The position numbers and the translations under genes are program-made. Below the pieces are notes generated by a model. It searched no databases. It was not told the DNA's origin and saw only the letters and a list, made by a program, of their open reading frames with translations. Positions 1 to 64,000 of a DNA stretch of 64,000 bases are shown here, piece after piece. Each line of letters begins with the position of its first letter. Within the stretch, counting starts at the first letter, position 1. The stretch is from an uncultured Cryomorphaceae bacterium (GTDB lineage Bacteria > Bacteroidota > Bacteroidia > Flavobacteriales > Schleiferiaceae): NCBI GenBank assembly GCA_937120475.1, contig CAKZJV010000008.1, forward strand, positions 1-64,000, written 5' to 3'.

Positions 1-169
1 AGCTAAAACCTGATATCAGGGCGCCTACTAAGAAGGCCACAGGGAACCATTTACCTGAAAGTTCGGCAACCTGACCCAGCAGGGCAAAAATACCGGCCCC
101 TATCATTACCCCAGTCCCCAAGGCTACCGTATCGGTTAAGCTCAGGCTGTTTTTCTTGTAATCTCCCAT
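1..169 (-). CDS. APC-family amino acid permease, N-terminal fragment
   Basis: Only the first 56 codons lie in the window; the gene runs off the left edge. The start ATG is at 167-169, three bases past the stop codon of the multicopper oxidase, so the two are probably translated from one message. The translation begins MGDYKKNSLSL and continues through a glycine-rich stretch GTGVMIGAGIFALLG, which matches the unwound first membrane helix of APC-superfamily amino acid transporters. The substrate cannot be told from this fragment. What it is doing next to copper genes is unclear. Confidence 0.7.
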   Translation of the reverse strand, partial: MGDYKKNSLSLTDTVALGTGVMIGAGIFALLGQVAELSGKWFPVAFLVGALISGFS

Positions 170-172
170 TCC

Positions 173-2470
173 CTAAAATCTCGCGGTTAATCCTCCTCCA
201 AAGCCAAAACGGTTGTCGTAGCTGGCCATCAGCGAAAAGTTTCTTGACAGAAAATATTCAAGTCCGGCCGCCCATACCAGTTCTTCGTTATAGAGATCGT
301 TTCCGATGAGGTTGTCCTCATCACTAATATCATTGACCAGTCCAAAATCGGCCTGGTATTCAATTTCGCCAAAGGCAACGGTACGTGGTAGGATCATGAT
401 TTCCCTTTCCAGCCCTATTTGAGGCCTCAGCAGATTGTCGATGCGCACATCCAGGTCAAACATATAGGGGGTGAAAAAACGGAAACCGGCTACGGCTGTG
501 GTCACTACTTCGTCAAAACTGTTCTTTTTTTCATTCTCAACGTTTACTCCTGCAAATACCCTGAAATAGTCATACAAGTATCTTTCATAGGTAAATTCGC
601 CCTCGGCAATTTGATTCCAGCCGTATTCTACGTTTAGGTTTAGCTGATTTCGGATGTTGGCAGAAACCAAATTTAAAGAAGCCATATGTGAAGCCACTTC
701 CGTTCTGCCCCATGAGTACCAGTGCTTTCCTTCGTTTACAAGTACCTTAAGTGGGTATTCTTTGAGCCTGGGGTCACGTTCATCTCCATAACTATATACC
801 CGGGCCATTCCACTCATCATATGATAAAGAACATGACAGTGAAAAAACCAATCGCTGTCTTCAGTTGCAGCAAACTCAATTACTACCTTTTGCATTGGCG
901 GTACATTCACAGTATGCTTTAGAGGGCTTCTCTCACCATACTCATTGATTACCCTGAAAAAGTGGCCGTGCAGGTGCATGGGATGGTGCATCATGGTGAG
1001 GTTATTCAGCGTAATGCGCATCACCTTTCCCTTTTCAACTTTTATCTGGTCTGCCTCTGATAATGGAACCCCATTCATGCTCCAGATGTAGCGCCACATA
1101 TTACCGGTAAGGTTGAGCAAGACCTCTTTGACCGGCCTGTCTTCCGAAAAGCTGGTTTTCTCCACTGCCTCGAGGTAATCGTAATTGTATTCTGAAAACA
1201 TGGTCACACCTTCCATGGCCGAATTGTCCATGCCTATTTTTCCGGGGGCATGTGCGGTATCTGGTTTCACCTTCTCATCACGGACGTTCATACCGGAATG
1301 GTCCATTTCACCTTCCATATCCATATCTTCTTCCATCTGCATGCCCCTGTTTTCTTTCAGCTTGTAGGGTTCTTCATTTGATGGATTAAACTTCATAGCA
1401 GGAGCCCCCATGCGCATGTTCATTTTTGCCATCTGTTTCATCATGCCTATCTTATCAGGACGGGGAACATCAGGGGCAGCCAGGGTATCGCCACTGCCCA
1501 GGTAAGCCGAAGTCTGTCCTGAGCCATCCTGCACAGAGGCCCGCACCTCCATTTGGCCATTGTCCGGTATGGTCACTATAAAGTCATAGGTCTCGGCAAT
1601 TCCAATGAAAGTTTTATTATGCATTACCGGAACCACCCGCAGGCCATCTGCGGCTACCAACAAGGGGTCTTTGCCCCCGAACGTAAGCCAGTATTGCGAT
1701 GAAGCCGAGGCGTTGATAATGCGCAGGCGTACTTTATCACCCGGTTTATACTGCGTGTAGGCCACCTGCTTTTCACCATTCATCAGGAAAGCGGGATAGT
1801 AGATATCGGCTATATCTGCACTTTCCATCCGCTGCCGCCAGAATTTTAGCTGGGCCCCAAAGCCTCCCCGGGCAATGACCCTGTTCAGTGGCGTGGAGGT
1901 TCCTTTCTTCATGTTATACCACTCATTTCCACGTTTCAGGTTGCGGAGCACATTCATGGGTTTTTGGTTGGTCCAGTCAGATATTACCAATACCTGTTCG
2001 TGGTCGTAGTCCAATGTTTGCTCTTTGGGATGTATTACGATGGAACCGTACACCCCGCTTTGTTCCTGAAGCATGGTGTGCGAGTGGTACCAGTAGGTAC
2101 CGGATTGGATCAACGGATATTCATATTTCAGCGTTTCACCGGGTCTGATTGGCGGGGTGGTTAAATAGGGCACTCCATCGTAAAAATTGGGCAATAATAA
2201 GCCGTGCCAGTGTACTGAAGTTTCCACGTCCATTTTATTCTCCACATAAATTACGGCATAATCACCTTCGGTAAAGGTGAGGGTGGGGCCCGGGATATTG
2301 CCGTTAATCGTCATTCCGGTAACATCCTTTCCGGCTTTATTCACCGTTTCCTGGTCTATCGTTAAGTGATACACGGTGGTATCAGTTTGAGCCGACACAG
2401 GATTGGCAAGGGCCAGAACTAAGGCCGTGGCAAGTAAAAATTGTTTTCTGATTATGTTGTATTTATGCAT
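173..2470 (-). CDS. Multicopper oxidase fused to a CopB-like outer-membrane barrel
   Basis: A secreted CopA/laccase-type multicopper oxidase, expected to oxidise Cu(I) outside the cytoplasm. The chosen start (2470) gives a 765-aa protein opening with a signal peptide ending ANPVSAQ; an upstream ATG at 2551 would run into the preceding gene. Copper-site motifs are all visible: HWH at 87-89, WYHSH at 127-131, HPMHLHGH at about 496-503 and HCHVLYHMMSGM at 544-555. A Met/Asp/Glu-rich loop occupies about 343-395 and resembles copper-collecting loops of CopA proteins. Residues from about 585 to 765 are not oxidase: they resemble the CopB outer-membrane copper protein, with alternating aromatic strands and a terminal Phe typical of barrels. 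CopA and CopB are normally separate genes, so this looks like a natural fusion. The oxidase call is firm; the CopB assignment is from pattern only. Confidence 0.9.
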   Translation of the reverse strand: MHKYNIIRKQFLLATALVLALANPVSAQTDTTVYHLTIDQETVNKAGKDVTGMTINGNIPGPTLTFTEGDYAVIYVENKMDVETSVHWHGLLLPNFYDGVPYLTTPPIRPGETLKYEYPLIQSGTYWYHSHTMLQEQSGVYGSIVIHPKEQTLDYDHEQVLVISDWTNQKPMNVLRNLKRGNEWYNMKKGTSTPLNRVIARGGFGAQLKFWRQRMESADIADIYYPAFLMNGEKQVAYTQYKPGDKVRLRIINASASSQYWLTFGGKDPLLVAADGLRVVPVMHNKTFIGIAETYDFIVTIPDNGQMEVRASVQDGSGQTSAYLGSGDTLAAPDVPRPDKIGMMKQMAKMNMRMGAPAMKFNPSNEEPYKLKENRGMQMEEDMDMEGEMDHSGMNVRDEKVKPDTAHAPGKIGMDNSAMEGVTMFSEYNYDYLEAVEKTSFSEDRPVKEVLLNLTGNMWRYIWSMNGVPLSEADQIKVEKGKVMRITLNNLTMMHHPMHLHGHFFRVINEYGERSPLKHTVNVPPMQKVVIEFAATEDSDWFFHCHVLYHMMSGMARVYSYGDERDPRLKEYPLKVLVNEGKHWYSWGRTEVASHMASLNLVSANIRNQLNLNVEYGWNQIAEGEFTYERYLYDYFRVFAGVNVENEKKNSFDEVVTTAVAGFRFFTPYMFDLDVRIDNLLRPQIGLEREIMILPRTVAFGEIEYQADFGLVNDISDEDNLIGNDLYNEELVWAAGLEYFLSRNFSLMASYDNRFGFGGGLTARF

Positions 2471-2492
2471 TTGATTGGTTTTCTCAGGTTCA

Positions 2493-3158
2493 TTAATGTT
2501 CGTGCGATTCTTCTGTTTCCAGGTATTTTCCTTTTGGGCCCACTCCTTCAATGTGTACCAATTGAGAGCCGTAGTGTCCGGCCTGACTTACAGAATAAGC
2601 GGCCCCGGCCAGCACCAGGCTTACCACTATTACCGCCCAACGATTCTGCTTTAAGACAAACTGACTGATTAGTTGCAGGACAAAAGCCGTGATGCTCAAC
2701 CAAATAGTCCAGTCGGCATATAAGTCATGTTGGTCAAGGACAGCTTGCATTTGCTCAGTAAGGTCATGGGCATGTGGATGAAACCACCTACCTGCTGCAT
2801 AAGCACCCAGGGCACCCAATCCGGTAAAAATGGTGATTATCCAATCCAGGTCTCTTTTGAGAAAGTGAATGTTGGCTATGGATATAAGTGCTGCCAGCAA
2901 TAGCAACACAATCGGAAAGTGGACGAGGAGAGGATGCAGGTTGGGAAACTCGTCAAAATCTGCTTTCACCGATTGCTTAGCCCTGGTTTCGGTATCAAAA
3001 TCCGCTACCCCATGATCATCAATTTCCTGAACCTGCTCTAGTTGTTCGGTGCTGTCCTTCTTATTGTGATCGTCATCACCGTGGGCCAGGGCAGCAGGAA
3101 TGCTGAGCAACAGGAGTAAACTCAAGGTCAGGCTGATGTGTACGATAGTTTTTTTCAT
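2493..3158 (-). CDS. DUF2231 membrane protein with His-rich exposed segment
   Basis: An integral membrane protein of the DUF2231 type, recognised by HPLLVHFPIVLLLL, a helix containing GAYAAGRWFHPHAH, and a C-terminal stretch SQAGHYGSQLVHIEGVG. A signal peptide ends near LAHGDDDH, which exposes a His/Asp-rich N-terminus that could bind metal. About four membrane helices follow. The start at 3158 is preferred over 3170 because AAGGG lies just ahead of it and MKKT begins a normal signal peptide. It lies 22 bases upstream of the multicopper oxidase start, so the two are probably co-transcribed. DUF2231 proteins often accompany copper or haem genes but have no settled function. Confidence 0.8.
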   Translation of the reverse strand: MKKTIVHISLTLSLLLLLSIPAALAHGDDDHNKKDSTEQLEQVQEIDDHGVADFDTETRAKQSVKADFDEFPNLHPLLVHFPIVLLLLAALISIANIHFLKRDLDWIITIFTGLGALGAYAAGRWFHPHAHDLTEQMQAVLDQHDLYADWTIWLSITAFVLQLISQFVLKQNRWAVIVVSLVLAGAAYSVSQAGHYGSQLVHIEGVGPKGKYLETEESHEH

Positions 3159-3177
3159 AGTACCCTTCATTTTCGTT

Positions 3178-3834
3178 TCAATAATTCATTAAAAAATAGC
3201 TACCACCTTCCTCCAGAAACACCTGGCTGATCAATCTCCGTTTTTTATCCAGCTTTTCTGTTACCTGGTAGGTAATGGTTTTTACATTTACCCCCCACAT
3301 ATAAGCTTTCACCGTTAACCGCGATGTAAGCGTAAAGCCTCTGCCTGTTGTCGAAACTATACGATCATTAATAGTTATGATGCTTTTAGAACCGAAAAAG
3401 CTCAGGATGCCGGATTCAACTGACATTTCCAGACTCAGGTTTTCCAGTTTTCGGTCATCTGCATCAAAGTCATAAAGCCTTTTAAACCCAGGAGAGGAGG
3501 CTTCTATCACATACGCTGCATTACCCTGCCGGGCGAATGGGAACACAGCGAGTAGTACGTCTGACTTGCCCGGTTCACAGGTGTATTGGGTAAGGTATTT
3601 ATCTTTGAGATTGCCTTCTTCATCAAAAAGGTTTACCTGCAGTTGAACACTCAATTGGTTTCCGGTGGTTTGGAGTTCTCCAACCCTAAAAACTTGTTTG
3701 GCGGTTAGCTCCTTATCGGTATTGAAGGCCTTTCGTACGACTTCCTTGCCGGCTATTTGCTCAATGAGCATATCTTGTCCATTAGCCGGAATACAATTAA
3801 TAAGAGCCAATATGACGATCAAATTCTTATACAT
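3178..3834 (-). CDS. Secreted protein of unknown function
   Basis: Not recognised. The 218-aa product has a signal peptide (MYKNLIVILALINCIPANGQ) and then a mostly beta-strand sequence without Cys clusters or His-rich motifs, so it is likely periplasmic or surface exposed. It overlaps the 3' end of the PRPP synthetase gene by 8 bases and ends 19 bases before the DUF2231 gene, placing it in the same operon. Confidence 0.6.
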   Translation of the reverse strand: MYKNLIVILALINCIPANGQDMLIEQIAGKEVVRKAFNTDKELTAKQVFRVGELQTTGNQLSVQLQVNLFDEEGNLKDKYLTQYTCEPGKSDVLLAVFPFARQGNAAYVIEASSPGFKRLYDFDADDRKLENLSLEMSVESGILSFFGSKSIITINDRIVSTTGRGFTLTSRLTVKAYMWGVNVKTITYQVTEKLDKKRRLISQVFLEEGGSYFLMNY

Positions 3835-4717
3835 GGTTCATGGTTGCTAATACCCTTGCAGCCAATATGCTGCTTAAATCAATCTTATTGCTTTCGTGCG
3901 GAATAGTGTTACAGGTAACTACTTCGGCACCTGCATTTATTAAATCCTGGTAGGCACTGCCCGCAAATACAGCGTGTACGCCAATGCAAACGGGAGCCTT
4001 CATCCCGGCATTTTTTAAATGACCTACAGTTTCAATCATGGTTCGGGCTGTAGAAATAATATCATCCACAAGCACGGGTGTATGTTCTTTAAATTCTTCC
4101 ACCTGCGGCACCGAAACTTCCACATCGCGGTCGCCATGGCGGGTTTTTTTCAGTACCATAAACGGTGCTTCCGCTGCTGTAGCCACTTCCGATACCCATT
4201 GCTCGCTTTCACTGTCGGGGCCTACCAATACCGGGTTTTCAACATTTTCTTTAACCCATCTGGAAATGACATTGGCTGCATGAACCACTTCTGATGGAAT
4301 ATTGTACACCTCACTAAGTGAACTCCTGCGGTGCAGATGCGGATCAACCGTGATAAGGCTGTCAGCAAAGCCGGAAATGAGCTTTCCAAAATAATCTGAT
4401 GTAACGCCTTCACCGGGTTTGAAGACCTTATCTTGCCGCATATAGGCCAGGTAGGGTGCCACCAGGCAGGTGCATTTGGCCCCAAGACTTTTGGCGGTTT
4501 GGGAGAGAAAGTACAATGGAAGTAGTTTTTCATCGGGCTGGTGCAGGGTAGCCACCAGCACTACGCATTTATCCCTTACATCGGATAGGATGCGTACATA
4601 GGTTTCTCCATCAGGAAATTGACGAATGGTAACTTCAGCAATTTTAGCTTTAAGATGAGTACTTAATTTTTCGGTTAATATTTCATTCCCGGGCAGGGCA
4701 ACAAGTATTGATTTCAT
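3827..4717 (-). CDS. prs: Ribose-phosphate pyrophosphokinase (PRPP synthetase)
   Basis: Makes 5-phosphoribosyl-1-pyrophosphate from ribose-5-phosphate and ATP. Visible signatures are the flexible-loop region RQFPDGE, the metal and ribose-phosphate site VDPHLHRR at about 127-134 and the PRPP-binding loop VLVDDIISTARTM near 217-229. At 296 aa it is shorter than the usual housekeeping bacterial enzyme and is closer in length and loop sequence to archaeal-type synthetases. It overlaps the methyltransferase gene by 4 bases. Together with the AMP phosphorylase-like gene at 5572-7092 it suggests a small nucleotide and ribose-phosphate module. A second, core prs is expected elsewhere in the genome. 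Confidence 0.9.
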   Translation of the reverse strand: MKSILVALPGNEILTEKLSTHLKAKIAEVTIRQFPDGETYVRILSDVRDKCVVLVATLHQPDEKLLPLYFLSQTAKSLGAKCTCLVAPYLAYMRQDKVFKPGEGVTSDYFGKLISGFADSLITVDPHLHRRSSLSEVYNIPSEVVHAANVISRWVKENVENPVLVGPDSESEQWVSEVATAAEAPFMVLKKTRHGDRDVEVSVPQVEEFKEHTPVLVDDIISTARTMIETVGHLKNAGMKAPVCIGVHAVFAGSAYQDLINAGAEVVTCNTIPHESNKIDLSSILAARVLATMNHV

Positions 4718-5337
4718 ATAGACTGATTTTTATTTGAAATTCTTTTAAAATGGCAAAACAGAAAGTTTTGGTTTGTACCAAATGGTGTGAGGTGATCTTT
4801 GGTAGTGCATTTTATTTTTCCCCACTTTTCATGCAGCAGTTTTGTCAGAGCCTCCTCTGAATAGCGCTGAACAGGGAGGCCACTGCACTTTTCGGGGCCA
4901 TTTTCAGAAAAAGTACCCAATACCAGGTGCCTGGCGCCACTTTGATCGAGAATACTCAGATATTGCCGAATTTCCTGATCGGAAACCAGAAAATGAAAGG
5001 TGGCGCGGTCATGCCACAGGTCATAAGCCGAGGGTTCAAGCTGTAATATATCTGTGGCAATGAAATTCACCTTCTCCGCCATTTTGCCCAGCCTCTTTTT
5101 GGTCTTTTGGATGGCTGCCTCCGATATGTCCAGTACAGTGAGGTTCGTGTAACCCTCTTTAAGGAGAAAGTCTATCAACTTGCTTTCACCTCCACCCACA
5201 TCAATTATGGCTGCTGATTTGGGCAAATCACTTTTCCGGATCCATTCCAAAGAAACTTCGGGAATTTGCTCCGTCCAGCTAAACTGGTCAGGGTCCTTTT
5301 CCTGATATATTTTATTCCAATGTTTTTGTCGTTCCAT
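4714..5337 (-). CDS. Class I SAM-dependent methyltransferase
   Basis: A 207-aa small-molecule-type methyltransferase. The SAM-binding motif I is IIDVGGGESKLIDFLL near residues 44-59, the acidic residue ending strand 2 is in VLDIS, and motif IV-like WHDRATFHFL follows. A later segment TFSENGPEKCSGLPVQRY is typical of a family common in metal-resistance and stress islands and sometimes annotated thiopurine- or tellurite-type. The real substrate is unknown. It is in a tight operon between the GDCCVxC protein and PRPP synthetase (4-base overlap with the latter). Confidence 0.82.
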   Translation of the reverse strand: MERQKHWNKIYQEKDPDQFSWTEQIPEVSLEWIRKSDLPKSAAIIDVGGGESKLIDFLLKEGYTNLTVLDISEAAIQKTKKRLGKMAEKVNFIATDILQLEPSAYDLWHDRATFHFLVSDQEIRQYLSILDQSGARHLVLGTFSENGPEKCSGLPVQRYSEEALTKLLHEKWGKIKCTTKDHLTPFGTNQNFLFCHFKRISNKNQSI

Positions 5338-5350
5338 TTTTCAACTATTA

Positions 5351-5575
5351 TTAAAAATCCTGGCTGAGCTGGATGGATGGACATGGTACCGAGCCATAGC
5401 TGCAGTACACACAACAATCTCCTTTCCGGGGCTTCAGTAATTCACCGCAATTGGTGCATTCATAAAAATACTGGCAGGCATCCTCGGGCATCCTTTCTTC
5501 CTTAACAAAGCCGCAGACCGGGCAGGTGATCACAGAATAGATTTGAATGGCGCGGTTATTATTTCCTTTGTTCAT
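5351..5575 (-). CDS. GDCCVxC-domain small zinc-ribbon-like protein
   Basis: A 74-aa protein rich in paired cysteines: CPVCG at 18-22, ECTNCGE, and the family signature GDCCVYCSYGSVPCP near the C-terminus. This matches the family named after GDCCVxC, some members of which carry selenocysteine. Here every relevant codon is an ordinary Cys codon, so it is the Cys form. It probably binds metal or does thiol chemistry; members usually sit in metal-resistance loci. It overlaps the end of the AMP phosphorylase-like gene by 4 bases. Confidence 0.85.
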   Translation of the reverse strand: MNKGNNNRAIQIYSVITCPVCGFVKEERMPEDACQYFYECTNCGELLKPRKGDCCVYCSYGSVPCPSIQLSQDF

Positions 5576-7092
5576 GTTATATCAATTATGCTGCTTTCAT
5601 TTTGCCGGTAGTACTCCAGTGCGTAATCGAGTTCACCTTGCGACTCGGCATGGATTTCATACAGCGTTTGTCCACTTTCTACTTTGGTTTCTGTTGGCGT
5701 CAAAAAATCTACCCCGGCTGATTTATCGTCCGGTGCTCCGGCAAGCTTGGCTATTTTGGCCAGCTTGCGGTTGTCAATGGCCGCTACCGTTCCTGCCCTT
5801 TTCGCTTGTACAGGATGTTGAAACCGTGCCTGCATGGGTTCGCGAAACCCACCTTGTGCCTCGCAGATTGCTATGAACTTCTTTAATGCTTTCCCGGAAT
5901 TGAGTAGAGTTTCAGCTTGGCTATGGCCATTACCGGGGTCAGCCTTTCCGGAAAGCTCCAGTAGTTCGCCTGCCAATCGTAAGGAGCGCTCTCTGAGGTC
6001 TGCCGGGGCAGTACCTTCATTGTTTAATACTGCCAGCACATCTCTTGCTTCCAGTGCCGGGCCAATGCCACGGCCCACTGGCTGGCTGCCATCGGTGATT
6101 ACAATTTTCAATTTCAGACCAACGGCTTCGGCCACCATCGTCATCCTTTTCGACAATTCTACCGCGTCATCAGAAGTGCGCACTTTAGCGGTAGGCCCCA
6201 CCGGGATGTCAATCACTACATGTGTGCTCCCGGCTGCCACCTTTTTGGAAAGTACGGAGGCTATCATTTGACCTTCGCTGTCAATGTCGAGGGCCTTTTC
6301 CACCCGTATCAAAATATCGTCAGCCGGGCTCAGTTGCATGGATCCGCCCCAGGCCAGGCAGCCGTTTTCTTGTTTCACTACTCTCTTCATCTCTTCCAAC
6401 GACAGGTTTACATTGGTGAAAACTTCCATCGTATCAGCCGTACCGGCCGGGGAAGTAATGGCCCGGGAGGAGGTTTTGGGAACCGTAAGCCCGGCAGCGG
6501 CAGCAATGGCTACCACTATGGGGGTGGTGCGGTTTCCCGGAAGACCACCAATGCAATGTTTATCGAAAACCCGGGCTGCAGGCCAGTGCAATTTTTGTCC
6601 GGCATCCACCATGGCTCTAGTCAGGTGGATGATTTCATCAATATCCAGCCGTCTTCCCGCGCAGGCGGTAACAAAAGCAGCTATTTCCACATTGGAGTAA
6701 TTGCCTGCAGCCAGATCGCTAACTATATCCTGTATTTGCGACTCCTTCAGACGGTGGCCATATACTTTGCCCCGTACGGCACTCATGGAGTTAATGGGCG
6801 GAAGGTGCGAAAACGCAAGTAAATCCCCCGCCTCCACCTTTAGGGAGGTTATTGCTTTTTGCGAAAGGCTTGCTTCCTCATGGCCCAGCAAGGCTTCGTT
6901 GTCCAACACATTTAGCGAAGCCACTATGCTGCGGTCACCGTGGCTGACCATTATCCGCGTGAGTGCTTCAAATCCTTCGGAAACACATACCGGGCAGTCC
7001 CTGCGCATATACACGGTGTGCTCGTTGCGGGTATCGATGCCAAGAGGTTTGAGGATTAGCTCATTGTGTTTATGTGATTTTTTATTCTTCAT
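5572..7092 (-). CDS. AMP phosphorylase / archaeal-type thymidine phosphorylase
   Basis: A nucleoside or nucleotide phosphorylase of the long archaeal type (506 aa, against about 440 aa for bacterial DeoA), with an extra N-terminal domain of about 85 residues. The phosphate and ribose site is KHCIGGLPGNRTTPIVVAIA, followed by SSRAITSPAGTADTME and the central SKKVAAGSTHVVIDIPVG. In archaea this enzyme releases ribose-1,5-bisphosphate from NMPs for isomerase and type III RuBisCO. Neither partner is in this window, so the product's fate here is unknown; feeding the nearby PRPP synthetase is an inference. Bacterial members are often named putative thymidine phosphorylase. The family call is firm; AMP against thymidine specificity is not settled. 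Confidence 0.87.
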   Translation of the reverse strand: MKNKKSHKHNELILKPLGIDTRNEHTVYMRRDCPVCVSEGFEALTRIMVSHGDRSIVASLNVLDNEALLGHEEASLSQKAITSLKVEAGDLLAFSHLPPINSMSAVRGKVYGHRLKESQIQDIVSDLAAGNYSNVEIAAFVTACAGRRLDIDEIIHLTRAMVDAGQKLHWPAARVFDKHCIGGLPGNRTTPIVVAIAAAAGLTVPKTSSRAITSPAGTADTMEVFTNVNLSLEEMKRVVKQENGCLAWGGSMQLSPADDILIRVEKALDIDSEGQMIASVLSKKVAAGSTHVVIDIPVGPTAKVRTSDDAVELSKRMTMVAEAVGLKLKIVITDGSQPVGRGIGPALEARDVLAVLNNEGTAPADLRERSLRLAGELLELSGKADPGNGHSQAETLLNSGKALKKFIAICEAQGGFREPMQARFQHPVQAKRAGTVAAIDNRKLAKIAKLAGAPDDKSAGVDFLTPTETKVESGQTLYEIHAESQGELDYALEYYRQNESSIIDIT

Positions 7093-7121
7093 CCTTTGAC
7101 TTAAAAATTATCCTTATCCTT

Positions 7122-7436
7122 TTAGTATTTAACAGCTGTTCCTTCTACATAAGGCCACCAAAATTGATATCCATATCGAACATCAATGATGGCATCTGCA
7201 CCTTCTTCTTTTGCTCTTTGCCTCAGTTTTTGGAGTAGTTTTTCGGGCTTGTGAAAAATGCTTCCCTCAGCCTGGATATACTTCAGTTCTGTATATTCTC
7301 CGGCAGGTTTCGTGGTGGTAAATACAGCAATATCTTCCTCATTAACAGGTTGAATGTTTGCCACCTGAGTAGTGACACAACTGGTCAGGCCCATTAAAGC
7401 TGTTGCCAATAAAATAAAACCCATTTTCTTTTTCAA
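7122..7436 (-). CDS. Small lipoprotein, YbjQ-like C-terminus
   Basis: A 104-aa lipoprotein. An in-frame TTG at 7434-7436 followed by AAA AAG AAA ATG gives MKKKMGFILLATALMGLTSC, a complete lipobox, whereas starting at the internal ATG (7424) loses the positive residues and starting at 7565 swallows another gene. The C-terminal half has KLRQRAKEEGADAIIDVRYG, reminiscent of YbjQ/heavy-metal-binding and related lipoproteins. The function is unknown. It begins 11 bases after the stop of the 41-aa membrane protein. Confidence 0.65.
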   Translation of the reverse strand: MKKKMGFILLATALMGLTSCVTTQVANIQPVNEEDIAVFTTTKPAGEYTELKYIQAEGSIFHKPEKLLQKLRQRAKEEGADAIIDVRYGYQFWWPYVEGTAVKY

Positions 7437-7447
7437 GATCTTATCAT

Positions 7448-7573
7448 TTATTTGAAGATTAACTGAAAAAATGCACCGATAAGTATCAATGCCAGTATGA
7501 TGGCCATAAGCCAGTTCCAGACACGGCCCGCTTTGCTTTTCTTTTGATCTGTTGTACGGCAACAATCTTTCAT
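7448..7573 (-). CDS. 41-aa single-span membrane protein
   Basis: A short gene between the copper-radical oxidase and the lipoprotein. Its ATG (7571-7573) overlaps the oxidase stop in a TAATG junction, a hallmark of translational coupling. The product starts MKDCCRTTDQKKSKAGRVWN, with a Cys pair and a basic cluster, and ends in one hydrophobic helix LMAIILALILIGAFFQLIF. It would place a CC motif on the cytoplasmic face. No family is recognised. The evidence is position, coupling and clean topology. Confidence 0.55.
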   Translation of the reverse strand: MKDCCRTTDQKKSKAGRVWNWLMAIILALILIGAFFQLIFK

Positions 7574-9546
7574 TATTTGGCCTCCAGTATTATTTTCGAA
7601 TTCCATGTTTTCCCATCTGCGTCCAATACTATCACGTACACCCCGGCTGGCAGGGCCGAAAGATCCAAAGCGTAATGGCCTTCAGTGTTTGTAATTTCCT
7701 TTTTCAGCCAAAGCCGGCCATTAAGGTCTATTATCCTGAGGAGGACACCGGTAGAGACACTTTCGGGAATTTCAAGCAGAACCTGTCCGGCTGAAGGGTT
7801 GGGGAATACTTTCAGCATTTGGCTTCGGCCGGTATTCCACTCGTTAATTCCTACAGTGCCATCTTCTTCAACCTTCAGCATTTCAGCAATAGAAGGCACA
7901 TCATCAACCATCACAAAAAGCATGTAGTAGCCTTCCGGCAATTCCACAGAATCAGCAGGCAACTGAACACTAAGGTTATTGCCATTCTGTGAAAAGGATA
8001 ACTCCAGGAAACGGTTGTTGCCTGAGTTCATGAAATGGGTGACAGAAGCTGTGGAGATCAGGCGTACTGCTGTAACTGAGTCTGCAAATGACACGTTTAC
8101 ACTGAGTGAACTGCCCTGCTCAAAAGGGCCGGTTACAAAGTTAATCACCGGGCGAACACCACGAAATAGGTAGGGAGGCGAAAAGGCTTCTATTACGCTT
8201 GCCGGGGGTTCATTGCCGGGCTGCCCCTCACCGCCCACGGTTATTACCCGCCCATCGGGCACCAAAATAGTGGTGGCGTGGTACTCGCGCGCATAGTTAA
8301 GGCTGTCCAGTCTGCGCCAGCTATCGGTAGCAGGGTCATACTCATCCGTGAGGTAAAGCTGGCCCCACTGGTTCACAGGGGCTGAATGGGCCTGGTCTTC
8401 TTTGAAGCCTCCGGCCACCATTATTTTCCGGTTGGGCAGCAATACCATTTTTGCCCTCGAACGCATGGGCGCAAAGTTGCTTCCCAGGCTCCAGCTATCG
8501 GTTTGCGAATCGTATATTTCTACCAGGTTGCCCAATTGGTTGGGCGTGAAAGAAATATATCCAATGGCCACGGCCCTTCCGTCATCATTGGGAAGCAGGA
8601 TAAGTTCATGGTCGCTGTGGTCGCCATTGGGCATACGGTTGCTTTGTACAAAATCGGCAGCCGGGCTCCATTGATCTGTGGCAGGGTCAAAGAGTTGAGG
8701 TGGGCGGTGCGTCATCAGTACTTTACCGTTGTAAAGCTGCACGATGGGCGATACTTCGTTGCCCACGGCAATGGTATCTCCCCAGGTGCTTTGGCCGGTA
8801 GCCGGGTCGTACAATTCGGTAGTGTTTACCCGCACCGGGTTTTGCAGGCCACCACCTCCTGTGACCAGAATGCGGCCATCTGATAATGGGGCTACCGCAG
8901 GGTACCAGCGGTAATCCAGCAAGTTTGGCCTCAACTGCCAATTATCGGCCACAGGGTCATAGGCTTTTACCTTTTTGATGCCCGGCCCATATACCTGCTG
9001 GTCTGTGCCGCCCATAAAAATCACCTCCCCGCTGTTGAGCAACAAAGGCCCCACGCATCCCTGTGTGGTATTGTAACCTGTAGCTGTGAGTACCTGATCA
9101 GTGGCCGGGTCAAAGAGAAAAGGGTCTTCCGTATCGTGGCAGTAAAAGATAGAGCCATCGGGGAGCAAAATACCCAGGTCTGTACCGCCAAGTGACTGAG
9201 GCGAGTTCAGCAAAATATTCCACTCGCCCGGATGGGTTTCGGCCTGAAGTGAAAAGTTTAAGGAGGCAAGGCTTGTGCTGAGGTTCAGTACTGTATCCAG
9301 GTAATCCATTCCTTCTTTGGCCACACCGAGAGTATAGCTGCCGCTGGGGACATTGGCAAAAGCATAGCTGCCTGTAAGTGCACTCCTGGTCTCTTCAAAA
9401 AAGGTGGTATCGCCATTGAATAAAATCACCCTGGCATCTTGTACCGGCTGCATATTGCTGTAGGTGATACTGCCGTTGATGGTGTTTTGGGCTTTAGCCG
9501 TGAGGCAAAGCCCAAGCGATAGGATAAATATAAGAGCTTGTTTCAT
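7573..9546 (-). CDS. Secreted copper-radical (galactose/glyoxal) oxidase, T9SS substrate
   Basis: A 657-aa secreted protein: signal peptide 1-19, a carboxypeptidase-regulatory-like beta domain at about 21-100, a seven-bladed kelch propeller at about 105-455, a DUF1929 E-set domain at about 460-560, and a type IX secretion sorting domain from about 578 (VFPNPSAGQ) to the end. The layout and residues fit galactose/glyoxal oxidases, which use one copper and a Cys-Tyr radical to oxidise alcohols or aldehydes and make H2O2. Candidate ligands are all present: Cys164 in GCVGPLLL, Tyr215 in RWYPAV, Tyr422-His423 in REYHATTI and His504 in VTHFMN. The substrate is unknown. It sits in a run of copper genes, which suggests it either uses or buffers copper. 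Confidence 0.85.
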   Translation of the reverse strand: MKQALIFILSLGLCLTAKAQNTINGSITYSNMQPVQDARVILFNGDTTFFEETRSALTGSYAFANVPSGSYTLGVAKEGMDYLDTVLNLSTSLASLNFSLQAETHPGEWNILLNSPQSLGGTDLGILLPDGSIFYCHDTEDPFLFDPATDQVLTATGYNTTQGCVGPLLLNSGEVIFMGGTDQQVYGPGIKKVKAYDPVADNWQLRPNLLDYRWYPAVAPLSDGRILVTGGGGLQNPVRVNTTELYDPATGQSTWGDTIAVGNEVSPIVQLYNGKVLMTHRPPQLFDPATDQWSPAADFVQSNRMPNGDHSDHELILLPNDDGRAVAIGYISFTPNQLGNLVEIYDSQTDSWSLGSNFAPMRSRAKMVLLPNRKIMVAGGFKEDQAHSAPVNQWGQLYLTDEYDPATDSWRRLDSLNYAREYHATTILVPDGRVITVGGEGQPGNEPPASVIEAFSPPYLFRGVRPVINFVTGPFEQGSSLSVNVSFADSVTAVRLISTASVTHFMNSGNNRFLELSFSQNGNNLSVQLPADSVELPEGYYMLFVMVDDVPSIAEMLKVEEDGTVGINEWNTGRSQMLKVFPNPSAGQVLLEIPESVSTGVLLRIIDLNGRLWLKKEITNTEGHYALDLSALPAGVYVIVLDADGKTWNSKIILEAK

Positions 9547-9558
9547 GGGTTTCGGTTT

Positions 9559-10098
9559 TTAAGGATGGTGCGGATAATGTGCATGGTGCAAGGAATCAAT
9601 TTGGTCGTGATGATGAAGACCATGCCCGTTGAAATGGCCGTCATCATTATGGTGAGGGCCGCCATGCGAGTTGTGGTGATGCTGGCCGTGGCCCTGGTTT
9701 ACCAGTAGCGAATCGTGGTGGTGTACGCTATGGTCACCATGATTGTGATTACCATGATCGTTGTGCCCACCCTGGTGATGCACATTGGTGCTGTCGTGGT
9801 GGTGATCGTCATGGTCATTTACATGCGAATAGTTGTGATGGTGGTGCCAGTACAGCGAATCATGATGATGGAACAGGCTGTCGAAATGATGTTTCTGGCT
9901 GTTGTGCTGTGCGTGGACCAGCGAATCGTTGTAGTGCCCCATCATCTGATAGTTTTCTTCCATGCCCTGCACGGCTGCTTTGTCAGCGGCTGAAAGTTCA
10001 GGGTTGTCATTCTCCTCCGCCACGAGATCTTCCTTTTGGCAGGATACGGCCAGGAAAATGACTGCTATAACGGATAATAAAATGTTTGAATTTTTCAT
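9559..10098 (-). CDS. Extremely His-rich lipoprotein
   Basis: A 179-aa lipoprotein: signal with lipobox AVSC, a short acidic stalk, then about 44 histidines in 130 residues arranged as irregular repeats of HHHDSL and GHxxHxH. It would be tethered in the envelope and likely chelates or stores copper, zinc or nickel. Nothing else in the sequence suggests an enzyme. It begins 11 bases after the end of the M43 protease gene and lies 12 bases ahead of the copper-radical oxidase, so it may serve as a metal sponge for secreted metalloenzymes. Confidence 0.85.
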   Translation of the reverse strand: MKNSNILLSVIAVIFLAVSCQKEDLVAEENDNPELSAADKAAVQGMEENYQMMGHYNDSLVHAQHNSQKHHFDSLFHHHDSLYWHHHHNYSHVNDHDDHHHDSTNVHHQGGHNDHGNHNHGDHSVHHHDSLLVNQGHGQHHHNSHGGPHHNDDGHFNGHGLHHHDQIDSLHHAHYPHHP

Positions 10099-10109
10099 AC
10101 TGTTTAGTT

Positions 10110-12176
10110 TTAAAAATTAGTAATAACCATCCGAATACTTCTTTTGGTGCTTCCAGTGCCTATCCGTACAAAATAGATTCCCTTTGGCAGGCTTTCGGTT
10201 GGTAACATCCTCTGATGTTCTCCTGAATTCTCAATGCCCTGGTCAAAAGCCTTTATGAGCTGGCCCTGGGAATTATAAATGCCAATGCTAACCTGCCCTG
10301 GCTCAGCAAGGGTATAACTGAGCGTACTGTTTCCGTTAGTAGGATTGGGATAGAGGGACAGGCTCTTGATAGTATGGGGCACTTCTTCCAAACCCACAGA
10401 TGGTGCAGAACCATCTCCTACATAAATATCATCAATGTAAAGATTGTTGCCGCCATCGGTAACATTTACAATCTTAACCTGGGCATAGGTACTGTTGCGG
10501 TAGGCGTTTAAAGAGATATAAGCCTCTTTCCACTGGGTAGAATCTGGGATAAACGGGGTGGTTTGCGTGGGGCCGGTGGCCAATGCACTTTGCGTTCTGT
10601 AAAATACCCGGCTATAGTTTACACCACAGTCTGTGGACAGGAGTACCAGCATCTCATCTGAAAAAGTGGGGTCTGATTTTGCATACGCCCAACTGAAACT
10701 CATGTACACATTGGAATCGGGATTTGCTGTTGTTAAATCAAAGTAGGGCAATACCAACTCATCGGAAGAACCGTAATTCGTATTGATAAGGTTGTTGATT
10801 TTTAGGGAATAGTTTCCTGAAACCGAAGCCATCGAATCCAGTTCCCAGGTTATGCCACCATCCAGGTTGTTGATAGTGAGGGTAGATGGGGGGTAAATTC
10901 CACTATCAAAGTTTTCTTTGAAGGATAGCGGGTCACCGGTTCCGGGAAGGCTAACGGTAATGTAATTGGTTATCTCCAGGCTATCGCTGCCCGTGCTGTC
11001 AGATACCACCAGTTTTACGGCATACGAGCCCACTGTATTGTAGGTTACGGTTGGGTTTTGGGCAGTTGAAGTTGCAGGGGTACCTCCTGAAAATGTCCAT
11101 TGCCAGGTATAGGGATTGTTGAGGGATATATCCATGAAATACACGCTATTTCCGACACATATATCAGTAGTGAGCGTAACAAAATCAGCTACTACAGGGC
11201 AGATGGACGGAGCCACATAATTGCTGTCGCACCCCGTTGCTACCAGGTTGGTTGGTGACCAAATCTGTGTGCGAATAGTGTCAAGGGTAGCTTGTATTCG
11301 CTGCCTTTGCCCTTTGGTAAACATATTTTGACAAGTACCCGGAGTATAGTTCAAGTAATTTTCTTTCTGGTCGTTCTTATCGGGCACATCATTAGAGCAG
11401 GTGTTTTTGGTGCTGCAGTTATAACTTGGCAAAGCCTGTGGCGGTGTATCGCATACATAATCGCCATCGGAACAAGTATCGGTTCCACAGCCGTTATTAA
11501 AGGTGTGGTAAAGCCCAAACCAATGGCCCAGTTCATGGGTGGTGGTTCTTCCTACACCAGATGAAGCGGTTCCTGTATTTCCAAAAAGGTTGTGCCTCAC
11601 TACTACACCGTCCTCAGCGGGTGGCCCCCCGGGAAAGGAGGAATAGCCCCCTACATTTCCATTAATACTTTTTACAATGTAGATATTCAGGTAACGGGTA
11701 TTGTCCCAAAAGCTCAGTTCTTTCAAAAGTGCCCGTTGATAGCTTTGATGATTGGTAAGGGGTGAATTGACCCTTACAATACCGTTGGTACAATTGCCGT
11801 ACGGGTCTTTGTTGGCCAAACAAAAGCGGACTTTGGTATCCACCCCATTGCCATCACCATTGGTGCCGGGCATTTTTCCATAATCTTCATTGAGGATTTG
11901 TATCTGGCTCTGTACCTGTGCATCAGATATGTTCTCCGGGCCTCCGTTGTGAATGATGTGTACCACTACCGGTATAGTTCGGACACTATCTGAAGATTCT
12001 TTTTTAAACGCTGATGCCAACTTCTTTTGGAGGGCAGCCTGTATTTTTCCTTCTGCCGCCTGCAGGGATTTATTATTGGTATACTGGTCAAAATAGCAGG
12101 GTATGGTATTTTGCGAAAACAGCGAAAAACTGCTAAGGGCCAGCAAGGCTATGAAACAAGTATTTTTGATTCTCAT
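10110..12176 (-). CDS. Secreted M43-family zinc metalloprotease with PKD domain and T9SS tail
   Basis: A 688-aa secreted protease of the pappalysin/cytophagalysin (M43) family. A signal peptide ends at about 21. The zinc site is HELGHWFGLYH with His214, Glu215, His218 and His224, and a Met-turn region ENYLNYTPGTCQNMFT follows. A PKD domain lies at about 335-410 (WQWTFSGGTP, NPTVTYNTVGSYAVKLVV). A jelly-roll type domain with paired WxxAYISLN/IDDIYVGD motifs follows, and the C-terminal sorting domain starts at SLYPNPTNG. It is exported by type IX secretion. Why a protease is embedded in this copper block is unclear; processing of the neighbouring secreted proteins is only a guess. Confidence 0.88.
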   Translation of the reverse strand: MRIKNTCFIALLALSSFSLFSQNTIPCYFDQYTNNKSLQAAEGKIQAALQKKLASAFKKESSDSVRTIPVVVHIIHNGGPENISDAQVQSQIQILNEDYGKMPGTNGDGNGVDTKVRFCLANKDPYGNCTNGIVRVNSPLTNHQSYQRALLKELSFWDNTRYLNIYIVKSINGNVGGYSSFPGGPPAEDGVVVRHNLFGNTGTASSGVGRTTTHELGHWFGLYHTFNNGCGTDTCSDGDYVCDTPPQALPSYNCSTKNTCSNDVPDKNDQKENYLNYTPGTCQNMFTKGQRQRIQATLDTIRTQIWSPTNLVATGCDSNYVAPSICPVVADFVTLTTDICVGNSVYFMDISLNNPYTWQWTFSGGTPATSTAQNPTVTYNTVGSYAVKLVVSDSTGSDSLEITNYITVSLPGTGDPLSFKENFDSGIYPPSTLTINNLDGGITWELDSMASVSGNYSLKINNLINTNYGSSDELVLPYFDLTTANPDSNVYMSFSWAYAKSDPTFSDEMLVLLSTDCGVNYSRVFYRTQSALATGPTQTTPFIPDSTQWKEAYISLNAYRNSTYAQVKIVNVTDGGNNLYIDDIYVGDGSAPSVGLEEVPHTIKSLSLYPNPTNGNSTLSYTLAEPGQVSIGIYNSQGQLIKAFDQGIENSGEHQRMLPTESLPKGIYFVRIGTGSTKRSIRMVITNF

Positions 12177-12185
12177 ATTGTGTTT

Positions 12186-12410
12186 TTATTGGTGTTTGTC
12201 TAATTGGGAAACTTTAAATTTTTTCTGGAAAACAAGGGCAGTGGCTATCTGTTCCCATTTCATACCCAGCTCCTTTTTGCACCAATCTATCAATTTTGCC
12301 TGTTCACCTTCAGCAATGGCGTTCACTGTTTTTTCCAGTTCCTTCTTTAAAAGGCTTTCATCAAAACTCACTCTTTTTAATATGGCCTGATGATATTCCA
12401 GCGTATTCAT
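12186..12410 (-). CDS. Small uncharacterised protein
   Basis: A 74-aa, mostly helical, charged protein with no signal peptide: MNTLEYHQAILKRVSFDE opens it and a single Cys-containing WCKKELGM sits in the middle. No family is recognised. It overlaps the end of the beta-CASP nuclease gene by 4 bases, which supports it being a real gene. It lies 9 bases ahead of the M43 protease. Confidence 0.55.
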   Translation of the reverse strand: MNTLEYHQAILKRVSFDESLLKKELEKTVNAIAEGEQAKLIDWCKKELGMKWEQIATALVFQKKFKVSQLDKHQ

Positions 12411-13801
12411 ATTATTCTGTTTTTTTGATTCAATTCTTCAATTTCGTATAGCTGTGGCACTTTAGCCTCCCAGCCATACGTGTCTTTTATCTTTACCCGC
12501 AGGGCATCGGCTGGGTGAGGCTCTCCGTGGGTGATAAAAATCTTTTGAGGGGCACTCTCGATCTCACTCAGCCAGTCCAAAAGTTCATCCTGGTCAGCAT
12601 GGGCAGAAAGCCCGTGCAGGGTATCCACTTTGGCTTTTACACGATAATATTTGCCGTAAATCTTTAGCTCTTCGGCACCCTCCTGTAGGTGGCGTCCGTT
12701 GGTGCCTTCCGCCTGGTAACCGGCCAGTAAAATGGTGGTATTCTCTTTATAGCTGTACTGCGCCAAATAGTTGAGTATGCGGCCACCGTTTACCATACCA
12801 CTGCCGGCTATGATTACCTTTGGCTTGCTGTCTCGCATGATTTCCAGTGTGTCTTTGTAAGAGGTGGTCACCTTTATATTGCGGCACATCTCTTCGCAAT
12901 CGGCAGCACTGAGTTTGTGCCATTTACTGCTGTGGTGAAGAATTTTCAGCACATTGGCTCCCATTGGGCTGTCCAGGTACACCGGAATGTCAGGGATGCT
13001 CCGGGCATTTTTCAACTGCCAGAGGTAATACATCAGCAATTGGGCTCGCTCTACCGCAAAACTGGGGATGAGCAGAATACCATTGCTTTCTATGGTTTCA
13101 AGAATGTGTGTTTTCAGACGTTCCATTATATCTTCATGGAGGTGCCTGCGGTTGCCATAAGTGGACTCGATAAATAAAATATCTGCTTTTTCAGGCTTTT
13201 GCGGGGGGTGCAGCAATGGGTCTTCGCTACGGCCAATGTCACCGGAAAAGACCAGCAGCTTTCCATCCACTTCCAGTTCTATAAAAGTAGAGCCCAGGAT
13301 GTGGCCGTTGTAACGGTGGCGGTAGCGGATGTTTTCGCCCAATGCTATCCACTTGTCAAGTGGTTGCTGCTTAAACAGGGGCAGGGTTTTCTCTACGTCT
13401 TTCGTGTCATAAAGAGGTTCTGCAGGCTTATGTTTTGAATATCCTTCCTGGTTGACCCGTTCTGCCCGCTCCTCTTGTATTTTGGCACTGTCACGAAGAA
13501 TAACTTCAGCTATCTCCAGCGTGGGGGCGGTGCCATACACCGGGCCGCGATAGCCCATTTTCATTAGCCTGGGCAAAAAGCCCGTGTGGTCCATATGGCC
13601 ATGGGTGAGGATGACCACATCTATAGAACCGGCTTCCACCGGCAGGTAGTCCCAATTGAGCTTGCGCAGGTTTTTTACACCCTGAAAAAGTCCGCAATCA
13701 ATCAGGATTTTTTTCTCAGCGGTCTCCACCAAATACTTGGAACCGGTAACGGTGCCGGCTGCGCCCAAAAAGTGGATGTTGATGTAGGGTGATTTTTCCA
13801 T
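12407..13801 (-). CDS. Beta-CASP metallo-beta-lactamase nuclease (CPSF/YSH1-like)
   Basis: A predicted zinc-dependent RNA-processing exo/endonuclease, 464 aa from the start at 13801 (the upstream ATG at 13831 would overlap the previous gene). The lactamase core has FLGAAGTVTGSKYLV, the metal motif HGHMDHTG, HILGSTF and FSGDIGR; the beta-CASP insert carries SFAVERAQ; motif HGLSAHAD and the final ITHGEPH complete the site. This is the full active-site set. Such stand-alone proteins are frequent in bacterial stress islands beside AMP phosphorylase and PRPP synthetase genes, as here. The RNA target is unknown. Confidence 0.9.
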   Translation of the reverse strand: MEKSPYINIHFLGAAGTVTGSKYLVETAEKKILIDCGLFQGVKNLRKLNWDYLPVEAGSIDVVILTHGHMDHTGFLPRLMKMGYRGPVYGTAPTLEIAEVILRDSAKIQEERAERVNQEGYSKHKPAEPLYDTKDVEKTLPLFKQQPLDKWIALGENIRYRHRYNGHILGSTFIELEVDGKLLVFSGDIGRSEDPLLHPPQKPEKADILFIESTYGNRRHLHEDIMERLKTHILETIESNGILLIPSFAVERAQLLMYYLWQLKNARSIPDIPVYLDSPMGANVLKILHHSSKWHKLSAADCEEMCRNIKVTTSYKDTLEIMRDSKPKVIIAGSGMVNGGRILNYLAQYSYKENTTILLAGYQAEGTNGRHLQEGAEELKIYGKYYRVKAKVDTLHGLSAHADQDELLDWLSEIESAPQKIFITHGEPHPADALRVKIKDTYGWEAKVPQLYEIEELNQKNRII

Positions 13802-13812
13802 TTTTCTTATTT

Positions 13813-14067
13813 TTAATGTCCGCCACAGCAAGGTGGTAGCGGGTTTTCGCCTTTGTTGTTTTCACTTAAATCCATTATTGCCCTGTACAGAATAGGATAA
13901 TCTTCCTTGATGAGCAGGGCTACGTTTTTGGTGCTTTGTGGGTCTGAGGTTACCATTTCCAGCAGCACCTCAAATGCCTCTTCGAGTTTTCGCGGTTCAG
14001 CTTCCATTACTTTGTAAAAAGGTTCTAAATCCGTTTCATTTGATGATTTCTTTTCCCTGGTTTTCAT
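13813..14067 (-). CDS. Small protein ending in a Cys-Cys-Gly-Gly-His tail
   Basis: An 84-aa acidic protein with no signal peptide; the start at 14067 (MKTREKKSS) avoids overlap with the ATP-cone gene. The sequence is helical with no recognised domain, but it finishes PPCCGGH, a possible metal-binding tail. It lies 11 bases from genes on both sides and is surely co-transcribed with them. Function unknown. Confidence 0.55.
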   Translation of the reverse strand: MKTREKKSSNETDLEPFYKVMEAEPRKLEEAFEVLLEMVTSDPQSTKNVALLIKEDYPILYRAIMDLSENNKGENPLPPCCGGH

Positions 14068-14078
14068 TTTATCGGTAT

Positions 14079-14933
14079 TTAAGATTGTAAAATATTGCAT
14101 ACTCCTTCAGCCTCTTCCATCACCTTTCGTTTCCGGCTTTCTGATAACGCTAACTGGTCTAAGAAGCCCGGCTTATCGCAAAGCTGGCGGCAGAGCACTA
14201 TTCCCTGGTCCAGCAATGCCTGTTTATCTTTTCCGGATAGTGTGGTAAGGCAGGTAATGGGATGTGCACCTGTTTCATCTATCCAATGCTTAAGGCTCTG
14301 GTTGTGCGGATAGTCCCAGCTCAGTAAGTATAAGTCCATGCATTTCCCATATTCAATGGCATCCGTGGTAAAACGGGTATTGGTAGCTACCCAGCCCTGG
14401 TGAAATTTATTACCATGGCCCTGTTTTTGGAGCCAGGCCGCTTCCACATCTTTGAACCGGGACTGTATATAAAGCGGGATTTTTACATCACAGCGCCTGC
14501 CCTGGTCGCTGTGAAACTTGCACTCCACCATAAAATGCTTTTCAGCTTTTTGGGCTATCACGTCCACTTCATGCTGCACACAATTTCCCTGTACTATTTG
14601 TCCCGTTTGGGTTTCATACCCCTTAGCCTTTAGCAGTTCGGTCACATATAGCTCAAACGGAAAACCGGTAGGGCCAAGCTGTAAAAGTGCCTTCTTGAGA
14701 TTGTAGCGAGCAGCAGCCGGACGTTCTTTTTTCCTCAGCAGCGCAAAAGCCTTCTTGTAGATCTCTTTGGTGGAAATACCTTCATACAGGATTGGCAGCA
14801 CCTGTTCCACCACTGCATCTATCACTTTTTCCTTTGCACCGGAGCGCTGCAGGGACTGCCGCAGTTTATCTACATCAAAAGGGGCCTTTTCACCTGAATA
14901 TTTGGTCACCGTTATTTCCACTTTATTTTTCAT
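14079..14933 (-). CDS. ATP-cone domain fused to an Mrr-like PD-(D/E)XK nuclease
   Basis: A 284-aa protein. Residues about 4-88 form an ATP-cone (VTKYSGEKAPFDVDKLRQSL), the nucleotide-sensing module of ribonucleotide reductases and NrdR. Residues about 92-210 resemble Mrr/restriction-endonuclease-like domains, with the pattern E-VDVIA and VECKFH that supplies the D and E-x-K catalytic residues. The C-terminal part is helical and unassigned. The combination suggests a nuclease controlled by ATP/dATP level. This architecture recurs with AMP phosphorylase, PRPP synthetase and beta-CASP genes in bacterial islands; the biological target is unknown. Confidence 0.82.
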   Translation of the reverse strand: MKNKVEITVTKYSGEKAPFDVDKLRQSLQRSGAKEKVIDAVVEQVLPILYEGISTKEIYKKAFALLRKKERPAAARYNLKKALLQLGPTGFPFELYVTELLKAKGYETQTGQIVQGNCVQHEVDVIAQKAEKHFMVECKFHSDQGRRCDVKIPLYIQSRFKDVEAAWLQKQGHGNKFHQGWVATNTRFTTDAIEYGKCMDLYLLSWDYPHNQSLKHWIDETGAHPITCLTTLSGKDKQALLDQGIVLCRQLCDKPGFLDQLALSESRKRKVMEEAEGVCNILQS

Positions 14934-14944
14934 CTTTCTTATTT

Positions 14945-15664
14945 CTACAACTCTTCCTTTACCTCACCGCACTTCATCATCTTCTCCCCGAAGTAGGGGT
15001 TGCGGATTTGATCCGTTTCGGCTATCCAGTATGCTCCCTTTCCGTCAAAAGCCATGGGGCAATAGGTGGCATAGAGTTCCATATCCTCTTTGAGGTCGAA
15101 ACTCTTTACCGTGCAGTACACAATTTCAGAGATGTGGCTAAAGTAGGAGCGCTTTTCTTCCAGGCCCTGCACGTGCTGCATTTCGGCCAGTTTGTCTTTA
15201 TAAAGCGAAGCGTGTTGTTCCCAGGCTTCTTTACCTTCTCCCTCTAAGGAAGAACCATCCACTGCTTCCACCATGGAGGACATTTTCGCTACGGCTTTGT
15301 CTGCTGCAGAGGCATTGCTGTTTACCAGGGCATTTTTCATTTCCAGGTAGGCATTTAGCACCTCTTTCATCTCCTGGTTTACAAGCTTACCTGCCCAGTA
15401 GGGGTCATCAAGGATAATGATGTCCTGGTGTGCAAAATTGTCGCGGATAGACTCGTGTTGTTGGTGCATGGCTTCTTCCTGCTCCATTTCGTTGTGATGC
15501 TCTTCCATCATGGAATGGTCATGTGCTCCATCTTTGGCTTCCATATCCTCGTGGTGTTCGTGATCGTGGTCGCCATGTTCGTTCTGTTGGTTGCCATTGC
15601 AGGCACCCAGGATGGTAAGAGCCACAAGGCTTGTACTCATTAAAATTGCTTTCATTGTTTTCAT
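14945..15664 (-). CDS. DUF3347 lipoprotein with His/Met-rich N-terminus
   Basis: A 239-aa lipoprotein (lipobox ILGAC near residues 18-22) followed by a stretch rich in His, Met, Asp and Glu (HGDHDHEHHEDMEAK) and then a DUF3347 domain from about 95 to the end. Key family features are YATYCPMAF, GAYWI, NPYFGEKMMKCGEV. DUF3347 domains occur fused to or beside CusB-like adaptors and are thought to bind copper in the periplasm. Its ATG overlaps the stop of the symporter gene in ATGA. It is the first of three DUF3347 domains in this window. Confidence 0.85.
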   Translation of the reverse strand: MKTMKAILMSTSLVALTILGACNGNQQNEHGDHDHEHHEDMEAKDGAHDHSMMEEHHNEMEQEEAMHQQHESIRDNFAHQDIIILDDPYWAGKLVNQEMKEVLNAYLEMKNALVNSNASAADKAVAKMSSMVEAVDGSSLEGEGKEAWEQHASLYKDKLAEMQHVQGLEEKRSYFSHISEIVYCTVKSFDLKEDMELYATYCPMAFDGKGAYWIAETDQIRNPYFGEKMMKCGEVKEEL

Positions 15665-17022
15665 ACTATTGTTGTTTTAAGATTAGAACTCGTTTCAGAA
15701 GCAGGCTTTTTCCCATACCAGCGGTTGAACACCATGCAGGCGGTCAAGTCTCCAGTTACGTTTACTGCGGTTCGGAACATCCCCAACAGTCTTTCCACAC
15801 CAATAATGATGATAATACCTTCGGCAGGAATGCCTGCACTGCTCAGGACAGATGCAAGGATGACCACCCCACCGCCCGGGATAGCGGGGGTGCCGATGGA
15901 GGCGGCCACAATGGTTATGACCACCACAATGATGTTCAGCAGGCTCATTTCCAGCCCGTAGGCCTGGGCTATAAAAAGGGTGGTAACGGTTTGATAAAGG
16001 GCGGTACCATCCATGTTCACGGTAGCGCCAATTGGAATAATAAAGTTGCTGATAGATTTATCCACCTTGAGTTCTTCCTCGGCAGTTTGCAGCGAAAGGG
16101 GCATTACTGCGGCTGAACTGGTAGTGGAAAAAGCCAGCAATTGAGCGTCCCGGATTTTCCTGAGAAAGTGAAAAGGATTGCTCTTGCCAAGTAAGGCTAC
16201 CAGGGTAAGGTAAACTCCCACCAGCAATAACAATCCGGCCAGTACCACCAAAACATAATAACCTAAACCGGCCAGTGAGCTGAGCCCCACGCTGGAGGTA
16301 AGCTGAGCCATAAGGCCAAAAACAGCTATAGGCACCAGTTTCATGGCCCATTTCACTACGGTCATGCAAATTTCCTGAATGGCACTGAGCAGCAACTTTA
16401 CCGGGCGCAATAGGTTTTCGGGCAAGGCCAGCACCGCCACGCCAATGATGATGGTAAATATCACGATGCTCAGCATCTCGCCACTTACCATGGCCGCCAG
16501 CGGGTTTTCGGGAAGCAGGTTGGAAATGGCACTGGGTATGCTGTTGATGCCAAAGGAAAGTTCAGCACCTCCCTGGGCCGTGCCGGCCAGTTCCTCAGCG
16601 TGCTCGGTAGCGGCTTGCTCGTGCAGGTAGTTGCCCGATTTGAAAAGTGTGGCCAGTATTACACCTATGGTAACAGAAATGGTGGTAGTGCCCACAAAAT
16701 AAAGCAGCACACCTCCCCCCAGCTTCTTGAGGTTTTCTTTGTCGTTGCTGGCAATGCCGGTGATGATGGAAGCCACAATCAGCGGTATCATAATCATCTG
16801 TACCAGCTTGAGAAACAGGATGCCGGGCAGGGCCAGCCAATTGCCCAATACATCTGCTGTATCCTTACTCAACCAACCATTTTGTGGGCTTAGCAACAGG
16901 CCAAAACCCACTCCCAGAAACAGGGCGATAATCACCTTCAGCCATAGGCGGTTCTCCACCAACTTTTGCAAGTAGGTGTTCAGTGATTTAAGGCTCCTTA
17001 TTTCCGAATCAAAGATGCTCAT
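15661..17022 (-). CDS. Dicarboxylate/amino acid:cation symporter (SDF/GltP-DctA family)
   Basis: A 453-aa sodium- or proton-coupled carrier for glutamate, aspartate or C4-dicarboxylates. Seen in the sequence are LFLKLVQMIMIPLIVASI (start of the conserved core), the serine-rich hairpin AFSTTSSAAVMP, GATVNMDGTALYQ (substrate and cation site) and the second hairpin region GIPGGG-like AIPGGGVVIL. The length is normal. It follows the type II GAPDH gene by 18 bases, in which a 22-bp tandem repeat has formed. A link to central carbon metabolism is plausible but not shown. Confidence 0.88.
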   Translation of the reverse strand: MSIFDSEIRSLKSLNTYLQKLVENRLWLKVIIALFLGVGFGLLLSPQNGWLSKDTADVLGNWLALPGILFLKLVQMIMIPLIVASIITGIASNDKENLKKLGGGVLLYFVGTTTISVTIGVILATLFKSGNYLHEQAATEHAEELAGTAQGGAELSFGINSIPSAISNLLPENPLAAMVSGEMLSIVIFTIIIGVAVLALPENLLRPVKLLLSAIQEICMTVVKWAMKLVPIAVFGLMAQLTSSVGLSSLAGLGYYVLVVLAGLLLLVGVYLTLVALLGKSNPFHFLRKIRDAQLLAFSTTSSAAVMPLSLQTAEEELKVDKSISNFIIPIGATVNMDGTALYQTVTTLFIAQAYGLEMSLLNIIVVVITIVAASIGTPAIPGGGVVILASVLSSAGIPAEGIIIIIGVERLLGMFRTAVNVTGDLTACMVFNRWYGKKPASETSSNLKTTIV

Positions 17023-17075
17023 TGGTTTATACCCAGACTTTTATTGGTTTATGCCCAGGCTTTCATTGGTTTTGA
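17021..17075. repeat. 22-bp tandem repeat at the GAPDH/symporter junction
   Basis: Two 22-base units (17021-17042 and 17043-17064) starting ATTGGTTTAT and differing at a few positions, plus a partial third copy. The array contains the last codons of the GAPDH gene and the start codon of the symporter, so it probably arose by slippage after the genes were joined. Confidence 0.7.
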
Positions 17076-18063
17076 CAATAGATTTTTCTGCACTTTCTTC
17101 AATTCCGGTGAGGGCGCGGATGGCATCAATCGTCTCCGGGATTACGATGGCCTGGTTGTCCACCACGTAGGCATAGAAAAGCTCATCGCCCTCCACTTTC
17201 AGCATATCCTCCCAAAGGGCTACTTCATACATATCGCCCCAGGGCCTTCCGGCATCCAAATACATTTCCTTTATGGTGTTATTGGATACCAGCCCATCAC
17301 TATAATTGATAAATTGAATACGACTTGAGGTTTTGAAAGCCTCCAGCACCTCTTCCTTTGACGCCTCACGGGTAAGCCGTACATTCCAGTAGTGGAGATG
17401 GCTCAGGGTTTCGGGTACTTTTACCGCTGCTGTTATCACATCCAGTTCAGGATCCACGCTTTGGGCATCGGGCCCCTGGTGGCTGGGGATGTCTTTTTCA
17501 GGGACCATGGTGTTCATAATCCCGCCTAGGTGGCTTTCCCACGGATCAGTGGCCCTGCGCAGCAAGGTGCCCCGTGCGCTTTGCAGCAATCCCGCCCGTT
17601 TTAGAGCCGTAAGCGTTCTTAAAATGGAAGTGGTATTGCACGACACTACCCGGGTGCTGTCCCGGTTAAGGGCAGAGTCGTAGTTGTTTTCCGCACCAAA
17701 GGAATGCCCGGTAGTCTCGTGTTTTTCGCCCCCTTGTAGGATAAATTTTATACCCAGTTTTTTGTAGGTTTCCACGTTCTGGGCGGCAATCTTTTTTGGG
17801 GTACAGTCCACGGCCAGGTCTGCCTGGTTGAGCAATTCATCCATAGTCCCTTCAACCTGTACCCCGGCTGCCTGCATATTTTGGCGGGCTTCAGCAGTAG
17901 CTGCATAAACCTGGTATCCCTTCCTGACGGCAGTTTGTATGCGCCAGTCGCTGATCACGTCAGCTACTCCGGTGAGTTCCATATCGTCTTGCAGTGCGAC
18001 TGCATCGGCCACTCTTTTGCCGATGACGCCATATCCGATAATTGCTATTTTTTGTTTAGTCAT
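17041..18063 (-). CDS. Type II (archaeal-type) glyceraldehyde-3-phosphate dehydrogenase
   Basis: A 340-aa enzyme oxidising glyceraldehyde-3-phosphate with NAD(P)+ and phosphate. It matches the archaeal class II enzyme and not bacterial GapA: Rossmann motif IIGYGVIGKRVADAV at 8-22, then TPKKI, QGGEKHE and the catalytic SCNTTS with Cys142. RRATDPWESH and NTMVPE-like segments also fit. Class II GAPDH is rare in bacteria and suggests ancient transfer. It overlaps the K+ channel gene by 4 bases. Its presence alongside archaeal-like PRPP synthetase and AMP phosphorylase points to a block acquired as a unit. Confidence 0.9.
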   Translation of the reverse strand: MTKQKIAIIGYGVIGKRVADAVALQDDMELTGVADVISDWRIQTAVRKGYQVYAATAEARQNMQAAGVQVEGTMDELLNQADLAVDCTPKKIAAQNVETYKKLGIKFILQGGEKHETTGHSFGAENNYDSALNRDSTRVVSCNTTSILRTLTALKRAGLLQSARGTLLRRATDPWESHLGGIMNTMVPEKDIPSHQGPDAQSVDPELDVITAAVKVPETLSHLHYWNVRLTREASKEEVLEAFKTSSRIQFINYSDGLVSNNTIKEMYLDAGRPWGDMYEVALWEDMLKVEGDELFYAYVVDNQAIVIPETIDAIRALTGIEESAEKSIVKTNESLGINQ

Positions 18064-18620
18064 CTTTTTGGATTATTAGTGTTGATGTGAATATTGTTGA
18101 TATTGGACAGACCAAAAATGACCATCACAAAGCTTTGGCCGATCTCAATAATCGTTATGAGCTTTGCCGGAGTGGACAGTGGAGCGACATCTCCATAACC
18201 TACTGATGCAAAAGTCACTACACTGAAATAAAACAGTTCAAACAGGTGATCCAGGTACCCAAATCCTGCAGTAGTTTCCAGACCCTTGAAAGAATTAGAA
18301 TTGGCAGCATTAAGGCAGGTATAATCTGCGGCAAAGGAGAAAATTATCAGTACAATGAGAATTCCGAAAACTGAAAGTAATTGCCTGAATGAGTGGCATA
18401 ATCGGATAGACTTATTGACCTGCCTGAAAGTAAAGAAGGTGAAGTACAGCGTTTTGAAAAAGGCCAATAAAAGGACCAGGTAAGGCACCCAGCTAAGGCG
18501 ATGATCAACAAACTGCATAAAATATACATAAGCCACGGCAATACCCACCACCAGCAGGAGCGCAGGGCTTATCTGCCTGAAATAGGATACTAAAAAATGT
18601 GTATGCCTGGATATTGTCAT
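18060..18620 (-). CDS. Two-helix potassium channel
   Basis: A 186-aa membrane protein with about four hydrophobic helices. The last two enclose the pore loop FSVVTFASVGYGDVAP, which contains the K+ selectivity filter SVGYGD. No cytoplasmic RCK or cyclic-nucleotide domain follows, so regulation is not evident. It overlaps both neighbours by 4 bases (MFS gene upstream, GAPDH gene downstream), so it is firmly in the operon. Confidence 0.88.
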   Translation of the reverse strand: MTISRHTHFLVSYFRQISPALLLVVGIAVAYVYFMQFVDHRLSWVPYLVLLLAFFKTLYFTFFTFRQVNKSIRLCHSFRQLLSVFGILIVLIIFSFAADYTCLNAANSNSFKGLETTAGFGYLDHLFELFYFSVVTFASVGYGDVAPLSTPAKLITIIEIGQSFVMVIFGLSNINNIHINTNNPKR

Positions 18621-19843
18621 TTAAATTGTTTTTGAAAACTAATTAAGGAAGTGGCCACCAACAGGCCACCGGTTATATAAAAAGGGCTGCCCGGGCTGAG
18701 GGCGTACAGTGCCGTTCCCGCCAGTGGGCCGGTGATCTGGCCAATGCCGCTAAATGACGATTGCATACCCAAGGCCCAACCGGACGATGCCGGATCTTTG
18801 AGGGATACCAGGGCGAGTAAATTGGGCACCACCAGCGAAGCTCCAAGCCCAAAGATGCCTATAGCCAGCAGAATGACCCAAGGGGTTTGGCTGAGCACAA
18901 ACACTGGCAGGGTGAGGCCGGCAATCAAGAAGCCCAGGGCCATTTGTTTTTCGGGGTTACGGATAACCAACGAGCCCCACTTTGCCACAATCGGTTGCAA
19001 AACGGCCATTACCAACCCACAGATAAGCAGGCCTGCGCCAATAAAAGCCACCGAAAACTGCCCGGAATCTTTAATGAACAATGGGAAAACACTTTCAAAG
19101 GAGGTAATGCCCAATTGCAGCACCAGCGAGAGCAGGAGCAGCCTTCCAAAGAGGTGCCATTTGCCTTGTGGGAAAAAAGAGGTCACCTTACGGTTGTGTG
19201 CTTTGACAACCTTAACCGGCTTAACGTTTTTCAAAAACGCCAATGCCAGTGTGAGGGCCATCAGCCCAATGAGCGCCAGTACAAGAAAAGGAACGCTGAA
19301 GCGGTCAATCAGTAAGTGGAAGGATGGCTCCCAGCGCAAATGCCAGTTGCTGCCGATCAGCAGGCCACTAATGCCCGGTCCGGTAACCACGCCAGCACTC
19401 ACGGCCGTGCCGGCCCAGGCCATGGCTTTGGTGCGGTTGGCCTCTTCGGTGATTTCTGAAATAAAGGCGTTGATCACCGGCACCAGGAAGGAAGAAAACA
19501 AGCTCCCTACAATCCTGGCCACGTATAACATGGTGAGCGTAGTGCTAAAAGCGATCATCACCTGCATAAGGACAAAACCCCCCAAACCGAGTATAATGGG
19601 CCATTTTGGCCCCAACCGGTCGGCTACCCTTCCCCAAAAGGGAGCGGTAAAGACCAGCGCAACCGGGTAGATAGCGGTGAGAATGCCGAAGTGAAAAGCG
19701 ATGTTGTCCGGTGGGGTGGAGCTGGTCATGATCCGCTCCAGGAAAAAAGGCAGTACCGGCAACAGCACGCCATAGCCCATCATCACCACGAAAAGGCAAG
19801 TGAGTAATATTAAAAGATTGGTATGGATCTTTGACGATGGCAT
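18617..19843 (-). CDS. MFS drug-efflux-type transporter (TetA-like)
   Basis: A 408-aa major facilitator with 12 predicted helices. The loop 2-3 signature is PFWGRVADRLGPKWPIILG and helix 5 holds VSAGVVTGPGISGLL, the antiporter motif C of drug:H+ antiporters. This makes an exporter likely; the substrate is unknown. Similar TetA-like proteins are frequent in Bacteroidota. It starts 7 bases after the YHS gene stops and overlaps the K+ channel by 4. Confidence 0.85.
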   Translation of the reverse strand: MPSSKIHTNLLILLTCLFVVMMGYGVLLPVLPFFLERIMTSSTPPDNIAFHFGILTAIYPVALVFTAPFWGRVADRLGPKWPIILGLGGFVLMQVMIAFSTTLTMLYVARIVGSLFSSFLVPVINAFISEITEEANRTKAMAWAGTAVSAGVVTGPGISGLLIGSNWHLRWEPSFHLLIDRFSVPFLVLALIGLMALTLALAFLKNVKPVKVVKAHNRKVTSFFPQGKWHLFGRLLLLSLVLQLGITSFESVFPLFIKDSGQFSVAFIGAGLLICGLVMAVLQPIVAKWGSLVIRNPEKQMALGFLIAGLTLPVFVLSQTPWVILLAIGIFGLGASLVVPNLLALVSLKDPASSGWALGMQSSFSGIGQITGPLAGTALYALSPGSPFYITGGLLVATSLISFQKQFK

Positions 19844-19850
19844 GCCTACA

Positions 19851-20225
19851 TTAATGATTTACCCCAATGATCATAGCCGCTATCATGCCTGCCACCATTA
19901 CAACCCCTAAGGCGGGCCCCCACCATCCCAGGCGGTTCATGCCCATGTGGCCGTTGTGGCGGTTTTGCTCCTGGGCAAAGCGGGCGGGATTTTGCTTAAA
20001 TACAGCCAGGCATTCAGCCGAGCTGAAATAATAGGTGCGGCCTTCGTACTCATACTTCAAATCAGTAGTCGCCTCTACCGTGTTGCCACATACCGGGTCT
20101 ATATAAGCCTGTGAATTGTTTTGCGAATACATCCGAGGGCCTGCACACGCAGCCTGCATCAGCACTATTCCAATCAGGGTGAAACCTACAAGGGTTTTGC
20201 GGTATAAATCTTTAATATTTTTCAT
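19851..20225 (-). CDS. YHS-domain membrane/lipoprotein
   Basis: A 124-aa protein: a lipoprotein-like signal (LMQAACAG), a YHS domain at about 41-84 (IDPVCGNTVEATTDLKYEYE followed by FSSAECLAVFKQNPARF) and a C-terminal membrane helix after a short HNGHMGMN segment. YHS domains bind copper or iron through the two conserved Cys and are typical of copper-handling loci. It follows the Met-rich lipoprotein by 11 bases. Confidence 0.83.
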   Translation of the reverse strand: MKNIKDLYRKTLVGFTLIGIVLMQAACAGPRMYSQNNSQAYIDPVCGNTVEATTDLKYEYEGRTYYFSSAECLAVFKQNPARFAQEQNRHNGHMGMNRLGWWGPALGVVMVAGMIAAMIIGVNH

Positions 20226-20236
20226 GGTAGGTGTTT

Positions 20237-20782
20237 TTAATGGTGGTCTTCGTGTGATTCGTCTTTTTTATCCATCCCATCCATTTCGCCTTTGCCTTGC
20301 ATCATGCCGTCACCCATGTCCATTCCGTCCATTCTCTTCATGCAGCTTTGCATACATTCATTGCTCATCATACCTTTCTGGTGCATTTGCTTCATCATGC
20401 TTTTCATCATGCCTTTGTGGTTGGCCATCATGCCTGTCATTTTTTTCTGCATGGTGCTATCACCCTCGGCCATTTGCATCATGTTCTGCATCATGCCTTG
20501 CATCATTTCCGGGTTTTCCTGCATCATTTCGCGCATATGGTCTTTATCGCCCATCATCATCTTCATCATACCCTTATTCTCCATCATCATCATTTTACCA
20601 TGCTCGCTGTTCATCATGGTTTCGTGCATTTCCATCATCATTTCATGGTCATTGGCTATGGTCTCCATGATCTCCTGGCGCTGGGTTTCATTTTCAAGTA
20701 CTGCTTCGGTGCCTGGTTGCTGGTTACATGCCGTAAAAAATAGAGCGGCTGTTGCTGTGAGCATTAAAATTGACTTTTTCAT
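20237..20782 (-). CDS. Methionine-rich lipoprotein, probable Cu(I)/Ag(I) binder
   Basis: A 181-aa lipoprotein with lipobox FFTAC and then an unusual composition: more than a quarter of residues are Met, in clusters such as MMMEMHETMM and KMMMMENKGMMKMMM, with two Cys near SNECMQSCMK and a His-rich end. Met clusters bind Cu(I) and Ag(I) outside the cytoplasm. The start at 20782 gives MKKSILML; 20788 is also possible. It is encoded between the universal stress protein and the YHS protein. No domain family is evident. Confidence 0.82.
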   Translation of the reverse strand: MKKSILMLTATAALFFTACNQQPGTEAVLENETQRQEIMETIANDHEMMMEMHETMMNSEHGKMMMMENKGMMKMMMGDKDHMREMMQENPEMMQGMMQNMMQMAEGDSTMQKKMTGMMANHKGMMKSMMKQMHQKGMMSNECMQSCMKRMDGMDMGDGMMQGKGEMDGMDKKDESHEDHH

Positions 20783-20814
20783 AATCATTGATTTTTAAAT
20801 GTTAGTTAATTGAA

Positions 20815-21654
20815 TTATTGATTTTTCAAGTTCATACTGAGTATGGAAGTTTCCGCATGGTTTACCAAACTCTCTGCTATACTCTTGGACATCATCCCAA
20901 GGAAGCCTGTTTTACCGTGCGTGGTAATAGCTATCATATCGGCATTTTGCCGTTTTGCAAAATGGCGGATGCCCCTTTCCTCATCCAGGGCATTGTAGAT
21001 GTTGATGGAGCAGGTTCCACCGCGCGGACAGTGCTTGAGGAAAGCCTGCATTTTTGCTTCACTCGTAGCTGTTTCCTCAAAGTTGTACATGGTATTGATG
21101 TACACCAGGTGAATATCAGCCTCCATGAGGTCGGCAAAGTCCACCACCTTGTGAAAATGTTCCTTTACATCCTCCTCAAAGCTGGAGGCAAACACGATGC
21201 TTTTCATCGGGAACCGGGGTGGCTTTTCTTTAACCACCAATACCGGGGCAGTGGCATGGCGAATGATCTTTTGGGCATTGGACCCCATAAACGTTTCCCG
21301 CGCACCACTGGCACCATGCGAACCCATTACCACAAAATCGTGATGGTAATTGCTTACATGCTTAGTGATTTCATCGCGCCCCGCATCAAAAGTGAGGAAG
21401 GTGCGCACTTTCAGGCCCAGGTCTTCGGCTCTTTTTTCCAATTGGGTCAGCTCATGTTTGGCATGACCTATTTGTTTCTGGGTGTCAGGGTAGTTTTTTT
21501 CTTTTTCCTTGTCCAGCTTTACCCAATCAACAGGTGTAGATTGTATGTGCAGAAAGTGTATTTCTGCTTTGGCTTTTTGAGCTATTTTCAAGGCATACTC
21601 ACAAGCATTATTTGCCAGGGGTGAAAAATCCGTTGGAACTAAGATGTTTTTCAT
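20815..21654 (-). CDS. Universal stress protein, tandem UspA domains
   Basis: A 279-aa cytoplasmic protein with two Usp domains (about 1-140 and 148-279). The first has ILVPTDFSPLANNACEYALK and an ATP-binding loop VMGSHGASGARETFMGSNAQ with PVLVVK; the second has ITTHGKTGFLGMMSKSIAESL, a slightly degenerate loop. Tandem Usp proteins respond to energy or metal stress. The ATG overlaps the stop of the PII-like gene by 4 bases. Confidence 0.88.
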   Translation of the reverse strand: MKNILVPTDFSPLANNACEYALKIAQKAKAEIHFLHIQSTPVDWVKLDKEKEKNYPDTQKQIGHAKHELTQLEKRAEDLGLKVRTFLTFDAGRDEITKHVSNYHHDFVVMGSHGASGARETFMGSNAQKIIRHATAPVLVVKEKPPRFPMKSIVFASSFEEDVKEHFHKVVDFADLMEADIHLVYINTMYNFEETATSEAKMQAFLKHCPRGGTCSINIYNALDEERGIRHFAKRQNADMIAITTHGKTGFLGMMSKSIAESLVNHAETSILSMNLKNQ

Positions 21655-22010
21655 GATTGATCGTTTTTATGATTGATTATTTCCTTACCAGTTTGGAAGT
21701 CACGCACGCGATAAGCTTCCAGCACCGGGGTTATGTAGATGAGGCCATCACCGGGCTTGCCGGTTTTTCCATTTTTATGGATGATCTCCACTATGGGTTC
21801 CACATTTTCGTCACGGGCCACTATCTCCAGCTTTTCCACCTTGCTGTGCGAAAAGGGATGCTTCAGGGAGGGAAAATCTGTATCCGGGTCGGTGTAGTTT
21901 CCGGTACCCTCGGCAGTGGTTACCGTAAAGCAGCAGAAACCTCCTTTTTCCAATCCTTCAATGACATCTTTAAGCATGAATGGCCGTAAGAATGCTTTAA
22001 TTTCTTTCAT
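21651..22010 (-). CDS. PII-like signalling protein with altered T-loop
   Basis: A 119-aa member of the GlnB/PII-like superfamily. It keeps the start KEIKAFLRPFMLKDVIEGLE, the KVEKLEIVARDENVEPIVEII core and the B-loop TGKPGDGLIYITPVLEAYRVR. The T-loop lacks the uridylylation motif RG-x-EYxV of true PII and instead reads TGNYTDPDTDFPSL, so it is not GlnB. PII-like members of this sort travel with RND metal efflux and membrane-protein operons. It overlaps the protease gene upstream (14 bases). It may bind nucleotide and modulate a neighbouring membrane protein. Confidence 0.82.
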   Translation of the reverse strand: MKEIKAFLRPFMLKDVIEGLEKGGFCCFTVTTAEGTGNYTDPDTDFPSLKHPFSHSKVEKLEIVARDENVEPIVEIIHKNGKTGKPGDGLIYITPVLEAYRVRDFQTGKEIINHKNDQS

Positions 22011-23124
22011 GATAATTTGATTTTATTGGTTCTGAAGTACTAATCGATTTAATTTGATCTCGAATCCTTAGTATTTCCTGGATATGCTTCTGGGAAATAG
22101 CCCCGTTGATTCGTCCGCCATGGGTCACAACCAGGTATTTTCTGGGATTACCCATCAGTTTACGTACTGCCGTGTTGAGGTCTGTATGCTCTGATACACC
22201 CTCTACATGGGGGATTATGATCTCGCCAATAGACCTTTCACTTGCACTGTTCTTATGGGCTTCCAGTAACTCATTGAAACTGGTGACACCCTGTATTTGC
22301 CCATCTATGCCCACAAAAAACAGTCGTTCCTGGCTGGCTATGGCATCTTTTACGGCTTCTGATATTGCCGCATCAGCCGATAGAACAGGAAGCTTTGTAA
22401 GCATCACATCCCTCACAAGCAAGCCCTTCAGGGAAGCCTTTTGACGTTCATAGGCCACTTCACCTCCGGCTCCGAGGTAAATGAAAAAGCCAATGAATAC
22501 CAACCAAAAGTTGGTGAAGAAACCAAGGAATACAAAAACAATGGCCAGCAGTTGCCCTATCCTGGCGGCAATGTTAGTTGCCTTCAATTTATCCATCCTG
22601 TAGGCCAGGAGGGCCCGCAGCACCCGCCCGCCATCCATCGGGAAAGCAGGAATGAGGTTGAACCCTGCCAAAATCACATTGGCCGCCATCAGGTTAAACC
22701 AAAAGTTGCCCCCGCCCATGTGATCCATTTCGCTGAGGGGCATCAGGCCACCTGAGGATTTTAACCACAGGTACAATCCGCCAGCTATCACTACATTAAC
22801 CGCAGGGCCAGCCAGGGCCACGGCCAGTTCCTGCCCAGGTTTATCGGGCATTTTCTCAAGGCTGGCTATTCCCCCTATAGGATAAAGAGTGATATTTCGA
22901 GTGGGAACACCGTAACTTTTGGCTGTTAGTGCATGGCCAAACTCATGCAGCACCACGCAGCCAAATAATGCCAGGACAAACACTGCTCCGTTCACACCTT
23001 CTGCCCAACCGTGCCCCATTTGGAAATGAAGCATAAAAATCCAGGCTATGATGATCCAAAAGCTCCAGTGAATAAAGACTTTTATTCCTGCAAAGCTACC
23101 TGCGTATAAAGACCATTGTTTCAT
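21997..23124 (-). CDS. Site-2 protease (M50) with CBS domain pair
   Basis: A 375-aa intramembrane zinc protease. Helix motif HEFGH at 60-64 supplies two zinc His and the catalytic Glu, and the second motif NLIPAFPMDGGRVLRALL gives the zinc Asp164. About six membrane helices are followed by CBS domains at about 230-350 (LLVRDVMLTKLPVLSADAAI and a second repeat), which in this family bind adenosyl ligands and may gate activity. Substrate unknown, perhaps an anti-sigma factor. It overlaps the NDH-2 gene by 4 bases. Confidence 0.88.
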   Translation of the reverse strand: MKQWSLYAGSFAGIKVFIHWSFWIIIAWIFMLHFQMGHGWAEGVNGAVFVLALFGCVVLHEFGHALTAKSYGVPTRNITLYPIGGIASLEKMPDKPGQELAVALAGPAVNVVIAGGLYLWLKSSGGLMPLSEMDHMGGGNFWFNLMAANVILAGFNLIPAFPMDGGRVLRALLAYRMDKLKATNIAARIGQLLAIVFVFLGFFTNFWLVFIGFFIYLGAGGEVAYERQKASLKGLLVRDVMLTKLPVLSADAAISEAVKDAIASQERLFFVGIDGQIQGVTSFNELLEAHKNSASERSIGEIIIPHVEGVSEHTDLNTAVRKLMGNPRKYLVVTHGGRINGAISQKHIQEILRIRDQIKSISTSEPIKSNYHERN

Positions 23125-24473
23125 GCTTCGGATTTTTTATATTTCTGTTCTGTGAATATTTCAGATTTGCGCTCTGCTCTGAAGTTATATTTCCTGATGA
23201 TCAATCGGTTACTTTTCTCATAATTGAAATAGCTCCACATCCAGTTTAGCCCAACAAAAACCTTATTGCGAAAGCCACTGATAGACATCAGGTGTACCAC
23301 CGACCACAGCAACCAAGCGGCATAGCCTCCAAACTGAAAACGGGCTATATCGGCCACTGCCCGGTTTTTGCCAATTGTGGCAAGTGAGCCTTTATCTTGG
23401 TATTGGAAAGGGCGAAAACTTTTACCCTGCGCCAGCCTCAGCAGATTATTTCCTAATAACCTTCCTTGCTGGATGGCGACCTGGGCCACCATGGGGTGAC
23501 CTTTGGGATATTTTAAATCGCTTACCGAAGCAACATCGCCCGTGGCAAAGAGATTTACAGAGCCTTTTACCCGCAGATACTCATCGGTAACAATCCGATT
23601 GGCCTTTCCTATACCATTGCGTGCAACCCCTTTTGGATAGCTGCCCTTAACTCCTGCTGTCCAAACCAAAGTGGCCGCTTCCAATTCTTTTGAATCATCC
23701 GTCTGTGCTACTTTTCCATCATAATTGGTCACAGCCGTATTCAGTATCACCTCCACGCCAAGTTTTTTGAGATACTTTAGAGTCTTGCCTGAGGCTTTGG
23801 AAGACATTCCATTTAAAAGTTGATCTCCCGCTTCCAGTAGATAAATGTTCATGTCATACGGCATCAGTTCAGGATAGTCTTTGGATAGGATGTAATTGCG
23901 GAACTCGGCCAGGGCACCGGCCATTTCCACCCCTGCCGGGCCGCCTCCCACAATTATGAAGTTGCTGAGGATATCCTTTTCCTTAAAATCGCAGGTAATG
24001 GCGGCTTTCTCCAGGTTTTGCAGCATAATGTGGCGGATGTTCAAAGCTTCACGAATGTCTTTCATCCCGGTGCTGTTTTCCCTTAGCTGCTCCAAACCGA
24101 AGAAATTGGTTTGGCTGCCAGTGGCCAGCACCAGGTAATCGTAGCTCAGGCCGCCTTTATCCGTATAAATCTGCTGTATTTCAGGCTCAATCTCCTCTAC
24201 TTCAGCCATGCGGTACACCAAGTTTTTGTACCCCGAAAACATTTTCCGAAAAGGGAATACGATGCTATCCGGCTCAAGACCACTGGTAGCTACCTGGTAG
24301 AGCAAAGGCTGAAATTGATGGAAATTATTCCTGTCCAGCAAAACCACCTGATAGGGGCTGTTTTTCAGTTTTTTGGCCAGTGCGATTCCGGCAAAGCCAC
24401 CCCCGATGATCACCACCCTGGGCTGCTTACTGTCCGGCAGGCATATTTGCTGATCTGTTTTACAGGCTTCCAT
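23121..24473 (-). CDS. Type II NADH dehydrogenase-like FAD oxidoreductase
   Basis: A 450-aa NAD(P)H:quinone oxidoreductase of the NDH-2 family. The FAD motif is VVIIGGGFAGIALAKKL, the quinone region has NNFHQFQPLLYQVA, the NAD(P)H motif is FIIVGGGPAGVEMAGALAE, and the second FAD motif is LFATGDVA. A C-terminal amphipathic or hydrophobic stretch (WLLWSVVHLMSISGF) would anchor it to the membrane. A close paralogue lies at 48672-49952 in the core region, so this is probably an accessory copy carried by the island. Confidence 0.9.
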   Translation of the reverse strand: MEACKTDQQICLPDSKQPRVVIIGGGFAGIALAKKLKNSPYQVVLLDRNNFHQFQPLLYQVATSGLEPDSIVFPFRKMFSGYKNLVYRMAEVEEIEPEIQQIYTDKGGLSYDYLVLATGSQTNFFGLEQLRENSTGMKDIREALNIRHIMLQNLEKAAITCDFKEKDILSNFIIVGGGPAGVEMAGALAEFRNYILSKDYPELMPYDMNIYLLEAGDQLLNGMSSKASGKTLKYLKKLGVEVILNTAVTNYDGKVAQTDDSKELEAATLVWTAGVKGSYPKGVARNGIGKANRIVTDEYLRVKGSVNLFATGDVASVSDLKYPKGHPMVAQVAIQQGRLLGNNLLRLAQGKSFRPFQYQDKGSLATIGKNRAVADIARFQFGGYAAWLLWSVVHLMSISGFRNKVFVGLNWMWSYFNYEKSNRLIIRKYNFRAERKSEIFTEQKYKKSEA

Positions 24474-25191
24474 AAGGGTTTAATTTTGGTTTGAGTTCTT
24501 TCACCAACTTTTGCCAGTACAGGTGCTCATAGAGGCTGCTCCATAGCATTCCAAATGAAAAGGCAAAAAGAAGCTCTTCAAGCGGTATTCCCAGTATCAG
24601 GATATGGCTTAAGGCATCCAGATTCCAGTACAGTTCTACATAATCAGGATAAAAGGGTAGTATGCTGCCGAAATAAAGGAAGTAGAGCAAGGTGAACAAC
24701 AGGCCTCCAATCCATATCTTACCTTTAAGGTCTGGGCGGCAGTACAAGGTGGCCAGTGCCCCGGTAAACATGGCAATGATGCCGCAGTAAATGTGGTGGA
24801 GTGTCGTGAAATAGGCCAGCAAGGCAAATACCAAGGCGGGCACTAACAGAATATAACGGTGGAGACGGTGCCGGGCATATTTTCTTTCCGATACAGGAAT
24901 TTCTATTAGATTACGCCTTTGAACGAGGCGGTACAGCACTGCACCTATACCTCCAATGGCGAAGGAAAAAATGAGGCTCTCAATATCGAAGCCGGTTTTT
25001 TCCGCCAGATGGAAAAGGGAGGGTGGCGACCAGTACTCAGGTACAAATAAAGGTTCGGTAAGCCCAAAGGGCATAGTAATGAGGCTCATATTGAGCATCA
25101 CTCGCCTGTAACCTGGCCTGGCCATATAAATGATGCCCCAAATAACCAGGATAATAAGCGACCATATGAACCAGACGTATTGTATGCTCAT
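24460..25191 (-). CDS. Lycopene-cyclase-domain-like membrane protein
   Basis: A 243-aa polytopic membrane protein with about seven helices. The final region LILGIPLEELLFAFSFGMLW matches the PxE(E)xxF-type motif of the heterodimeric/lycopene cyclase (CrtYc/d) family, and MPFGLTEPLFVPEYW is an earlier copy-like segment. No other carotenoid gene is in the window, so it may have been recruited for another job. It overlaps the NDH-2 gene by 14 bases. Similarity is at motif level only. Confidence 0.65.
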   Translation of the reverse strand: MSIQYVWFIWSLIILVIWGIIYMARPGYRRVMLNMSLITMPFGLTEPLFVPEYWSPPSLFHLAEKTGFDIESLIFSFAIGGIGAVLYRLVQRRNLIEIPVSERKYARHRLHRYILLVPALVFALLAYFTTLHHIYCGIIAMFTGALATLYCRPDLKGKIWIGGLLFTLLYFLYFGSILPFYPDYVELYWNLDALSHILILGIPLEELLFAFSFGMLWSSLYEHLYWQKLVKELKPKLNPYGSL

Positions 25192-25193
25192 AG

Positions 25194-26018
25194 TTAGTTG
25201 ATTATAGCGTTTTTAGTCCCTTTCATTTTCAGGTATTTCACCGTTTCCTTCACTGATAGTTGGCGGGTGGCATTGCCTGCCCTTATATAAAAGGCACTTG
25301 TATCTGCACCGCTCAGATATACTGGTTCTGCCGATGCTTCAATTTTCACCATGTAGATGGTTTGGCCATCCAGCTTGTGAAAGGAGGTGTTGCACAAGTG
25401 ACAATACTCCGTCCCCAAACTGGTGGTGACCAAATCAAAAATCCTACGTTCAAAACCATCTTCGTTTTTTTGCCAGAGGGTCATAAAATCCTTTTCAAGT
25501 CCCACTACCTCACCGCTGTCCTTTACACCAATCAGCAGGTAGCCGCCCTCTGCGTTCATAAAGCCCGCTATGGTCTTGGCAATTACTTCCTCAAGGTCTC
25601 TGTTGGTGGTTTTTTGCCGGAAATCATAGCGAATGGACGATTTGAATTCCACGTAATGGTTTTCACCAGCGGCAATGAGTTTTTCAGCATCTATACTATC
25701 AGGGGCTGCTTCTTCTTTTGCAGTAGCCTTTTTGCGCATCAGGCTTAGCCAAAAAAGGCCAGAAAGCAAACCCATAATGGCCCCTGCCACGATAAAAAGG
25801 TAAGCCATGGGCAACATGTGTATTGAAAAAGCATGGGTCAATTGAAAGAGAAGTCTTTCCCACATATCATTCATAGTGTCGCGCAGCCCATTTCCTGCAT
25901 TGACCGCCATGGCAAGCGGGTGTAGTAAAAAATAAAATACCAGCATACCTGCCGCTATGTGTGTAAGGAGCGCAAACAGATTTCGCTTTCTTGATATGTG
26001 GTGCATGATGCCGGCCAT
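25194..26018 (-). CDS. Membrane-anchored Schlafen AlbA_2 (AAA_4) domain protein
   Basis: A 274-aa protein. Two hydrophobic helices occupy about 14-38 and 70-92, then a short linker leads to an AlbA_2/Schlafen-core domain at about 110-265: ENHYVEFKSSIRYD, the glycine-rich GFMNAEGGYLLIGVKDSGEVVG, and ADTSAFYIRAGNATRQLS. AlbA_2 domains bind nucleic acid or nucleotide and appear in regulators and in tRNA/RNA nucleases of defence systems. Anchoring to the membrane is unusual. It lies 2 bases ahead of the lycopene-cyclase-like gene. The activity is not predictable. Confidence 0.8.
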   Translation of the reverse strand: MAGIMHHISRKRNLFALLTHIAAGMLVFYFLLHPLAMAVNAGNGLRDTMNDMWERLLFQLTHAFSIHMLPMAYLFIVAGAIMGLLSGLFWLSLMRKKATAKEEAAPDSIDAEKLIAAGENHYVEFKSSIRYDFRQKTTNRDLEEVIAKTIAGFMNAEGGYLLIGVKDSGEVVGLEKDFMTLWQKNEDGFERRIFDLVTTSLGTEYCHLCNTSFHKLDGQTIYMVKIEASAEPVYLSGADTSAFYIRAGNATRQLSVKETVKYLKMKGTKNAIIN

Positions 26019-26024
26019 TTCTTT

Positions 26025-26309
26025 CTACCGTTTTTCTTTACCTCTCAGTGAGAAATTGTAAAACCCGGCCACACAAGCTCCTACAAGCCAGGCAATAATA
26101 AAAGTCTGTACCAGGCCAATACCTGCCTCCCATAGGGGTACATCCATGCGTATCATGCCTGACGTGTCCAGCCCGTGCAGCAGGCTGTTAAAAAACTTTA
26201 TGGTACCCTCGCGGCCTACAGTGGCCATCACAATCATACAGCCCAGGTAGAGCAGGGCCCCAGTAAGGCCAAAGGCCATTCCCAATTTTTTGATATTTAG
26301 CTTGTTCAT
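26025..26309 (-). CDS. DUF5676 family small membrane protein
   Basis: A 94-aa two- or three-helix membrane protein of the DUF5676 type: KLGMAFGLTGALLYLGC, the central FFNSLLHGLDTSGM and the final WLVGACVAGFYNFSL. Members are encoded next to copper P-type ATPases and ArsR-like regulators. Function unknown. It sits between the AlbA_2 protein and the DUF2933-like protein in the same short-spaced operon. Confidence 0.8.
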   Translation of the reverse strand: MNKLNIKKLGMAFGLTGALLYLGCMIVMATVGREGTIKFFNSLLHGLDTSGMIRMDVPLWEAGIGLVQTFIIAWLVGACVAGFYNFSLRGKEKR

Positions 26310-26321
26310 AACATTTGATTT

Positions 26322-26540
26322 TTAATGATGAGAATGTTCTGATTTATTATTTGGATCCTTTTGTCCATGGCCGCCATGACCATGCGAATGGCCACGCATC
26401 ATAAAGAGGTGCGCAACAAAGAAGACCACCAGGAACAAAGCGAAAGTCAGGTCGGAGGTTACCCCGAAAAAGGGCAGTAAAAAGATGAGTAGGATGGGGG
26501 CCACACAAGCCAGCAGCATCCAAAGCCAATGATTTTTCAT
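26322..26540 (-). CDS. DUF2933-like small membrane protein with His-rich tail
   Basis: A 72-aa protein: two hydrophobic helices (WLWMLLACVAPILLIFLLPF and LTFALFLVVFFVAHLFMM) and a cytoplasmic or periplasmic tail with RGHSHGHGGHGQ. The layout fits DUF2933 proteins that accompany copper ATPases. The His-rich tail is a likely metal site. It lies 2 bases after the ArsR-type regulator's stop. Confidence 0.72.
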   Translation of the reverse strand: MKNHWLWMLLACVAPILLIFLLPFFGVTSDLTFALFLVVFFVAHLFMMRGHSHGHGGHGQKDPNNKSEHSHH

Positions 26541-26542
26541 AA

Positions 26543-26848
26543 TTATTCAATTTTATTATTAGTGATAAAACAACCAGAAAGGCATTTCACAAACGGGTCA
26601 TTAAAGCAAAGGCAGTAACTGGTTTGTCCACCTGTAACCCGCCTGCTAATTAACCCGCTATTTCGCATTACCGCCAGGTGGCGTGAAGTAGTAGGCTGAT
26701 CGATACCGAGGGACTGATACAAGCTCTTAACACTAAGGCCTTCCGTTTCGCAATTGCATAGAAGGTGAAACAATGCCACCCGCATAGGATGGCCTATAGC
26801 TTTCAGTTTTCCGGCTATTACTTCGTGTTCTTTTATTACATTACTCAT
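26543..26848 (-). CDS. ArsR-family metal-responsive repressor
   Basis: A 101-aa winged-helix protein of the ArsR/SmtB family: AIGHPMRVALFHLLCNCE (helix 1-2), LGIDQPTTSRHLAVMRNSGLISRR (recognition helix and wing). Cys residues occur in CNCE, in YCLCF and near the C-terminus (KCLSGC), possible sites for a soft metal or redox signal. It heads the genes running down from 26.5 kb, so it probably represses them. A 12-bp inverted repeat (26871-26915) lies directly upstream and is the best operator candidate. Confidence 0.88.
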   Translation of the reverse strand: MSNVIKEHEVIAGKLKAIGHPMRVALFHLLCNCETEGLSVKSLYQSLGIDQPTTSRHLAVMRNSGLISRRVTGGQTSYCLCFNDPFVKCLSGCFITNNKIE

Positions 26849-26870
26849 GCTTTTGAACTATTTTGTTAAA

Positions 26871-26915
26871 ACCCGGTACCCCATTGCTTTCATTTCCTTA
26901 ACCGGGGTACCGGGT
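26871..26915. promoter_or_regulatory. Perfect 12-bp inverted repeat upstream of arsR-type gene
   Basis: Arms ACCCGGTACCCC (26871-26882) and GGGGTACCGGGT (26904-26915) are exact reverse complements with a 21-base spacer, and each arm contains the palindrome GGTACC. It begins 23 bases before the repressor's start codon. It could be an ArsR operator or a hairpin terminating the HMA gene upstream; there is no long T run, which favours an operator. Confidence 0.55.
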
Positions 26916-26976
26916 GCCTTCCATCCCCCTAATGGAAAAGTGGATCAGACCCTCAATTATCTACCTTCCTGCACTG

Positions 26977-27213
26977 TCAGTTAACCGGTCCTTCAATAGC
27001 ATAACTGGTATTCTCCAGTGAAGCCTGAAGCGTGCTTAGGGAAATAGGAGTTTCCGATTCAACCTGTGCCAGCTTCTTTTTCAAATCTACTTTCACCGTT
27101 TTAACTTGAGGGAGAGCAGACAAATTTTGCTCTACCGCCTTTGCGCAACCACCACAATGCATACCGCGAATGTGGTAGGAATGCTTTGTATTTATACCTT
27201 TATTATCTGCCAT
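26977..27213 (-). CDS. HMA-domain copper chaperone-like protein
   Basis: A 78-aa CopZ-like protein: beta-alpha-beta-beta-alpha-beta fold with HIRGMHCGGCAKAVEQNL, whose GMHCGGC motif holds the two metal-binding Cys. It has no signal peptide, so acts in the cytoplasm, ferrying Cu(I) or another soft metal to exporters or regulators. It follows the SHOCT protein gene by 20 bases. Confidence 0.9.
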   Translation of the reverse strand: MADNKGINTKHSYHIRGMHCGGCAKAVEQNLSALPQVKTVKVDLKKKLAQVESETPISLSTLQASLENTSYAIEGPVN

Positions 27214-27233
27214 GGTGACTTAAACTTTTGTGT

Positions 27234-27449
27234 TTATTTTTTTAAGAGATTTTTTTTCCGGGCTTCAAACTCTTCTGAGTCAATCTCCCCGGCCGCATAC
27301 CTCTTTTTAAGAATGTCAAGAGGGGTTTCCTTTTTCGTACGCTGTCCGGGCACGTCCCAGGGCGTTGCGAAAATCCATATCAAAAAAATGATCCATAGAA
27401 TCCACCATATCCAGTGCATTCCCCAATAATGATGTCCATCAAACCACAT
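27234..27449 (-). CDS. SHOCT-domain small membrane protein
   Basis: A 71-aa protein: one very Trp-rich membrane helix (WGMHWIWWILWIIFLIWIF) followed by a SHOCT domain, LDILKKRYAAGEIDSEEFEARKKNL, at the C-terminus. SHOCT helices mediate oligomerisation. Similar proteins are encoded in most metal-resistance clusters of Bacteroidota. It is probably the first gene of the unit leading to the HMA chaperone. Confidence 0.82.
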   Translation of the reverse strand: MWFDGHHYWGMHWIWWILWIIFLIWIFATPWDVPGQRTKKETPLDILKKRYAAGEIDSEEFEARKKNLLKK

Positions 27450-27546
27450 AATTTTACGTTTTAAAGGGTTATTGATTTTTTGTTTTTACCACACAAGTAT
27501 ATGCTTATGTGCATAGCTATATGTGCTTTATTCCGGTTAATACTTG

Positions 27547-28125
27547 TCATATTTTGTCAAGCGGTATTCGCCTGGTAATGCCCAGTTTTTGGTATTCTCT
27601 CAGGCTCATACCGGTTTCTTTTTTAAACTGTTTGCTTAGTGCTGAAGGATTTTGATAACCAAGGCTATAGGCTATTTCGCTCAGGTTCATTCCACCATAT
27701 TCCACCAGTTCTTTGGCCCTTTCTATTTTTAGCAGCAGGCTGTAGCGTTCTATGGTTTTCCCGAAAACCCTGGAAAAATTCCTACTTAAGCTCCCGTAGT
27801 TCGCCTGCATTTTATCAACAAGGAACCCAGAGAGCTTTTGCTCCAGATTTGTATTCCAGATGTAATTGATCACCCAGCGTTTGGTCTGCTCGGCCAGCAG
27901 GGTTTACTTGTCCCATATGAGGCTAAACTCGTTTTCGCGAATAACCCGCTCTATATGGCTCCTGCTTATTTTCTGTGAAGAGTAGTTAATCACTACCCGG
28001 CCCAGTTCTATTTCCAAGATTTCTGCTCCGGCCCGCCTTAGCTCATCATTGAGCACCTTGAGGCATCGGCTGCAGATCATGCCCTTTACCCTGAATTCTT
28101 CTGTAATACGATTTTGATCTTTCAT
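27547..28125 (-). pseudogene. HMA-AraC metal regulator split by an in-frame TAA
   Basis: Two reading frames, 27904-28125 and 27547-27873, lie in the same frame. The first encodes a 73-aa HMA-like domain (VKGMICSRCLKVL, two Cys) and stops at TAA (27904-27906). Ten codons later the second encodes an AraC-type helix-turn-helix (LSEIAYSLGYQNPSALSKQF at its core). Bacteroidota have a well-known regulator of about 190 aa in which exactly these two domains are fused. Reading through the single stop gives a 191-residue protein of that layout, including the linker TLLAEQTKRW. It is best called a pseudogene or a split gene; the AraC part could restart at GTG 27871-27873. Without readthrough, metal sensing and DNA binding would be uncoupled. 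Confidence 0.78.
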
Positions 28126-28155
28126 GCTTTCTGTAAGTTGATAATACCGAAACTG

Positions 28156-28312
28156 TTGCCCTGATCATATCCAATGAAGAAAGATGCCCATACGAACCAC
28201 ACAGGTACAGATATGTACCCCAGGGCAAACACCTCATCAGGACTGCAGTTACAGCATACTCTAATGAGCACGTGCATCGCTAATTATACGAGCCGCAGAG
28301 GGTAATTGCCCT
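28156..28312. promoter_or_regulatory. Noncoding stretch with repeated TTGCCCT and a palindrome
   Basis: This part of the gap between the HMA-AraC gene and the His-rich gene has no open frame I trust. It contains TTGCCCT at 28156-28162 and 28306-28312, its reverse complement at 28222-28228, and the palindrome GGTACA-gata-TGTACC at 28204-28219. These could be binding sites for a regulator, but no function is shown. Confidence 0.35.
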
Positions 28313-28327
28313 AACAGAAAAGAAAGT

Positions 28328-28834
28328 CTAAATCAGGAAAGACTGATGGAGAATGCGAAGCTTAAAACCCGATGGTGCAGGCCTGGGAGGCGGCAACCAT
28401 TTTTGAAGGGGGTGAACCTCAACATTGGGGAGGTATTGGTTGACAAATACCGGCAAAAGAGCTACCGGATTATCAGCCGATTGAAAATCTACTGTATAAG
28501 GCTGAACCTGTTGCTGGAAAACCAGAAAGAAAGCGGTAGTAACATCGCTACAGCAGCCGTCATCACCTTGATCATCCTCTTGATGATGGCCGGAGTGGTT
28601 ATGATTATGGTGGTCATCTGATTGATGATCGTGATGGTGGCTATCGTGGTGGTGATCATCGGTGTGCTCATGCACTGTGGCATGATGTTCCACCTTGCCC
28701 GAATCGTGATGCTCACAACATTCAGCCAGAAAATTGCCCAGCCCGCACCAAATGCTAAGCATGTACACTCCCAGCATCGGCAACCCGAAGGCCGAAAGCA
28801 TTACTTTTCTTGATATGTTGCTTTTTGCATTCAT
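28328..28834 (-). CDS. HYC_CC_PP-like secreted protein with His/Asp-rich insert
   Basis: A 168-aa protein with an N-terminal hydrophobic signal or anchor, a CCEHH motif, a long His/Asp-rich segment (about 55-95, HDHQSDDHHNHNHSGHHQ), a second Cys pair DGCCSD and a Pro-rich end PPPRPAP followed by LRILHQSFLI. The order Cys motif, CC, PP, final hydrophobic LI matches the HYC_CC_PP protein at 37061-37477, with an added His-rich insert. It is probably an envelope copper-binding protein. Its promoter shares an operator-like palindrome with that relative. Confidence 0.7.
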   Translation of the reverse strand: MNAKSNISRKVMLSAFGLPMLGVYMLSIWCGLGNFLAECCEHHDSGKVEHHATVHEHTDDHHHDSHHHDHQSDDHHNHNHSGHHQEDDQGDDGCCSDVTTAFFLVFQQQVQPYTVDFQSADNPVALLPVFVNQYLPNVEVHPLQKWLPPPRPAPSGFKLRILHQSFLI

Positions 28835-28879
28835 TTTAACAAACAGCCTTAAAAATGCTAATTCTCAATGTTTAAAACC

Positions 28880-28893
28880 ATGACATTTGTCGT
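28880..28893. promoter_or_regulatory. Operator-like palindrome shared with the cus operon promoter
   Basis: ATGACATTTGTCGT, 46 bases upstream of the start codon at 28834. It matches 12 of 14 positions of the perfect palindrome ATGACTTTTGTCAT that lies 45 bases upstream of the HYC-cusACB operon. Identical placement at two metal genes argues for a common regulator. Confidence 0.6.
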
Positions 28894-28946
28894 CTTTTGG
28901 TGAAAATTACATCTTTTTTTGAGAAAAGCGAAACAGGATTGAGCTT

Positions 28947-28980
28947 GATGGCTTTACCGGATAAATCCTATTTCGCCATC
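28947..28980. promoter_or_regulatory. Symmetrical nested inverted repeat after the TRASH gene
   Basis: GATGGC, 6 bases, GGAT, 2 bases, ATCC, 6 bases, GCCATC: two nested exact inverted repeats around one centre. It lies about 40 bases past the stop of the TRASH lipoprotein (minus strand). It could be a transcript hairpin; no T run follows, so an operator is equally possible. Confidence 0.4.
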
Positions 28981-29018
28981 ACTTCTACCATTATTCACTT
29001 GATGCTCACAATCAGCTA

Positions 29019-29438
29019 TTATTTACTTTTAAAGGTTTCATAACTCTTCTGAGATTCAAAATACCCAACCGTGCCCTGCTCATCCAAAAGCACGATGTAA
29101 GCATCCACTTTATCAACCTTTTTACCGCTATGTGGGTCAATGGTCGTTCGGACCGTTTCTTGCTCATTGAGCTTCTTTACGCACATCTGGCAGCAGCCGT
29201 AATAGGTTTTACCATTTACCGGAACAGCTATTTGAGGCTTGCCCATATAGGCATCGTTAACCATACAGACCAACTCGTTAGGCACCTGGTCGCCTACCTC
29301 GTAATCCTGTTTATCAGTGGCTTGTGTTACGTCAGGCTGCTTTGCCTGCTCATTCTCCGGCTGAGATTGGGTATTGCAACCAAGGGCAGCAATCAAAAAG
29401 AACCCACCGGTCAATAATCTGAAAACTGAGTTTTTCAT
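29019..29438 (-). CDS. TRASH-domain lipoprotein
   Basis: A 139-aa lipoprotein (lipobox AALGC, residues 17-21) with an acidic spacer and a metal-binding TRASH-like treble-clef: LVCMVNDAYMG, then GKTYYGCCQMCVKKL, giving four Cys. The C-terminal part holds VDAYIVLLDEQGTVGYFES, the NosL-like strand pattern seen in copper lipoproteins. It would bind copper or a related metal in the periplasm. It is a stand-alone gene between the HYC-like gene and a DUF3347 gene. Confidence 0.78.
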   Translation of the reverse strand: MKNSVFRLLTGGFFLIAALGCNTQSQPENEQAKQPDVTQATDKQDYEVGDQVPNELVCMVNDAYMGKPQIAVPVNGKTYYGCCQMCVKKLNEQETVRTTIDPHSGKKVDKVDAYIVLLDEQGTVGYFESQKSYETFKSK

Positions 29439-29454
29439 TGTTTAATAATTAGTG

Positions 29455-29510
29455 CCTGCGGGCACAAACACGAACTTTAATCCAACCAAAATTTATGTCG
29501 TGCCCGCAGG
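29455..29510. promoter_or_regulatory. 11-bp inverted repeat between DUF3347 and TRASH genes
   Basis: CCTGCGGGCAC (29455-29465) and GTGCCCGCAGG (29500-29510) are perfect reverse complements with a 34-base AT-rich spacer. It starts 7 bases past the DUF3347 stop, so it could form a large hairpin in that transcript. It lacks a classical T run. Confidence 0.5.
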
Positions 29511-29516
29511 TCTTAG

Positions 29517-30032
29517 TTATTTAATGGTTTCTTTTACTTTGCCGCACCTCAGCATCTTATCGCCAAAGTAGGGGTTATTGATCTGCTTTTCATTGGCCAG
29601 CCAGTGCGCACCTTCGCCACCATTGGCCATGGGGCAAAACTCCACATATACTGCGCCCGCGCTTATGTCAGCCTTTTTCACCAAATCGGCCATGTGTGTG
29701 CTCAGTTCTGAAAAGGCCTTGCGCTGGGCTTCCAGCGATCCCGCTTTCATCACGTTGGTGGCACTTTTAATGGCATCATCAGCATTCTCAACCTTACTTA
29801 GTGCGGCCACCAGTTCTGCAGCTTTAGCTTCTGCCTCACCTGCATCTGAGGCTACCAGTGCATCTTTGAGGGCTATGTACTTTACATATGCCTGCCCCAG
29901 GTTTTCATTTTCAAATTCCGGAGCCATCTCATTTCCATGTGCACCGTTCATCTGGTGTTTCGAATGGTCGTGTTGTGCAAAAGCCCCAAGGCTCAAAACC
30001 GCCAGGCTTAACATCATTACTACTTTTTTCAT
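29517..30032 (-). CDS. Periplasmic DUF3347 protein
   Basis: A 171-aa protein with a cleaved signal peptide (LGAFAQHDHSKHQ) and a DUF3347 domain over most of its length, ending YVEFCPMANGG, GAHWL, NNPYFGDKMLRCGKV. The conserved Cys, Met and His are the likely copper ligands. It is the stand-alone version of the domain that terminates the CusB-like adaptor 79 bases upstream, and the two probably cooperate in handing copper to the efflux pump. Confidence 0.87.
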   Translation of the reverse strand: MKKVVMMLSLAVLSLGAFAQHDHSKHQMNGAHGNEMAPEFENENLGQAYVKYIALKDALVASDAGEAEAKAAELVAALSKVENADDAIKSATNVMKAGSLEAQRKAFSELSTHMADLVKKADISAGAVYVEFCPMANGGEGAHWLANEKQINNPYFGDKMLRCGKVKETIK

Positions 30033-30110
30033 CTTTACTGATTATTCAAATTATCAAAATCGGACACTGTTTTAATACTTTGGGAATGGGTCCGTTTCAT
30101 TCCGTTAATT

Positions 30111-31904
30111 TTATTTTATGCTATCTTCAACTTCTCCACATCCCAGCATAGCTTCACCGAAATAGGGGTTTTTAATTTCGCTTTCCAGGCTAAGCCAGTC
30201 GGCACCCTTGTTATTATCAGCCATGGGGCAAAACTGAACGTACAGGGTCTGGTCATAGGGTTTAAAAATCTTCGCAAGCATTTTCAGTTGTGAAGAGATC
30301 TCAATAAAGTGTTCTCTGACTTTTTTGATATCCTCTGTAGCCGAAGCTTTTCCTGCTGCCGATTCCAGGGCACTACTATGCTTCATCCATACATTGTGCG
30401 CCTCTCCAGTAAAGAGGGCCATATTTATTTTGCCCAGTTCCTGTTTTAGCTTTTTGGCATTAGCCTGTGCTTTGGAGGCATTGTCATTTACAAGGGCGTC
30501 CTTCATTTCCAGGTAAGCATCTATGACCGGTTTCAGGGCCTTTTTGGCTTTAGTACCTATGGTAATATCCTGCTTATGGGCGCTATGCCCGTCTTCTGAG
30601 CCGGCAGGGGCATTGCCCATACTGCCGTGGTTATGACCGGTCATGGCGGAGCCACCTTCCGGGTTCATCATGCTTGGCTTTCCGGCAAGTTGTGCTGCGG
30701 CATCAATGCTGAAGGTTCCACTTACAGCTATTTCTTCTCCGGGATCCAGGCCTTCTTTTACAATAAATCCTTCCCCCAATTCTGGCCCCAATACCACCTC
30801 GCGCATAATGAAGTTGACACCTTGGGCAGAGCTGCTTTTCATGTAAACTACAGAGCGTTCACCTGTCCACATTACTGCAGATTTTGGGATGACCAGGGCA
30901 TCTTCATTATACTCCAGGCTGGCATCTACCACGCCACTCGCAAACATCTCAGGCTTTAGCTTATTATTGGCGTTTCGCATTTCCACTCTGGCCTTGGCCA
31001 CCCTTGTTTTGGGATTTAATACCGGATCAAGAAATGTAATCTTACCGCTGAATTGCTCACCGGGGAGGGATTGTACTGTGAAGTTTACCCGGTCGCCCTC
31101 ATCAATCCATGGAAGGTCAGATTCATACACATCAAAAAGCACCCATACCTTACTGAGATCGGCAATTTCATAAATAGGTTCGCCTTTTCGGATATAGTCA
31201 CCCAGGTTCACTTTTTTGCTAATGACATAACCGGAAACATCAGCCACAATCGGGAAATTTTCAATCGTTTCATCAGCATTCAATATCCTCTCTATCTGGG
31301 ATTCGGATAATTTCCAGTTGCGCAATTTTTCAATGGCCGAACGGTAGAGGGCCGGTTGGCTTTCCTTGATTTTGCGAGCTTCAAAAACTTCTTCCTGGGC
31401 GGTTACCAGGTCAGGGGAATAGATGTGTGCCAGTAACTGGCCTTTTTTTACAAACTCACCGGTGTAGTTCACATTTAGATTTTCGATACGACCGGGGATG
31501 TGGCTGGTCTGGGAAAAAACGAGCCGTTCGTCTTCCTGCACTTTCCCGTTGAGGCGAACTTTTTTCAGCGGCTCCATAGCACCTGCTGTAGCCGTACGTA
31601 CGTTGGCCAATTGCATGGCTGTAGGCGACATGGATATGGCCATAGGATCCATCTCCGAACCGGCTTCATCCTCAAGCGGAATGAGATCCATGCCGCAGAT
31701 GGGGCAATCACCGGGTTCACTTTGCCGGATCTGAGGGTGCATGGAGCAGGTCCAGACGGTTTCTTCCCCAGCGGCCATTTCGGTGTGTTCATGTACTTCT
31801 TCAGTGGGCGTATCCTTGCCAGGAAAAATCAGCCAGCCCGCCAGCATACCGACAACAAGTGTGGCGGCAAGGCTTATCCAGAATGTTTTTTTATTGATAG
31901 GCAT
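30111..31904 (-). CDS. cusB: CusB-like RND periplasmic adaptor with metal-binding and DUF3347 domains
   Basis: A 597-aa membrane-fusion protein linking the inner-membrane pump to the outer-membrane channel. Layout: membrane anchor 8-28; heavy-metal-binding domain 50-78 (VWTCSMHPQIRQ, CPICGMDLIP); barrel-sandwich and hairpin at about 115-250 (HIPGRIENLNVNYTGEFVKK); beta-barrel and membrane-proximal domains to about 410; a His/Met-rich linker at 411-444; and a DUF3347 domain at about 455-597. The last two parts are additions to the classical CusB length of about 400. It starts 4 bases after the channel gene stops. The metal is most likely Cu(I)/Ag(I). Confidence 0.92.
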   Translation of the reverse strand: MPINKKTFWISLAATLVVGMLAGWLIFPGKDTPTEEVHEHTEMAAGEETVWTCSMHPQIRQSEPGDCPICGMDLIPLEDEAGSEMDPMAISMSPTAMQLANVRTATAGAMEPLKKVRLNGKVQEDERLVFSQTSHIPGRIENLNVNYTGEFVKKGQLLAHIYSPDLVTAQEEVFEARKIKESQPALYRSAIEKLRNWKLSESQIERILNADETIENFPIVADVSGYVISKKVNLGDYIRKGEPIYEIADLSKVWVLFDVYESDLPWIDEGDRVNFTVQSLPGEQFSGKITFLDPVLNPKTRVAKARVEMRNANNKLKPEMFASGVVDASLEYNEDALVIPKSAVMWTGERSVVYMKSSSAQGVNFIMREVVLGPELGEGFIVKEGLDPGEEIAVSGTFSIDAAAQLAGKPSMMNPEGGSAMTGHNHGSMGNAPAGSEDGHSAHKQDITIGTKAKKALKPVIDAYLEMKDALVNDNASKAQANAKKLKQELGKINMALFTGEAHNVWMKHSSALESAAGKASATEDIKKVREHFIEISSQLKMLAKIFKPYDQTLYVQFCPMADNNKGADWLSLESEIKNPYFGEAMLGCGEVEDSIK

Positions 31905-31908
31905 TGTC

Positions 31909-33141
31909 TTAATTTTTAGAAGTGATGTAATTCAGTTTTGCTTCCGCTATTTTGTACTCGGAGAGGCTGGTAGCCTGCATCATTTGGTATTTCAGCAACT
32001 GTTGTTGCATGCGAAGCACTTCTTCAAAGTCATTTCCATTATTGGAGTAGGAAGTGAACAATAGGTTCAGTGCCTGGCCCGTTTCATCGATCTGTTCACG
32101 GTATAAATCGAGGTTCTGACGCTGCTTTTCCATCTCAAACCAGACCATCTCGTAAGCACTTCCCAGGTTGTTGACCATTTCCTGCCGCATATCCCTGTAC
32201 GCTTCCTGCATGATTCGCGCTTCCTCTTTGGCTGCCTTGTACTTTCCCCTGAAAATGGGAAGACTCATGGTCAACATCGGCATCACTACATCCTGCCCAT
32301 TGTCAGCAAGATCCATATCGGTGCGTTCACCTACCAATACATAATCGAGACCAAGGCCAAAACTGGGGAGGCCTTTGCGAATGGCCGATTTTTCCTGTTC
32401 CTTCATTGCTTCTTCCTTGAGGCTCAGCTCTTCAAGCAAGGGGTGGTTTATCAATAAACTGTCCCTGCGATAGCCATCTGGTAAAGGAGATACATTTATA
32501 GTATCCACAATGCTGACGGTTTCCGAAGCATCACGGTTCAACTGGTTGTTGAAACGGGTCAGCAGCGGTTGGCGCTTATCCTCCAGGATATCGATGTTAG
32601 TGCGGGCATCCTTAATCATGATATCTACCCGCAGCACATCTACCATACTGCTCTGGTTGTTTTCGTATTTGCTTTGGGCCAAAGTCATAAATGACTCCAG
32701 TATTTCAAGGTTTTCCCGCTGCAGGCGCAACTGCTCGTCTAATTCGTAGAGCGGATAGTAGGCATCTGCAACATGGTAATAGAGCTTGTTGCGGGCATCG
32801 ATGAAACTCTGGTATTTGGCTTGTGCCATAAGGGCAGCGGCATTACCTTGTGCTTCAAGCGTACCGAACCACGGAAACATCTGGCTCAGCGAAAACTTAG
32901 CTTGCTGAGGTCCTACCCGTGTTTCTACCGGTGATATAAAATACCCGAAAGACAAAGTAGGGTCCGGCAGACTGCTCACCTGCGGGACCTTTTCAAGGGC
33001 AGCTTTGAACTCTTTGTACCTGCCCTGCAGGCCGGGGTTGTTCTCTGCCGCTATTTTCTGGTAATCCTCAAGGTCCTGGCCCCATGCCCAAAGTGGCAGG
33101 GCCATTACCAGGAGTATTATGACATTCTTTATCAGTTTCAT
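31909..33141 (-). CDS. cusC: TolC/CusC-type outer-membrane efflux channel
   Basis: A 410-aa outer-membrane factor with a signal peptide (ALPLWAWGQ) and long helical repeats typical of the TolC family; the second repeat starts at about LLINHPLLEELSLKEEAM. SFGYFISPVETRVGP and the alternating coiled-coil segments fit the channel of CusCBA-type pumps in Bacteroidota. It is encoded between the pump and the adaptor with gaps of 6 and 4 bases, so the three are made together. Confidence 0.88.
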   Translation of the reverse strand: MKLIKNVIILLVMALPLWAWGQDLEDYQKIAAENNPGLQGRYKEFKAALEKVPQVSSLPDPTLSFGYFISPVETRVGPQQAKFSLSQMFPWFGTLEAQGNAAALMAQAKYQSFIDARNKLYYHVADAYYPLYELDEQLRLQRENLEILESFMTLAQSKYENNQSSMVDVLRVDIMIKDARTNIDILEDKRQPLLTRFNNQLNRDASETVSIVDTINVSPLPDGYRRDSLLINHPLLEELSLKEEAMKEQEKSAIRKGLPSFGLGLDYVLVGERTDMDLADNGQDVVMPMLTMSLPIFRGKYKAAKEEARIMQEAYRDMRQEMVNNLGSAYEMVWFEMEKQRQNLDLYREQIDETGQALNLLFTSYSNNGNDFEEVLRMQQQLLKYQMMQATSLSEYKIAEAKLNYITSKN

Positions 33142-33147
33142 AATTCT

Positions 33148-36100
33148 TTAGCTTTTTGCTTCTAATTTTTTCACCTTTCTTTCTTCCCGTATAGAGTAGA
33201 GCACCGGCACAATGAAAATGCTCACCAGGGCAAAGGCCATTCCACCAAATGTGGGTATTGCCATAGGGATCATGATGTCTGCCCCGCGTCCGGTAGAAGT
33301 CAATACCGGCAGCAGCGCGATCATGGTGGTGGAAACTGTCATTAGTGCCGGACGAATTCTCCGCAAACCGGCCTCTAAAACGGCCGCCCTTACCTCATCA
33401 TGGCTTGTGGGTTTATTGCGCATAAAGCTCTGGTCGAGATAGGTGGCTATCAGTACGCCATCATCCGTGGCAATACCGAAGAGCGCGATAAAACCTACCC
33501 ATACTGCCACACTCAGGTTAATGGTGTGCATCTGGAACAAATCCCTGAAGTTGGTATCAAACACACTGAAATCGGCAAACCATCCCTGCCCATAGAGCCA
33601 TATCATGATAAAGCCACCACTGAAAGCCATGGCAATACCACTGAACACCATTAGGGAGGTAGTAACCGACTTGAACTGGAAATAAAGAATAAGGAAGACA
33701 ATGACCAGCACCAGAGGAACAATGATAGAGAGCCTCTTCTCTGCCCGGACCTGGTTTTCGTAGCTGCCGGAAAATTTATAGCTGATACCGGCCGGCACTT
33801 CCAGGTTACCTGCATCGATTTCCGCTTGAATAGCCTCCTGGGCATCATTGACTACTTCTACTTCGGCAAACCCATCGCGCTTATCAAAAAGTACATAACC
33901 CACCAGGAAGGTTTCCTCACTTTTGATGGCCTGAGGCCCCCTTACGTATTCAATATCCACTACCTGGCCGATGGGTATTTGTGCACCAGTGGGAGTGGGT
34001 AGAAGAATATTGCTCAAGGCCTCAGGATCATCGCGTAATTCGCGTGGGTATCTTACTCTTACAGGGAAGCGTTCCCTGCCTTCCACGGTAGAAGTGATTT
34101 TCATACCACCAATCGCAGTCTCAATGGTTTGCTGAACATCTTCTACATTGAGGCCATAACGCGAAATTTCGTCACGGTCAATATTCAGGTGAACGTATGG
34201 TTTGCCCACAATACGATCCGCAAAAACGGCTTCTTTCTTCACAGAAGGCACGCCTTTTAATATTTCCTCAAGTTTCAACCCAAAGTTTTCGATAGTAGGC
34301 AGGTCAGGACCGTAAACCTTAATACCCATGGGGGCTCTCATGCCGGTTTGCAGCATCACCAACCGGGTTTCGATAGGTTGAAGCTTTGGAGCTGAGGTGA
34401 CACCAGGTATCTTAGTCACCTTTACAATTTCGTCCCAGATGTCGTCAGGTGAATGAATGTGATCTCTCCAGTTTCTGAAGAATTGCCCACCATCATAAGG
34501 AATAAGCTGTTCCTTATTAACCCCCGCCTCAAGAGCCGCACTGTTGCTAAGCGTATCGCCTGAAGTAAGGATAAAACGGTCTTCATCATCTACTTTATAG
34601 CGTTGCCTGAAGCCCTTATCATTGACCATGTATTCAGGCTTATAATTAATGATGTTTTCATACATGGAAATAGGCGCGGGATCCAGCGCAGATTCTACAC
34701 GGCCCAGCTTGCCAACGGTGAGGTCCACTTCTGGTATATTGGTAAGCAACATATCCAGTTGGCCCACTACCTTTTTATTGAACTCAATACCTGAATGAGG
34801 CATGGAGGTGGGCATCAACAGAAAACTGCCTTCATCAAGTGAGGGCATAAACTCCTTACCTACGCCAGGGAATGTGTGAGTTAATCCGCTCCAAACGCTC
34901 GTGGTACGGATGTCCACACCTACGGTGTCAAAACCTTTGGCTACAAAACCAAACACAGAATTGAAACCTATCCAGATCATTACCCCCAAGAGCATAAGTG
35001 CGGTGGGTATGGCAAGAAACTTCGCTTTGTTGTTGAGACACCACTTGAGAATGGATTCGTAATAGCGTTGCAAGAGGGAAAAGCCTCCAAGAATGATGCT
35101 CACCAATAAGCCAACGAAAACGAAATTGAGCAACAAGCTTTTCTGGGCTCCAAGAGGCAACCAGTACTTCCCAAGCAGCCAGGTGACGACCAGCACCACT
35201 ACAATGACACTCATGTTCCTGGTAAACCAGTTTTGTTTGGAGCTGTAACGTTTTACAAACCATGCTGCTCCAAAAGCTATCAGGGCAATGCCTGCCCACA
35301 ACACTTGAAAGATGGCCACTATCAGCCCTACAACTATAAGGCTTGCATTGAGTAGGCGGGCTGTTTTTTCACGCTTTACGCGTATTCCGAAAAACCAATG
35401 AGCCAATGCCGGGAGTATAAGCAGCGAAACTATGAGCGCTGCTATCAGCGCAAAAGTTTTGGTAAATGCCAGCGGCCCAAACAGTTTTCCCTCGGCAGCC
35501 TGCATGGTGAAAACAGGGATAAAGCTTACAATAGTGGTAGATACGGCAGTAACTATAGCCGTTGCCACTTCAGCACTACCACGATAAATGGTTTCAATCA
35601 ACTTATCCCCGGGTGAGGCTTCATCAACGTGCTTGATGATGTTTTCCGAGAGTATGACCCCAAGATCTACCATTGTACCAATAGCAATGGCGATGCCGGA
35701 GAGCGCCACAATATTGGCATCTACACCAAAGTAGCGCATGGCTATAAATACCATGAGCACTGATATGGGCAATAAGCTGGATATAAGCAGAGAGGCCCTG
35801 AGGTTAAAGACGGAAACAATTACCACCAGAATAGTAATGAGCACCTCCAGTGAGAGGGCTTCCTCCAATGTTCCCAGGGTTTCATGGATCAGGGTGGAAC
35901 GGTCGTAAAAAGGCACAATGGTTAATTGGCTTTCCACTCCACTGTCTAGAATTTTCTTGGGCAGACCGGGAGCAATCTCCTTGATTTTATCTTTCACATT
36001 GTTAATCACCTGCAAAGGATTGGAACCGTAACGGGCTACCACCACGCCACCCACCACTTCCGCTCCATCCTTATCGAGCATACCTCTTCTGGTGGCAGGG

Positions 36101-36954
36101 CCCAAGGTTACCACGCCAATATCTTTTATCCGGATTGGCACATTGTCCTCAACCGCTACCACGGCTTTTTCTATATCCTCCAGTTTCTTTATATAACCAA
36201 GGCCACGTACCAGATATTCCGCCTGGTTTATTTCAATGGTTTTAGCCCCTACATCTTTATTGGACTTACGGACGGCCTGCATGACCTTGTGCAAGGGAAT
36301 ATCATAAGCCTTGAGGGCATCGGGGTTCACATCAATCTGGTACTCCTGCACGTAGCCTCCTATAGAAGCTACTTCCGAGACACCACCAGTAGCGTTGAGG
36401 GCATATTTCACGTAAAAATCCTGCACCGTACGGATTTCATGTAAATCCCACCCTCCGGTGGGGTTGCCCTCTTTGTCCCGGCCTTCGAGCGTATACCAAT
36501 ACACCTGCCCAAGCGCTGTTGCATCAGGGCCCAGGGCTGGCTGAACACCTTCCGGGAGGAGATCGGTGGGTAAAGAGTTAAGTTTCTCTAAAATTCTGGA
36601 ACGGCTCCAGTAAAACTCAATATCTTCTTCAAAAATGATGAAGATGCTGGAGAAACCAAAGATGGAGGAACTACGGATAGATTTTACCCCGGGAATACCC
36701 AGGAGGTAAGTGGTTAAGGGATAGGATATCTGATCTTCGATGTCCTGTGGTGAGCGGCCCGGCCACTCCGTATAAACGATTTGCTGGTTTTCGCCAATAT
36801 CGGGAATGGCATCTACGGGCACCGGGTCGGAGGGCAATGCGCCTATTTGCCAGCCAAAGGGTGCGGTGACGATACCCCAGGTAATAAGCCCTATGAGGAG
36901 TAAAGAAGTAACTAACTTATTCTCCAGAAAATATCTGATGATTTTATTAAGCAT
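33148..36954 (-). CDS. cusA: CusA/CzcA-family heavy-metal RND pump
   Basis: A proton-driven metal exporter. The start at 36954 (MLNKIIRYFLENKLV) gives 1268 aa; an ATG 27 bases upstream is less likely. Signatures are PVDAIPDIGENQQIVYTEW, the proton-relay helix AIAIGTMVDLGVILSENI with Asp and Glu, and the second half ATDDGVLIATYLDQSF. The protein is about 200 residues longer than Escherichia coli CusA. The extra part, near the middle, holds several added hydrophobic helices (RLLNASLIVVGLIVAIFQVL onward) before the second periplasmic domain. This long form is usual in Bacteroidota. Metal preference, Cu/Ag or Co/Zn/Cd, is inferred as copper from neighbours. Confidence 0.93.
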   Translation of the reverse strand: MLNKIIRYFLENKLVTSLLLIGLITWGIVTAPFGWQIGALPSDPVPVDAIPDIGENQQIVYTEWPGRSPQDIEDQISYPLTTYLLGIPGVKSIRSSSIFGFSSIFIIFEEDIEFYWSRSRILEKLNSLPTDLLPEGVQPALGPDATALGQVYWYTLEGRDKEGNPTGGWDLHEIRTVQDFYVKYALNATGGVSEVASIGGYVQEYQIDVNPDALKAYDIPLHKVMQAVRKSNKDVGAKTIEINQAEYLVRGLGYIKKLEDIEKAVVAVEDNVPIRIKDIGVVTLGPATRRGMLDKDGAEVVGGVVVARYGSNPLQVINNVKDKIKEIAPGLPKKILDSGVESQLTIVPFYDRSTLIHETLGTLEEALSLEVLITILVVIVSVFNLRASLLISSLLPISVLMVFIAMRYFGVDANIVALSGIAIAIGTMVDLGVILSENIIKHVDEASPGDKLIETIYRGSAEVATAIVTAVSTTIVSFIPVFTMQAAEGKLFGPLAFTKTFALIAALIVSLLILPALAHWFFGIRVKREKTARLLNASLIVVGLIVAIFQVLWAGIALIAFGAAWFVKRYSSKQNWFTRNMSVIVVVLVVTWLLGKYWLPLGAQKSLLLNFVFVGLLVSIILGGFSLLQRYYESILKWCLNNKAKFLAIPTALMLLGVMIWIGFNSVFGFVAKGFDTVGVDIRTTSVWSGLTHTFPGVGKEFMPSLDEGSFLLMPTSMPHSGIEFNKKVVGQLDMLLTNIPEVDLTVGKLGRVESALDPAPISMYENIINYKPEYMVNDKGFRQRYKVDDEDRFILTSGDTLSNSAALEAGVNKEQLIPYDGGQFFRNWRDHIHSPDDIWDEIVKVTKIPGVTSAPKLQPIETRLVMLQTGMRAPMGIKVYGPDLPTIENFGLKLEEILKGVPSVKKEAVFADRIVGKPYVHLNIDRDEISRYGLNVEDVQQTIETAIGGMKITSTVEGRERFPVRVRYPRELRDDPEALSNILLPTPTGAQIPIGQVVDIEYVRGPQAIKSEETFLVGYVLFDKRDGFAEVEVVNDAQEAIQAEIDAGNLEVPAGISYKFSGSYENQVRAEKRLSIIVPLVLVIVFLILYFQFKSVTTSLMVFSGIAMAFSGGFIMIWLYGQGWFADFSVFDTNFRDLFQMHTINLSVAVWVGFIALFGIATDDGVLIATYLDQSFMRNKPTSHDEVRAAVLEAGLRRIRPALMTVSTTMIALLPVLTSTGRGADIMIPMAIPTFGGMAFALVSIFIVPVLYSIREERKVKKLEAKS

Positions 36955-37060
36955 AATGCAGTCAATGTTTTTGTTGAACAAAAAGGTGTTCGAGAGCCCA
37001 AACAGGCGCTTTTACCCGCAGCTCAAATTCTGAGGCAGGTGCCAATTGACATTATGCTTT

Positions 37061-37477
37061 CTAAATCAGGAAGGTCTGAAACAGAATCTGTACGTCCTGT
37101 TCCAGTATGGGAGGGGAATAGTTAAGATAGGAAGTGGATTTCTCTACAGGAGAAAAAATTTGATCTATAAATGTGTGAATGAAGGCAGCGAGAAATGTCT
37201 TATTTACCTGGGAAGCAGATTGCTTTGCATCAAACTCATCGTCCAGTTGCAACAACTCGTGTTGGTTTTCACAGCAGGGCTTAGGACGCAATTGTTCGTT
37301 CTCGTCATTTTCTGAGCACTTAGCCTTCACTTCAGCCATGCCACAATCCAGATGCTCAAATCCTAATGAGATGGTTCGCTCCACAGCCTCACCACCACAG
37401 AAGTGAGTGTTTGCAGCAATACCAATGTTGGAAGCCAACATAAGAATTGCGAGGATTATGGAGAATGCCTTTTTCAT
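37061..37477 (-). CDS. HYC_CC_PP-family secreted protein
   Basis: A 138-aa secreted protein with signal peptide (SNIGIAANTHFCGGE), the HFC motif, a Cys pair in KPCCENQ and a C-terminal PP followed by VQILFQTFLI. This is the pattern of the Bacteroidota HYC_CC_PP family, found upstream of CusA-type pumps and TonB receptors in metal operons. It is the first gene of the cusACB operon, about 106 bases ahead of cusA. The function is unproven; metal binding or sensing is likely. Confidence 0.8.
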   Translation of the reverse strand: MKKAFSIILAILMLASNIGIAANTHFCGGEAVERTISLGFEHLDCGMAEVKAKCSENDENEQLRPKPCCENQHELLQLDDEFDAKQSASQVNKTFLAAFIHTFIDQIFSPVEKSTSYLNYSPPILEQDVQILFQTFLI

Positions 37478-37484
37478 TTACGAT

Positions 37485-37535
37485 GCAAAGGTAGCTAATT
37501 TAATTGGATAAATGCTAAAAAATGACTTTTGTCAT
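37485..37535 (-). promoter_or_regulatory. Promoter and palindromic operator of the HYC-cusACB operon
   Basis: On the minus strand a Bacteroidota -7 box TACCTTTGC lies at 37485-37493, only 8 bases from the start codon. Upstream, at 37522-37535, is the palindrome ATGAC-TTTT-GTCAT, placed about where the -33 element should be, so a bound protein could block or help the polymerase. The same site occurs at 28880-28893. Confidence 0.65.
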
Positions 37536-37628
37536 GTTGTAATATGATCTCTTTCGGATATCAAATAGCACTTCTAACGGCAATTTGTATCGGTTATTGT
37601 CCTTCAGAGCTGTGTTACTTTCCCAGGG

Positions 37629-39692
37629 TTACAAAAACCACAAATTATTCTTCCCAAATGGTGGAATATCCTCGCTTTCAAAATGTGGGGCAATTTGCGC
37701 CACCATTTCCGGGTATTTGATTGTTACGGGAAGGTTTTGCTGACGTAGGGATTTCCAATACATCCGACTAAATTGGTATACCTGGTCGATCAACTCCTTC
37801 ACCGTTTTTACATCCTTGACAAGTTCTGGATATGAGCATTGGATTTTGATTTTTACAGGAAAAGGGTAACCGTCAAAAATGTTTGGTTTGTAATCATTGT
37901 ACCTGGTATTGTTGAAAAGCAGGTATTTGTTGTAGCCAATATTCATAATGGTACCGCTCATTGGCATGCACTCACTCCAGTCTGCATCGAAAGCTACAAT
38001 TTCCTGCGATTCTGTTTTGTTAATGGTGACAATGAACACAGGGATATTCAGATCCAATTCTTTTAGTTCTTTTATAATAGGATTGAGTTCCCGCTGGCTC
38101 ATGGTCTTATAGAAGTGAATGACCAATCGCTTTGGGTCTTGATTTAGTGTTGCAAACTCTTTTACTGATTCCGCAATGGAGCCCGCTAAGATGTCTATTT
38201 CATCCTTTTGAAAATACTCAAAGCGGTTAAAGCGCCCGTCATTGGTAAAGCTGAAGGAAGAGCCTATATATTTTACATTTTCCGCCTGGTGAAGGAAGGC
38301 TCCTATACCTACAATAAGTTCGTTCTTAATTGGCGTATCCAGCCGCCATGGAATACCATCGAGCTTTGCGAGCATGGCAATGGCGATATTAGGTAGGCTG
38401 TATACCCAATTTTTACCTTGCTCCAGCATTTTGGTTGGGTTTATGGCCTGAGAAGTAATGTCTCTCTTTAACAGGTTTTCTTTGACTTTATAGTACACTT
38501 CTCGCTTTTGAGGATCATTTGTGTACTTGTCAATAGGTGTGAGGTAAACAGCTATATAGGTTACTCCGGGCTTAAAATCCGAAGTAGCCAGTTTTTGCTC
38601 AATTTCGGGCAAGGGATTGTCTTCATTATCAAAAACGATACTCAGACCCGGTTGCACATTGAGAACGAGATCCACGTAGTCGTACAATCCTTTGAACCAA
38701 CTAAAACCACCTTCAAATTGAGTTTTGAGTCTTTTAGCATTCTCGATGTCTTTCCTATGCATGATGAAAAACATAGTGGTATTGCCTAATTGACTTGGCT
38801 CGAAAGGAGGAGTGTCTTTCAACGCATATTTGGGAGCATCATTTACATGTTCATCTCCGAACTCCAATAGATTGCTGTCTGTGGTCGTTTGAAAGACTTT
38901 CGATTTAGGGACTTTAAAAAAACCTTGATCATCCAGCGGGATAATATTTCTGAATTTATCTGTAAGCAGAAAACGCTTGTAGAACTTGTGGATGTAGTTG
39001 AGGTACTTTTTGTACTTATTAGACGGTCGAGGTATTTCTACAGAGAGATTAAGCGCCCTTTCAATGTCTCTGTTCAGTATTGGATGGATATCATCATGGT
39101 GTACACGAATGGATTCATTAGAGATCAACGATTCCCATTTGTGAAGGTGGCCTTTGTAAGGTACCCAGTTAAAAGTGTCAGACCCTATGGCCTGGATTAG
39201 TTCAACCGTATTTTGCTTTAAAACTTTTGATTGGCCCTGGTACGAGAGGAGCAACTCAAAATGGTCAGTGACAGTTGCAAACTGTACCCTGATTGAGAAC
39301 TTCATGTAGAGGTGAAACTGCTCCGTGTCTTGCTTTGGGGTGGGGACCCATACCTGGCACTCGTTGATGAATCCAATACGGGTAGGAAGATCCAGTTGGT
39401 TCTGAAAATAGTTTTCGATTAACCAGGTGAAGTATCTCTTTTGCAGGGAAATTGAGAGTTGAGATCTCCCTAATTTGAAATTTGCAAAGTCTTCTTGAGG
39501 ATCGGTGAAGGAGGTGTATAAAAATTCTAAATCTGGATTTGTTTTCTGAAAGTGGTTAACCACTTCATCAGGTAACAGCTTGATGTGTGCCCTGTGGTAC
39601 TCAGGATGTTCCTGATCTGTGAAATATAGTGTGAGCTCCTCAAAAGGTGGGTTAAAGGGAATTATATTGTAAAAGTAGTTTGGTTTAGCCAT
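37629..39692 (-). CDS. Long prokaryotic Argonaute with an inactive PIWI domain
   Basis: A 687-aa Argonaute, the length of Thermus Ago. Residues 1-290 would be the N, linker and any reduced PAZ region; MID spans about 300-450 with the guide 5'-phosphate pocket YYKVKENLLKRDITSQ (400-415, Lys404, Gln415) and Lys443 in NIAIAMLAKLDGIPWRL; PIWI spans 455-687 and ends FGKNNLWFL with the usual terminal Leu. The slicer tetrad is lost: the first Asp (normally GxD) is Gly464 in IVGIGAF, the RDG Asp region reads HFYK at 526-529, and the last position reads KYPEMVA. It should therefore bind guide and target but not cut, like long-B Argonautes, which need partner effectors. It lies 77 bases after a PIN nuclease gene. 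No signal peptide or extra effector domain is seen. Confidence 0.88.
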   Translation of the reverse strand: MAKPNYFYNIIPFNPPFEELTLYFTDQEHPEYHRAHIKLLPDEVVNHFQKTNPDLEFLYTSFTDPQEDFANFKLGRSQLSISLQKRYFTWLIENYFQNQLDLPTRIGFINECQVWVPTPKQDTEQFHLYMKFSIRVQFATVTDHFELLLSYQGQSKVLKQNTVELIQAIGSDTFNWVPYKGHLHKWESLISNESIRVHHDDIHPILNRDIERALNLSVEIPRPSNKYKKYLNYIHKFYKRFLLTDKFRNIIPLDDQGFFKVPKSKVFQTTTDSNLLEFGDEHVNDAPKYALKDTPPFEPSQLGNTTMFFIMHRKDIENAKRLKTQFEGGFSWFKGLYDYVDLVLNVQPGLSIVFDNEDNPLPEIEQKLATSDFKPGVTYIAVYLTPIDKYTNDPQKREVYYKVKENLLKRDITSQAINPTKMLEQGKNWVYSLPNIAIAMLAKLDGIPWRLDTPIKNELIVGIGAFLHQAENVKYIGSSFSFTNDGRFNRFEYFQKDEIDILAGSIAESVKEFATLNQDPKRLVIHFYKTMSQRELNPIIKELKELDLNIPVFIVTINKTESQEIVAFDADWSECMPMSGTIMNIGYNKYLLFNNTRYNDYKPNIFDGYPFPVKIKIQCSYPELVKDVKTVKELIDQVYQFSRMYWKSLRQQNLPVTIKYPEMVAQIAPHFESEDIPPFGKNNLWFL

Positions 39693-39769
39693 TGGATAAG
39701 AGTTTAATTATTATTCTATTTCATTGTATTCTGTTGTTAAAGGTTTAAGTAAGTTTTCATGCTCCACAA

Positions 39770-40282
39770 CTAATCGGCATCTTTCCAGGTTTTATGTCGC
39801 CTATTACATTCCCGTTTTGGAAGCCCCAGTTTGGGATTTACTGTTTCACAAAGCTCTGTTAGTTTTTCAGAAGCCGTAATAGGTGAAATGGTTTGAGCTG
39901 CTACCATCTGGTCTAAAATCCAGAAATGTCCATGGACATCTACGTCTTTTGATTTGGCAAATTTTCGTAGCTCATTATCACTGGTGAGAAGTGTAGCCGA
40001 GATGGATTGGGCCTTGTAGAGTGCTGAACAGTCTTGCTCTGAGAGGCTTGGCTTTTGAATTCGAATGGCTATGATTTCTTCCAGTTCTTTTTCCGATACC
40101 TCGTGCAGCTGCAAGCTTCCGTCTTCTATATAAGGTGTAAGGGCTTCAGCCTGCACTTCAAATAATTCATCCAGAATGATAGATGTGGTGTGGAACTCCA
40201 TCTGCAAGGCGAAGAAATGGGGTAGCAGTCTTAGCTCCACCAAATCAATTAACACATTGGCATCATTCACTACTACTCTCAT
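39770..40282 (-). CDS. PIN-domain nuclease, probable toxin or Argonaute effector
   Basis: A 170-aa PIN-fold protein. The acidic catalytic set is Asp7 in VVVNDANVLIDL, Glu39 in SIILDELF, Asp84 in SEQDCSALY and Asp102 in LLTSDNELRKFA, all in proper order. PIN proteins cut single-stranded RNA, often tRNA. A C-terminal extension from about 120 is helical and basic (KRECNRRHKTWK). It overlaps the Xre-ImmA gene by 4 bases, as in toxin-antitoxin pairs, and precedes the Argonaute in the same direction. Whether it serves as a free toxin or as the killing arm of the Argonaute cannot be told from sequence. Confidence 0.82.
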   Translation of the reverse strand: MRVVVNDANVLIDLVELRLLPHFFALQMEFHTTSIILDELFEVQAEALTPYIEDGSLQLHEVSEKELEEIIAIRIQKPSLSEQDCSALYKAQSISATLLTSDNELRKFAKSKDVDVHGHFWILDQMVAAQTISPITASEKLTELCETVNPKLGLPKRECNRRHKTWKDAD

Positions 40283-41325
40283 ACTGCCATAAAATCTTTT
40301 CGAAAGGCTGCCAACTTCTGGTTGGCCAGGTTAGCAGCCTTACTCATTGAAATGATCTCTTCAGATGCAGCACGATACAGTAGTTGAGTAAAACGGTCAG
40401 AACTTTCTCTGCCCCGATATTCTCCAAGACCTTCCTCTTTTCGGTTGCGGGCAATCCATTTGCAAAAGTTAATGTATGAATATGCAGTAATTACGCCTAA
40501 GTCTTTAGCCCTGGCCATAATAGCCTGAATCGATATACCATAAGTTTCTTTAATCGAAACAAGTTCAGCCACTGAAATACGGGAACGTTCTTCACCCATC
40601 TCCATTTTGAAGGTTTCTTCAGGCATCAACATTGCTCCGGCAAAACGGAAACAAAGTTTTTCGACTATTTTGTGTTCTATTGACTCATGGAAATTGAGCA
40701 GGAGGTGGCCTAATTCATGGAGCGCGGTAAGACGCTTTCGTACCATAGTATAGTTTTTGTTAATCACAACAATTGGAAACTTGGCATCTGCCCAGCCAGA
40801 GAACCCATCGAATTCCAATGGAGCTTCCAGTTCTACAACTTTGATTTCCTTGTCTTCCAGTAATTCAATTACATTGGGAAGCGCATTAATGCCCCATTTC
40901 CATTCATTCAGGAGAGTGTTTACGGCATGCTCTACATCTTGACCATTGTTGATAGTGTGATTGGCAATAGGATTCTTGAACTCGGATTTAATATTCAAAA
41001 ACTGCTCTACTTCCAGATATCGTTCAATGGTATCAGATACCCGCTCTTTGATGCTTTTAAGTTCACGCTGGCGAAGCTTTTTCTTCTTGCGAAACTCAAT
41101 ATTTGAGATTTCAACGGTAAACGGACGAAAGAAATAATCGGTTTTCACCTCCAATGCTTTTGCAAGGGCGATGAGCACCTTTGAATCTGCCATCATTTCC
41201 CCTCTCTCATACTTTGAAATAGCATTTTTGGAGACGAGGCCATCCATTCTTTCTACAAGTTCATCTTGAGATAAACCGGCTAAAGCTCTGGCACTTTTAA
41301 GTCTTTTGGCGAAAATATCCTTCAT
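40279..41325 (-). CDS. Xre-ImmA/IrrE regulator (HTH plus M78 protease-like domain)
   Basis: A 348-aa fusion. Residues 1-66 form an Xre helix-turn-helix (RLKSARALAGLSQDELVERM), then a coiled linker, and an ImmA/IrrE domain from about 140 with the zinc motif HELGH at 203-207 and the downstream EKLCFRFAGAMLMP. In this family the HTH part represses its own promoter and the protease domain or the whole protein neutralises a toxin encoded next to it. The start at 41325 is chosen because an 11-bp operator and promoter lie just upstream; a 402-aa version starting at 41487 would read through them. Antitoxin for the PIN protein is the simplest reading. Confidence 0.86.
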   Translation of the reverse strand: MKDIFAKRLKSARALAGLSQDELVERMDGLVSKNAISKYERGEMMADSKVLIALAKALEVKTDYFFRPFTVEISNIEFRKKKKLRQRELKSIKERVSDTIERYLEVEQFLNIKSEFKNPIANHTINNGQDVEHAVNTLLNEWKWGINALPNVIELLEDKEIKVVELEAPLEFDGFSGWADAKFPIVVINKNYTMVRKRLTALHELGHLLLNFHESIEHKIVEKLCFRFAGAMLMPEETFKMEMGEERSRISVAELVSIKETYGISIQAIMARAKDLGVITAYSYINFCKWIARNRKEEGLGEYRGRESSDRFTQLLYRAASEEIISMSKAANLANQKLAAFRKDFMAV

Positions 41326-41330
41326 GACAA

Positions 41331-41372
41331 TTGGTTTACAACTATATGCAAATGTACTATTTTGTAAACCAA
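41331..41372 (-). promoter_or_regulatory. Promoter bracketed by a perfect 11-bp inverted repeat (xre-immA)
   Basis: TTGGTTTACAA (41331-41341) and TTGTAAACCAA (41362-41372) are exact reverse complements. Between them, on the minus strand, is the -7 box TACATTTGC (41348-41356), and the upstream arm covers the -33 position. The distal arm is 6 bases from the start codon. This is the expected layout for autorepression by the Xre domain. Confidence 0.75.
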
Positions 41373-41483
41373 AATGCAAACTTGCTGTCCTTTGTTGCCA
41401 ATAGCTAAACTGACTTCCAAAAAACCAAAGGAGGGTTAAGATTACCAGTGGGTTGTGGTTTCTTAGTTTTAATCTCAATGTAC

Positions 41484-43724
41484 TCATGATTCCACTTTTT
41501 TATAATACCCAGTTTTCGGGCATGCCACATAGTCTGGCTGCAGCTTCTTGAGAAAGTAGTCCACTGATCTTGCGCTGAGTTTTAATTGCTTGCCCAGCTC
41601 CACAGCCTCAGCCCTTTTGAAGGAGGGAGGGAGACTTTCAAAAAGCTTCCGTTTGTTGTCCCCTCCACGGAAAGGCTCTGCGTCTTCCTGCTTGGGTAAG
41701 TTGTGAAACATTAATAGGCTGTGTTTCAGGTAGATATCTGAAAGCTGCAGAGCAGCTTGAAAATCATCGTCCAAGCAATCTTGCTTTACAGTTAGCTCCC
41801 CGTTCTCAAATTTGCGCAGAGCAGTAAAGATCATGGCTATGCGGTAGCAAATAAGTCCCAGCCTTTTGACTACGCTGGTAGCTTCATCACTGATGAAGTT
41901 ATCCACTTCCTTAAGCCAAAGTCCGAAAGTCTTGTTGAGCTGGTCCCACTGTTGGCGGGTGAGCTGCACTTCGGTGTCAGAGCCTTGCAGGAATCGGTGC
42001 ATATCATGCACGCGCTTAGAAAGTCTTTCAAACAGTTCCGTGAGATTCACCTGGCTGCCAAAAGGCGATACATCACGCCAAATCTGCTGCGTTTTGAAGG
42101 CATAGAAGATAAAGCGGCTGAAAAGGCCGTCTTCAGCGGAGTTGATAAGATTGGGCACTTGACTGGGTGTACCGGAAAGCGCAACTGAAAGTTGCGGAGC
42201 TTTTACCTCCACATATTCATTATTGGTCTTTCGGCTGCATGAGATTTTCTCGTGATGGAAAGCCTTGCGCAGCATATCCGAATATGAGCCCCATTCCTGT
42301 TTGAAGATGTTGCCCATAGTGTCAGCTTCTGTTTCGCATATGATACCTGAGCCACCATTTTCTTCCAGGTGCCAAAGAATTTTGGCGTTGCTGGTATTGG
42401 CAGGAATGTAGAGCACTTCATATTGAGGCTTCTCCGGTGGTTCGGTTGCGGGTTCGCCTTTCTTTCGGCTTTTCTGGTCCATCTTGTGATCTTCCAATTC
42501 CAGTTCGTAATCTTTCATGCGCTGTTCACTGGCCGTTTTCATGTGCTCATGAATGCGGTCGCCCAGGTTCTTTGCGGAAAGCAAAGAGCCTTTGCCGCTT
42601 GCGGCAGGTGCGATAACGAAAGAGAATAGGTTCGGATGAACCGTTCTCTGAGCGTAGATGCCTGTTACATTAGGCAGACAACCGCTAAGAATACAGAGCG
42701 CTCCAGTCAGAAATACATCCCGTTCCCGGGAGTCGGAAAAGCCGGAGGCTCCTTCCTGAAGGATTTCAGGCAAAGCCTGGTAGACTTCATCGGGAATAGT
42801 GGGTGATTGGAGAAGGTAATCTTCATCCTCCTGCTGTCGGGCGTGGTTTACACCATTTGAAGTGTTTGCAAACTTTGCAAACTCGTGGGAATGGTGGTTG
42901 TAAGCACTTTTCACAGCTGCTTCAATTTCCTTAAAGCCTAGGTCAAATCGGTTTCCGATCAGTTCCCGTGTTTCCATTTCTTCAATACCAGCACGGTTGC
43001 AATTGGAGGCCAACAGGTAAACGAAGTTGTTCCTGTTGCCTTCTGCATAGCTCATCTTCTGCTCGGTGAATTGGATGCAATTCTCAAAGGAAGTATTGAC
43101 TTCTTCGGGTTGTTCCTGATGGTTTAGCGGAGTGGGCTGAGAGGGAATCGCAGGTTCTTCAACCTCAGCTCCCGGAATTTCAACATGAAACTTGTCGTGC
43201 TTCAGGTTGCGGTAACATTCAGGATCGGAGGAAAAGAAGCAAAGGCGCGGGATGTCTTTCCCGGAGGGATCCAGTTTTAGCTGGAGAGCCTCTTCATAAT
43301 AGTTGGATACCTGCTCAAAGGCTTCTGCGTGGTGTTCCTGTTCGCTGTCCACTTCGATCAGGATTTTCAAGCCCTGGCCACTTGGGCTGCGGAAGCAGCA
43401 GAAAGTGTAAGACTCAGAGGAAGCTTTGTCAAAAGCTTCTGAGAGTTGCTGATCAGAAAGCTTATCGAGGTCGAGAATTATAAATTGGCTGTAGCGAAGC
43501 CGCTTGTCTGCTGCGCGGCCACCTTCAAAGGTTCCCGAAGGAGTGAATGCAGGAAGCTTTTTCTTTTGAAGGTTTGCGTTTTCCCGATCTCCGCTGTAAA
43601 GGAGCTTGCGGATTTCGTGGATTTGATCTTCGTAGACACCTTCCTGGATGTCTTTAGTGATCAGTGCAAGTGATTTATCCTCCACCTTTTGGGTGAAGTG
43701 CTTGAATATAGTTGATGTGGCCAT
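41484..43724 (-). CDS. VirE-N/BT4734-like primase domain plus DUF3987 protein
   Basis: A 746-aa element replication-type protein. Residues 1-180 match the BT4734/VirE N-terminal primase-like domain (SQFIILDLDKLSD, CCFRSPSGQGLKILIEVD). Residues about 315-640 form a DUF3987 helicase-like ATPase with the P-loop-like APAASGKGSLLSAKNL and IICETEADTM. The C-terminus resembles a helix-turn-helix (KRAEAVELGKQLKLSARSVDYF). Such proteins replicate or maintain integrative elements in Bacteroidota. It lies 3 bases after a small HTH protein, in the same transcript. Confidence 0.87.
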   Translation of the reverse strand: MATSTIFKHFTQKVEDKSLALITKDIQEGVYEDQIHEIRKLLYSGDRENANLQKKKLPAFTPSGTFEGGRAADKRLRYSQFIILDLDKLSDQQLSEAFDKASSESYTFCCFRSPSGQGLKILIEVDSEQEHHAEAFEQVSNYYEEALQLKLDPSGKDIPRLCFFSSDPECYRNLKHDKFHVEIPGAEVEEPAIPSQPTPLNHQEQPEEVNTSFENCIQFTEQKMSYAEGNRNNFVYLLASNCNRAGIEEMETRELIGNRFDLGFKEIEAAVKSAYNHHSHEFAKFANTSNGVNHARQQEDEDYLLQSPTIPDEVYQALPEILQEGASGFSDSRERDVFLTGALCILSGCLPNVTGIYAQRTVHPNLFSFVIAPAASGKGSLLSAKNLGDRIHEHMKTASEQRMKDYELELEDHKMDQKSRKKGEPATEPPEKPQYEVLYIPANTSNAKILWHLEENGGSGIICETEADTMGNIFKQEWGSYSDMLRKAFHHEKISCSRKTNNEYVEVKAPQLSVALSGTPSQVPNLINSAEDGLFSRFIFYAFKTQQIWRDVSPFGSQVNLTELFERLSKRVHDMHRFLQGSDTEVQLTRQQWDQLNKTFGLWLKEVDNFISDEATSVVKRLGLICYRIAMIFTALRKFENGELTVKQDCLDDDFQAALQLSDIYLKHSLLMFHNLPKQEDAEPFRGGDNKRKLFESLPPSFKRAEAVELGKQLKLSARSVDYFLKKLQPDYVACPKTGYYKKVES

Positions 43725-43727
43725 GTC

Positions 43728-44027
43728 TCAAGATTTTGAAGTTGCGTTAATACCTGCTCTGGAAGGCTGTCGGTGTTCTTCCAGCATCTTCACAATGTCG
43801 CTCATGCGGTAGTAGATCTTGTTGCCAATCTGTGAGTAAGCAATGACACCATCGTTCCGCCAGGACTGAGCGGTGCGCTTACTGATGTACATGAGTTGCA
43901 GAAATTCCTGATTGTCGAGAAAGACATCATCAAGGTTTGTCTGCTTGGTGTGAAGGGCCGCCTCAATGTTTTTGAGGCGGTCCATGATTGCTTTAAAAGC
44001 TCTTTCACTTAATTCGATCTTTTTCAT
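43728..44027 (-). CDS. Small HTH (excisionase-like) DNA-binding protein
   Basis: A 99-aa protein with an N-terminal helical tail and a MerR-like HTH_17 domain: EFLQLMYISKRTAQSWRNDG then IAYSQIGNKIYYRMSDI. Pairs of such proteins act as excisionase/regulator of Bacteroidota integrative elements. It lies 2 bases from the second HTH gene. Confidence 0.8.
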   Translation of the reverse strand: MKKIELSERAFKAIMDRLKNIEAALHTKQTNLDDVFLDNQEFLQLMYISKRTAQSWRNDGVIAYSQIGNKIYYRMSDIVKMLEEHRQPSRAGINATSKS

Positions 44028-44029
44028 GG

Positions 44030-44326
44030 CTAACCCCTCCGTCCTTTGGTTACCAAATAGTCAGCGGCTCGCTTCTCGATGTCATCAGAAGGCTCTTGTC
44101 GATTACGCTGTAGCCATTCGTCAAGCTCACCTCGGTTGAAGTATATCTTCTTGCCATTAGGCTTGTAGAAGGGGATACTTCCAGAACTGGTGAGTTTGTA
44201 TAAGTGCGAGTGCGATAGTTCAAGGTATCTTGCCGTCTCGCTGAAATTGAGCACGTTTTTTAGAATTACGTTTTGATCTAATACGTGCTCTTCTATGATC
44301 TTTAGTCTTTTTAAAATCTCTTCCAT
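44030..44326 (-). CDS. Small HTH (excisionase-like) DNA-binding protein
   Basis: A 98-aa HTH_17 protein: LNFSETARYLELSHSHLYKLTSSGSIPFYK, KKIYFNRGELDEWLQ. The tail RNRQEPSDDIEKRA is charged. With the 99-aa neighbour it makes the typical pair controlling element excision or replication. A 14-bp perfect palindrome sits 32 bases ahead of its start and is a likely operator. Confidence 0.82.
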   Translation of the reverse strand: MEEILKRLKIIEEHVLDQNVILKNVLNFSETARYLELSHSHLYKLTSSGSIPFYKPNGKKIYFNRGELDEWLQRNRQEPSDDIEKRAADYLVTKGRRG

Positions 44327-44357
44327 CGTTTTGTGGATTTTGAAAATTCGAAAAAGA

Positions 44358-44371
44358 CTTTACCGGTAAAG
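44358..44371. promoter_or_regulatory. Perfect 14-bp palindrome ahead of the HTH pair
   Basis: CTTTACCGGTAAAG, fully self-complementary, 32 bases upstream of the start of the 98-aa HTH gene. Its position suggests an operator for one of the two HTH proteins. Confidence 0.5.
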
Positions 44372-44440
44372 CCACATTTGATTCCCAAATGCAGTGCTAA
44401 ACTACGCTGGTAGTGAGGGCTATATGGGGTCTACAACAAG

Positions 44441-44552
44441 GTGTAGTGCAGAGTGTAGAGTGTAGTGCGCGGTAACGAAAAGCAAGAGCAAGGGAACATG
44501 TCTTGCAAATAAGAAATAAAAAGATAAAGAAAACGAGAGGCGTATAGTGTAG
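44441..44552. repeat. Four copies of GTGTAG
   Basis: GTGTAG at 44441, 44453, 44460 and 44547, the first three within 25 bases. They lie in the noncoding gap between the HTH genes and the disrupted gene. The role is unknown; iteron or excisionase sites are possible. Confidence 0.35.
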
Positions 44553-44556
44553 AGTA

Positions 44557-45564
44557 CTACAGAAGCAAGGCGATTACCTGGTCTATACGATCCCCGGTTG
44601 AGGCCGGTCGTTTCAACACGCGAATGGATTTGGGGTCGAATTTAGAACCATCAAACTTTACAAAGGACTCGCAGGCCACCTTCCATTGCTTTTGTTTTAG
44701 ATCACCTAAAAGCTCGTGCTTATTGTAGAGCTAGGAAATAAGGTAATAGAGTTCTGAGGCGTTGCCTGTCCAGGTGACTGGATCTGTAACTTTTTGTCCT
44801 GAGAAAAGCTTTCTGAATTGGTGGGCAGTAGTTTGCTCATCAATAAGCCCGTTCTTTCTCAGGCTATCACATAAATTTGTTAAGTTTTCAGGTTCCGTAT
44901 CGAATCGCACATACCTGAAGCCTTCTACTGGTGCGTGTGGTTGCGGTTGAACTTCATATCGTCCATCAGATTTATCAGACTTGTCGAGCGTTGGGATAAT
45001 TACAGGAGGATCTGGAGCTAATTCATAAAAAAAGGTCAGGTAAAGGTCTTCCAACTCTAAGGATTCTAATTTTCGGTGTTTTGGATAAGCTTCGCTGATT
45101 TCAAGGTAGGTTCTTATTAATTGGTGCTTGAGGTAATGGAAAATGTATGCTTCGTCTACATTGTCACCCTTTTGGACCTTGCTATTCTTGGGTTCAAGTA
45201 ATTCAGCATTGAGTTCTCTTTTCTCTAAAAGTTTTTGGGTTGCGTTAAGGTAATCTTTAATAGTTCTGCTCAAGGCCGTATAAACGTGATACTTCTTCTG
45301 GTTTTCAGATTTACTTCCTGAGACAGAAGAATGAATGTCATTAAGGTAACGTGCTAGATCAGAGTCGATCAACTTCTTGTAGAATTTTCTCTTAAAGGAA
45401 AGGGGGTTGAGGAATTCTACATCAAAAAGCTCAAGTTGTTTAGGCTTGACTGTTTTTATCCCACTTAAAAGCTCTTTGAACCTGGTTTCGGAATAATCTA
45501 CCATCATCCAGGGTCGGTACTTCCTATAGAGAAGTTGTTGTATTTGAGGGAGTTTTGAACTCAT
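44557..45564 (-). pseudogene. Element protein interrupted by an in-frame TAG
   Basis: A 277-aa frame (44731-45564) ends at TAG (44731-44733) within a conserved-looking region WTGNASELYYLIS. The same frame continues for 57 codons, LYNKHELLGDLKQKQWKVAC and on to QVIALLL, before a TAG at 44557. The tail has the Trp and Cys/Phe pattern expected for the end of this family, which in Bacteroidota elements stands next to the integrase and resembles RteC-type proteins. One nonsense change has most likely removed the C-terminus. It overlaps the integrase gene by 4 bases. The RteC link is tentative, and I cannot exclude that the short protein still works. Confidence 0.7.
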
Positions 45565-46667
45565 AGGTCAAGTTTAATTCTATTTGCGGCCTCCTGCTTT
45601 TTCTCGTCAATAATCTTAGCATAAATCTGAGTGGTTTTCAACTCACGGTGGCCGAGTAGTTTTGAAACGGTGTAAATATCAGTGCCTAATGAAAGCTGTA
45701 AAGTAGCGTAGGTGTGGCGGGCGCAATGGAAAGTGATGGTTTTGGAGATTCCTGCTTTCATCATCCATTGCTGCAATTTCAGGTTGTGCCAGGCACTGTA
45801 CTGTAAGCCTCTGAACACGCGCTCTGTTGGTTCACCCTTTTCACCAAGGATATTTCGGGCTTGTTCCGAAATAGGCAGGGTTTCGGCTCCTTTGGTCTTC
45901 TTCTGGCGAAAACGGATATACCAGCCGTTTTTCTCGGAGTGCTGCACCTCAGACCAAATCAACTTATTAATATCCGACCAGCGGAGGCCGGTAAGCGCAC
46001 TGAAAATAAAAGCGTCTTTGATAATGGGGATTTCGCATTCTGTATTTGCGGCCGCTTGCAATTCTTCCAGGGTAAGAAACTCCCGCTGGGGCTCCGCTTG
46101 TTTAAAGCCTGAGACCTGATCCGCAGGATTACGGGCAATGATTCCATCTTTGAAAGCTTGCTTTAAAGCGGCTCTTACTTTATTGAAATAGGAGTAGCAG
46201 GAATTTTGAGAAAGCTTTCGCTTGGCCGGGGTTTCTGCTTCGTGCTTCAGGTAGTCCTTGAAATCCTCTAACCACTGCTTGTCGATCTCTGAGAAAGTAA
46301 CATCATGCTTTGCAAACTTTTTCAGGTGCTTCAATGAACTGTCCCAATTATCGTAATTGCCTTTGCTGTCCTTCCGCTTTTCCATCAGGTGCTCCATGTA
46401 TTTGATAAAGCTTCCCTTGAGTTTGGAGCTGTCCTGCATACCATATACACCATTCTGCACTTCTAAATGACGCTTCGCGCGGATTGTCTCCGCAAGAGTG
46501 AGGGTATCTTTATTCTCCTTCTTCTGCTCCTTGGTGAGCTTGCCTTTCTCCGGCTCAGGATAGAGGTACAATTGCAAGTATTCATATGAGCGTTTGCCCT
46601 GGTGATAGTAATCAAGGTAAAGGCTGATTTTGTCTCCTTTCGTCCGTTGTCTTAATGTTACTTTCAT
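45561..46667 (-). CDS. Tyrosine recombinase (integrase)
   Basis: A 368-aa site-specific recombinase. An arm-binding domain lies at about 1-75 and a SAM-like core-binding domain at about 85-185. The catalytic domain has Arg229 in ALTGLRWSD, Lys258 or thereabouts in QKKTKG, His314 and Arg317 in FHCARHTYAT, His340 in KLLGHREL and Tyr349 in TQIYAKI. All catalytic residues are present, so it should be active. It lies next to the zinc-ribbon HTH gene and about 580 bases from the 3' end of mnmE, the probable integration target. Confidence 0.93.
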   Translation of the reverse strand: MKVTLRQRTKGDKISLYLDYYHQGKRSYEYLQLYLYPEPEKGKLTKEQKKENKDTLTLAETIRAKRHLEVQNGVYGMQDSSKLKGSFIKYMEHLMEKRKDSKGNYDNWDSSLKHLKKFAKHDVTFSEIDKQWLEDFKDYLKHEAETPAKRKLSQNSCYSYFNKVRAALKQAFKDGIIARNPADQVSGFKQAEPQREFLTLEELQAAANTECEIPIIKDAFIFSALTGLRWSDINKLIWSEVQHSEKNGWYIRFRQKKTKGAETLPISEQARNILGEKGEPTERVFRGLQYSAWHNLKLQQWMMKAGISKTITFHCARHTYATLQLSLGTDIYTVSKLLGHRELKTTQIYAKIIDEKKQEAANRIKLDL

Positions 46668-46673
46668 AGCTGC

Positions 46674-47021
46674 TTATTTAAATAATTGGTTGATGGCTTC
46701 TCTTGAAATGATGGTGCGTCTTCCGATCTTGGCTGCCTTTAATTGGCCGTTGTCGATCATCCGGTAGATGGTCCAACGGCTGGCACCTAATAACATGCAA
46801 ACATCTTTTACACTCAGGAAATCCTTATTGGAAACGATACCGGTAACAGGTGCTTTGTGTTGCTCCTGCTCAATGGCAGTTTGCAGCTTCTCTTCGCGCT
46901 TGCGCTTCTTGTAGTTCATCTTAGCGCAGCGGTCAGAGCAGAACTTTGTAACTGTTGTTTTGGCAACAAAGGTCTCACCGCAGTGGTGGCAAGTTTTCTT
47001 TATACGGATATTACTGCTCAT
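46674..47021 (-). CDS. Zinc-ribbon plus HTH_17 protein
   Basis: A 115-aa protein: a Cys4 zinc-ribbon at about 8-27 ([20 protein letters not shown]), a basic coil and an excisionase-type HTH ([20 protein letters not shown], then [15 protein letters not shown]). The start at 47021 is preferred to 47078 because the longer frame would translate a tandem repeat. It is coupled to the integrase gene, 6 bases ahead, and is probably its directionality factor. Confidence 0.78.
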
Positions 47022-47080
47022 GTTGCTTGATGTCGCTGGCTGTTGCCTGGAGTAGCTGCTTGTTGCTCTATGTAGCATGA
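47021..47080. repeat. Three 20-bp imperfect tandem repeats
   Basis: Units starting at 47021, 47041 and 47061, each beginning TGTTGC and sharing TG-TGTxGC spacing. They directly precede the zinc-ribbon HTH gene. Possible arm-type binding sites for the integrase or its partner. Confidence 0.6.
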
Positions 47081-47101
47081 TTTCGCTACCCCTTTAAAAT
47101 C

Positions 47102-47188
47102 TGTTGCCCAGAAACAAAGGCAACAATGATGGGCAACAACTGTACATCAAATATAAGCAAAAAAGAGGGGTTAGGCAACAAATATAAG
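47102..47188. repeat. Inverted and direct repeats between integrase region and mnmE
   Basis: TGTTGCCCA (47102-47110) and TGGGCAACA (47130-47138) are exact reverse complements; GCAACA recurs at 47120 and 47175; and CAAATATAAG is repeated directly at 47148 and 47179. No reading frame is evident. With the adjoining 20-bp repeats, this looks like a recombination or control region. Confidence 0.55.
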
Positions 47189-47247
47189 AAGTCAATTGTT
47201 ACTGAAACCCAGTAATAACAAGGGTGTGACAAACAAGGGAAAAGTAA

Positions 47248-47265
47248 TTACTTTCCGATACAAAA
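47248..47265. other. Candidate attachment site at the mnmE 3' end
   Basis: The last codons of mnmE read, on the minus strand, TTTTGTATCGGAAAGTAA, closely similar to the 18-base site in the same place used by Salmonella genomic island 1. The integrase region begins beyond it. The matching left-hand site was not found in this window. Confidence 0.5.
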
Positions 47266-48588
47266 CTCCGAGAAAATAGTTCCGAGTAGGTCGTCCGTGG
47301 TGATTTCACCCGTAATGGCTCCTAAGGACTCCATGGCTCTGCGTAAATCAAAGGCCACCAAATCTGTTGAAAGTCCTGATTTCAATCCCGCGGAAGCGGT
47401 ATTCAAATGCTCAATACAATCTTTCAAGGCTCGAACGTGGCGTTGGTTTGAAACAATCATGTCGCTTCCATCGGCGTGTAGAGAGGCCGCATAATCACCA
47501 AGTTCTTTTTCAAGTTCCTCCATCCCCTCACCGGTTTTTGCACTTATTGGCAGCAATCTTGAATCTATGGTATCTGAATGATGGGCATCTAATTTATTGG
47601 CCAGTTGAATGAGCTTGGCGTCGATGGCTAGTTCTTTACGAATGGCTGCCTCTGAAAAGGCTTCCACCCCCCTACTTAGGTCATGAACCCAAAGAACGAT
47701 TCTGGCCTTACGAACCGAGTCAAGGCTTCTTTGAATTCCGAGCTTCTCAATCTCATCCGCAGTTTCACGGATTCCAGCAGTATCAATAAATCTAAATCGA
47801 TGCCCGGCAATCACCATCTCATCTTCAATGGTGTCTCGGGTGGTTCCAGCAATCTCTGAAACAATGGCTCTGTTTTCTTTTAAAAGCCGATTCAGCAGAG
47901 TGCTTTTGCCCGCGTTTGGTGGTCCCACAATGGCCACTGGAATTCCGTTTTTAATGGCATTTCCCTGTCGGAAACTATCCACCAATTGGGTGCAGACCTG
48001 GATGATTTCATGAATTAGTTTTTGGAATTCCTCCCGATCGGCAAACTCAACATCTTCCTCTGCAAAATCCAATTCGAGTTCAAGCAAGGCTGCAAATTTG
48101 ATGAGCCGCTTCTTAAGGTCGCCAATCATTTCTGAATAGCCCCCTTTGAGCTGATACATGGCCATTTTATGAGCGGCCGAAGATTGACTGGAAATTAAAT
48201 CGGCTACAGCTTCTGCCTGGCTTAAATCCATTTGTCCATTCAAATATGCTCTCATGGTAAACTCACCAGGTTCTGCGGGCCGAGCCCCGTGCTGACCAAG
48301 AATCTCCATGGCTTTTGCTAGAATAAAGGCAGAACCATGGAAGGAGATTTCAACCACGTTTTCGCCCGTAAAAGATTTGGGCGCTTTGAACAAAGCAAGA
48401 ATTACCTCATCCAAAATATTATCGCCTTCTAAAAAATGACCATAATGAAGAGAGTACCCTTTGGCTCCTTTTAAGGATTTAGAAAAACATTTTTGAGCAA
48501 TTTCATGGCTTTGTTTCCCAGAGATTCGGATTACTCCAACGGCAGTATTTCCGTTTCCGGTTATGGGTGCGGCTATGGTATCATTCAT
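47248..48588 (-). CDS. mnmE: tRNA uridine-5-carboxymethylaminomethyl modification GTPase MnmE
   Basis: The GTPase that, with MnmG, modifies the wobble uridine of several tRNAs. The start at 48588 (MNDTIAAPITGNGNTAVG) matches the family; an ORF start at 48615 adds junk. The protein has the folate-binding N-domain, G-domain motifs VAIVGPPNAGKSTLLN and FIDTAG, and the C-terminal signature FSEFCIGK with the essential Cys. The gene is complete, so integration at its 3' end restored the coding sequence. It is the first core gene right of the element. Confidence 0.95.
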   Translation of the reverse strand: MNDTIAAPITGNGNTAVGVIRISGKQSHEIAQKCFSKSLKGAKGYSLHYGHFLEGDNILDEVILALFKAPKSFTGENVVEISFHGSAFILAKAMEILGQHGARPAEPGEFTMRAYLNGQMDLSQAEAVADLISSQSSAAHKMAMYQLKGGYSEMIGDLKKRLIKFAALLELELDFAEEDVEFADREEFQKLIHEIIQVCTQLVDSFRQGNAIKNGIPVAIVGPPNAGKSTLLNRLLKENRAIVSEIAGTTRDTIEDEMVIAGHRFRFIDTAGIRETADEIEKLGIQRSLDSVRKARIVLWVHDLSRGVEAFSEAAIRKELAIDAKLIQLANKLDAHHSDTIDSRLLPISAKTGEGMEELEKELGDYAASLHADGSDMIVSNQRHVRALKDCIEHLNTASAGLKSGLSTDLVAFDLRRAMESLGAITGEITTDDLLGTIFSEFCIGK

Positions 48589-48603
48589 GGGATCTTGCAT
48601 GCG

Positions 48604-48612
48604 GCAAAGGTA
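48604..48612 (-). promoter_or_regulatory. mnmE promoter -7 box
   Basis: TACCTTTGC on the minus strand, 15 bases upstream of the mnmE start, a near-perfect Bacteroidota TAnnTTTG box, with TTG about 20 bases further up. Confidence 0.6.
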
Positions 48613-48671
48613 CATACTTGTTGTCGCAATCAGCCGTTTGTTTTGTAGATTGAAAGACCATAAGTAAAAGG

Positions 48672-49952
48672 ATGAAAGAACTGGAATCAGAAAGACCTAA
48701 AAGAAAGCGAATACTGGTAATTGGGGGCGGGTTTGCCGGACTGGAATTCATCAAAGGTTTGAACCGCACCTCCATTGAAATCGTTCTAGTAGACCGAAAT
48801 AATTTCCACACTTTTCAACCCCTACTTTACCAAGTGGCCTCGGGCTCATTAAGTCCAGATTCAATTGGATTTCCCTTTAGGAAGCGGATAGCCAAAATGC
48901 CCAATGTTCGATTCCTAAAGGCGGAGGTTAATAGAGTGAATCCGAATGAAAACCAAGTGGTAACTGATATTGGCAAAGTGGACTACGATTATTTGGTGCT
49001 GGCCCAAGGTTCGAAAACCAATTTTTTCGGAAACAAATCCCTAGCCCAAAGAGCCATGCAATTGAAAACCATTCCGCATGCCCTAGACATAAGGTCTGAA
49101 TTCCTTCAAGAGTTTGAAAAGGCAGCTCGTTTGATTTCAACCCAAGAGAAATCCCATGCATTGAATTTTGTGGTGGTAGGTGGCGGACCAACTGGAGTTG
49201 AGGTTTCGGGAGCCTTGGCGGAAATAAAAAGACATATTCTGAGCAGGGACTACCCAGAGATTAATCCTGAATTGATGCAGATTTACTTGATTCAGGCAGA
49301 TCCACAATTATTAACAGGGTTTTCAGAAAAATCATCGGCGAAAGCCAAGGCTTATTTAGAGTCAATGGGCGTGAAGGTTTTTTTAAACACCCCTGTAAAA
49401 ACTTATGAAGGCAAAGAGCTTGGATTTGGAGATGGAGAAAGCATCCAAACCGAAACCGTGATTTGGTCGGCTGGGGTATCTGGAAATCAAATTGAGGGTT
49501 TCAAAGAGGAAGCTTGGGAAAGAGGGCGGTTTTTGGTGGATGCCTACCACGAGTCAATTGAATACAAGGGAGTATTTGCATTGGGAGACATCGCTTTGAT
49601 GAAAACCAAGGAGAACCCAAAGGGGCATCCCATGGTTGCTCCTCCTGCCATTCAACAGGCCGAGAACCTGGTTTATAATTTTAAGCATCCAAATAAAAAA
49701 AGAGAATTCAGGTATAAAGACAAGGGTTCAATGGCTACCATAGGAAGAAAAAAAGCTGTGGTTGACATGGGGAGGATTCATGTTTCTGGGTCCTTGGCTT
49801 GGTGGATTTGGATGGTGGTTCATTTACTTTCATTGATTGGATTTAGGAATAAACTGGCCGTAGTTTTCAATTGGGCCTTAAAATATTTCAGTTGGAAAAA
49901 CACGATTCGCCTTATTATTCGCCCCTATCAGCGCGCAAATGGAAGGGATTAG
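48672..49952 (+). CDS. Type II NADH dehydrogenase-like FAD oxidoreductase (core copy)
   Basis: A 426-aa NDH-2-family protein transferring electrons from NAD(P)H to quinone. FAD motif ILVIGGGFAGLEFIKGL, quinone-side NNFHTFQPLLYQVA, NAD(P)H motif FVVVGGGPTGVEVSGALAE and FALGDIA are all seen. The C-terminal WWIWMVVHLLSLIGF would bind the membrane. It is closely similar along its length to the product of 23121-24473, but its codons are more AT-rich like the core genome. It is divergent from mnmE and monocistronic in appearance. Confidence 0.92.
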   Translation: MKELESERPKRKRILVIGGGFAGLEFIKGLNRTSIEIVLVDRNNFHTFQPLLYQVASGSLSPDSIGFPFRKRIAKMPNVRFLKAEVNRVNPNENQVVTDIGKVDYDYLVLAQGSKTNFFGNKSLAQRAMQLKTIPHALDIRSEFLQEFEKAARLISTQEKSHALNFVVVGGGPTGVEVSGALAEIKRHILSRDYPEINPELMQIYLIQADPQLLTGFSEKSSAKAKAYLESMGVKVFLNTPVKTYEGKELGFGDGESIQTETVIWSAGVSGNQIEGFKEEAWERGRFLVDAYHESIEYKGVFALGDIALMKTKENPKGHPMVAPPAIQQAENLVYNFKHPNKKREFRYKDKGSMATIGRKKAVVDMGRIHVSGSLAWWIWMVVHLLSLIGFRNKLAVVFNWALKYFSWKNTIRLIIRPYQRANGRD

Positions 49953-49983
49953 ATTTTTTCTTTGTGCCCTAAACTCAAAGGGC

Positions 49984-49992
49984 TATTTTTGC
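49984..49992 (+). promoter_or_regulatory. sucD promoter -7 box
   Basis: TATTTTTGC, matching TAnnTTTGC, 20 bases upstream of the sucD start codon. Confidence 0.55.
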
Positions 49993-50011
49993 CACTCAAA
50001 ATCAAGCAAAC

Positions 50012-50890
50012 ATGTCGGTTCTAGTTAACAAAGACTCAAAAATTATTGTTCAAGGTTTCACCGGAAAGGAGGGAACCTTCCACGCATCTCAAATGATTGA
50101 ATACGGAACCCAGGTTGTGGGTGGGGTTACTCCTGGAAAAGGAGGAAGCTCTCACCTAGACCGTCCGGTGTTCAATACAGTTGCAGATGCTGTAAAGGAA
50201 ACAGGAGCAGATACCTCCATTATATTCGTGCCCCCAGCCTTTGCTGCGGATGCAATTTTGGAAGCTGCAGATGCCGGCATCAAGGTGATTGTATGCATTA
50301 CCGAAGGAATTCCGGTTAAGGATATGGTTTCGGTAAAGGCTTATTTAGATACTCGCGAGGCGATTTTAATCGGACCAAATTGCCCGGGTGTTATTACGGC
50401 TGACGAAGCGAAAGTGGGCATTATGCCAGGATTTGTTTTCAAGAAAGGAAACATCGGAATCGTTTCTAAGTCGGGTACCCTAACCTACGAAGCCGCTGAC
50501 CAGATTGTAAAAGCAGGTTTAGGCATTACCACGGCCATTGGAATCGGAGGAGACCCAATCATTGGCACGGTAACTCAGGAAGCTGTTGAAATGTTGATGA
50601 ACGATCCTGAAACGGAAGGCATCATCATGATTGGTGAAATTGGAGGGGATCTTGAGCCACGTGCTGCACGTTGGATCAAAGAGCACGGAACCAAGCCAGT
50701 GGTAGGTTTCATTGCTGGAGAAACCGCTCCTAAAGGCCGTACAATGGGCCATGCCGGTGCAATTGTAAGTGGTGAAGGTGAATCTGCAGAAGCCAAAAAA
50801 GCAATCCTTCGCGAATGTGGAGTACATGTGGTTGATAGTCCGGCTCATATCGGACCAAAAATGGCCGAACTAATGGGTGTAACGGCCTAG
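50012..50890 (+). CDS. sucD: Succinyl-CoA synthetase alpha subunit
   Basis: The alpha subunit of succinyl-CoA ligase of the TCA cycle, which forms ATP or GTP from succinyl-CoA. CoA-binding motif [11 protein letters not shown], the ligase stretch IGPNCPGVI, and the phosphorylated His247 in [15 protein letters not shown] are present. Length 292 aa is normal. The beta subunit gene is not adjacent, as is usual in Bacteroidota. A strong hairpin terminator follows. Confidence 0.96.
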
Positions 50891-50918
50891 TCTTCTGCTT
50901 AAAATATTGAATATTTAG

Positions 50919-50945
50919 AATCCCTGCCTTGGCGGGGATTTTTTA
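50919..50945 (+). terminator. Rho-independent terminator of sucD
   Basis: Stem AATCCCTGCC with GGCGGGGATT, followed by a run of six T. Confidence 0.8.
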
Positions 50946-50977
50946 TATTGCGAAACTCACGTTTAAAAACTAATGAA

Positions 50978-51493
50978 ATGAACACGAAACTAGCAATTGG
51001 CATATTCGGGATGGCATTGATTGCCCTAACGAGCTGCGACAAAGACGGTAAATCAGGAGAAATGTCTGCCTCAAGAAACGGTGAAGAATGGCAAACCGAA
51101 TCTAGAGAAGGCGAAATGGAGAAGGAAGACAATTTGGTAAATGAAGGCAAAATGCTTGAAATTACCGGAACTTCTAGCGATGGATCAAGCTTAACCATCC
51201 AGGCCTGGGATCCCCTTTCGGCCCTTAATGGAGACTGCATTACCCTTGGGTCTGTAAATGTATCTGCCCTTTCCCAAACCGGTCTTACCACCAATGGGTA
51301 TTGCACCTATGTAAACAGTCAGAACGAGGTTTACACCAGTATTGACGGGGGTGAAATTGATTTTGATGAATGCGTTTCTGATGAATTAAGCATTTCAGGC
51401 TCATTTAATTGCACCCTGGTAAACCCAAATAACAACGACACCGTTGTTTTCACAAATGGCCGCTTTGAAGCGATTACCTATGTGATTTTATAA
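50978..51493 (+). CDS. Lipoprotein, DUF6252-like
   Basis: A 171-aa lipoprotein with signal MNTKLAIGIFGMALIALTSC; an ATG 30 bases upstream is spurious. After an acidic spacer the body is beta-rich with Cys pairs, and the region from about ISGSFNCTLVN to FTNGRFEAITY resembles DUF6252 lipoproteins. Function unknown. It lies between two terminators and is probably transcribed alone. Confidence 0.72.
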   Translation: MNTKLAIGIFGMALIALTSCDKDGKSGEMSASRNGEEWQTESREGEMEKEDNLVNEGKMLEITGTSSDGSSLTIQAWDPLSALNGDCITLGSVNVSALSQTGLTTNGYCTYVNSQNEVYTSIDGGEIDFDECVSDELSISGSFNCTLVNPNNNDTVVFTNGRFEAITYVIL

Positions 51494-51510
51494 AATACTT
51501 TTCAATCATA

Positions 51511-51550
51511 AAAAACGCCGGTGGAAGCATTCCTACCGGCGTTTTTTTTT
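51511..51550. terminator. Bidirectional hairpin terminator
   Basis: Stem AAAAACGCCGGT (51511-51522) and ACCGGCGTTTTT (51535-51546) with a 12-base loop and T-runs on both sides; serves the lipoprotein gene and the opposing gene at 51566-52132. Confidence 0.85.
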
Positions 51551-51565
51551 TACGATAGTTTTAGA

Positions 51566-52132
51566 TTACCTAGTCTCATTATAAACCTCAAGGGCTTCGA
51601 GATCCATTAACATCCAGCCATTTTTCATTTTCCGATTCCAGCCTCCAATAAATTCACCGATGGCATAGGATCCGGATCCCACTCCCGTAGCCAAGAGTGA
51701 CCAGAAAAAGGTTTTGGAAGGTTCGCCAAATCCAGAGTAGTGTTGGACCAAAGCTACCTCTAAACCAATAAACCCTCCTATTCCAACCATCCAACCTAAG
51801 GTTTTAAAGGCTGGGTCAATAATGTTGGGGGGGCCTTGTATATTCCTTGAAAATTTGTGGATGGAAATTAGGGGAATGCTAATCTCAGAAAACCCTGAGG
51901 TCAAGATTAAATCTTCCCCATCAATTCGAGCGGTTTGCCCTTTGATCTTATTTTTATAAGACCAGACAATTACATGGGTTCCGGGTTCAAAATAGACCTC
52001 TCTTCCATCTACATTTTTAAGGATGATGGTTTCTGATGGGCCCTGGGCAAATCCGGGCATTGCCAAGCTCAAGAAGAGTAAAGATAATAGGGTTACCCTC
52101 CAGCTTTCCTGTAGTTTTACCACGTGGTTCAT
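51566..52132 (-). CDS. Secreted/membrane protein of unknown function
   Basis: A 188-aa protein with a signal peptide (SLAMPGFAQGPSETI), a beta-sheet segment of about 90 residues (IILKNVDGREVYFEPG, then DLILTSGFSEISIPL) and glycine-rich hydrophobic segments (WMVGIGGFIGLEVAL) near the C-terminus. Not recognised. Similar layouts occur in Bacteroidota envelope proteins. Confidence 0.6.
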   Translation of the reverse strand: MNHVVKLQESWRVTLLSLLFLSLAMPGFAQGPSETIILKNVDGREVYFEPGTHVIVWSYKNKIKGQTARIDGEDLILTSGFSEISIPLISIHKFSRNIQGPPNIIDPAFKTLGWMVGIGGFIGLEVALVQHYSGFGEPSKTFFWSLLATGVGSGSYAIGEFIGGWNRKMKNGWMLMDLEALEVYNETR

Positions 52133-52191
52133 GATAATAAAATTAAGTTAAACAAGGGTTTGGTTCCCGTAAAGGGATGCATAAAAATAAA

Positions 52192-52227
52192 AAAAGCCTT
52201 AGAAATTCAAATTTCTAAGGCTTTTTA
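52192..52227. terminator. Bidirectional terminator after infB
   Basis: A 17-bp perfect stem, AAAAAGCCTTAGAAATT and its complement, with a 2-base loop and T/A runs; ends the rimP-nusA-infB transcript. Confidence 0.88.
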
Positions 52228-52246
52228 ATGGATTATGATTTAGACT

Positions 52247-55204
52247 TTATAAAGTCTTTTTCACTTCTACTTCTTCGTATCCTTCAATGATGTCTCCTAC
52301 TTTAATGTCGTTAAAGTTGGCAATGTTCAGACCACATTCATAGCCTTTTTGCACCTCTTTCACATCGTCTTTGAAACGTTTCAGAGAACCAAGTTCGCCG
52401 GTATAAACCACAATACCATCGCGAATTACGCGCACGCTGGTATTTCGGGTGATTTTTCCGTCAAGAACCATACAACCTGCAATGGTTCCTACTTTAGAGA
52501 TTTTGAAGGTCTCACGCACTTCAATATTACCTACAATTTCTTCCTTAACATCTGGCGAAAGCATGCCTTCCATGGCGTCTCTTACCTCGTTAATGGCATC
52601 GTAGATGATTGAGTAAAGGCGGATATCCACTTCTTCTTTTTCAGCAAGCTTACGGGCTCCACCAGAAGGTCTAACCTGGAATCCGATTACAACTGCATCA
52701 GAAGCTGAGGCAAGCAAGATGTCTGATTCGGTTACTTGACCTACGGCTTTGTGAATGATGTTCACTTGAATTTCCTCGGTCGATAATTTTTGAAGCGAAT
52801 CGGCAAGAGCCTCAATGGAACCATCCACATCCCCTTTCAGTACGATGTTCAACTCTTGGAAATCTCCGATGGCCAAACGACGTCCAATTTCGTCAAGGGT
52901 AATATGTTTCTGAGTACGCACACTTTGTTCACGCTGAAGTTGAGCTCTTTTGGTAGCAATATTCTTTGCCTCCCGCTCGTCTTCCATAACATTGAACTTA
53001 TCACCTGCCGCTGGTGCTCCGTCAAGACCCAGTACAATAACTGGGGTTGCAGGACCGGCTTCTTCCACTCTATTGCCCCTTTCATCTTGGAGGGCTTTAA
53101 CCTTACCACTGTATTGACCGGCAAGCACGTAATCTCCAATTTTGAGGGTACCATTTTGAACCAGCATGGTGGCTACGTAACCCCGCCCTTTATCAAGAGA
53201 CGCTTCAATTACGGTACCAGATGCTGGACGTTTGGCATTGGCTTTCAATTCAAGAAGTTCAGACTCAAGCAGAACCTTCTCTAAAAGATCGTCAACCCCT
53301 TCACCTTTTTTAGCTGAAACTTCCTGGCTCTGGAATTTACCTCCCCAGTCTTCAACTAGAAGGTTCATTCCGGCAAGGCTTTCTTTAACCTTTTCAGGGT
53401 TGGCTCCGGGCTTATCAATTTTGTTGATGGCAAAAATCATGGGCACTCCAGCCGCCTGGGCGTGGGAAATTGCCTCTTTGGTTTGTGGCATCACATCGTC
53501 ATCAGCTGCAATTACAATGATTGCAACATCGGTAACTTGGGCACCCCTTGCTCTCATTGCGGTAAAGGCTTCGTGACCAGGAGTATCGATAAATGCGATT
53601 CGTTTTCCGTTTGAAATGGTAACCGAGTAGGCACCAATATGCTGGGTAATTCCTCCGGCTTCACCGGCAATTACATTGGCCTTACGGATGTAGTCAAGAA
53701 GGGATGTTTTACCGTGGTCAACGTGACCCATTACGGTAACAATCGGGGCTCTAGAAGTTGCGTTTTCATCATCTTCAGGAGCTTCTTCAATGGCATCTTG
53801 AACTTCAGCGGATACGAAATCTACCTCATACCCGAATTCTTCGGCTACGATGGTAAGGGTTTCTGCATCCAGGCGTTGGTTCATGGTTACCATGATTCCA
53901 AGGCTCATACAAGATGAGATAACTTGGGTGGTAGACACATTCATCATGGTGGCCAGTTCAGAAACGGTTACAAACTCAGTTACCTGAATTGTTTTGTTTT
54001 CTTCTTCTTGGCGCATTTGTTCCATTGCCTCTTGCTCACGGCGTTCTTCACGCTTGGCCCGACGCATTTTGGAACCTTTTGATTTTTTAGAACCCCCAGT
54101 AAGTTTCTCTAGGGTTTCGCGAACCTGCTTTTGGATTTGCTCCTCAGTAAGTTCGGCACGTTCTTGTTTTTTCTTCCTAGGAGCGTTGTTTCCGCCTTTC
54201 TTGGGCTTATTGTCGCCTCCTGGGTTTATACGTTTTCTCTTACGTTTGTTTTTATCCCCTTTCGGGTCAACGGAAGATGCAACCTTTTTCTTTTTCTTGT
54301 CGAATTGACTAAGGTCGATTTTTTCACCGGTGGATTTAATCCCACGAAGTTCAACCCGTTTTGCACGGATTACTCCATCTGGTTTCTTTTCGGCCTCTTT
54401 CTCTTCAGCTTTTGGCTCCTCTTTAGCCTCTTCTTTAGCCTTGGCTTTGGGCTCTTCCTTGGTTTTGGAATCTTCCTTTACCTTGGACTCATCTTTGGCC
54501 TCTGGCTTATCTTTGGCCTTTGGCTCATCTTTGGCTTTGGCAGGAGCTTCTTTCTTTTCAGGGCCAGGTTTTTCTTCCTTAGCCTTGGCTTTTTTAGCTT
54601 CTGTTTCTGCAGAGTCTTTAGCCTCTTTAGCTTCAGCTTCTTTCTTAGACTTGGCCTCCTCTTCAGATTTCTCTTTGGCTTTGGCTTCCTCTTTAGCTTC
54701 TTCTTCGGCTTTTTTCTTGGCGCCTTCCTCTTCAGCCTTCTTTTTAGCTTCTGCCTCGGCCGTTTTCTTAGCCTGAGCATCTTCCTCCGCCTTCTTCTTG
54801 GCAGCTTCTTCCTCCTCAGCCTTTTTCTTGGCAGCTTCTTCCTCTTCCGCCTTTTTCTTGGCTGCGGCTACTTTCCCGTCAAGGTCAATTTTGCCAACGG
54901 ATTTCACCCCTTGAACTTCTGCCTTAGCCTTGATGATTTCTTCAGGCTTATCTTTATCCTGCTCAGCACGCAGGGCTTCCTTTTCCGCTTGTTTAGCCCG
55001 ACTCACTTCTTCAGACTTATTCTTCACCTTTTGATCGGCTTGGAATTCATCAACAAGGAGGTTGTACACGTCAGACTCAATTTTGGTATTGGGACGTGCA
55101 ACAATGTCGATGCCTTTTGACGACAAGAAGTCTCCAATGCGGTCAATACCCACATTCAACTCTCTTGCCACCTTACTTAAACGCATGGTTTTAGCTTCTG
55201 CCAT
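52247..55204 (-). CDS. infB: Translation initiation factor IF-2
   Basis: The GTPase that brings initiator tRNA to the ribosome. The start at 55204 ([16 protein letters not shown]) gives 985 aa. Residues about 75-300 are a Lys/Glu/Ala-rich low-complexity arm, long in Bacteroidota. The G domain has [21 protein letters not shown] and INKIDKPGA. The last domains end [12 protein letters not shown]. It closes the rimP-nusA-infB operon. Confidence 0.97.
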
Positions 55205-55261
55205 ACAGAACAATCAATTTTTAAATTTGCTCATATTTTAAGCCTTGAGCGGGGGCTATAA

Positions 55262-56497
55262 TTACTCTTCTAATTCAGCACGAAGGATGTTTTTAAGAGC
55301 CTGAATGGTTTCTTCTTCCAGATCCGTTCTCTTCAACAAGTCTTCGTTGGTCAGCTCTAAAACTGACCGGGCCGTATCACAGCCAATTTCTTTCAGGGCA
55401 TCAATTACCCAGTCTTCAATTTCATCGGTGAATTCTGTCAATTCAACATCCTCCTCCTCTTCAATATCACGGTAAACATCTATTTCGTAGCCGGTTAATT
55501 GACCAGCCAAGCGAATATTATGTCCGCCTTTTCCAATTGCCAAAGACACTTGGTCGGGCTTAAGATACACATCTACTTTATTCTCTTCATCTTTTATTTC
55601 GATGGAGGTGAGCTTAGCCGGAGCCAAGGCACGTTGGATAAAGAGCTGTGTATTGTTTGTAAAGTTAATTACATCTATGTTTTCGTTTCCGAGTTCACGA
55701 ACGATTCCGTGAATTCTAGAACCTTTCATTCCGACACAGGCCCCAACTGGGTCAATGCGGTCATCATAAGATTCAACGGCCACTTTTGCTTTTTCACCAG
55801 GGATACGAACCACTCTACGAACCAAGATCAAACCGTCAAAAACCTCTGGAATTTCTTGTTCAAAAAGTTTCGCCAAGAATTCAGGGGCGGTACGGCTTAA
55901 GATGATCAAAGGCTTGGATCCGCGGTATTCAACCTTGTGGATTACCGCCCGAATGGTATCACCTTTCCTAAAGAAGTCAGCCGGAATTTGTTGATCTTTA
56001 GGCAAAACCAATTCATTCTGGTCATCATCTAAAATAATCACCTCTCTGTGACGAATGTGGTGGATTTCACCGGTAATGATTTCCCCTTCAAGGTCTTTGT
56101 ACTTCTTGAACAGGTTACCACTATCGTGTTCTTGAATGCGGGCAATAAGGTTTTGGCGTAGCGATAAGATACCTCTCCTTCCAAAATCTTCAAGCTTCAC
56201 TTCTTCAGACACCTCTTCACCAACCTCAAAATCAGGCTCAATCTTAATGGCCTGAGAGTATTCAATCTCAGAATTGGGGTCTTCAACTTCACCATCAGCA
56301 ACCACCTCCCGGTTTCTCCAAATCTCAAGATCTCCTTTGTCCGGATTCACGATGATGTCAAAATTATCATCCGATCCGTACTTCTTTTTAAGCATATTAC
56401 GAAAAACGTCTTCAAGGATGGCCATAAGGGTCACCCGATCAATGTTTTTATCGTCTTTAAACTCTCCAAAAGATTCAATCAATGCGATCTTTTCCAT
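55262..56497 (-). CDS. nusA: Transcription termination/antitermination factor NusA
   Basis: Binds RNA polymerase and nascent RNA. The N-terminal domain (SFGEFKDDKNIDR), an S1 domain near EGEIITGEIHHIRHREVIIL, and two KH domains with VDPVGACVGMKGSRI and VSLAIGKGGHNIRLAGQL are clear. The C-terminus has an acidic repeat-like tail with IGCDTARSVLELTNEDL. At 411 aa it is the normal short form of Bacteroidota. It lies 57 bases ahead of infB. Confidence 0.96.
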   Translation of the reverse strand: MEKIALIESFGEFKDDKNIDRVTLMAILEDVFRNMLKKKYGSDDNFDIIVNPDKGDLEIWRNREVVADGEVEDPNSEIEYSQAIKIEPDFEVGEEVSEEVKLEDFGRRGILSLRQNLIARIQEHDSGNLFKKYKDLEGEIITGEIHHIRHREVIILDDDQNELVLPKDQQIPADFFRKGDTIRAVIHKVEYRGSKPLIILSRTAPEFLAKLFEQEIPEVFDGLILVRRVVRIPGEKAKVAVESYDDRIDPVGACVGMKGSRIHGIVRELGNENIDVINFTNNTQLFIQRALAPAKLTSIEIKDEENKVDVYLKPDQVSLAIGKGGHNIRLAGQLTGYEIDVYRDIEEEEDVELTEFTDEIEDWVIDALKEIGCDTARSVLELTNEDLLKRTDLEEETIQALKNILRAELEE

Positions 56498-56506
56498 GAT
56501 GCATTC

Positions 56507-56974
56507 TTAAAAGGTTATAACCACTTTGGTTTCTACTATTTCCTCAAACGGAATCTCTTCCGAATGTTCTACTGTATGTTTGCCCTTACCAATGGGTTTG
56601 GGTTCACGACTTTTCCAACTAAGGCTTACGCCCGATTCAGATACCTCCTCAAGCTTTGCCGTAATGGTACGTCCATCTTGAGTTTTCACCTCCACCTTAC
56701 GACCAATATTCTTGATGTATTGCTTTGGTAAAACCAAGGGTTGATCTAGCCCTGGAGAAGCCACCTTCACCGAAAAATCTTCCTCTTCACGATCAAAAGA
56801 TGATTCAATAAAACGATTTACCTTCACCAAATCCTCCACTTTCACCCCTTGAACGGAGTCAATAATTACGTGAATGGAATTGTCTTCCTCCAAAGAGTAA
56901 TCCACCATGAAAAGCTCCGTGCCTTGCATGGAATCCTGTATTACAGCCTCAAGTTTTTCTTTCCCAATCATCAT
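56507..56974 (-). CDS. rimP: Ribosome maturation factor RimP
   Basis: A 155-aa 30S assembly factor. Features are FMVDYSLEEDNSIHVIIDS, VKVEDLVKVNRFIE, and VKVASPGLDQPLV, where the family has the conserved SPG motif. It lies 9 bases before nusA, the conserved bacterial order. Confidence 0.95.
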   Translation of the reverse strand: MMIGKEKLEAVIQDSMQGTELFMVDYSLEEDNSIHVIIDSVQGVKVEDLVKVNRFIESSFDREEEDFSVKVASPGLDQPLVLPKQYIKNIGRKVEVKTQDGRTITAKLEEVSESGVSLSWKSREPKPIGKGKHTVEHSEEIPFEEIVETKVVITF

Positions 56975-57035
56975 TCATCGGTACGAAAAGAGGGGACAGT
57001 GGCCCCCTCTTTTACTCCTTTTGCGTAAATCGGGT

Positions 57036-57044
57036 GCAAATATA
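57036..57044 (-). promoter_or_regulatory. rimP-nusA-infB promoter -7 box
   Basis: TATATTTGC on the minus strand, about 60 bases upstream of the rimP start, the Bacteroidota consensus. Confidence 0.6.
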
Positions 57045-57088
57045 CACAAATACTATGGTCTTAACAAGCAAGTTCCTACCTTCGAAAA

Positions 57089-57424
57089 ATGGGATGGTTT
57101 GATTCTAAGCCGGTTTGGAGAGAGGTTGAGGAGCCAGGTCTATTGCCTAGGTTAAGAAAGGACCAATGGGTGGAGGTTAAGGTTCAGGGAAAGACCCTAT
57201 TAATGGTTGAGGTTCAAGGGGAGGTCCTGGCCTTTGAATCAAGATGTCCGCACGAAGGTTATCCCTTGAAAAATGCGAAACTTGAAAAGGGAACCCTAAC
57301 CTGCCCTATGCATGGTTATTGTTACTCCATAAAAACGGGAGCTTTGATTCAACCTGAAACGGGAAACAAACTGATAACTTTCCCGGTTAAAGTAGAGGAT
57401 GGAACCTGTTTCATTAAAATTTAA
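57089..57424 (+). CDS. Rieske [2Fe-2S] ferredoxin-like protein
   Basis: A 111-aa protein with one Rieske domain: CPHEGYPL and CPMHGYCYSIKTG give the Cys-His pairs for the 2Fe-2S cluster. No signal peptide, so a cytoplasmic electron carrier, as in small NirD-like or dioxygenase ferredoxins. No partner oxygenase or reductase is adjacent. A -7-like TACCTTCG lies just upstream. Confidence 0.88.
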   Translation: MGWFDSKPVWREVEEPGLLPRLRKDQWVEVKVQGKTLLMVEVQGEVLAFESRCPHEGYPLKNAKLEKGTLTCPMHGYCYSIKTGALIQPETGNKLITFPVKVEDGTCFIKI

Positions 57425-57553
57425 CTTGGGTCATTACTCGCTTGAATGTACTATCTTTAACCTTGTTAAGTAAATCTTAACCGAGGAATATAAACCGTTA
57501 ACTACCTTCAAATTATTGCTTAGTTTAGTACAACTCTAGCTTAGTGGCTGGAA

Positions 57554-57724
57554 ATGCAGCTCTGGGTGTATGCAGAATTTGAAGACGGCACGATAGTCAA
57601 CGGTCTTGGGCAGTACGTAGTGCAAAGCAATCTTAACAGGGTAGCTGTGTTTTTTACCGGAAACCTCAAGCCATATGACCCAAATTCTGTTGTATATAGA
57701 ATAACCGTTTACAAGAAACTCTGA
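57554..57724 (+). CDS. 56-aa possible protein of unknown function
   Basis: An ATG-start frame of 56 codons with well-formed beta-like sequence (VYAEFEDGTIVNGLGQYVV) ending 4 bases before the next gene. It may be a real small protein or the relic of a longer one; an in-frame TAG lies shortly upstream. The rest of 57425-57553 shows nothing clear. Confidence 0.35.
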   Translation: MQLWVYAEFEDGTIVNGLGQYVVQSNLNRVAVFFTGNLKPYDPNSVVYRITVYKKL

Positions 57725-57728
57725 TAAT

Positions 57729-59108
57729 ATGTACAGACTTTTATTTTTTATGCTGCTTGTCTCTACTTTGTTAAAGGCCCAAACCTTAGATTGGACCTTG
57801 ACTTTTCCTTACCCCGGGAATTTTCCTAATACTCATTATTCTTTCGTAGATGACGCAGGCAGCTTAAAATTAAGTCTACATGAATCTGGATACTTTGGCT
57901 ACGCTGTGTTTGCAGAGATAGACCCCCTGGGGAATTTATGCCTGGATTCCATGAAGCGAGATTCAGGAGAATTCAACATTGTAAACCCGCATCTTCGTTA
58001 TATCGGCGACACAAGCTATTTGCTATTTCATAACCTGGATACCCTGGCAAATTATATTAGCTCCAGCCTTCTAAGGGTAAATAGAAATTGCTCAACAGAC
58101 ACGCTAAACTATCCCTTTGATTGCCGGTATGCTTGCGCTTATAATAACCCAACTGTTTCATGCCTTTGCAACGACTCTATTTATTTATATGACAGAAGTT
58201 CGTTCCAGGAATCCCTTAGAGTAAAGATTAAAACAGATACTGGAAGGGTTTACGTTAATTCAAAATTTTTTGAATCTAGCAGCTATATCTTTATGATTAG
58301 AGATGTTTATCAAGAAAACAAATCACAGGTGGCGGTGATAGATAAACAATCAAGTCAATTGATCCTTGACAGCATTTTTCAGGGCATTTCAGATTCAAAA
58401 GACCACAATATTCTGAATGGGAGTATTTATTTTATCGCAAATGAAAACTTATTCAAGGTAAGTTCAAATGGATTGCTTGATCAATTAAATAAGGTAAATG
58501 CTCAAAACAATTTAAAAGAGCTGAAGATCCATGGCAATTATTTATATACGATAAGCGATACATTAATTCGGGCCTTTACCAAAAGGGCCCTTTTAGAAAA
58601 GAGAGACTCAAATGGCCAAGTACTTCATGCCTTCTTTCCTGATACCAATGCGAGGTTTGCGGGTGGACTTCACATAAGTGCTAATGGGCAGATTGCTTAT
58701 GGGTATGAAGACGTAAATTTAATTAAGTATCTCGCTTTTAGCAATATAGATAAATTTCCTTTTGAACGGGTTCAAGTACCTTCAATTGACTTTTTTTACG
58801 ACCAGAACTTTGGGTATTATTCATTTGGTTTTCGAAATGATAGCGTCGAGATTAGGCACTTTACCCCAAATCTTTCCATTATTGAAGAGCCTTCCACCAA
58901 TCCTACCTTAATGGTTTACCCCAATCCGACTTCAAATTTCCTTTTTATTCAAGATGCAGAACCAGGGCAGGCCTATCAAATTGCCGACGTGCTCGGCAGG
59001 ATATATCAACAAGGGAACTATCAAGAAACCATTGATGTTTCTGATTTACCCGCGGGTTTATACCTTGTTCAAATGGGCGAGCATAGTTGGAAGTTTTTGA
59101 AAAAGTAG
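57729..59108 (+). CDS. Secreted T9SS-substrate protein of unknown function
   Basis: A 459-aa secreted protein: signal peptide ending LKAQ, a repeat-like beta-strand body with alternating hydrophobic strands and NxxY/D motifs reminiscent of a propeller, and a C-terminal sorting domain from about 395 (LMVYPNPTSNFLFIQ to the end, SWKFLKK). It is exported and probably attached to the cell surface. No catalytic motif is recognised. It is adjacent to the small gene upstream. Confidence 0.78.
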   Translation: MYRLLFFMLLVSTLLKAQTLDWTLTFPYPGNFPNTHYSFVDDAGSLKLSLHESGYFGYAVFAEIDPLGNLCLDSMKRDSGEFNIVNPHLRYIGDTSYLLFHNLDTLANYISSSLLRVNRNCSTDTLNYPFDCRYACAYNNPTVSCLCNDSIYLYDRSSFQESLRVKIKTDTGRVYVNSKFFESSSYIFMIRDVYQENKSQVAVIDKQSSQLILDSIFQGISDSKDHNILNGSIYFIANENLFKVSSNGLLDQLNKVNAQNNLKELKIHGNYLYTISDTLIRAFTKRALLEKRDSNGQVLHAFFPDTNARFAGGLHISANGQIAYGYEDVNLIKYLAFSNIDKFPFERVQVPSIDFFYDQNFGYYSFGFRNDSVEIRHFTPNLSIIEEPSTNPTLMVYPNPTSNFLFIQDAEPGQAYQIADVLGRIYQQGNYQETIDVSDLPAGLYLVQMGEHSWKFLKK

Positions 59109-59136
59109 ATCGTTTCTTCAATGCTAGGGCGTACCC

Positions 59137-60123
59137 TTAAAATTTAACCAGGGCTAGTTTACCATTCCTTCCGCCAAGGGCAATGGTATGATTTGAAAGT
59201 TTGGTAGCGGTAAAAAACCCATCGCTTGAAATCATTTTCCAGGTCTTGCCACCGTCATTACTCAAGTCAACCCCCGTTCTTCCTGCCGCCAGGTATTGGT
59301 TACTCTGAATATGAACCACCACTGAGCGATAACCAAAGGGTGGTGTTTTTGGTGTTTTCCAGGTCAACCCCCCGTCTTCAGAATAAGCAGCATTCCCATC
59401 CCTATTAAGGCTGTCTAGATAAGAACCGCCTACTACAACCAAGTGGTTATCATGAGTTGCTAAAGAAAAGGCTCCAGCTCCTGGCCCTTTGGCCAAGGGT
59501 AACTCGACCTCAAACCCTTGATATGGACGAATAAACCTAGCGCCTGATTCTCCTCCAGTTACAAAGCCGAAGCCATCTCCCAACCACTGTATTCCGCTCC
59601 CGGAGGCTGCGAACCCGGCCTCTTCATCTCTGGGCACCAAAACCTTCGACCTATAAAAGCTCCATTTCTCACCATCTTCTGACACCAGGCAAGCCAAATT
59701 TCCTTCGTAGGGATCACCAAAAGCCATTCCCTCACCGGAGGGAGAAAAGGCCATACCATCCATGAAAATGTTTTTATTTTTCAAATTGAACCTCGGCTCC
59801 CATGATTTACCGCAATCAGAAGACTCGAAAATCAATGCCGGGTTCCCTGCAGAGAGTATGAAAAAGCTACCATTTTCACGAAGTTCAATGTCACGAAAAT
59901 CAATGGAGTCTGCCCCGGGTACTTTGATACCCTCCCAAGATTCCCCTCCGTCTTTGGAAACAACCACAGTTCCGTGGGTGCCTGAGAAGGCAATCAAATC
60001 ACCTTTTCCGGCTGCTCCACGAAGGTGTTGCTTGGTAGGACGATCTAAATAATTAAGGGTGGGACCGGGATTTGAGCAGGCTACAAGTGCCAAAACACAA
60101 GCAAGATGGAGGAAAGTTTTCAT
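59137..60123 (-). CDS. BNR/Ycf48-like beta-propeller lipoprotein
   Basis: A 328-aa lipoprotein (lipobox LVAC) with repeated Asp-box motifs such as SKDGGESW, SSDCGKSW, SEDGEKW, SEDGGLTW and SNDGGKTW, about one per propeller blade. This is a sialidase-like or Ycf48-like six- or seven-bladed fold without visible enzymatic residues. The start at 60123 gives the lipoprotein signal. Likely an envelope scaffold or assembly protein. Confidence 0.8.
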   Translation of the reverse strand: MKTFLHLACVLALVACSNPGPTLNYLDRPTKQHLRGAAGKGDLIAFSGTHGTVVVSKDGGESWEGIKVPGADSIDFRDIELRENGSFFILSAGNPALIFESSDCGKSWEPRFNLKNKNIFMDGMAFSPSGEGMAFGDPYEGNLACLVSEDGEKWSFYRSKVLVPRDEEAGFAASGSGIQWLGDGFGFVTGGESGARFIRPYQGFEVELPLAKGPGAGAFSLATHDNHLVVVGGSYLDSLNRDGNAAYSEDGGLTWKTPKTPPFGYRSVVVHIQSNQYLAAGRTGVDLSNDGGKTWKMISSDGFFTATKLSNHTIALGGRNGKLALVKF

Positions 60124-60155
60124 TAGGTGAAAATAAAGATTGACTTTCATGTAAC

Positions 60156-60188
60156 AAAAAAGGCCCTCCGAATGGGAAGACCTTTTTT
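60156..60188. terminator. Hairpin terminator after the DUF2723 gene
   Basis: Stem AAAAAAGG (60156-60163) with CCTTTTTT (60181-60188), inner GC pairs and a T run for minus-strand transcripts. Confidence 0.75.
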
Positions 60189-60208
60189 AAAAACTTGCTT
60201 ACTCAGAC

Positions 60209-63200
60209 TTAGAATCCTGAGGCGATTTCATTGTATCGTTTGTTGAATTCTTCACGAAGCTCTTCATCACCATACTGTCCGGCCATCCGAATCATGGCCG
60301 AGTAAATTGAGCTTGCCTGTTGAAGTTGTTGACGAACGGTTTCAGCTCTTGGCCCTTTAAATTGACCGAAATAGATCATTTCTTGGGCTTGGGTTTCCGC
60401 CAATGACCGAGCAAACTTTCTGGCTTTTTCTGTGGCGCCAATTCTGAAATAGCCTTCTACCAGTGACATTGAGAAATAGCTCAATTCAAATTTCTCTGGA
60501 GGGGTCACCTCAAAACCGCGATCTAAAACTGCTTCGGCCATATCATTCTTTCCTTCCGCAATTAAAGCCTCTGCCAAGCGGGCATAATTGTTTCGAATTG
60601 AAAAGATCATTCGGCGGTTGGTTTCATCCATGTAAATGCCCTCTTTCTCAAGGTTGCCCCAAGAAAACTCATTCATTAGGTGGTCATACATTACATCGGT
60701 ATTCACCTCTCCAAAACCAGAAGATTGTGGATTCACTTTATAGGGAACCAGTTTATAAGCCATTCCTTCCTGAGCAAAATAGTCTGTAAGATACATGTAT
60801 GCACTGCGGCTATTTCCTACTGTAATTGAGAAGTAAATGGGTCGCTCCCAATTGTTATTGGCAATCAGATCAAGAATCATGATTTCCTTTTTCACCAATT
60901 GATTCTTATTGATGTTCCAATCTAAATAAGGAAGGATGCGTGCACTATCTTCAAGGGCAACGGTTCCATTGGCCAGCACCTTTTCTTTATCCACAGGAAT
61001 CCGAACCTTTTTGGTAGGATACACATTCAGTGGGTCTCCAAAAGACATTTGTGACTTGGTTTTGGGGTCATCGCTGGCAATAAACCTCATCAGGTCTGAA
61101 GCCGCCCAACGGCGATTGGACACACCCATTTCTTTGAAAAGGATAATATCACGGGTCCCTTGCTTATACTGATCTCTTTCTAGTGAGAACGGAACAGGAG
61201 GTGAATCATAAGCCGCCCGTTTCATTTGATCAATGTACCAGTCAGTATTCAGAAGGGAAAGGTTTACAATTCGCACATCTGTACGGTAGCCTTCAACTTC
61301 TTGTACATACCAAAGCGGGAAGGTATCGTTGTCTCCATTTGTGAATAGGATGGCTCCTTTTTCACAAGAGTCAAGATAATTTTTAGCGATTTCACGCGCG
61401 GTATACCGATCCGAACGATCGTGATCATCCCAGTTTTCTTTGGCCATGATGCCCGGTACTAAAAGGGTACACACCGCGGTGGTTCCAATGGCTGCAACCT
61501 TGGCAGGAGCCTTGGTTCTAAGCCAATCATAAATGGCAAAAACTCCAAGGCCAATCCAGATGGCAAAGGCATAGAATGAACCTACATAGGCGTAATCTCG
61601 CTCACGTGGCTGGAGTGGGTATTGATTTAGATAGAATACAATGGCCAAACCAGTCATTAGGAATAAAAGCATGACAACGTAAAAGCTCTTAGCGTCTTTT
61701 TTGTAGTGGAAAAGAAGTCCGACCACCCCTAAAATAAAAGGCAGGAGGTAATACTTATTCCGAGCGGGATTGTCACTCAAATGGTCAGGCAAATTGCTTT
61801 GAGGCCCCAGGCGCATGCTATCTATGAACTTGATGCCTGAAATCCAGTTTCCGTTTACAGGGTTACCATGCCCTTGAATATCGTTTTGTCTTCCTGAGAA
61901 GTTCCACATGAAGTATCTGAAGTACATCCAGCCAATTTGATAGTTGACCATGTACTTGATGTTATCCGCAAGAGTTGGATAGGCCTTTGGGTTACGGAAA
62001 TCCCATTTCACCTGTCCTTGCCTGTTTCGAACAACGTTTCCTTGTGCGTCGTAGACCGGATTATAGAAGTCGGATAAGTCTTTTCCAATGTGTTGTACGT
62101 ATTCACGCACGTGTTTTTCCTCTTGGCTCCACATCCGCGAAAGCAAAGTTCTTCCTTGAGAATCAAAATTACGAACGGAGCTTTTCCGATCATCCGAAAT
62201 CACATAACGACCTTTTTCTTCATCGCGAACGTAAACCGGATTTCCATCAGAATAAGGCTCACGGCGGTCAAGGGGTGTATTGAAATTTTGTCCGTTAACC
62301 AGAGGCCAATCTCCGTATTGCTCACGGTTGAGGTAAGCCAGGAGGCCCACGGCATCTTCCGGATTGTTTTCATCAATGGTAGGATTGGCGTTTGAACGAA
62401 TGATCAATACCCCAAAGGTTGAGAAACCGATGATGAAGAAGGTTAGGGAAAGTAAAGCTGTATTTAGCAATGGTTTTTGCTTCTTCCGAGTGTATCGAAT
62501 GCCAAAAACAATTCCTGAAATCAGGAGTAGGAAGAAAATCACAGTACCTGTGTCAAAGGGCATTCCAACAGAGTTCACAAAGAACAATTCAAATTTCCCG
62601 GCTAAGCTAACCACCCCTGGAACGATGAATTTAAACACCAAGCCGAGCAGGATGATGCCAGTAATGTTGGCGATGATGAAGCCTTTTTTGGTGAAAGGGT
62701 ACTTTTTTAGGTAATAAATCATGGCTACTGCCGGAAGGGTAAGCATGCTCAACATGTGAACCCCTACGGAAAGTCCAACCAAGAAGAAAATCAAAACGAT
62801 CCAGCGATCGGCACCGGGCTTATCGGCTTCTCTTTCCCATTTAAGGATGGCCCAAAAGGTAATGGCGGTAAACATGGAAGACATGGCGTACACCTCACCT
62901 TCAACGGCTGAGAACCAGAAAGAATCTGAAAAGGTATAGGCCAAAGCACCTACAATACCAGCGCCAAAAATGGCATACATGGCACTTTGAGATACTTCAC
63001 CTGCACGCTGGGCAAGTTTCCTTCCGAATGCCGTGATGGTCCAGAAAAGGAATAAAATGGTAAAGGAGGAACAGAAGGCAGACATAATGTTCACCCACTT
63101 TGCCACAGCTTCAACCTCACCTAAGGCTAGGTTGCTAAATAGGTTGGCTATAAGCAAGAAGAGCGGCGCCCCAGGGGGGTGACCCACCTCTAATTTATAA

Positions 63201-63331
63201 GCCGTAGCAATGTACTCCCCACAGTCCCAGAAACTTGTGGTTGGCTCAATGGTTAAACAATAAACCAAGGATGCGATGGCGAAAACCACCCATCCGATGA
63301 TCAAATTTAGTTTTGTGTATTGATTGTCCAT
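60209..63331 (-). CDS. DUF2723 giant membrane protein (TMEM260/O-mannosyltransferase-like)
   Basis: A 1040-aa protein: an N-terminal membrane domain with the DUF2723 signature SFWDCGEYIATAYKLEVGHP, followed by more than ten helices, then a large C-terminal soluble domain (about 640-1040) with tetratricopeptide-like helices (EKARKFARSLAETQAQEM). The acidic motif DCGEY resembles the loop of GT-C glycosyltransferases and human TMEM260. It probably glycosylates envelope proteins with a lipid-linked sugar. It is found in almost all Bacteroidota. It is alone in its transcript. Confidence 0.88.
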   Translation of the reverse strand: MDNQYTKLNLIIGWVVFAIASLVYCLTIEPTTSFWDCGEYIATAYKLEVGHPPGAPLFLLIANLFSNLALGEVEAVAKWVNIMSAFCSSFTILFLFWTITAFGRKLAQRAGEVSQSAMYAIFGAGIVGALAYTFSDSFWFSAVEGEVYAMSSMFTAITFWAILKWEREADKPGADRWIVLIFFLVGLSVGVHMLSMLTLPAVAMIYYLKKYPFTKKGFIIANITGIILLGLVFKFIVPGVVSLAGKFELFFVNSVGMPFDTGTVIFFLLLISGIVFGIRYTRKKQKPLLNTALLSLTFFIIGFSTFGVLIIRSNANPTIDENNPEDAVGLLAYLNREQYGDWPLVNGQNFNTPLDRREPYSDGNPVYVRDEEKGRYVISDDRKSSVRNFDSQGRTLLSRMWSQEEKHVREYVQHIGKDLSDFYNPVYDAQGNVVRNRQGQVKWDFRNPKAYPTLADNIKYMVNYQIGWMYFRYFMWNFSGRQNDIQGHGNPVNGNWISGIKFIDSMRLGPQSNLPDHLSDNPARNKYYLLPFILGVVGLLFHYKKDAKSFYVVMLLFLMTGLAIVFYLNQYPLQPRERDYAYVGSFYAFAIWIGLGVFAIYDWLRTKAPAKVAAIGTTAVCTLLVPGIMAKENWDDHDRSDRYTAREIAKNYLDSCEKGAILFTNGDNDTFPLWYVQEVEGYRTDVRIVNLSLLNTDWYIDQMKRAAYDSPPVPFSLERDQYKQGTRDIILFKEMGVSNRRWAASDLMRFIASDDPKTKSQMSFGDPLNVYPTKKVRIPVDKEKVLANGTVALEDSARILPYLDWNINKNQLVKKEIMILDLIANNNWERPIYFSITVGNSRSAYMYLTDYFAQEGMAYKLVPYKVNPQSSGFGEVNTDVMYDHLMNEFSWGNLEKEGIYMDETNRRMIFSIRNNYARLAEALIAEGKNDMAEAVLDRGFEVTPPEKFELSYFSMSLVEGYFRIGATEKARKFARSLAETQAQEMIYFGQFKGPRAETVRQQLQQASSIYSAMIRMAGQYGDEELREEFNKRYNEIASGF

Positions 63332-63438
63332 AATACGCGGATTAGCTGGGCGAAAATATCAAATTATTGGAAGGCATAAATTTTATTTCATCTTAACTTG
63401 AAAAGAAAGATTTTATTTTGGTGGAATTAAAAAAGAAT

Positions 63439-63447
63439 TATCTTTGC
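63439..63447 (+). promoter_or_regulatory. tRNA-Gln promoter -7 box
   Basis: TATCTTTGC, 15 bases upstream of the tRNA, with TTG about 20 bases further up. Confidence 0.6.
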
Positions 63448-63462
63448 CACCCCAAAATTCGA

Positions 63463-63534
63463 TGCCCGATCGTCTAATTGGCAGGACAGCTGGTTTTGGT
63501 CCAGTCAGTCTAGGTTCGAGTCCTAGTCGGGCAA
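63463..63534 (+). tRNA. trnQ: tRNA-Gln (anticodon UUG)
   Basis: 72 bases. Acceptor stem TGCCCGA pairs with TCGGGCA; anticodon stem GCTGG/CCAGT encloses TTTTGGT with anticodon TTG; T arm CTAGG-TTCGAGT-CCTAG. The 3' CCA is not encoded. It reads CAA, and likely CAG by wobble. Confidence 0.95.
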
Positions 63535-63537
63535 CAG

Positions 63538-63573
63538 AAAAACCCCTTAAAGCATTCGTTTTGAGGGGTTTTT
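63538..63573 (+). terminator. Terminator after tRNA-Gln
   Basis: Stem AAAAACCCCT (63538-63547) and AGGGGTTTTT (63564-63573) with a 16-base loop and a T run. Confidence 0.85.
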
Positions 63574-63625
63574 TACGTTTATAACCTATGGCTTCGAAGG
63601 GATTTTGAACAAAAACTCCTGGGTA

Positions 63626-63832
63626 TTAACCTTCGGATCTCTTCTTTTTCCGGTTTCGATCCCAAAGATCTAGACCAGCCATACTCAAGCCCGCCAAAGA
63701 GTTGAACCCAACCTGTTTTAGCAGCCTCACCCAGTCAAAACTCTGGATATCAATGGGCAAGTTTGCCAAAACCCCGTTGAAAAGGGTTAGAAAAAAGGAG
63801 AAGATAAAAGCAATGGCAATAAAGCGCTTCAT
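63626..63832 (-). CDS. Small secreted or membrane protein
   Basis: A 68-aa product: signal or anchor (AFIFSFFLTLFNGVLA), a short hydrophobic stretch (FNSLAGLSMAGLDLW) and a basic end (DRNRKKKRSEG). No family is recognised. It may be real, since it is a clean single frame in core sequence. Confidence 0.45.
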   Translation of the reverse strand: MKRFIAIAFIFSFFLTLFNGVLANLPIDIQSFDWVRLLKQVGFNSLAGLSMAGLDLWDRNRKKKRSEG

Positions 63833-63845
63833 GGGGCGTGTTTTA

Positions 63846-63923
63846 GGGAATTGGGAATAGGGAATGGGGAATAGGGAATGGGGAATAGGGAATGGGGAAT
63901 AGGGAATGGGGAATTGGGAATGA
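63846..63923. repeat. GGGAATA/GGGAATG short tandem repeat
   Basis: A run of about five copies of a 14-base unit made of GGGAATA and GGGAATG, with an edge variant GGGAATT. It is noncoding, between two minus-strand genes; likely a slippage-prone microsatellite. Confidence 0.85.
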
Positions 63924-63924
63924 C

Positions 63925-64000
63925 TTAATAATTGCCGGTCTCTGGGTTGAGTTCTTCCTGTGAAACGGTACGGCGAGTCATATTCGCCGGTGCTGGCGTC
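63925..64000 (-). CDS. C-terminal end of an unidentified gene
   Basis: A frame open to the window edge ends at TAA (63925-63927). The last residues are MTRRTVSQEELNPETGNY, a non-repetitive ending. Too short to assign. Confidence 0.4.
   Translation of the reverse strand, partial: TPAPANMTRRTVSQEELNPETGNY

Follow-up and report, generated by a model that had tools for sequence, protein, structure and literature searches.

A CopA-type multicopper oxidase fused to a CopB/PcoB-like barrel domain in Bacteroidota

Introduction

Can a copper oxidase and the outer-membrane barrel that serves it be one protein? The question is raised by a gene at positions 173-2470 of the DNA analysed here, a window of 64,000 nucleotides from an uncultured Cryomorphaceae bacterium (Bacteroidota), where a preliminary description made from the sequence alone had read a multicopper oxidase joined to a CopB-like barrel.

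Fusion itself has already been noted in the literature, and the 173-2470 protein adds a member. PcoA-PcoB fusions in five Legionella species are described in a 2012 report (PMC3548706); these also combine the oxidase and PcoB in one protein, but they belong to Gammaproteobacteria, and the comparison is one of published descriptions. For Bizionia argentinensis, a 2024 article describes residues 611-809 of the oxidase G2EDV6 as porin-like with some PcoB similarity (PMC11213822). One of our loci (L024), from the same strain, encodes 809 aa, the published length of G2EDV6, and the latter appears to belong to the same family as the 173-2470 protein. In the accessible sections of that one-genome survey G2EDV6 is called a putative periplasmic oxidase, and the lineage-wide fusion is not developed (PMC11213822). 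A search of the open-licence literature, in the portions of text that it returned, found no account of the lineage-wide picture, the exclusion pattern, the Tat-to-Sec switch or the PcoB-like structural match set out below.

Domain organization of the fused protein

The gene lies on the minus strand, a point on which the preliminary description was silent, and a reading-frame check found it free of internal stops. The fusion proposed for it is real, with three Cu-oxidase domains and a tail in one frame (Table 1). Residues 1-561 are a CopA/PcoA-type multicopper oxidase, in which the HCH motif falls at residues 544-546. The copper-ligand motifs (HxHG, HxH, HPxHxHG, and HCHxxxH followed by M/L) occur in this protein and in each of the 163 others inspected (26 classical CopA and 57 + 80 fused proteins). 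The oxidase shares with PcoA/CopA (TIGR01480) its three cupredoxin domains, the full copper-ligand motif set and the Met-rich stretch, but differs in having a Sec-type instead of a Tat signal, a long C-terminal barrel, and a score of 391.7 bits against TIGR01480, below the curated NCBIfam cut-off of 478.95.

Table 1. Features of the fused gene and its upstream neighbour, in window positions
Feature	Position	Strand	Details
Fused multicopper oxidase / CopB-like barrel gene	173..2470	-	765 aa plus stop
Sec-type signal peptide, ~residues 1-28	2387..2470	-	Read by eye; without twin-arginine motif
Cu-oxidase_3, residues 39-150	2021..2356	-	Pfam; copper ligands HWHG, WYHSH
Cu-oxidase domain, residues 159-312	1535..1996	-	Pfam
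Met-rich stretch, residues 343-425	1196..1444	-	Predicted pLDDT <50 at 380-422
Cu-oxidase_2, residues 448-561	788..1129	-	Pfam; HPMHLHGH, HCHVLYHMMSGM
Linker, residues 562-584	719..787	-	Predicted models; short helix ~574-582 ahead of barrel
CopB/PcoB-like barrel, residues 585-764, 12 predicted strands	179..718	-	Models, Foldseek, VIA-align 2, hhalign
C-terminal Phe	176..178	-	Aromatic final residue, a trait of many outer-membrane barrels
Upstream neighbour, weak DUF2231-like membrane protein	2493..3170	-	20.3 bits vs cut-off 26.4

Predicted structure of the tail

An AlphaFold2 model of the whole protein, made with 64 relatives (mean pLDDT 80.6, pTM 0.81), predicts 12 strands in residues 585-764, and a model of the tail alone (residues 560-765, mean pLDDT 89.9) again has 12 strands, the first of them preceded by a short helix. 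The preliminary description had drawn a barrel-like extension over residues 585-765 ending in Phe; the span of the predicted strands fits these bounds closely, the translation does end in Phe, and a barrel is predicted, against the possibility that the tail would lack one. In a Foldseek search with the tail model, Escherichia coli PcoB (7PGE) ranked first (E 3.7e-6) and NalP next (6.0e-4). The top match in VIA-align 2 was likewise 7PGE (Z 16.6, rmsd 2.6 Å over 160 residues), nearly tied with OmpLA (Z 15.6); NalP reached Z 11.6, and KdgM-type porins were close in Z. PcoB is described as a 12-stranded barrel with both termini in the periplasm (PMC9210255).

Sequence relationship between the tail and CopB

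Against the Pfam CopB family (PF05275) the protein scores 13.3-13.6 bits (13.6 with the tail alone), below the cut-off of 27. In single-tail Pfam searches, CopB was matched by 35 of 65 tails (E <=0.1) and the generic OMP_b-brl by 48, and a shallow tail profile run with hmmsearch against the PDB retrieved no barrel and no PcoB chain (best E 0.58). Profile-profile comparison with hhalign gave CopB a probability of 58.8% with a shallow tail alignment and of 90% (E 1.7e-6, score 47.2 over 124 columns) with a deeper one, in which 74 diverse tails (from 140, after an 80% identity filter) were set against 20 CopB sequences. Reversed controls gave 0.2%, the top score among 50 column shuffles was 21.2, and other barrel families scored 36.7 (PF13505, 70.6% over 20 columns) and 26.3 (PF04338). 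The CopB resemblance noted in the preliminary description is supported, PcoB/CopB being the top structural match and, of the families compared by profile, the one matched most strongly. Judged from these profiles, the tail is a divergent relative of CopB that shares its ancestry. Like PcoB/CopB (PF05275; 7PGE), it is a 12-stranded barrel as modelled, with significant profile similarity, and partners a CopA-type oxidase; PcoB/CopB, however, is a separate protein with a disordered N-terminal region, whereas the tail is fused through a linker of ~23 residues and stays below the Pfam cut-off.

The acidic pairs of the PcoB pore, D97-E207 and E130-E223, are only partially matched when mapped to the 74 tails, in an uncertain register: the D97 position is acidic in 64%, the E207 position in 42/74, and residue E704, aligned with PcoB E223, is acidic in 44/74. 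The tails have conserved acidic positions of their own at E623 (74/74), E730 (72/74) and D752 (70/74), and D674 and D678 also count among their conserved acidic residues.

Distribution of the fused and separate forms

The same genome carries a second fused copy on another contig (C9, 41566-43806; 72% identity), and a sister species carries one at 90% identity. Every one of the best 80 relatives in named records (genome_contigs), from Cyclobacterium, Algoriphagus, Aequorivita, Hymenobacter, Maribacter and other genera, aligns into the tail, although these were picked as best matches to a fused query and are uninformative on frequency. The tail after HCH measures 214-228 aa in the 79 of the 80 with a closed frame, the other (L062) running off its contig. 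The second copy, the sister species, the 80 relatives and their tail lengths together make the fusion more than chance, and the search of other Bacteroidota bears out the preliminary description, with the fusion recurring in many independent genomes. An additional N-terminal heavy-metal-binding stretch (TYTCPMHP...GKCPKCGM type) occurs in L004, L177, L180, L186, L198 and other loci, whose fused proteins are roughly 870-930 aa long.

A sample of 395 genomes of the phylum gives the wider picture. TIGR01480 at E <=1e-80 matched 78 of them, over its cut-off in 26. Among the 31 over-cut-off matches, the 26 that were read (one per genome) all end 25-35 aa past HCH, while all 62 below-cut-off matches are long-tailed (200-233 aa in the 57 measured). 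PF05275 was found in 27 of the 395 genomes, in one of them (G256) only as a short broken stretch. A separate CopB accompanies classical CopA in 26/26 genomes and is found in 0/52 genomes that have only the fused form; within this same phylum the separate CopB adjoins CopA. Both kinds occur in genera g99 and g112, in different species. The fused arrangement looks usual in one large bacterial group, whereas in most studied bacteria the copper-detoxifying enzyme and the outer-membrane pore are separate proteins.

A 47-row tail profile was also searched against the 395 genomes, with no more than 8 candidates scored per genome. It gave 75 strong matches, 71 of them in frames of at least 700 aa. Of its nine weak matches, eight are separate CopB genes already found by PF05275, and the ninth (G132) has no adjoining oxidase and looks like chance. 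Candidates for free-standing tail genes, namely the other four strong matches, in short frames (G294, G086, G121 and G306), and one further fragment (G041), were each rejected, none being an unfused tail gene. The tails of G294, G121 and G306 adjoin oxidase sequence from which a frame change or a stop separates them, G086 is cut by a contig end yet fused in frame, and G041 consists of just the final 31 residues, the inspected stretch around it giving no match to an oxidase. A 714-aa frame in G381, considered as a fusion with canonical CopB, was likewise rejected, since CopB there has its own start and is 243 aa long.

Among plasmids, 25 of 3,841 matching records span 80% or more of the query. 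One is from Ilyobacter polytropus (Fusobacteriota); its protein, of 675 aa, ends in a tail of this kind and is the sole case here outside Bacteroidota. The remaining 24 we take from their genus names to be Bacteroidota. Of the 105 oxidase domains placed in a quick tree, 79 were from fused proteins (every fourth genome_contigs relative, the 57 of the phylum sample, the 173-2470 protein and Ilyobacter), and a branch with SH-aLRT 100 separates these 79 from the others. A single origin of the fused form is likely on this sequence tree, short of proof because some fused rows are long branches.

Export route

The two forms differ at their N-termini. A strict twin-arginine motif precedes the oxidase in 26/26 classical CopA proteins (25/26 before allowing for start choice) and in none of the fused proteins, at 0/57 in the phylum sample and 0/80 among the named-record relatives, nor in the 173-2470 protein; relaxing the pattern to K or R at its first position gave matches in 14/57 fused proteins. 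Barrel proteins cross the inner membrane unfolded through Sec, while Tat carries proteins that are already folded, so that a change from Tat to Sec is expected when an oxidase is fused to a barrel. The last residue is aromatic in 56/57 and 79/79 fused proteins and in 5/26 classical CopA. The Sec-type signal, together with the barrel and the aromatic C-terminus, leads us to infer that the fused protein resides in the outer membrane.

Genomic surroundings

The neighbours of the C9 copy are DUF305, DUF2231 and DUF302 proteins and an efflux adaptor of CusB type that includes a heavy-metal-binding domain, a setting consistent with a role in metal resistance. Downstream of this copy is an amino-acid permease, and in the sister species the gene is followed by a frame whose start is similar. 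Also in the sister species, a 31-aa piece from the end of the gene recurs, identical, at the end of another contig (G002 C32 / end of C1), as if a repeat had broken the assembly.

Elsewhere in the window, a CusB-like adaptor with a heavy-metal-binding domain, an outer-membrane efflux protein and an RND pump form a Cus-type metal efflux cluster (30111-36981, minus strand). A protein of 179 aa (9559-10098, minus strand) is extremely His-rich, begins like a lipoprotein and matches no Pfam family; it adjoins a kelch/galactose-oxidase-like secreted protein (7573-9546). A prokaryotic Argonaute of 687 aa (37629-39692, minus strand; Piwi domain, E 1.1e-15) has two neighbours, an HTH/peptidase M78 protein (40279-41487) and a DUF3987 protein (41484-43724). 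Genes resembling those for ribose-phosphate pyrophosphokinase and nucleoside phosphorylase are found near each other (3827-4717 and 5572-7092, minus strand).

Alternative explanations

The plainest alternative, raised in the preliminary description itself, is that an assembly or sequencing error joined two genes, and the position of the gene near the start of its contig might invite it. We reject this explanation, whose probability is negligible, because the fusion recurs: in the copy on the other contig, in the sister species, at the 80 named-record loci and in all 62 below-cut-off CopA matches. It is also improbable that the tail is an unrelated small porin joined to the oxidase, resembling CopB merely by being a barrel. 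OmpLA and the KdgM-type porins do come close in Z, and PF13505 reaches its 70.6%, over 20 columns; CopB, however, is aligned over 124 columns at 90% against 0.2% for the reversed controls, eight of the nine weak tail-profile matches are CopB in genomes rich in other barrels, and the separate CopB of the same phylum is itself the neighbour of CopA.

Type V autotransporters consist of an N-terminal passenger, a short helix and a C-terminal 12-stranded barrel. The fused protein has the same domain order, which raises the idea that the oxidase is threaded through the barrel for display on the cell surface. NalP as the second Foldseek match and a weak match to the Pfam Autotransporter family (PF03797; E 0.026, 14.7 vs 26 bits) point the same way. 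PcoB nevertheless fits much better than NalP by both E-value and Z, both ends of its barrel are described as periplasmic (PMC9210255), as is the separate PcoA (PMC12509749), and surface display is highly improbable. A barrel that only anchors the oxidase at the outer membrane, with no copper passing through it, would be consistent with the partial conservation of the PcoB pore residues and with the tail's score under the Pfam cut-off. A mere anchor, however, would not need E623, E730 and D752 to be acidic in nearly all tails; the barrel is nearest by structure to a copper channel, and genomes with only the fused form lack a separate CopB. We regard an anchor without copper passage as rather unlikely.

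A proposed single-chain model for copper handling

One chain probably does the job of the two-protein PcoA-PcoB (CopA-CopB) pair. In this model, the chain would be exported unfolded by Sec, as its signal suggests, and the C-terminal 12-stranded barrel would insert in the outer membrane. The ~23-residue linker would then hold the oxidase where the barrel opens to the periplasm, since a barrel with an even number of strands, like that of PcoB, begins and ends on the periplasmic side. The oxidase, given its family and its intact copper ligands, would turn Cu(I) into Cu(II), which may then pass to or through the barrel and so protect the periplasm, with both the flux of metal and its direction being suppositions of the model. 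For PcoB itself, uptake is favoured in one study (PMC9210255) and efflux in another (PMC12509749).

In Caulobacter, a disordered arm of PcoB is described as stabilising PcoA, which is placed in the periplasm, and the arm is suggested to dock PcoA and hand on Cu(II) (PMC12509749). In the fused protein the oxidase occupies the place of this arm, with a joint of ~23 residues, so that the partners are covalently held and the most likely site of the oxidase is the periplasmic opening of the pore. We tentatively propose, as a broader reading about which we are less than confident, that in Bacteroidia a single chain, in which an oxidase is coupled to an outer-membrane copper channel, has taken over from the two-protein pair. 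The fusion and the Tat-to-Sec switch would have come together, with the oxidase folding and loading copper after export, replacing the disordered PcoB arm that stabilises PcoA, and handing Cu(II) straight into the pore.

If this is true, the fusion would be natural evidence for a PcoA-PcoB complex in other bacteria. A natural single chain fixes the partners 1:1 on one membrane, making PcoA docking and the direction of copper testable with one protein. The fusion also suggests that barrel linkage accompanies loss of the oxidase's Tat export, and that proteins annotated as "periplasmic multicopper oxidase" in Bacteroidota are often outer-membrane proteins.
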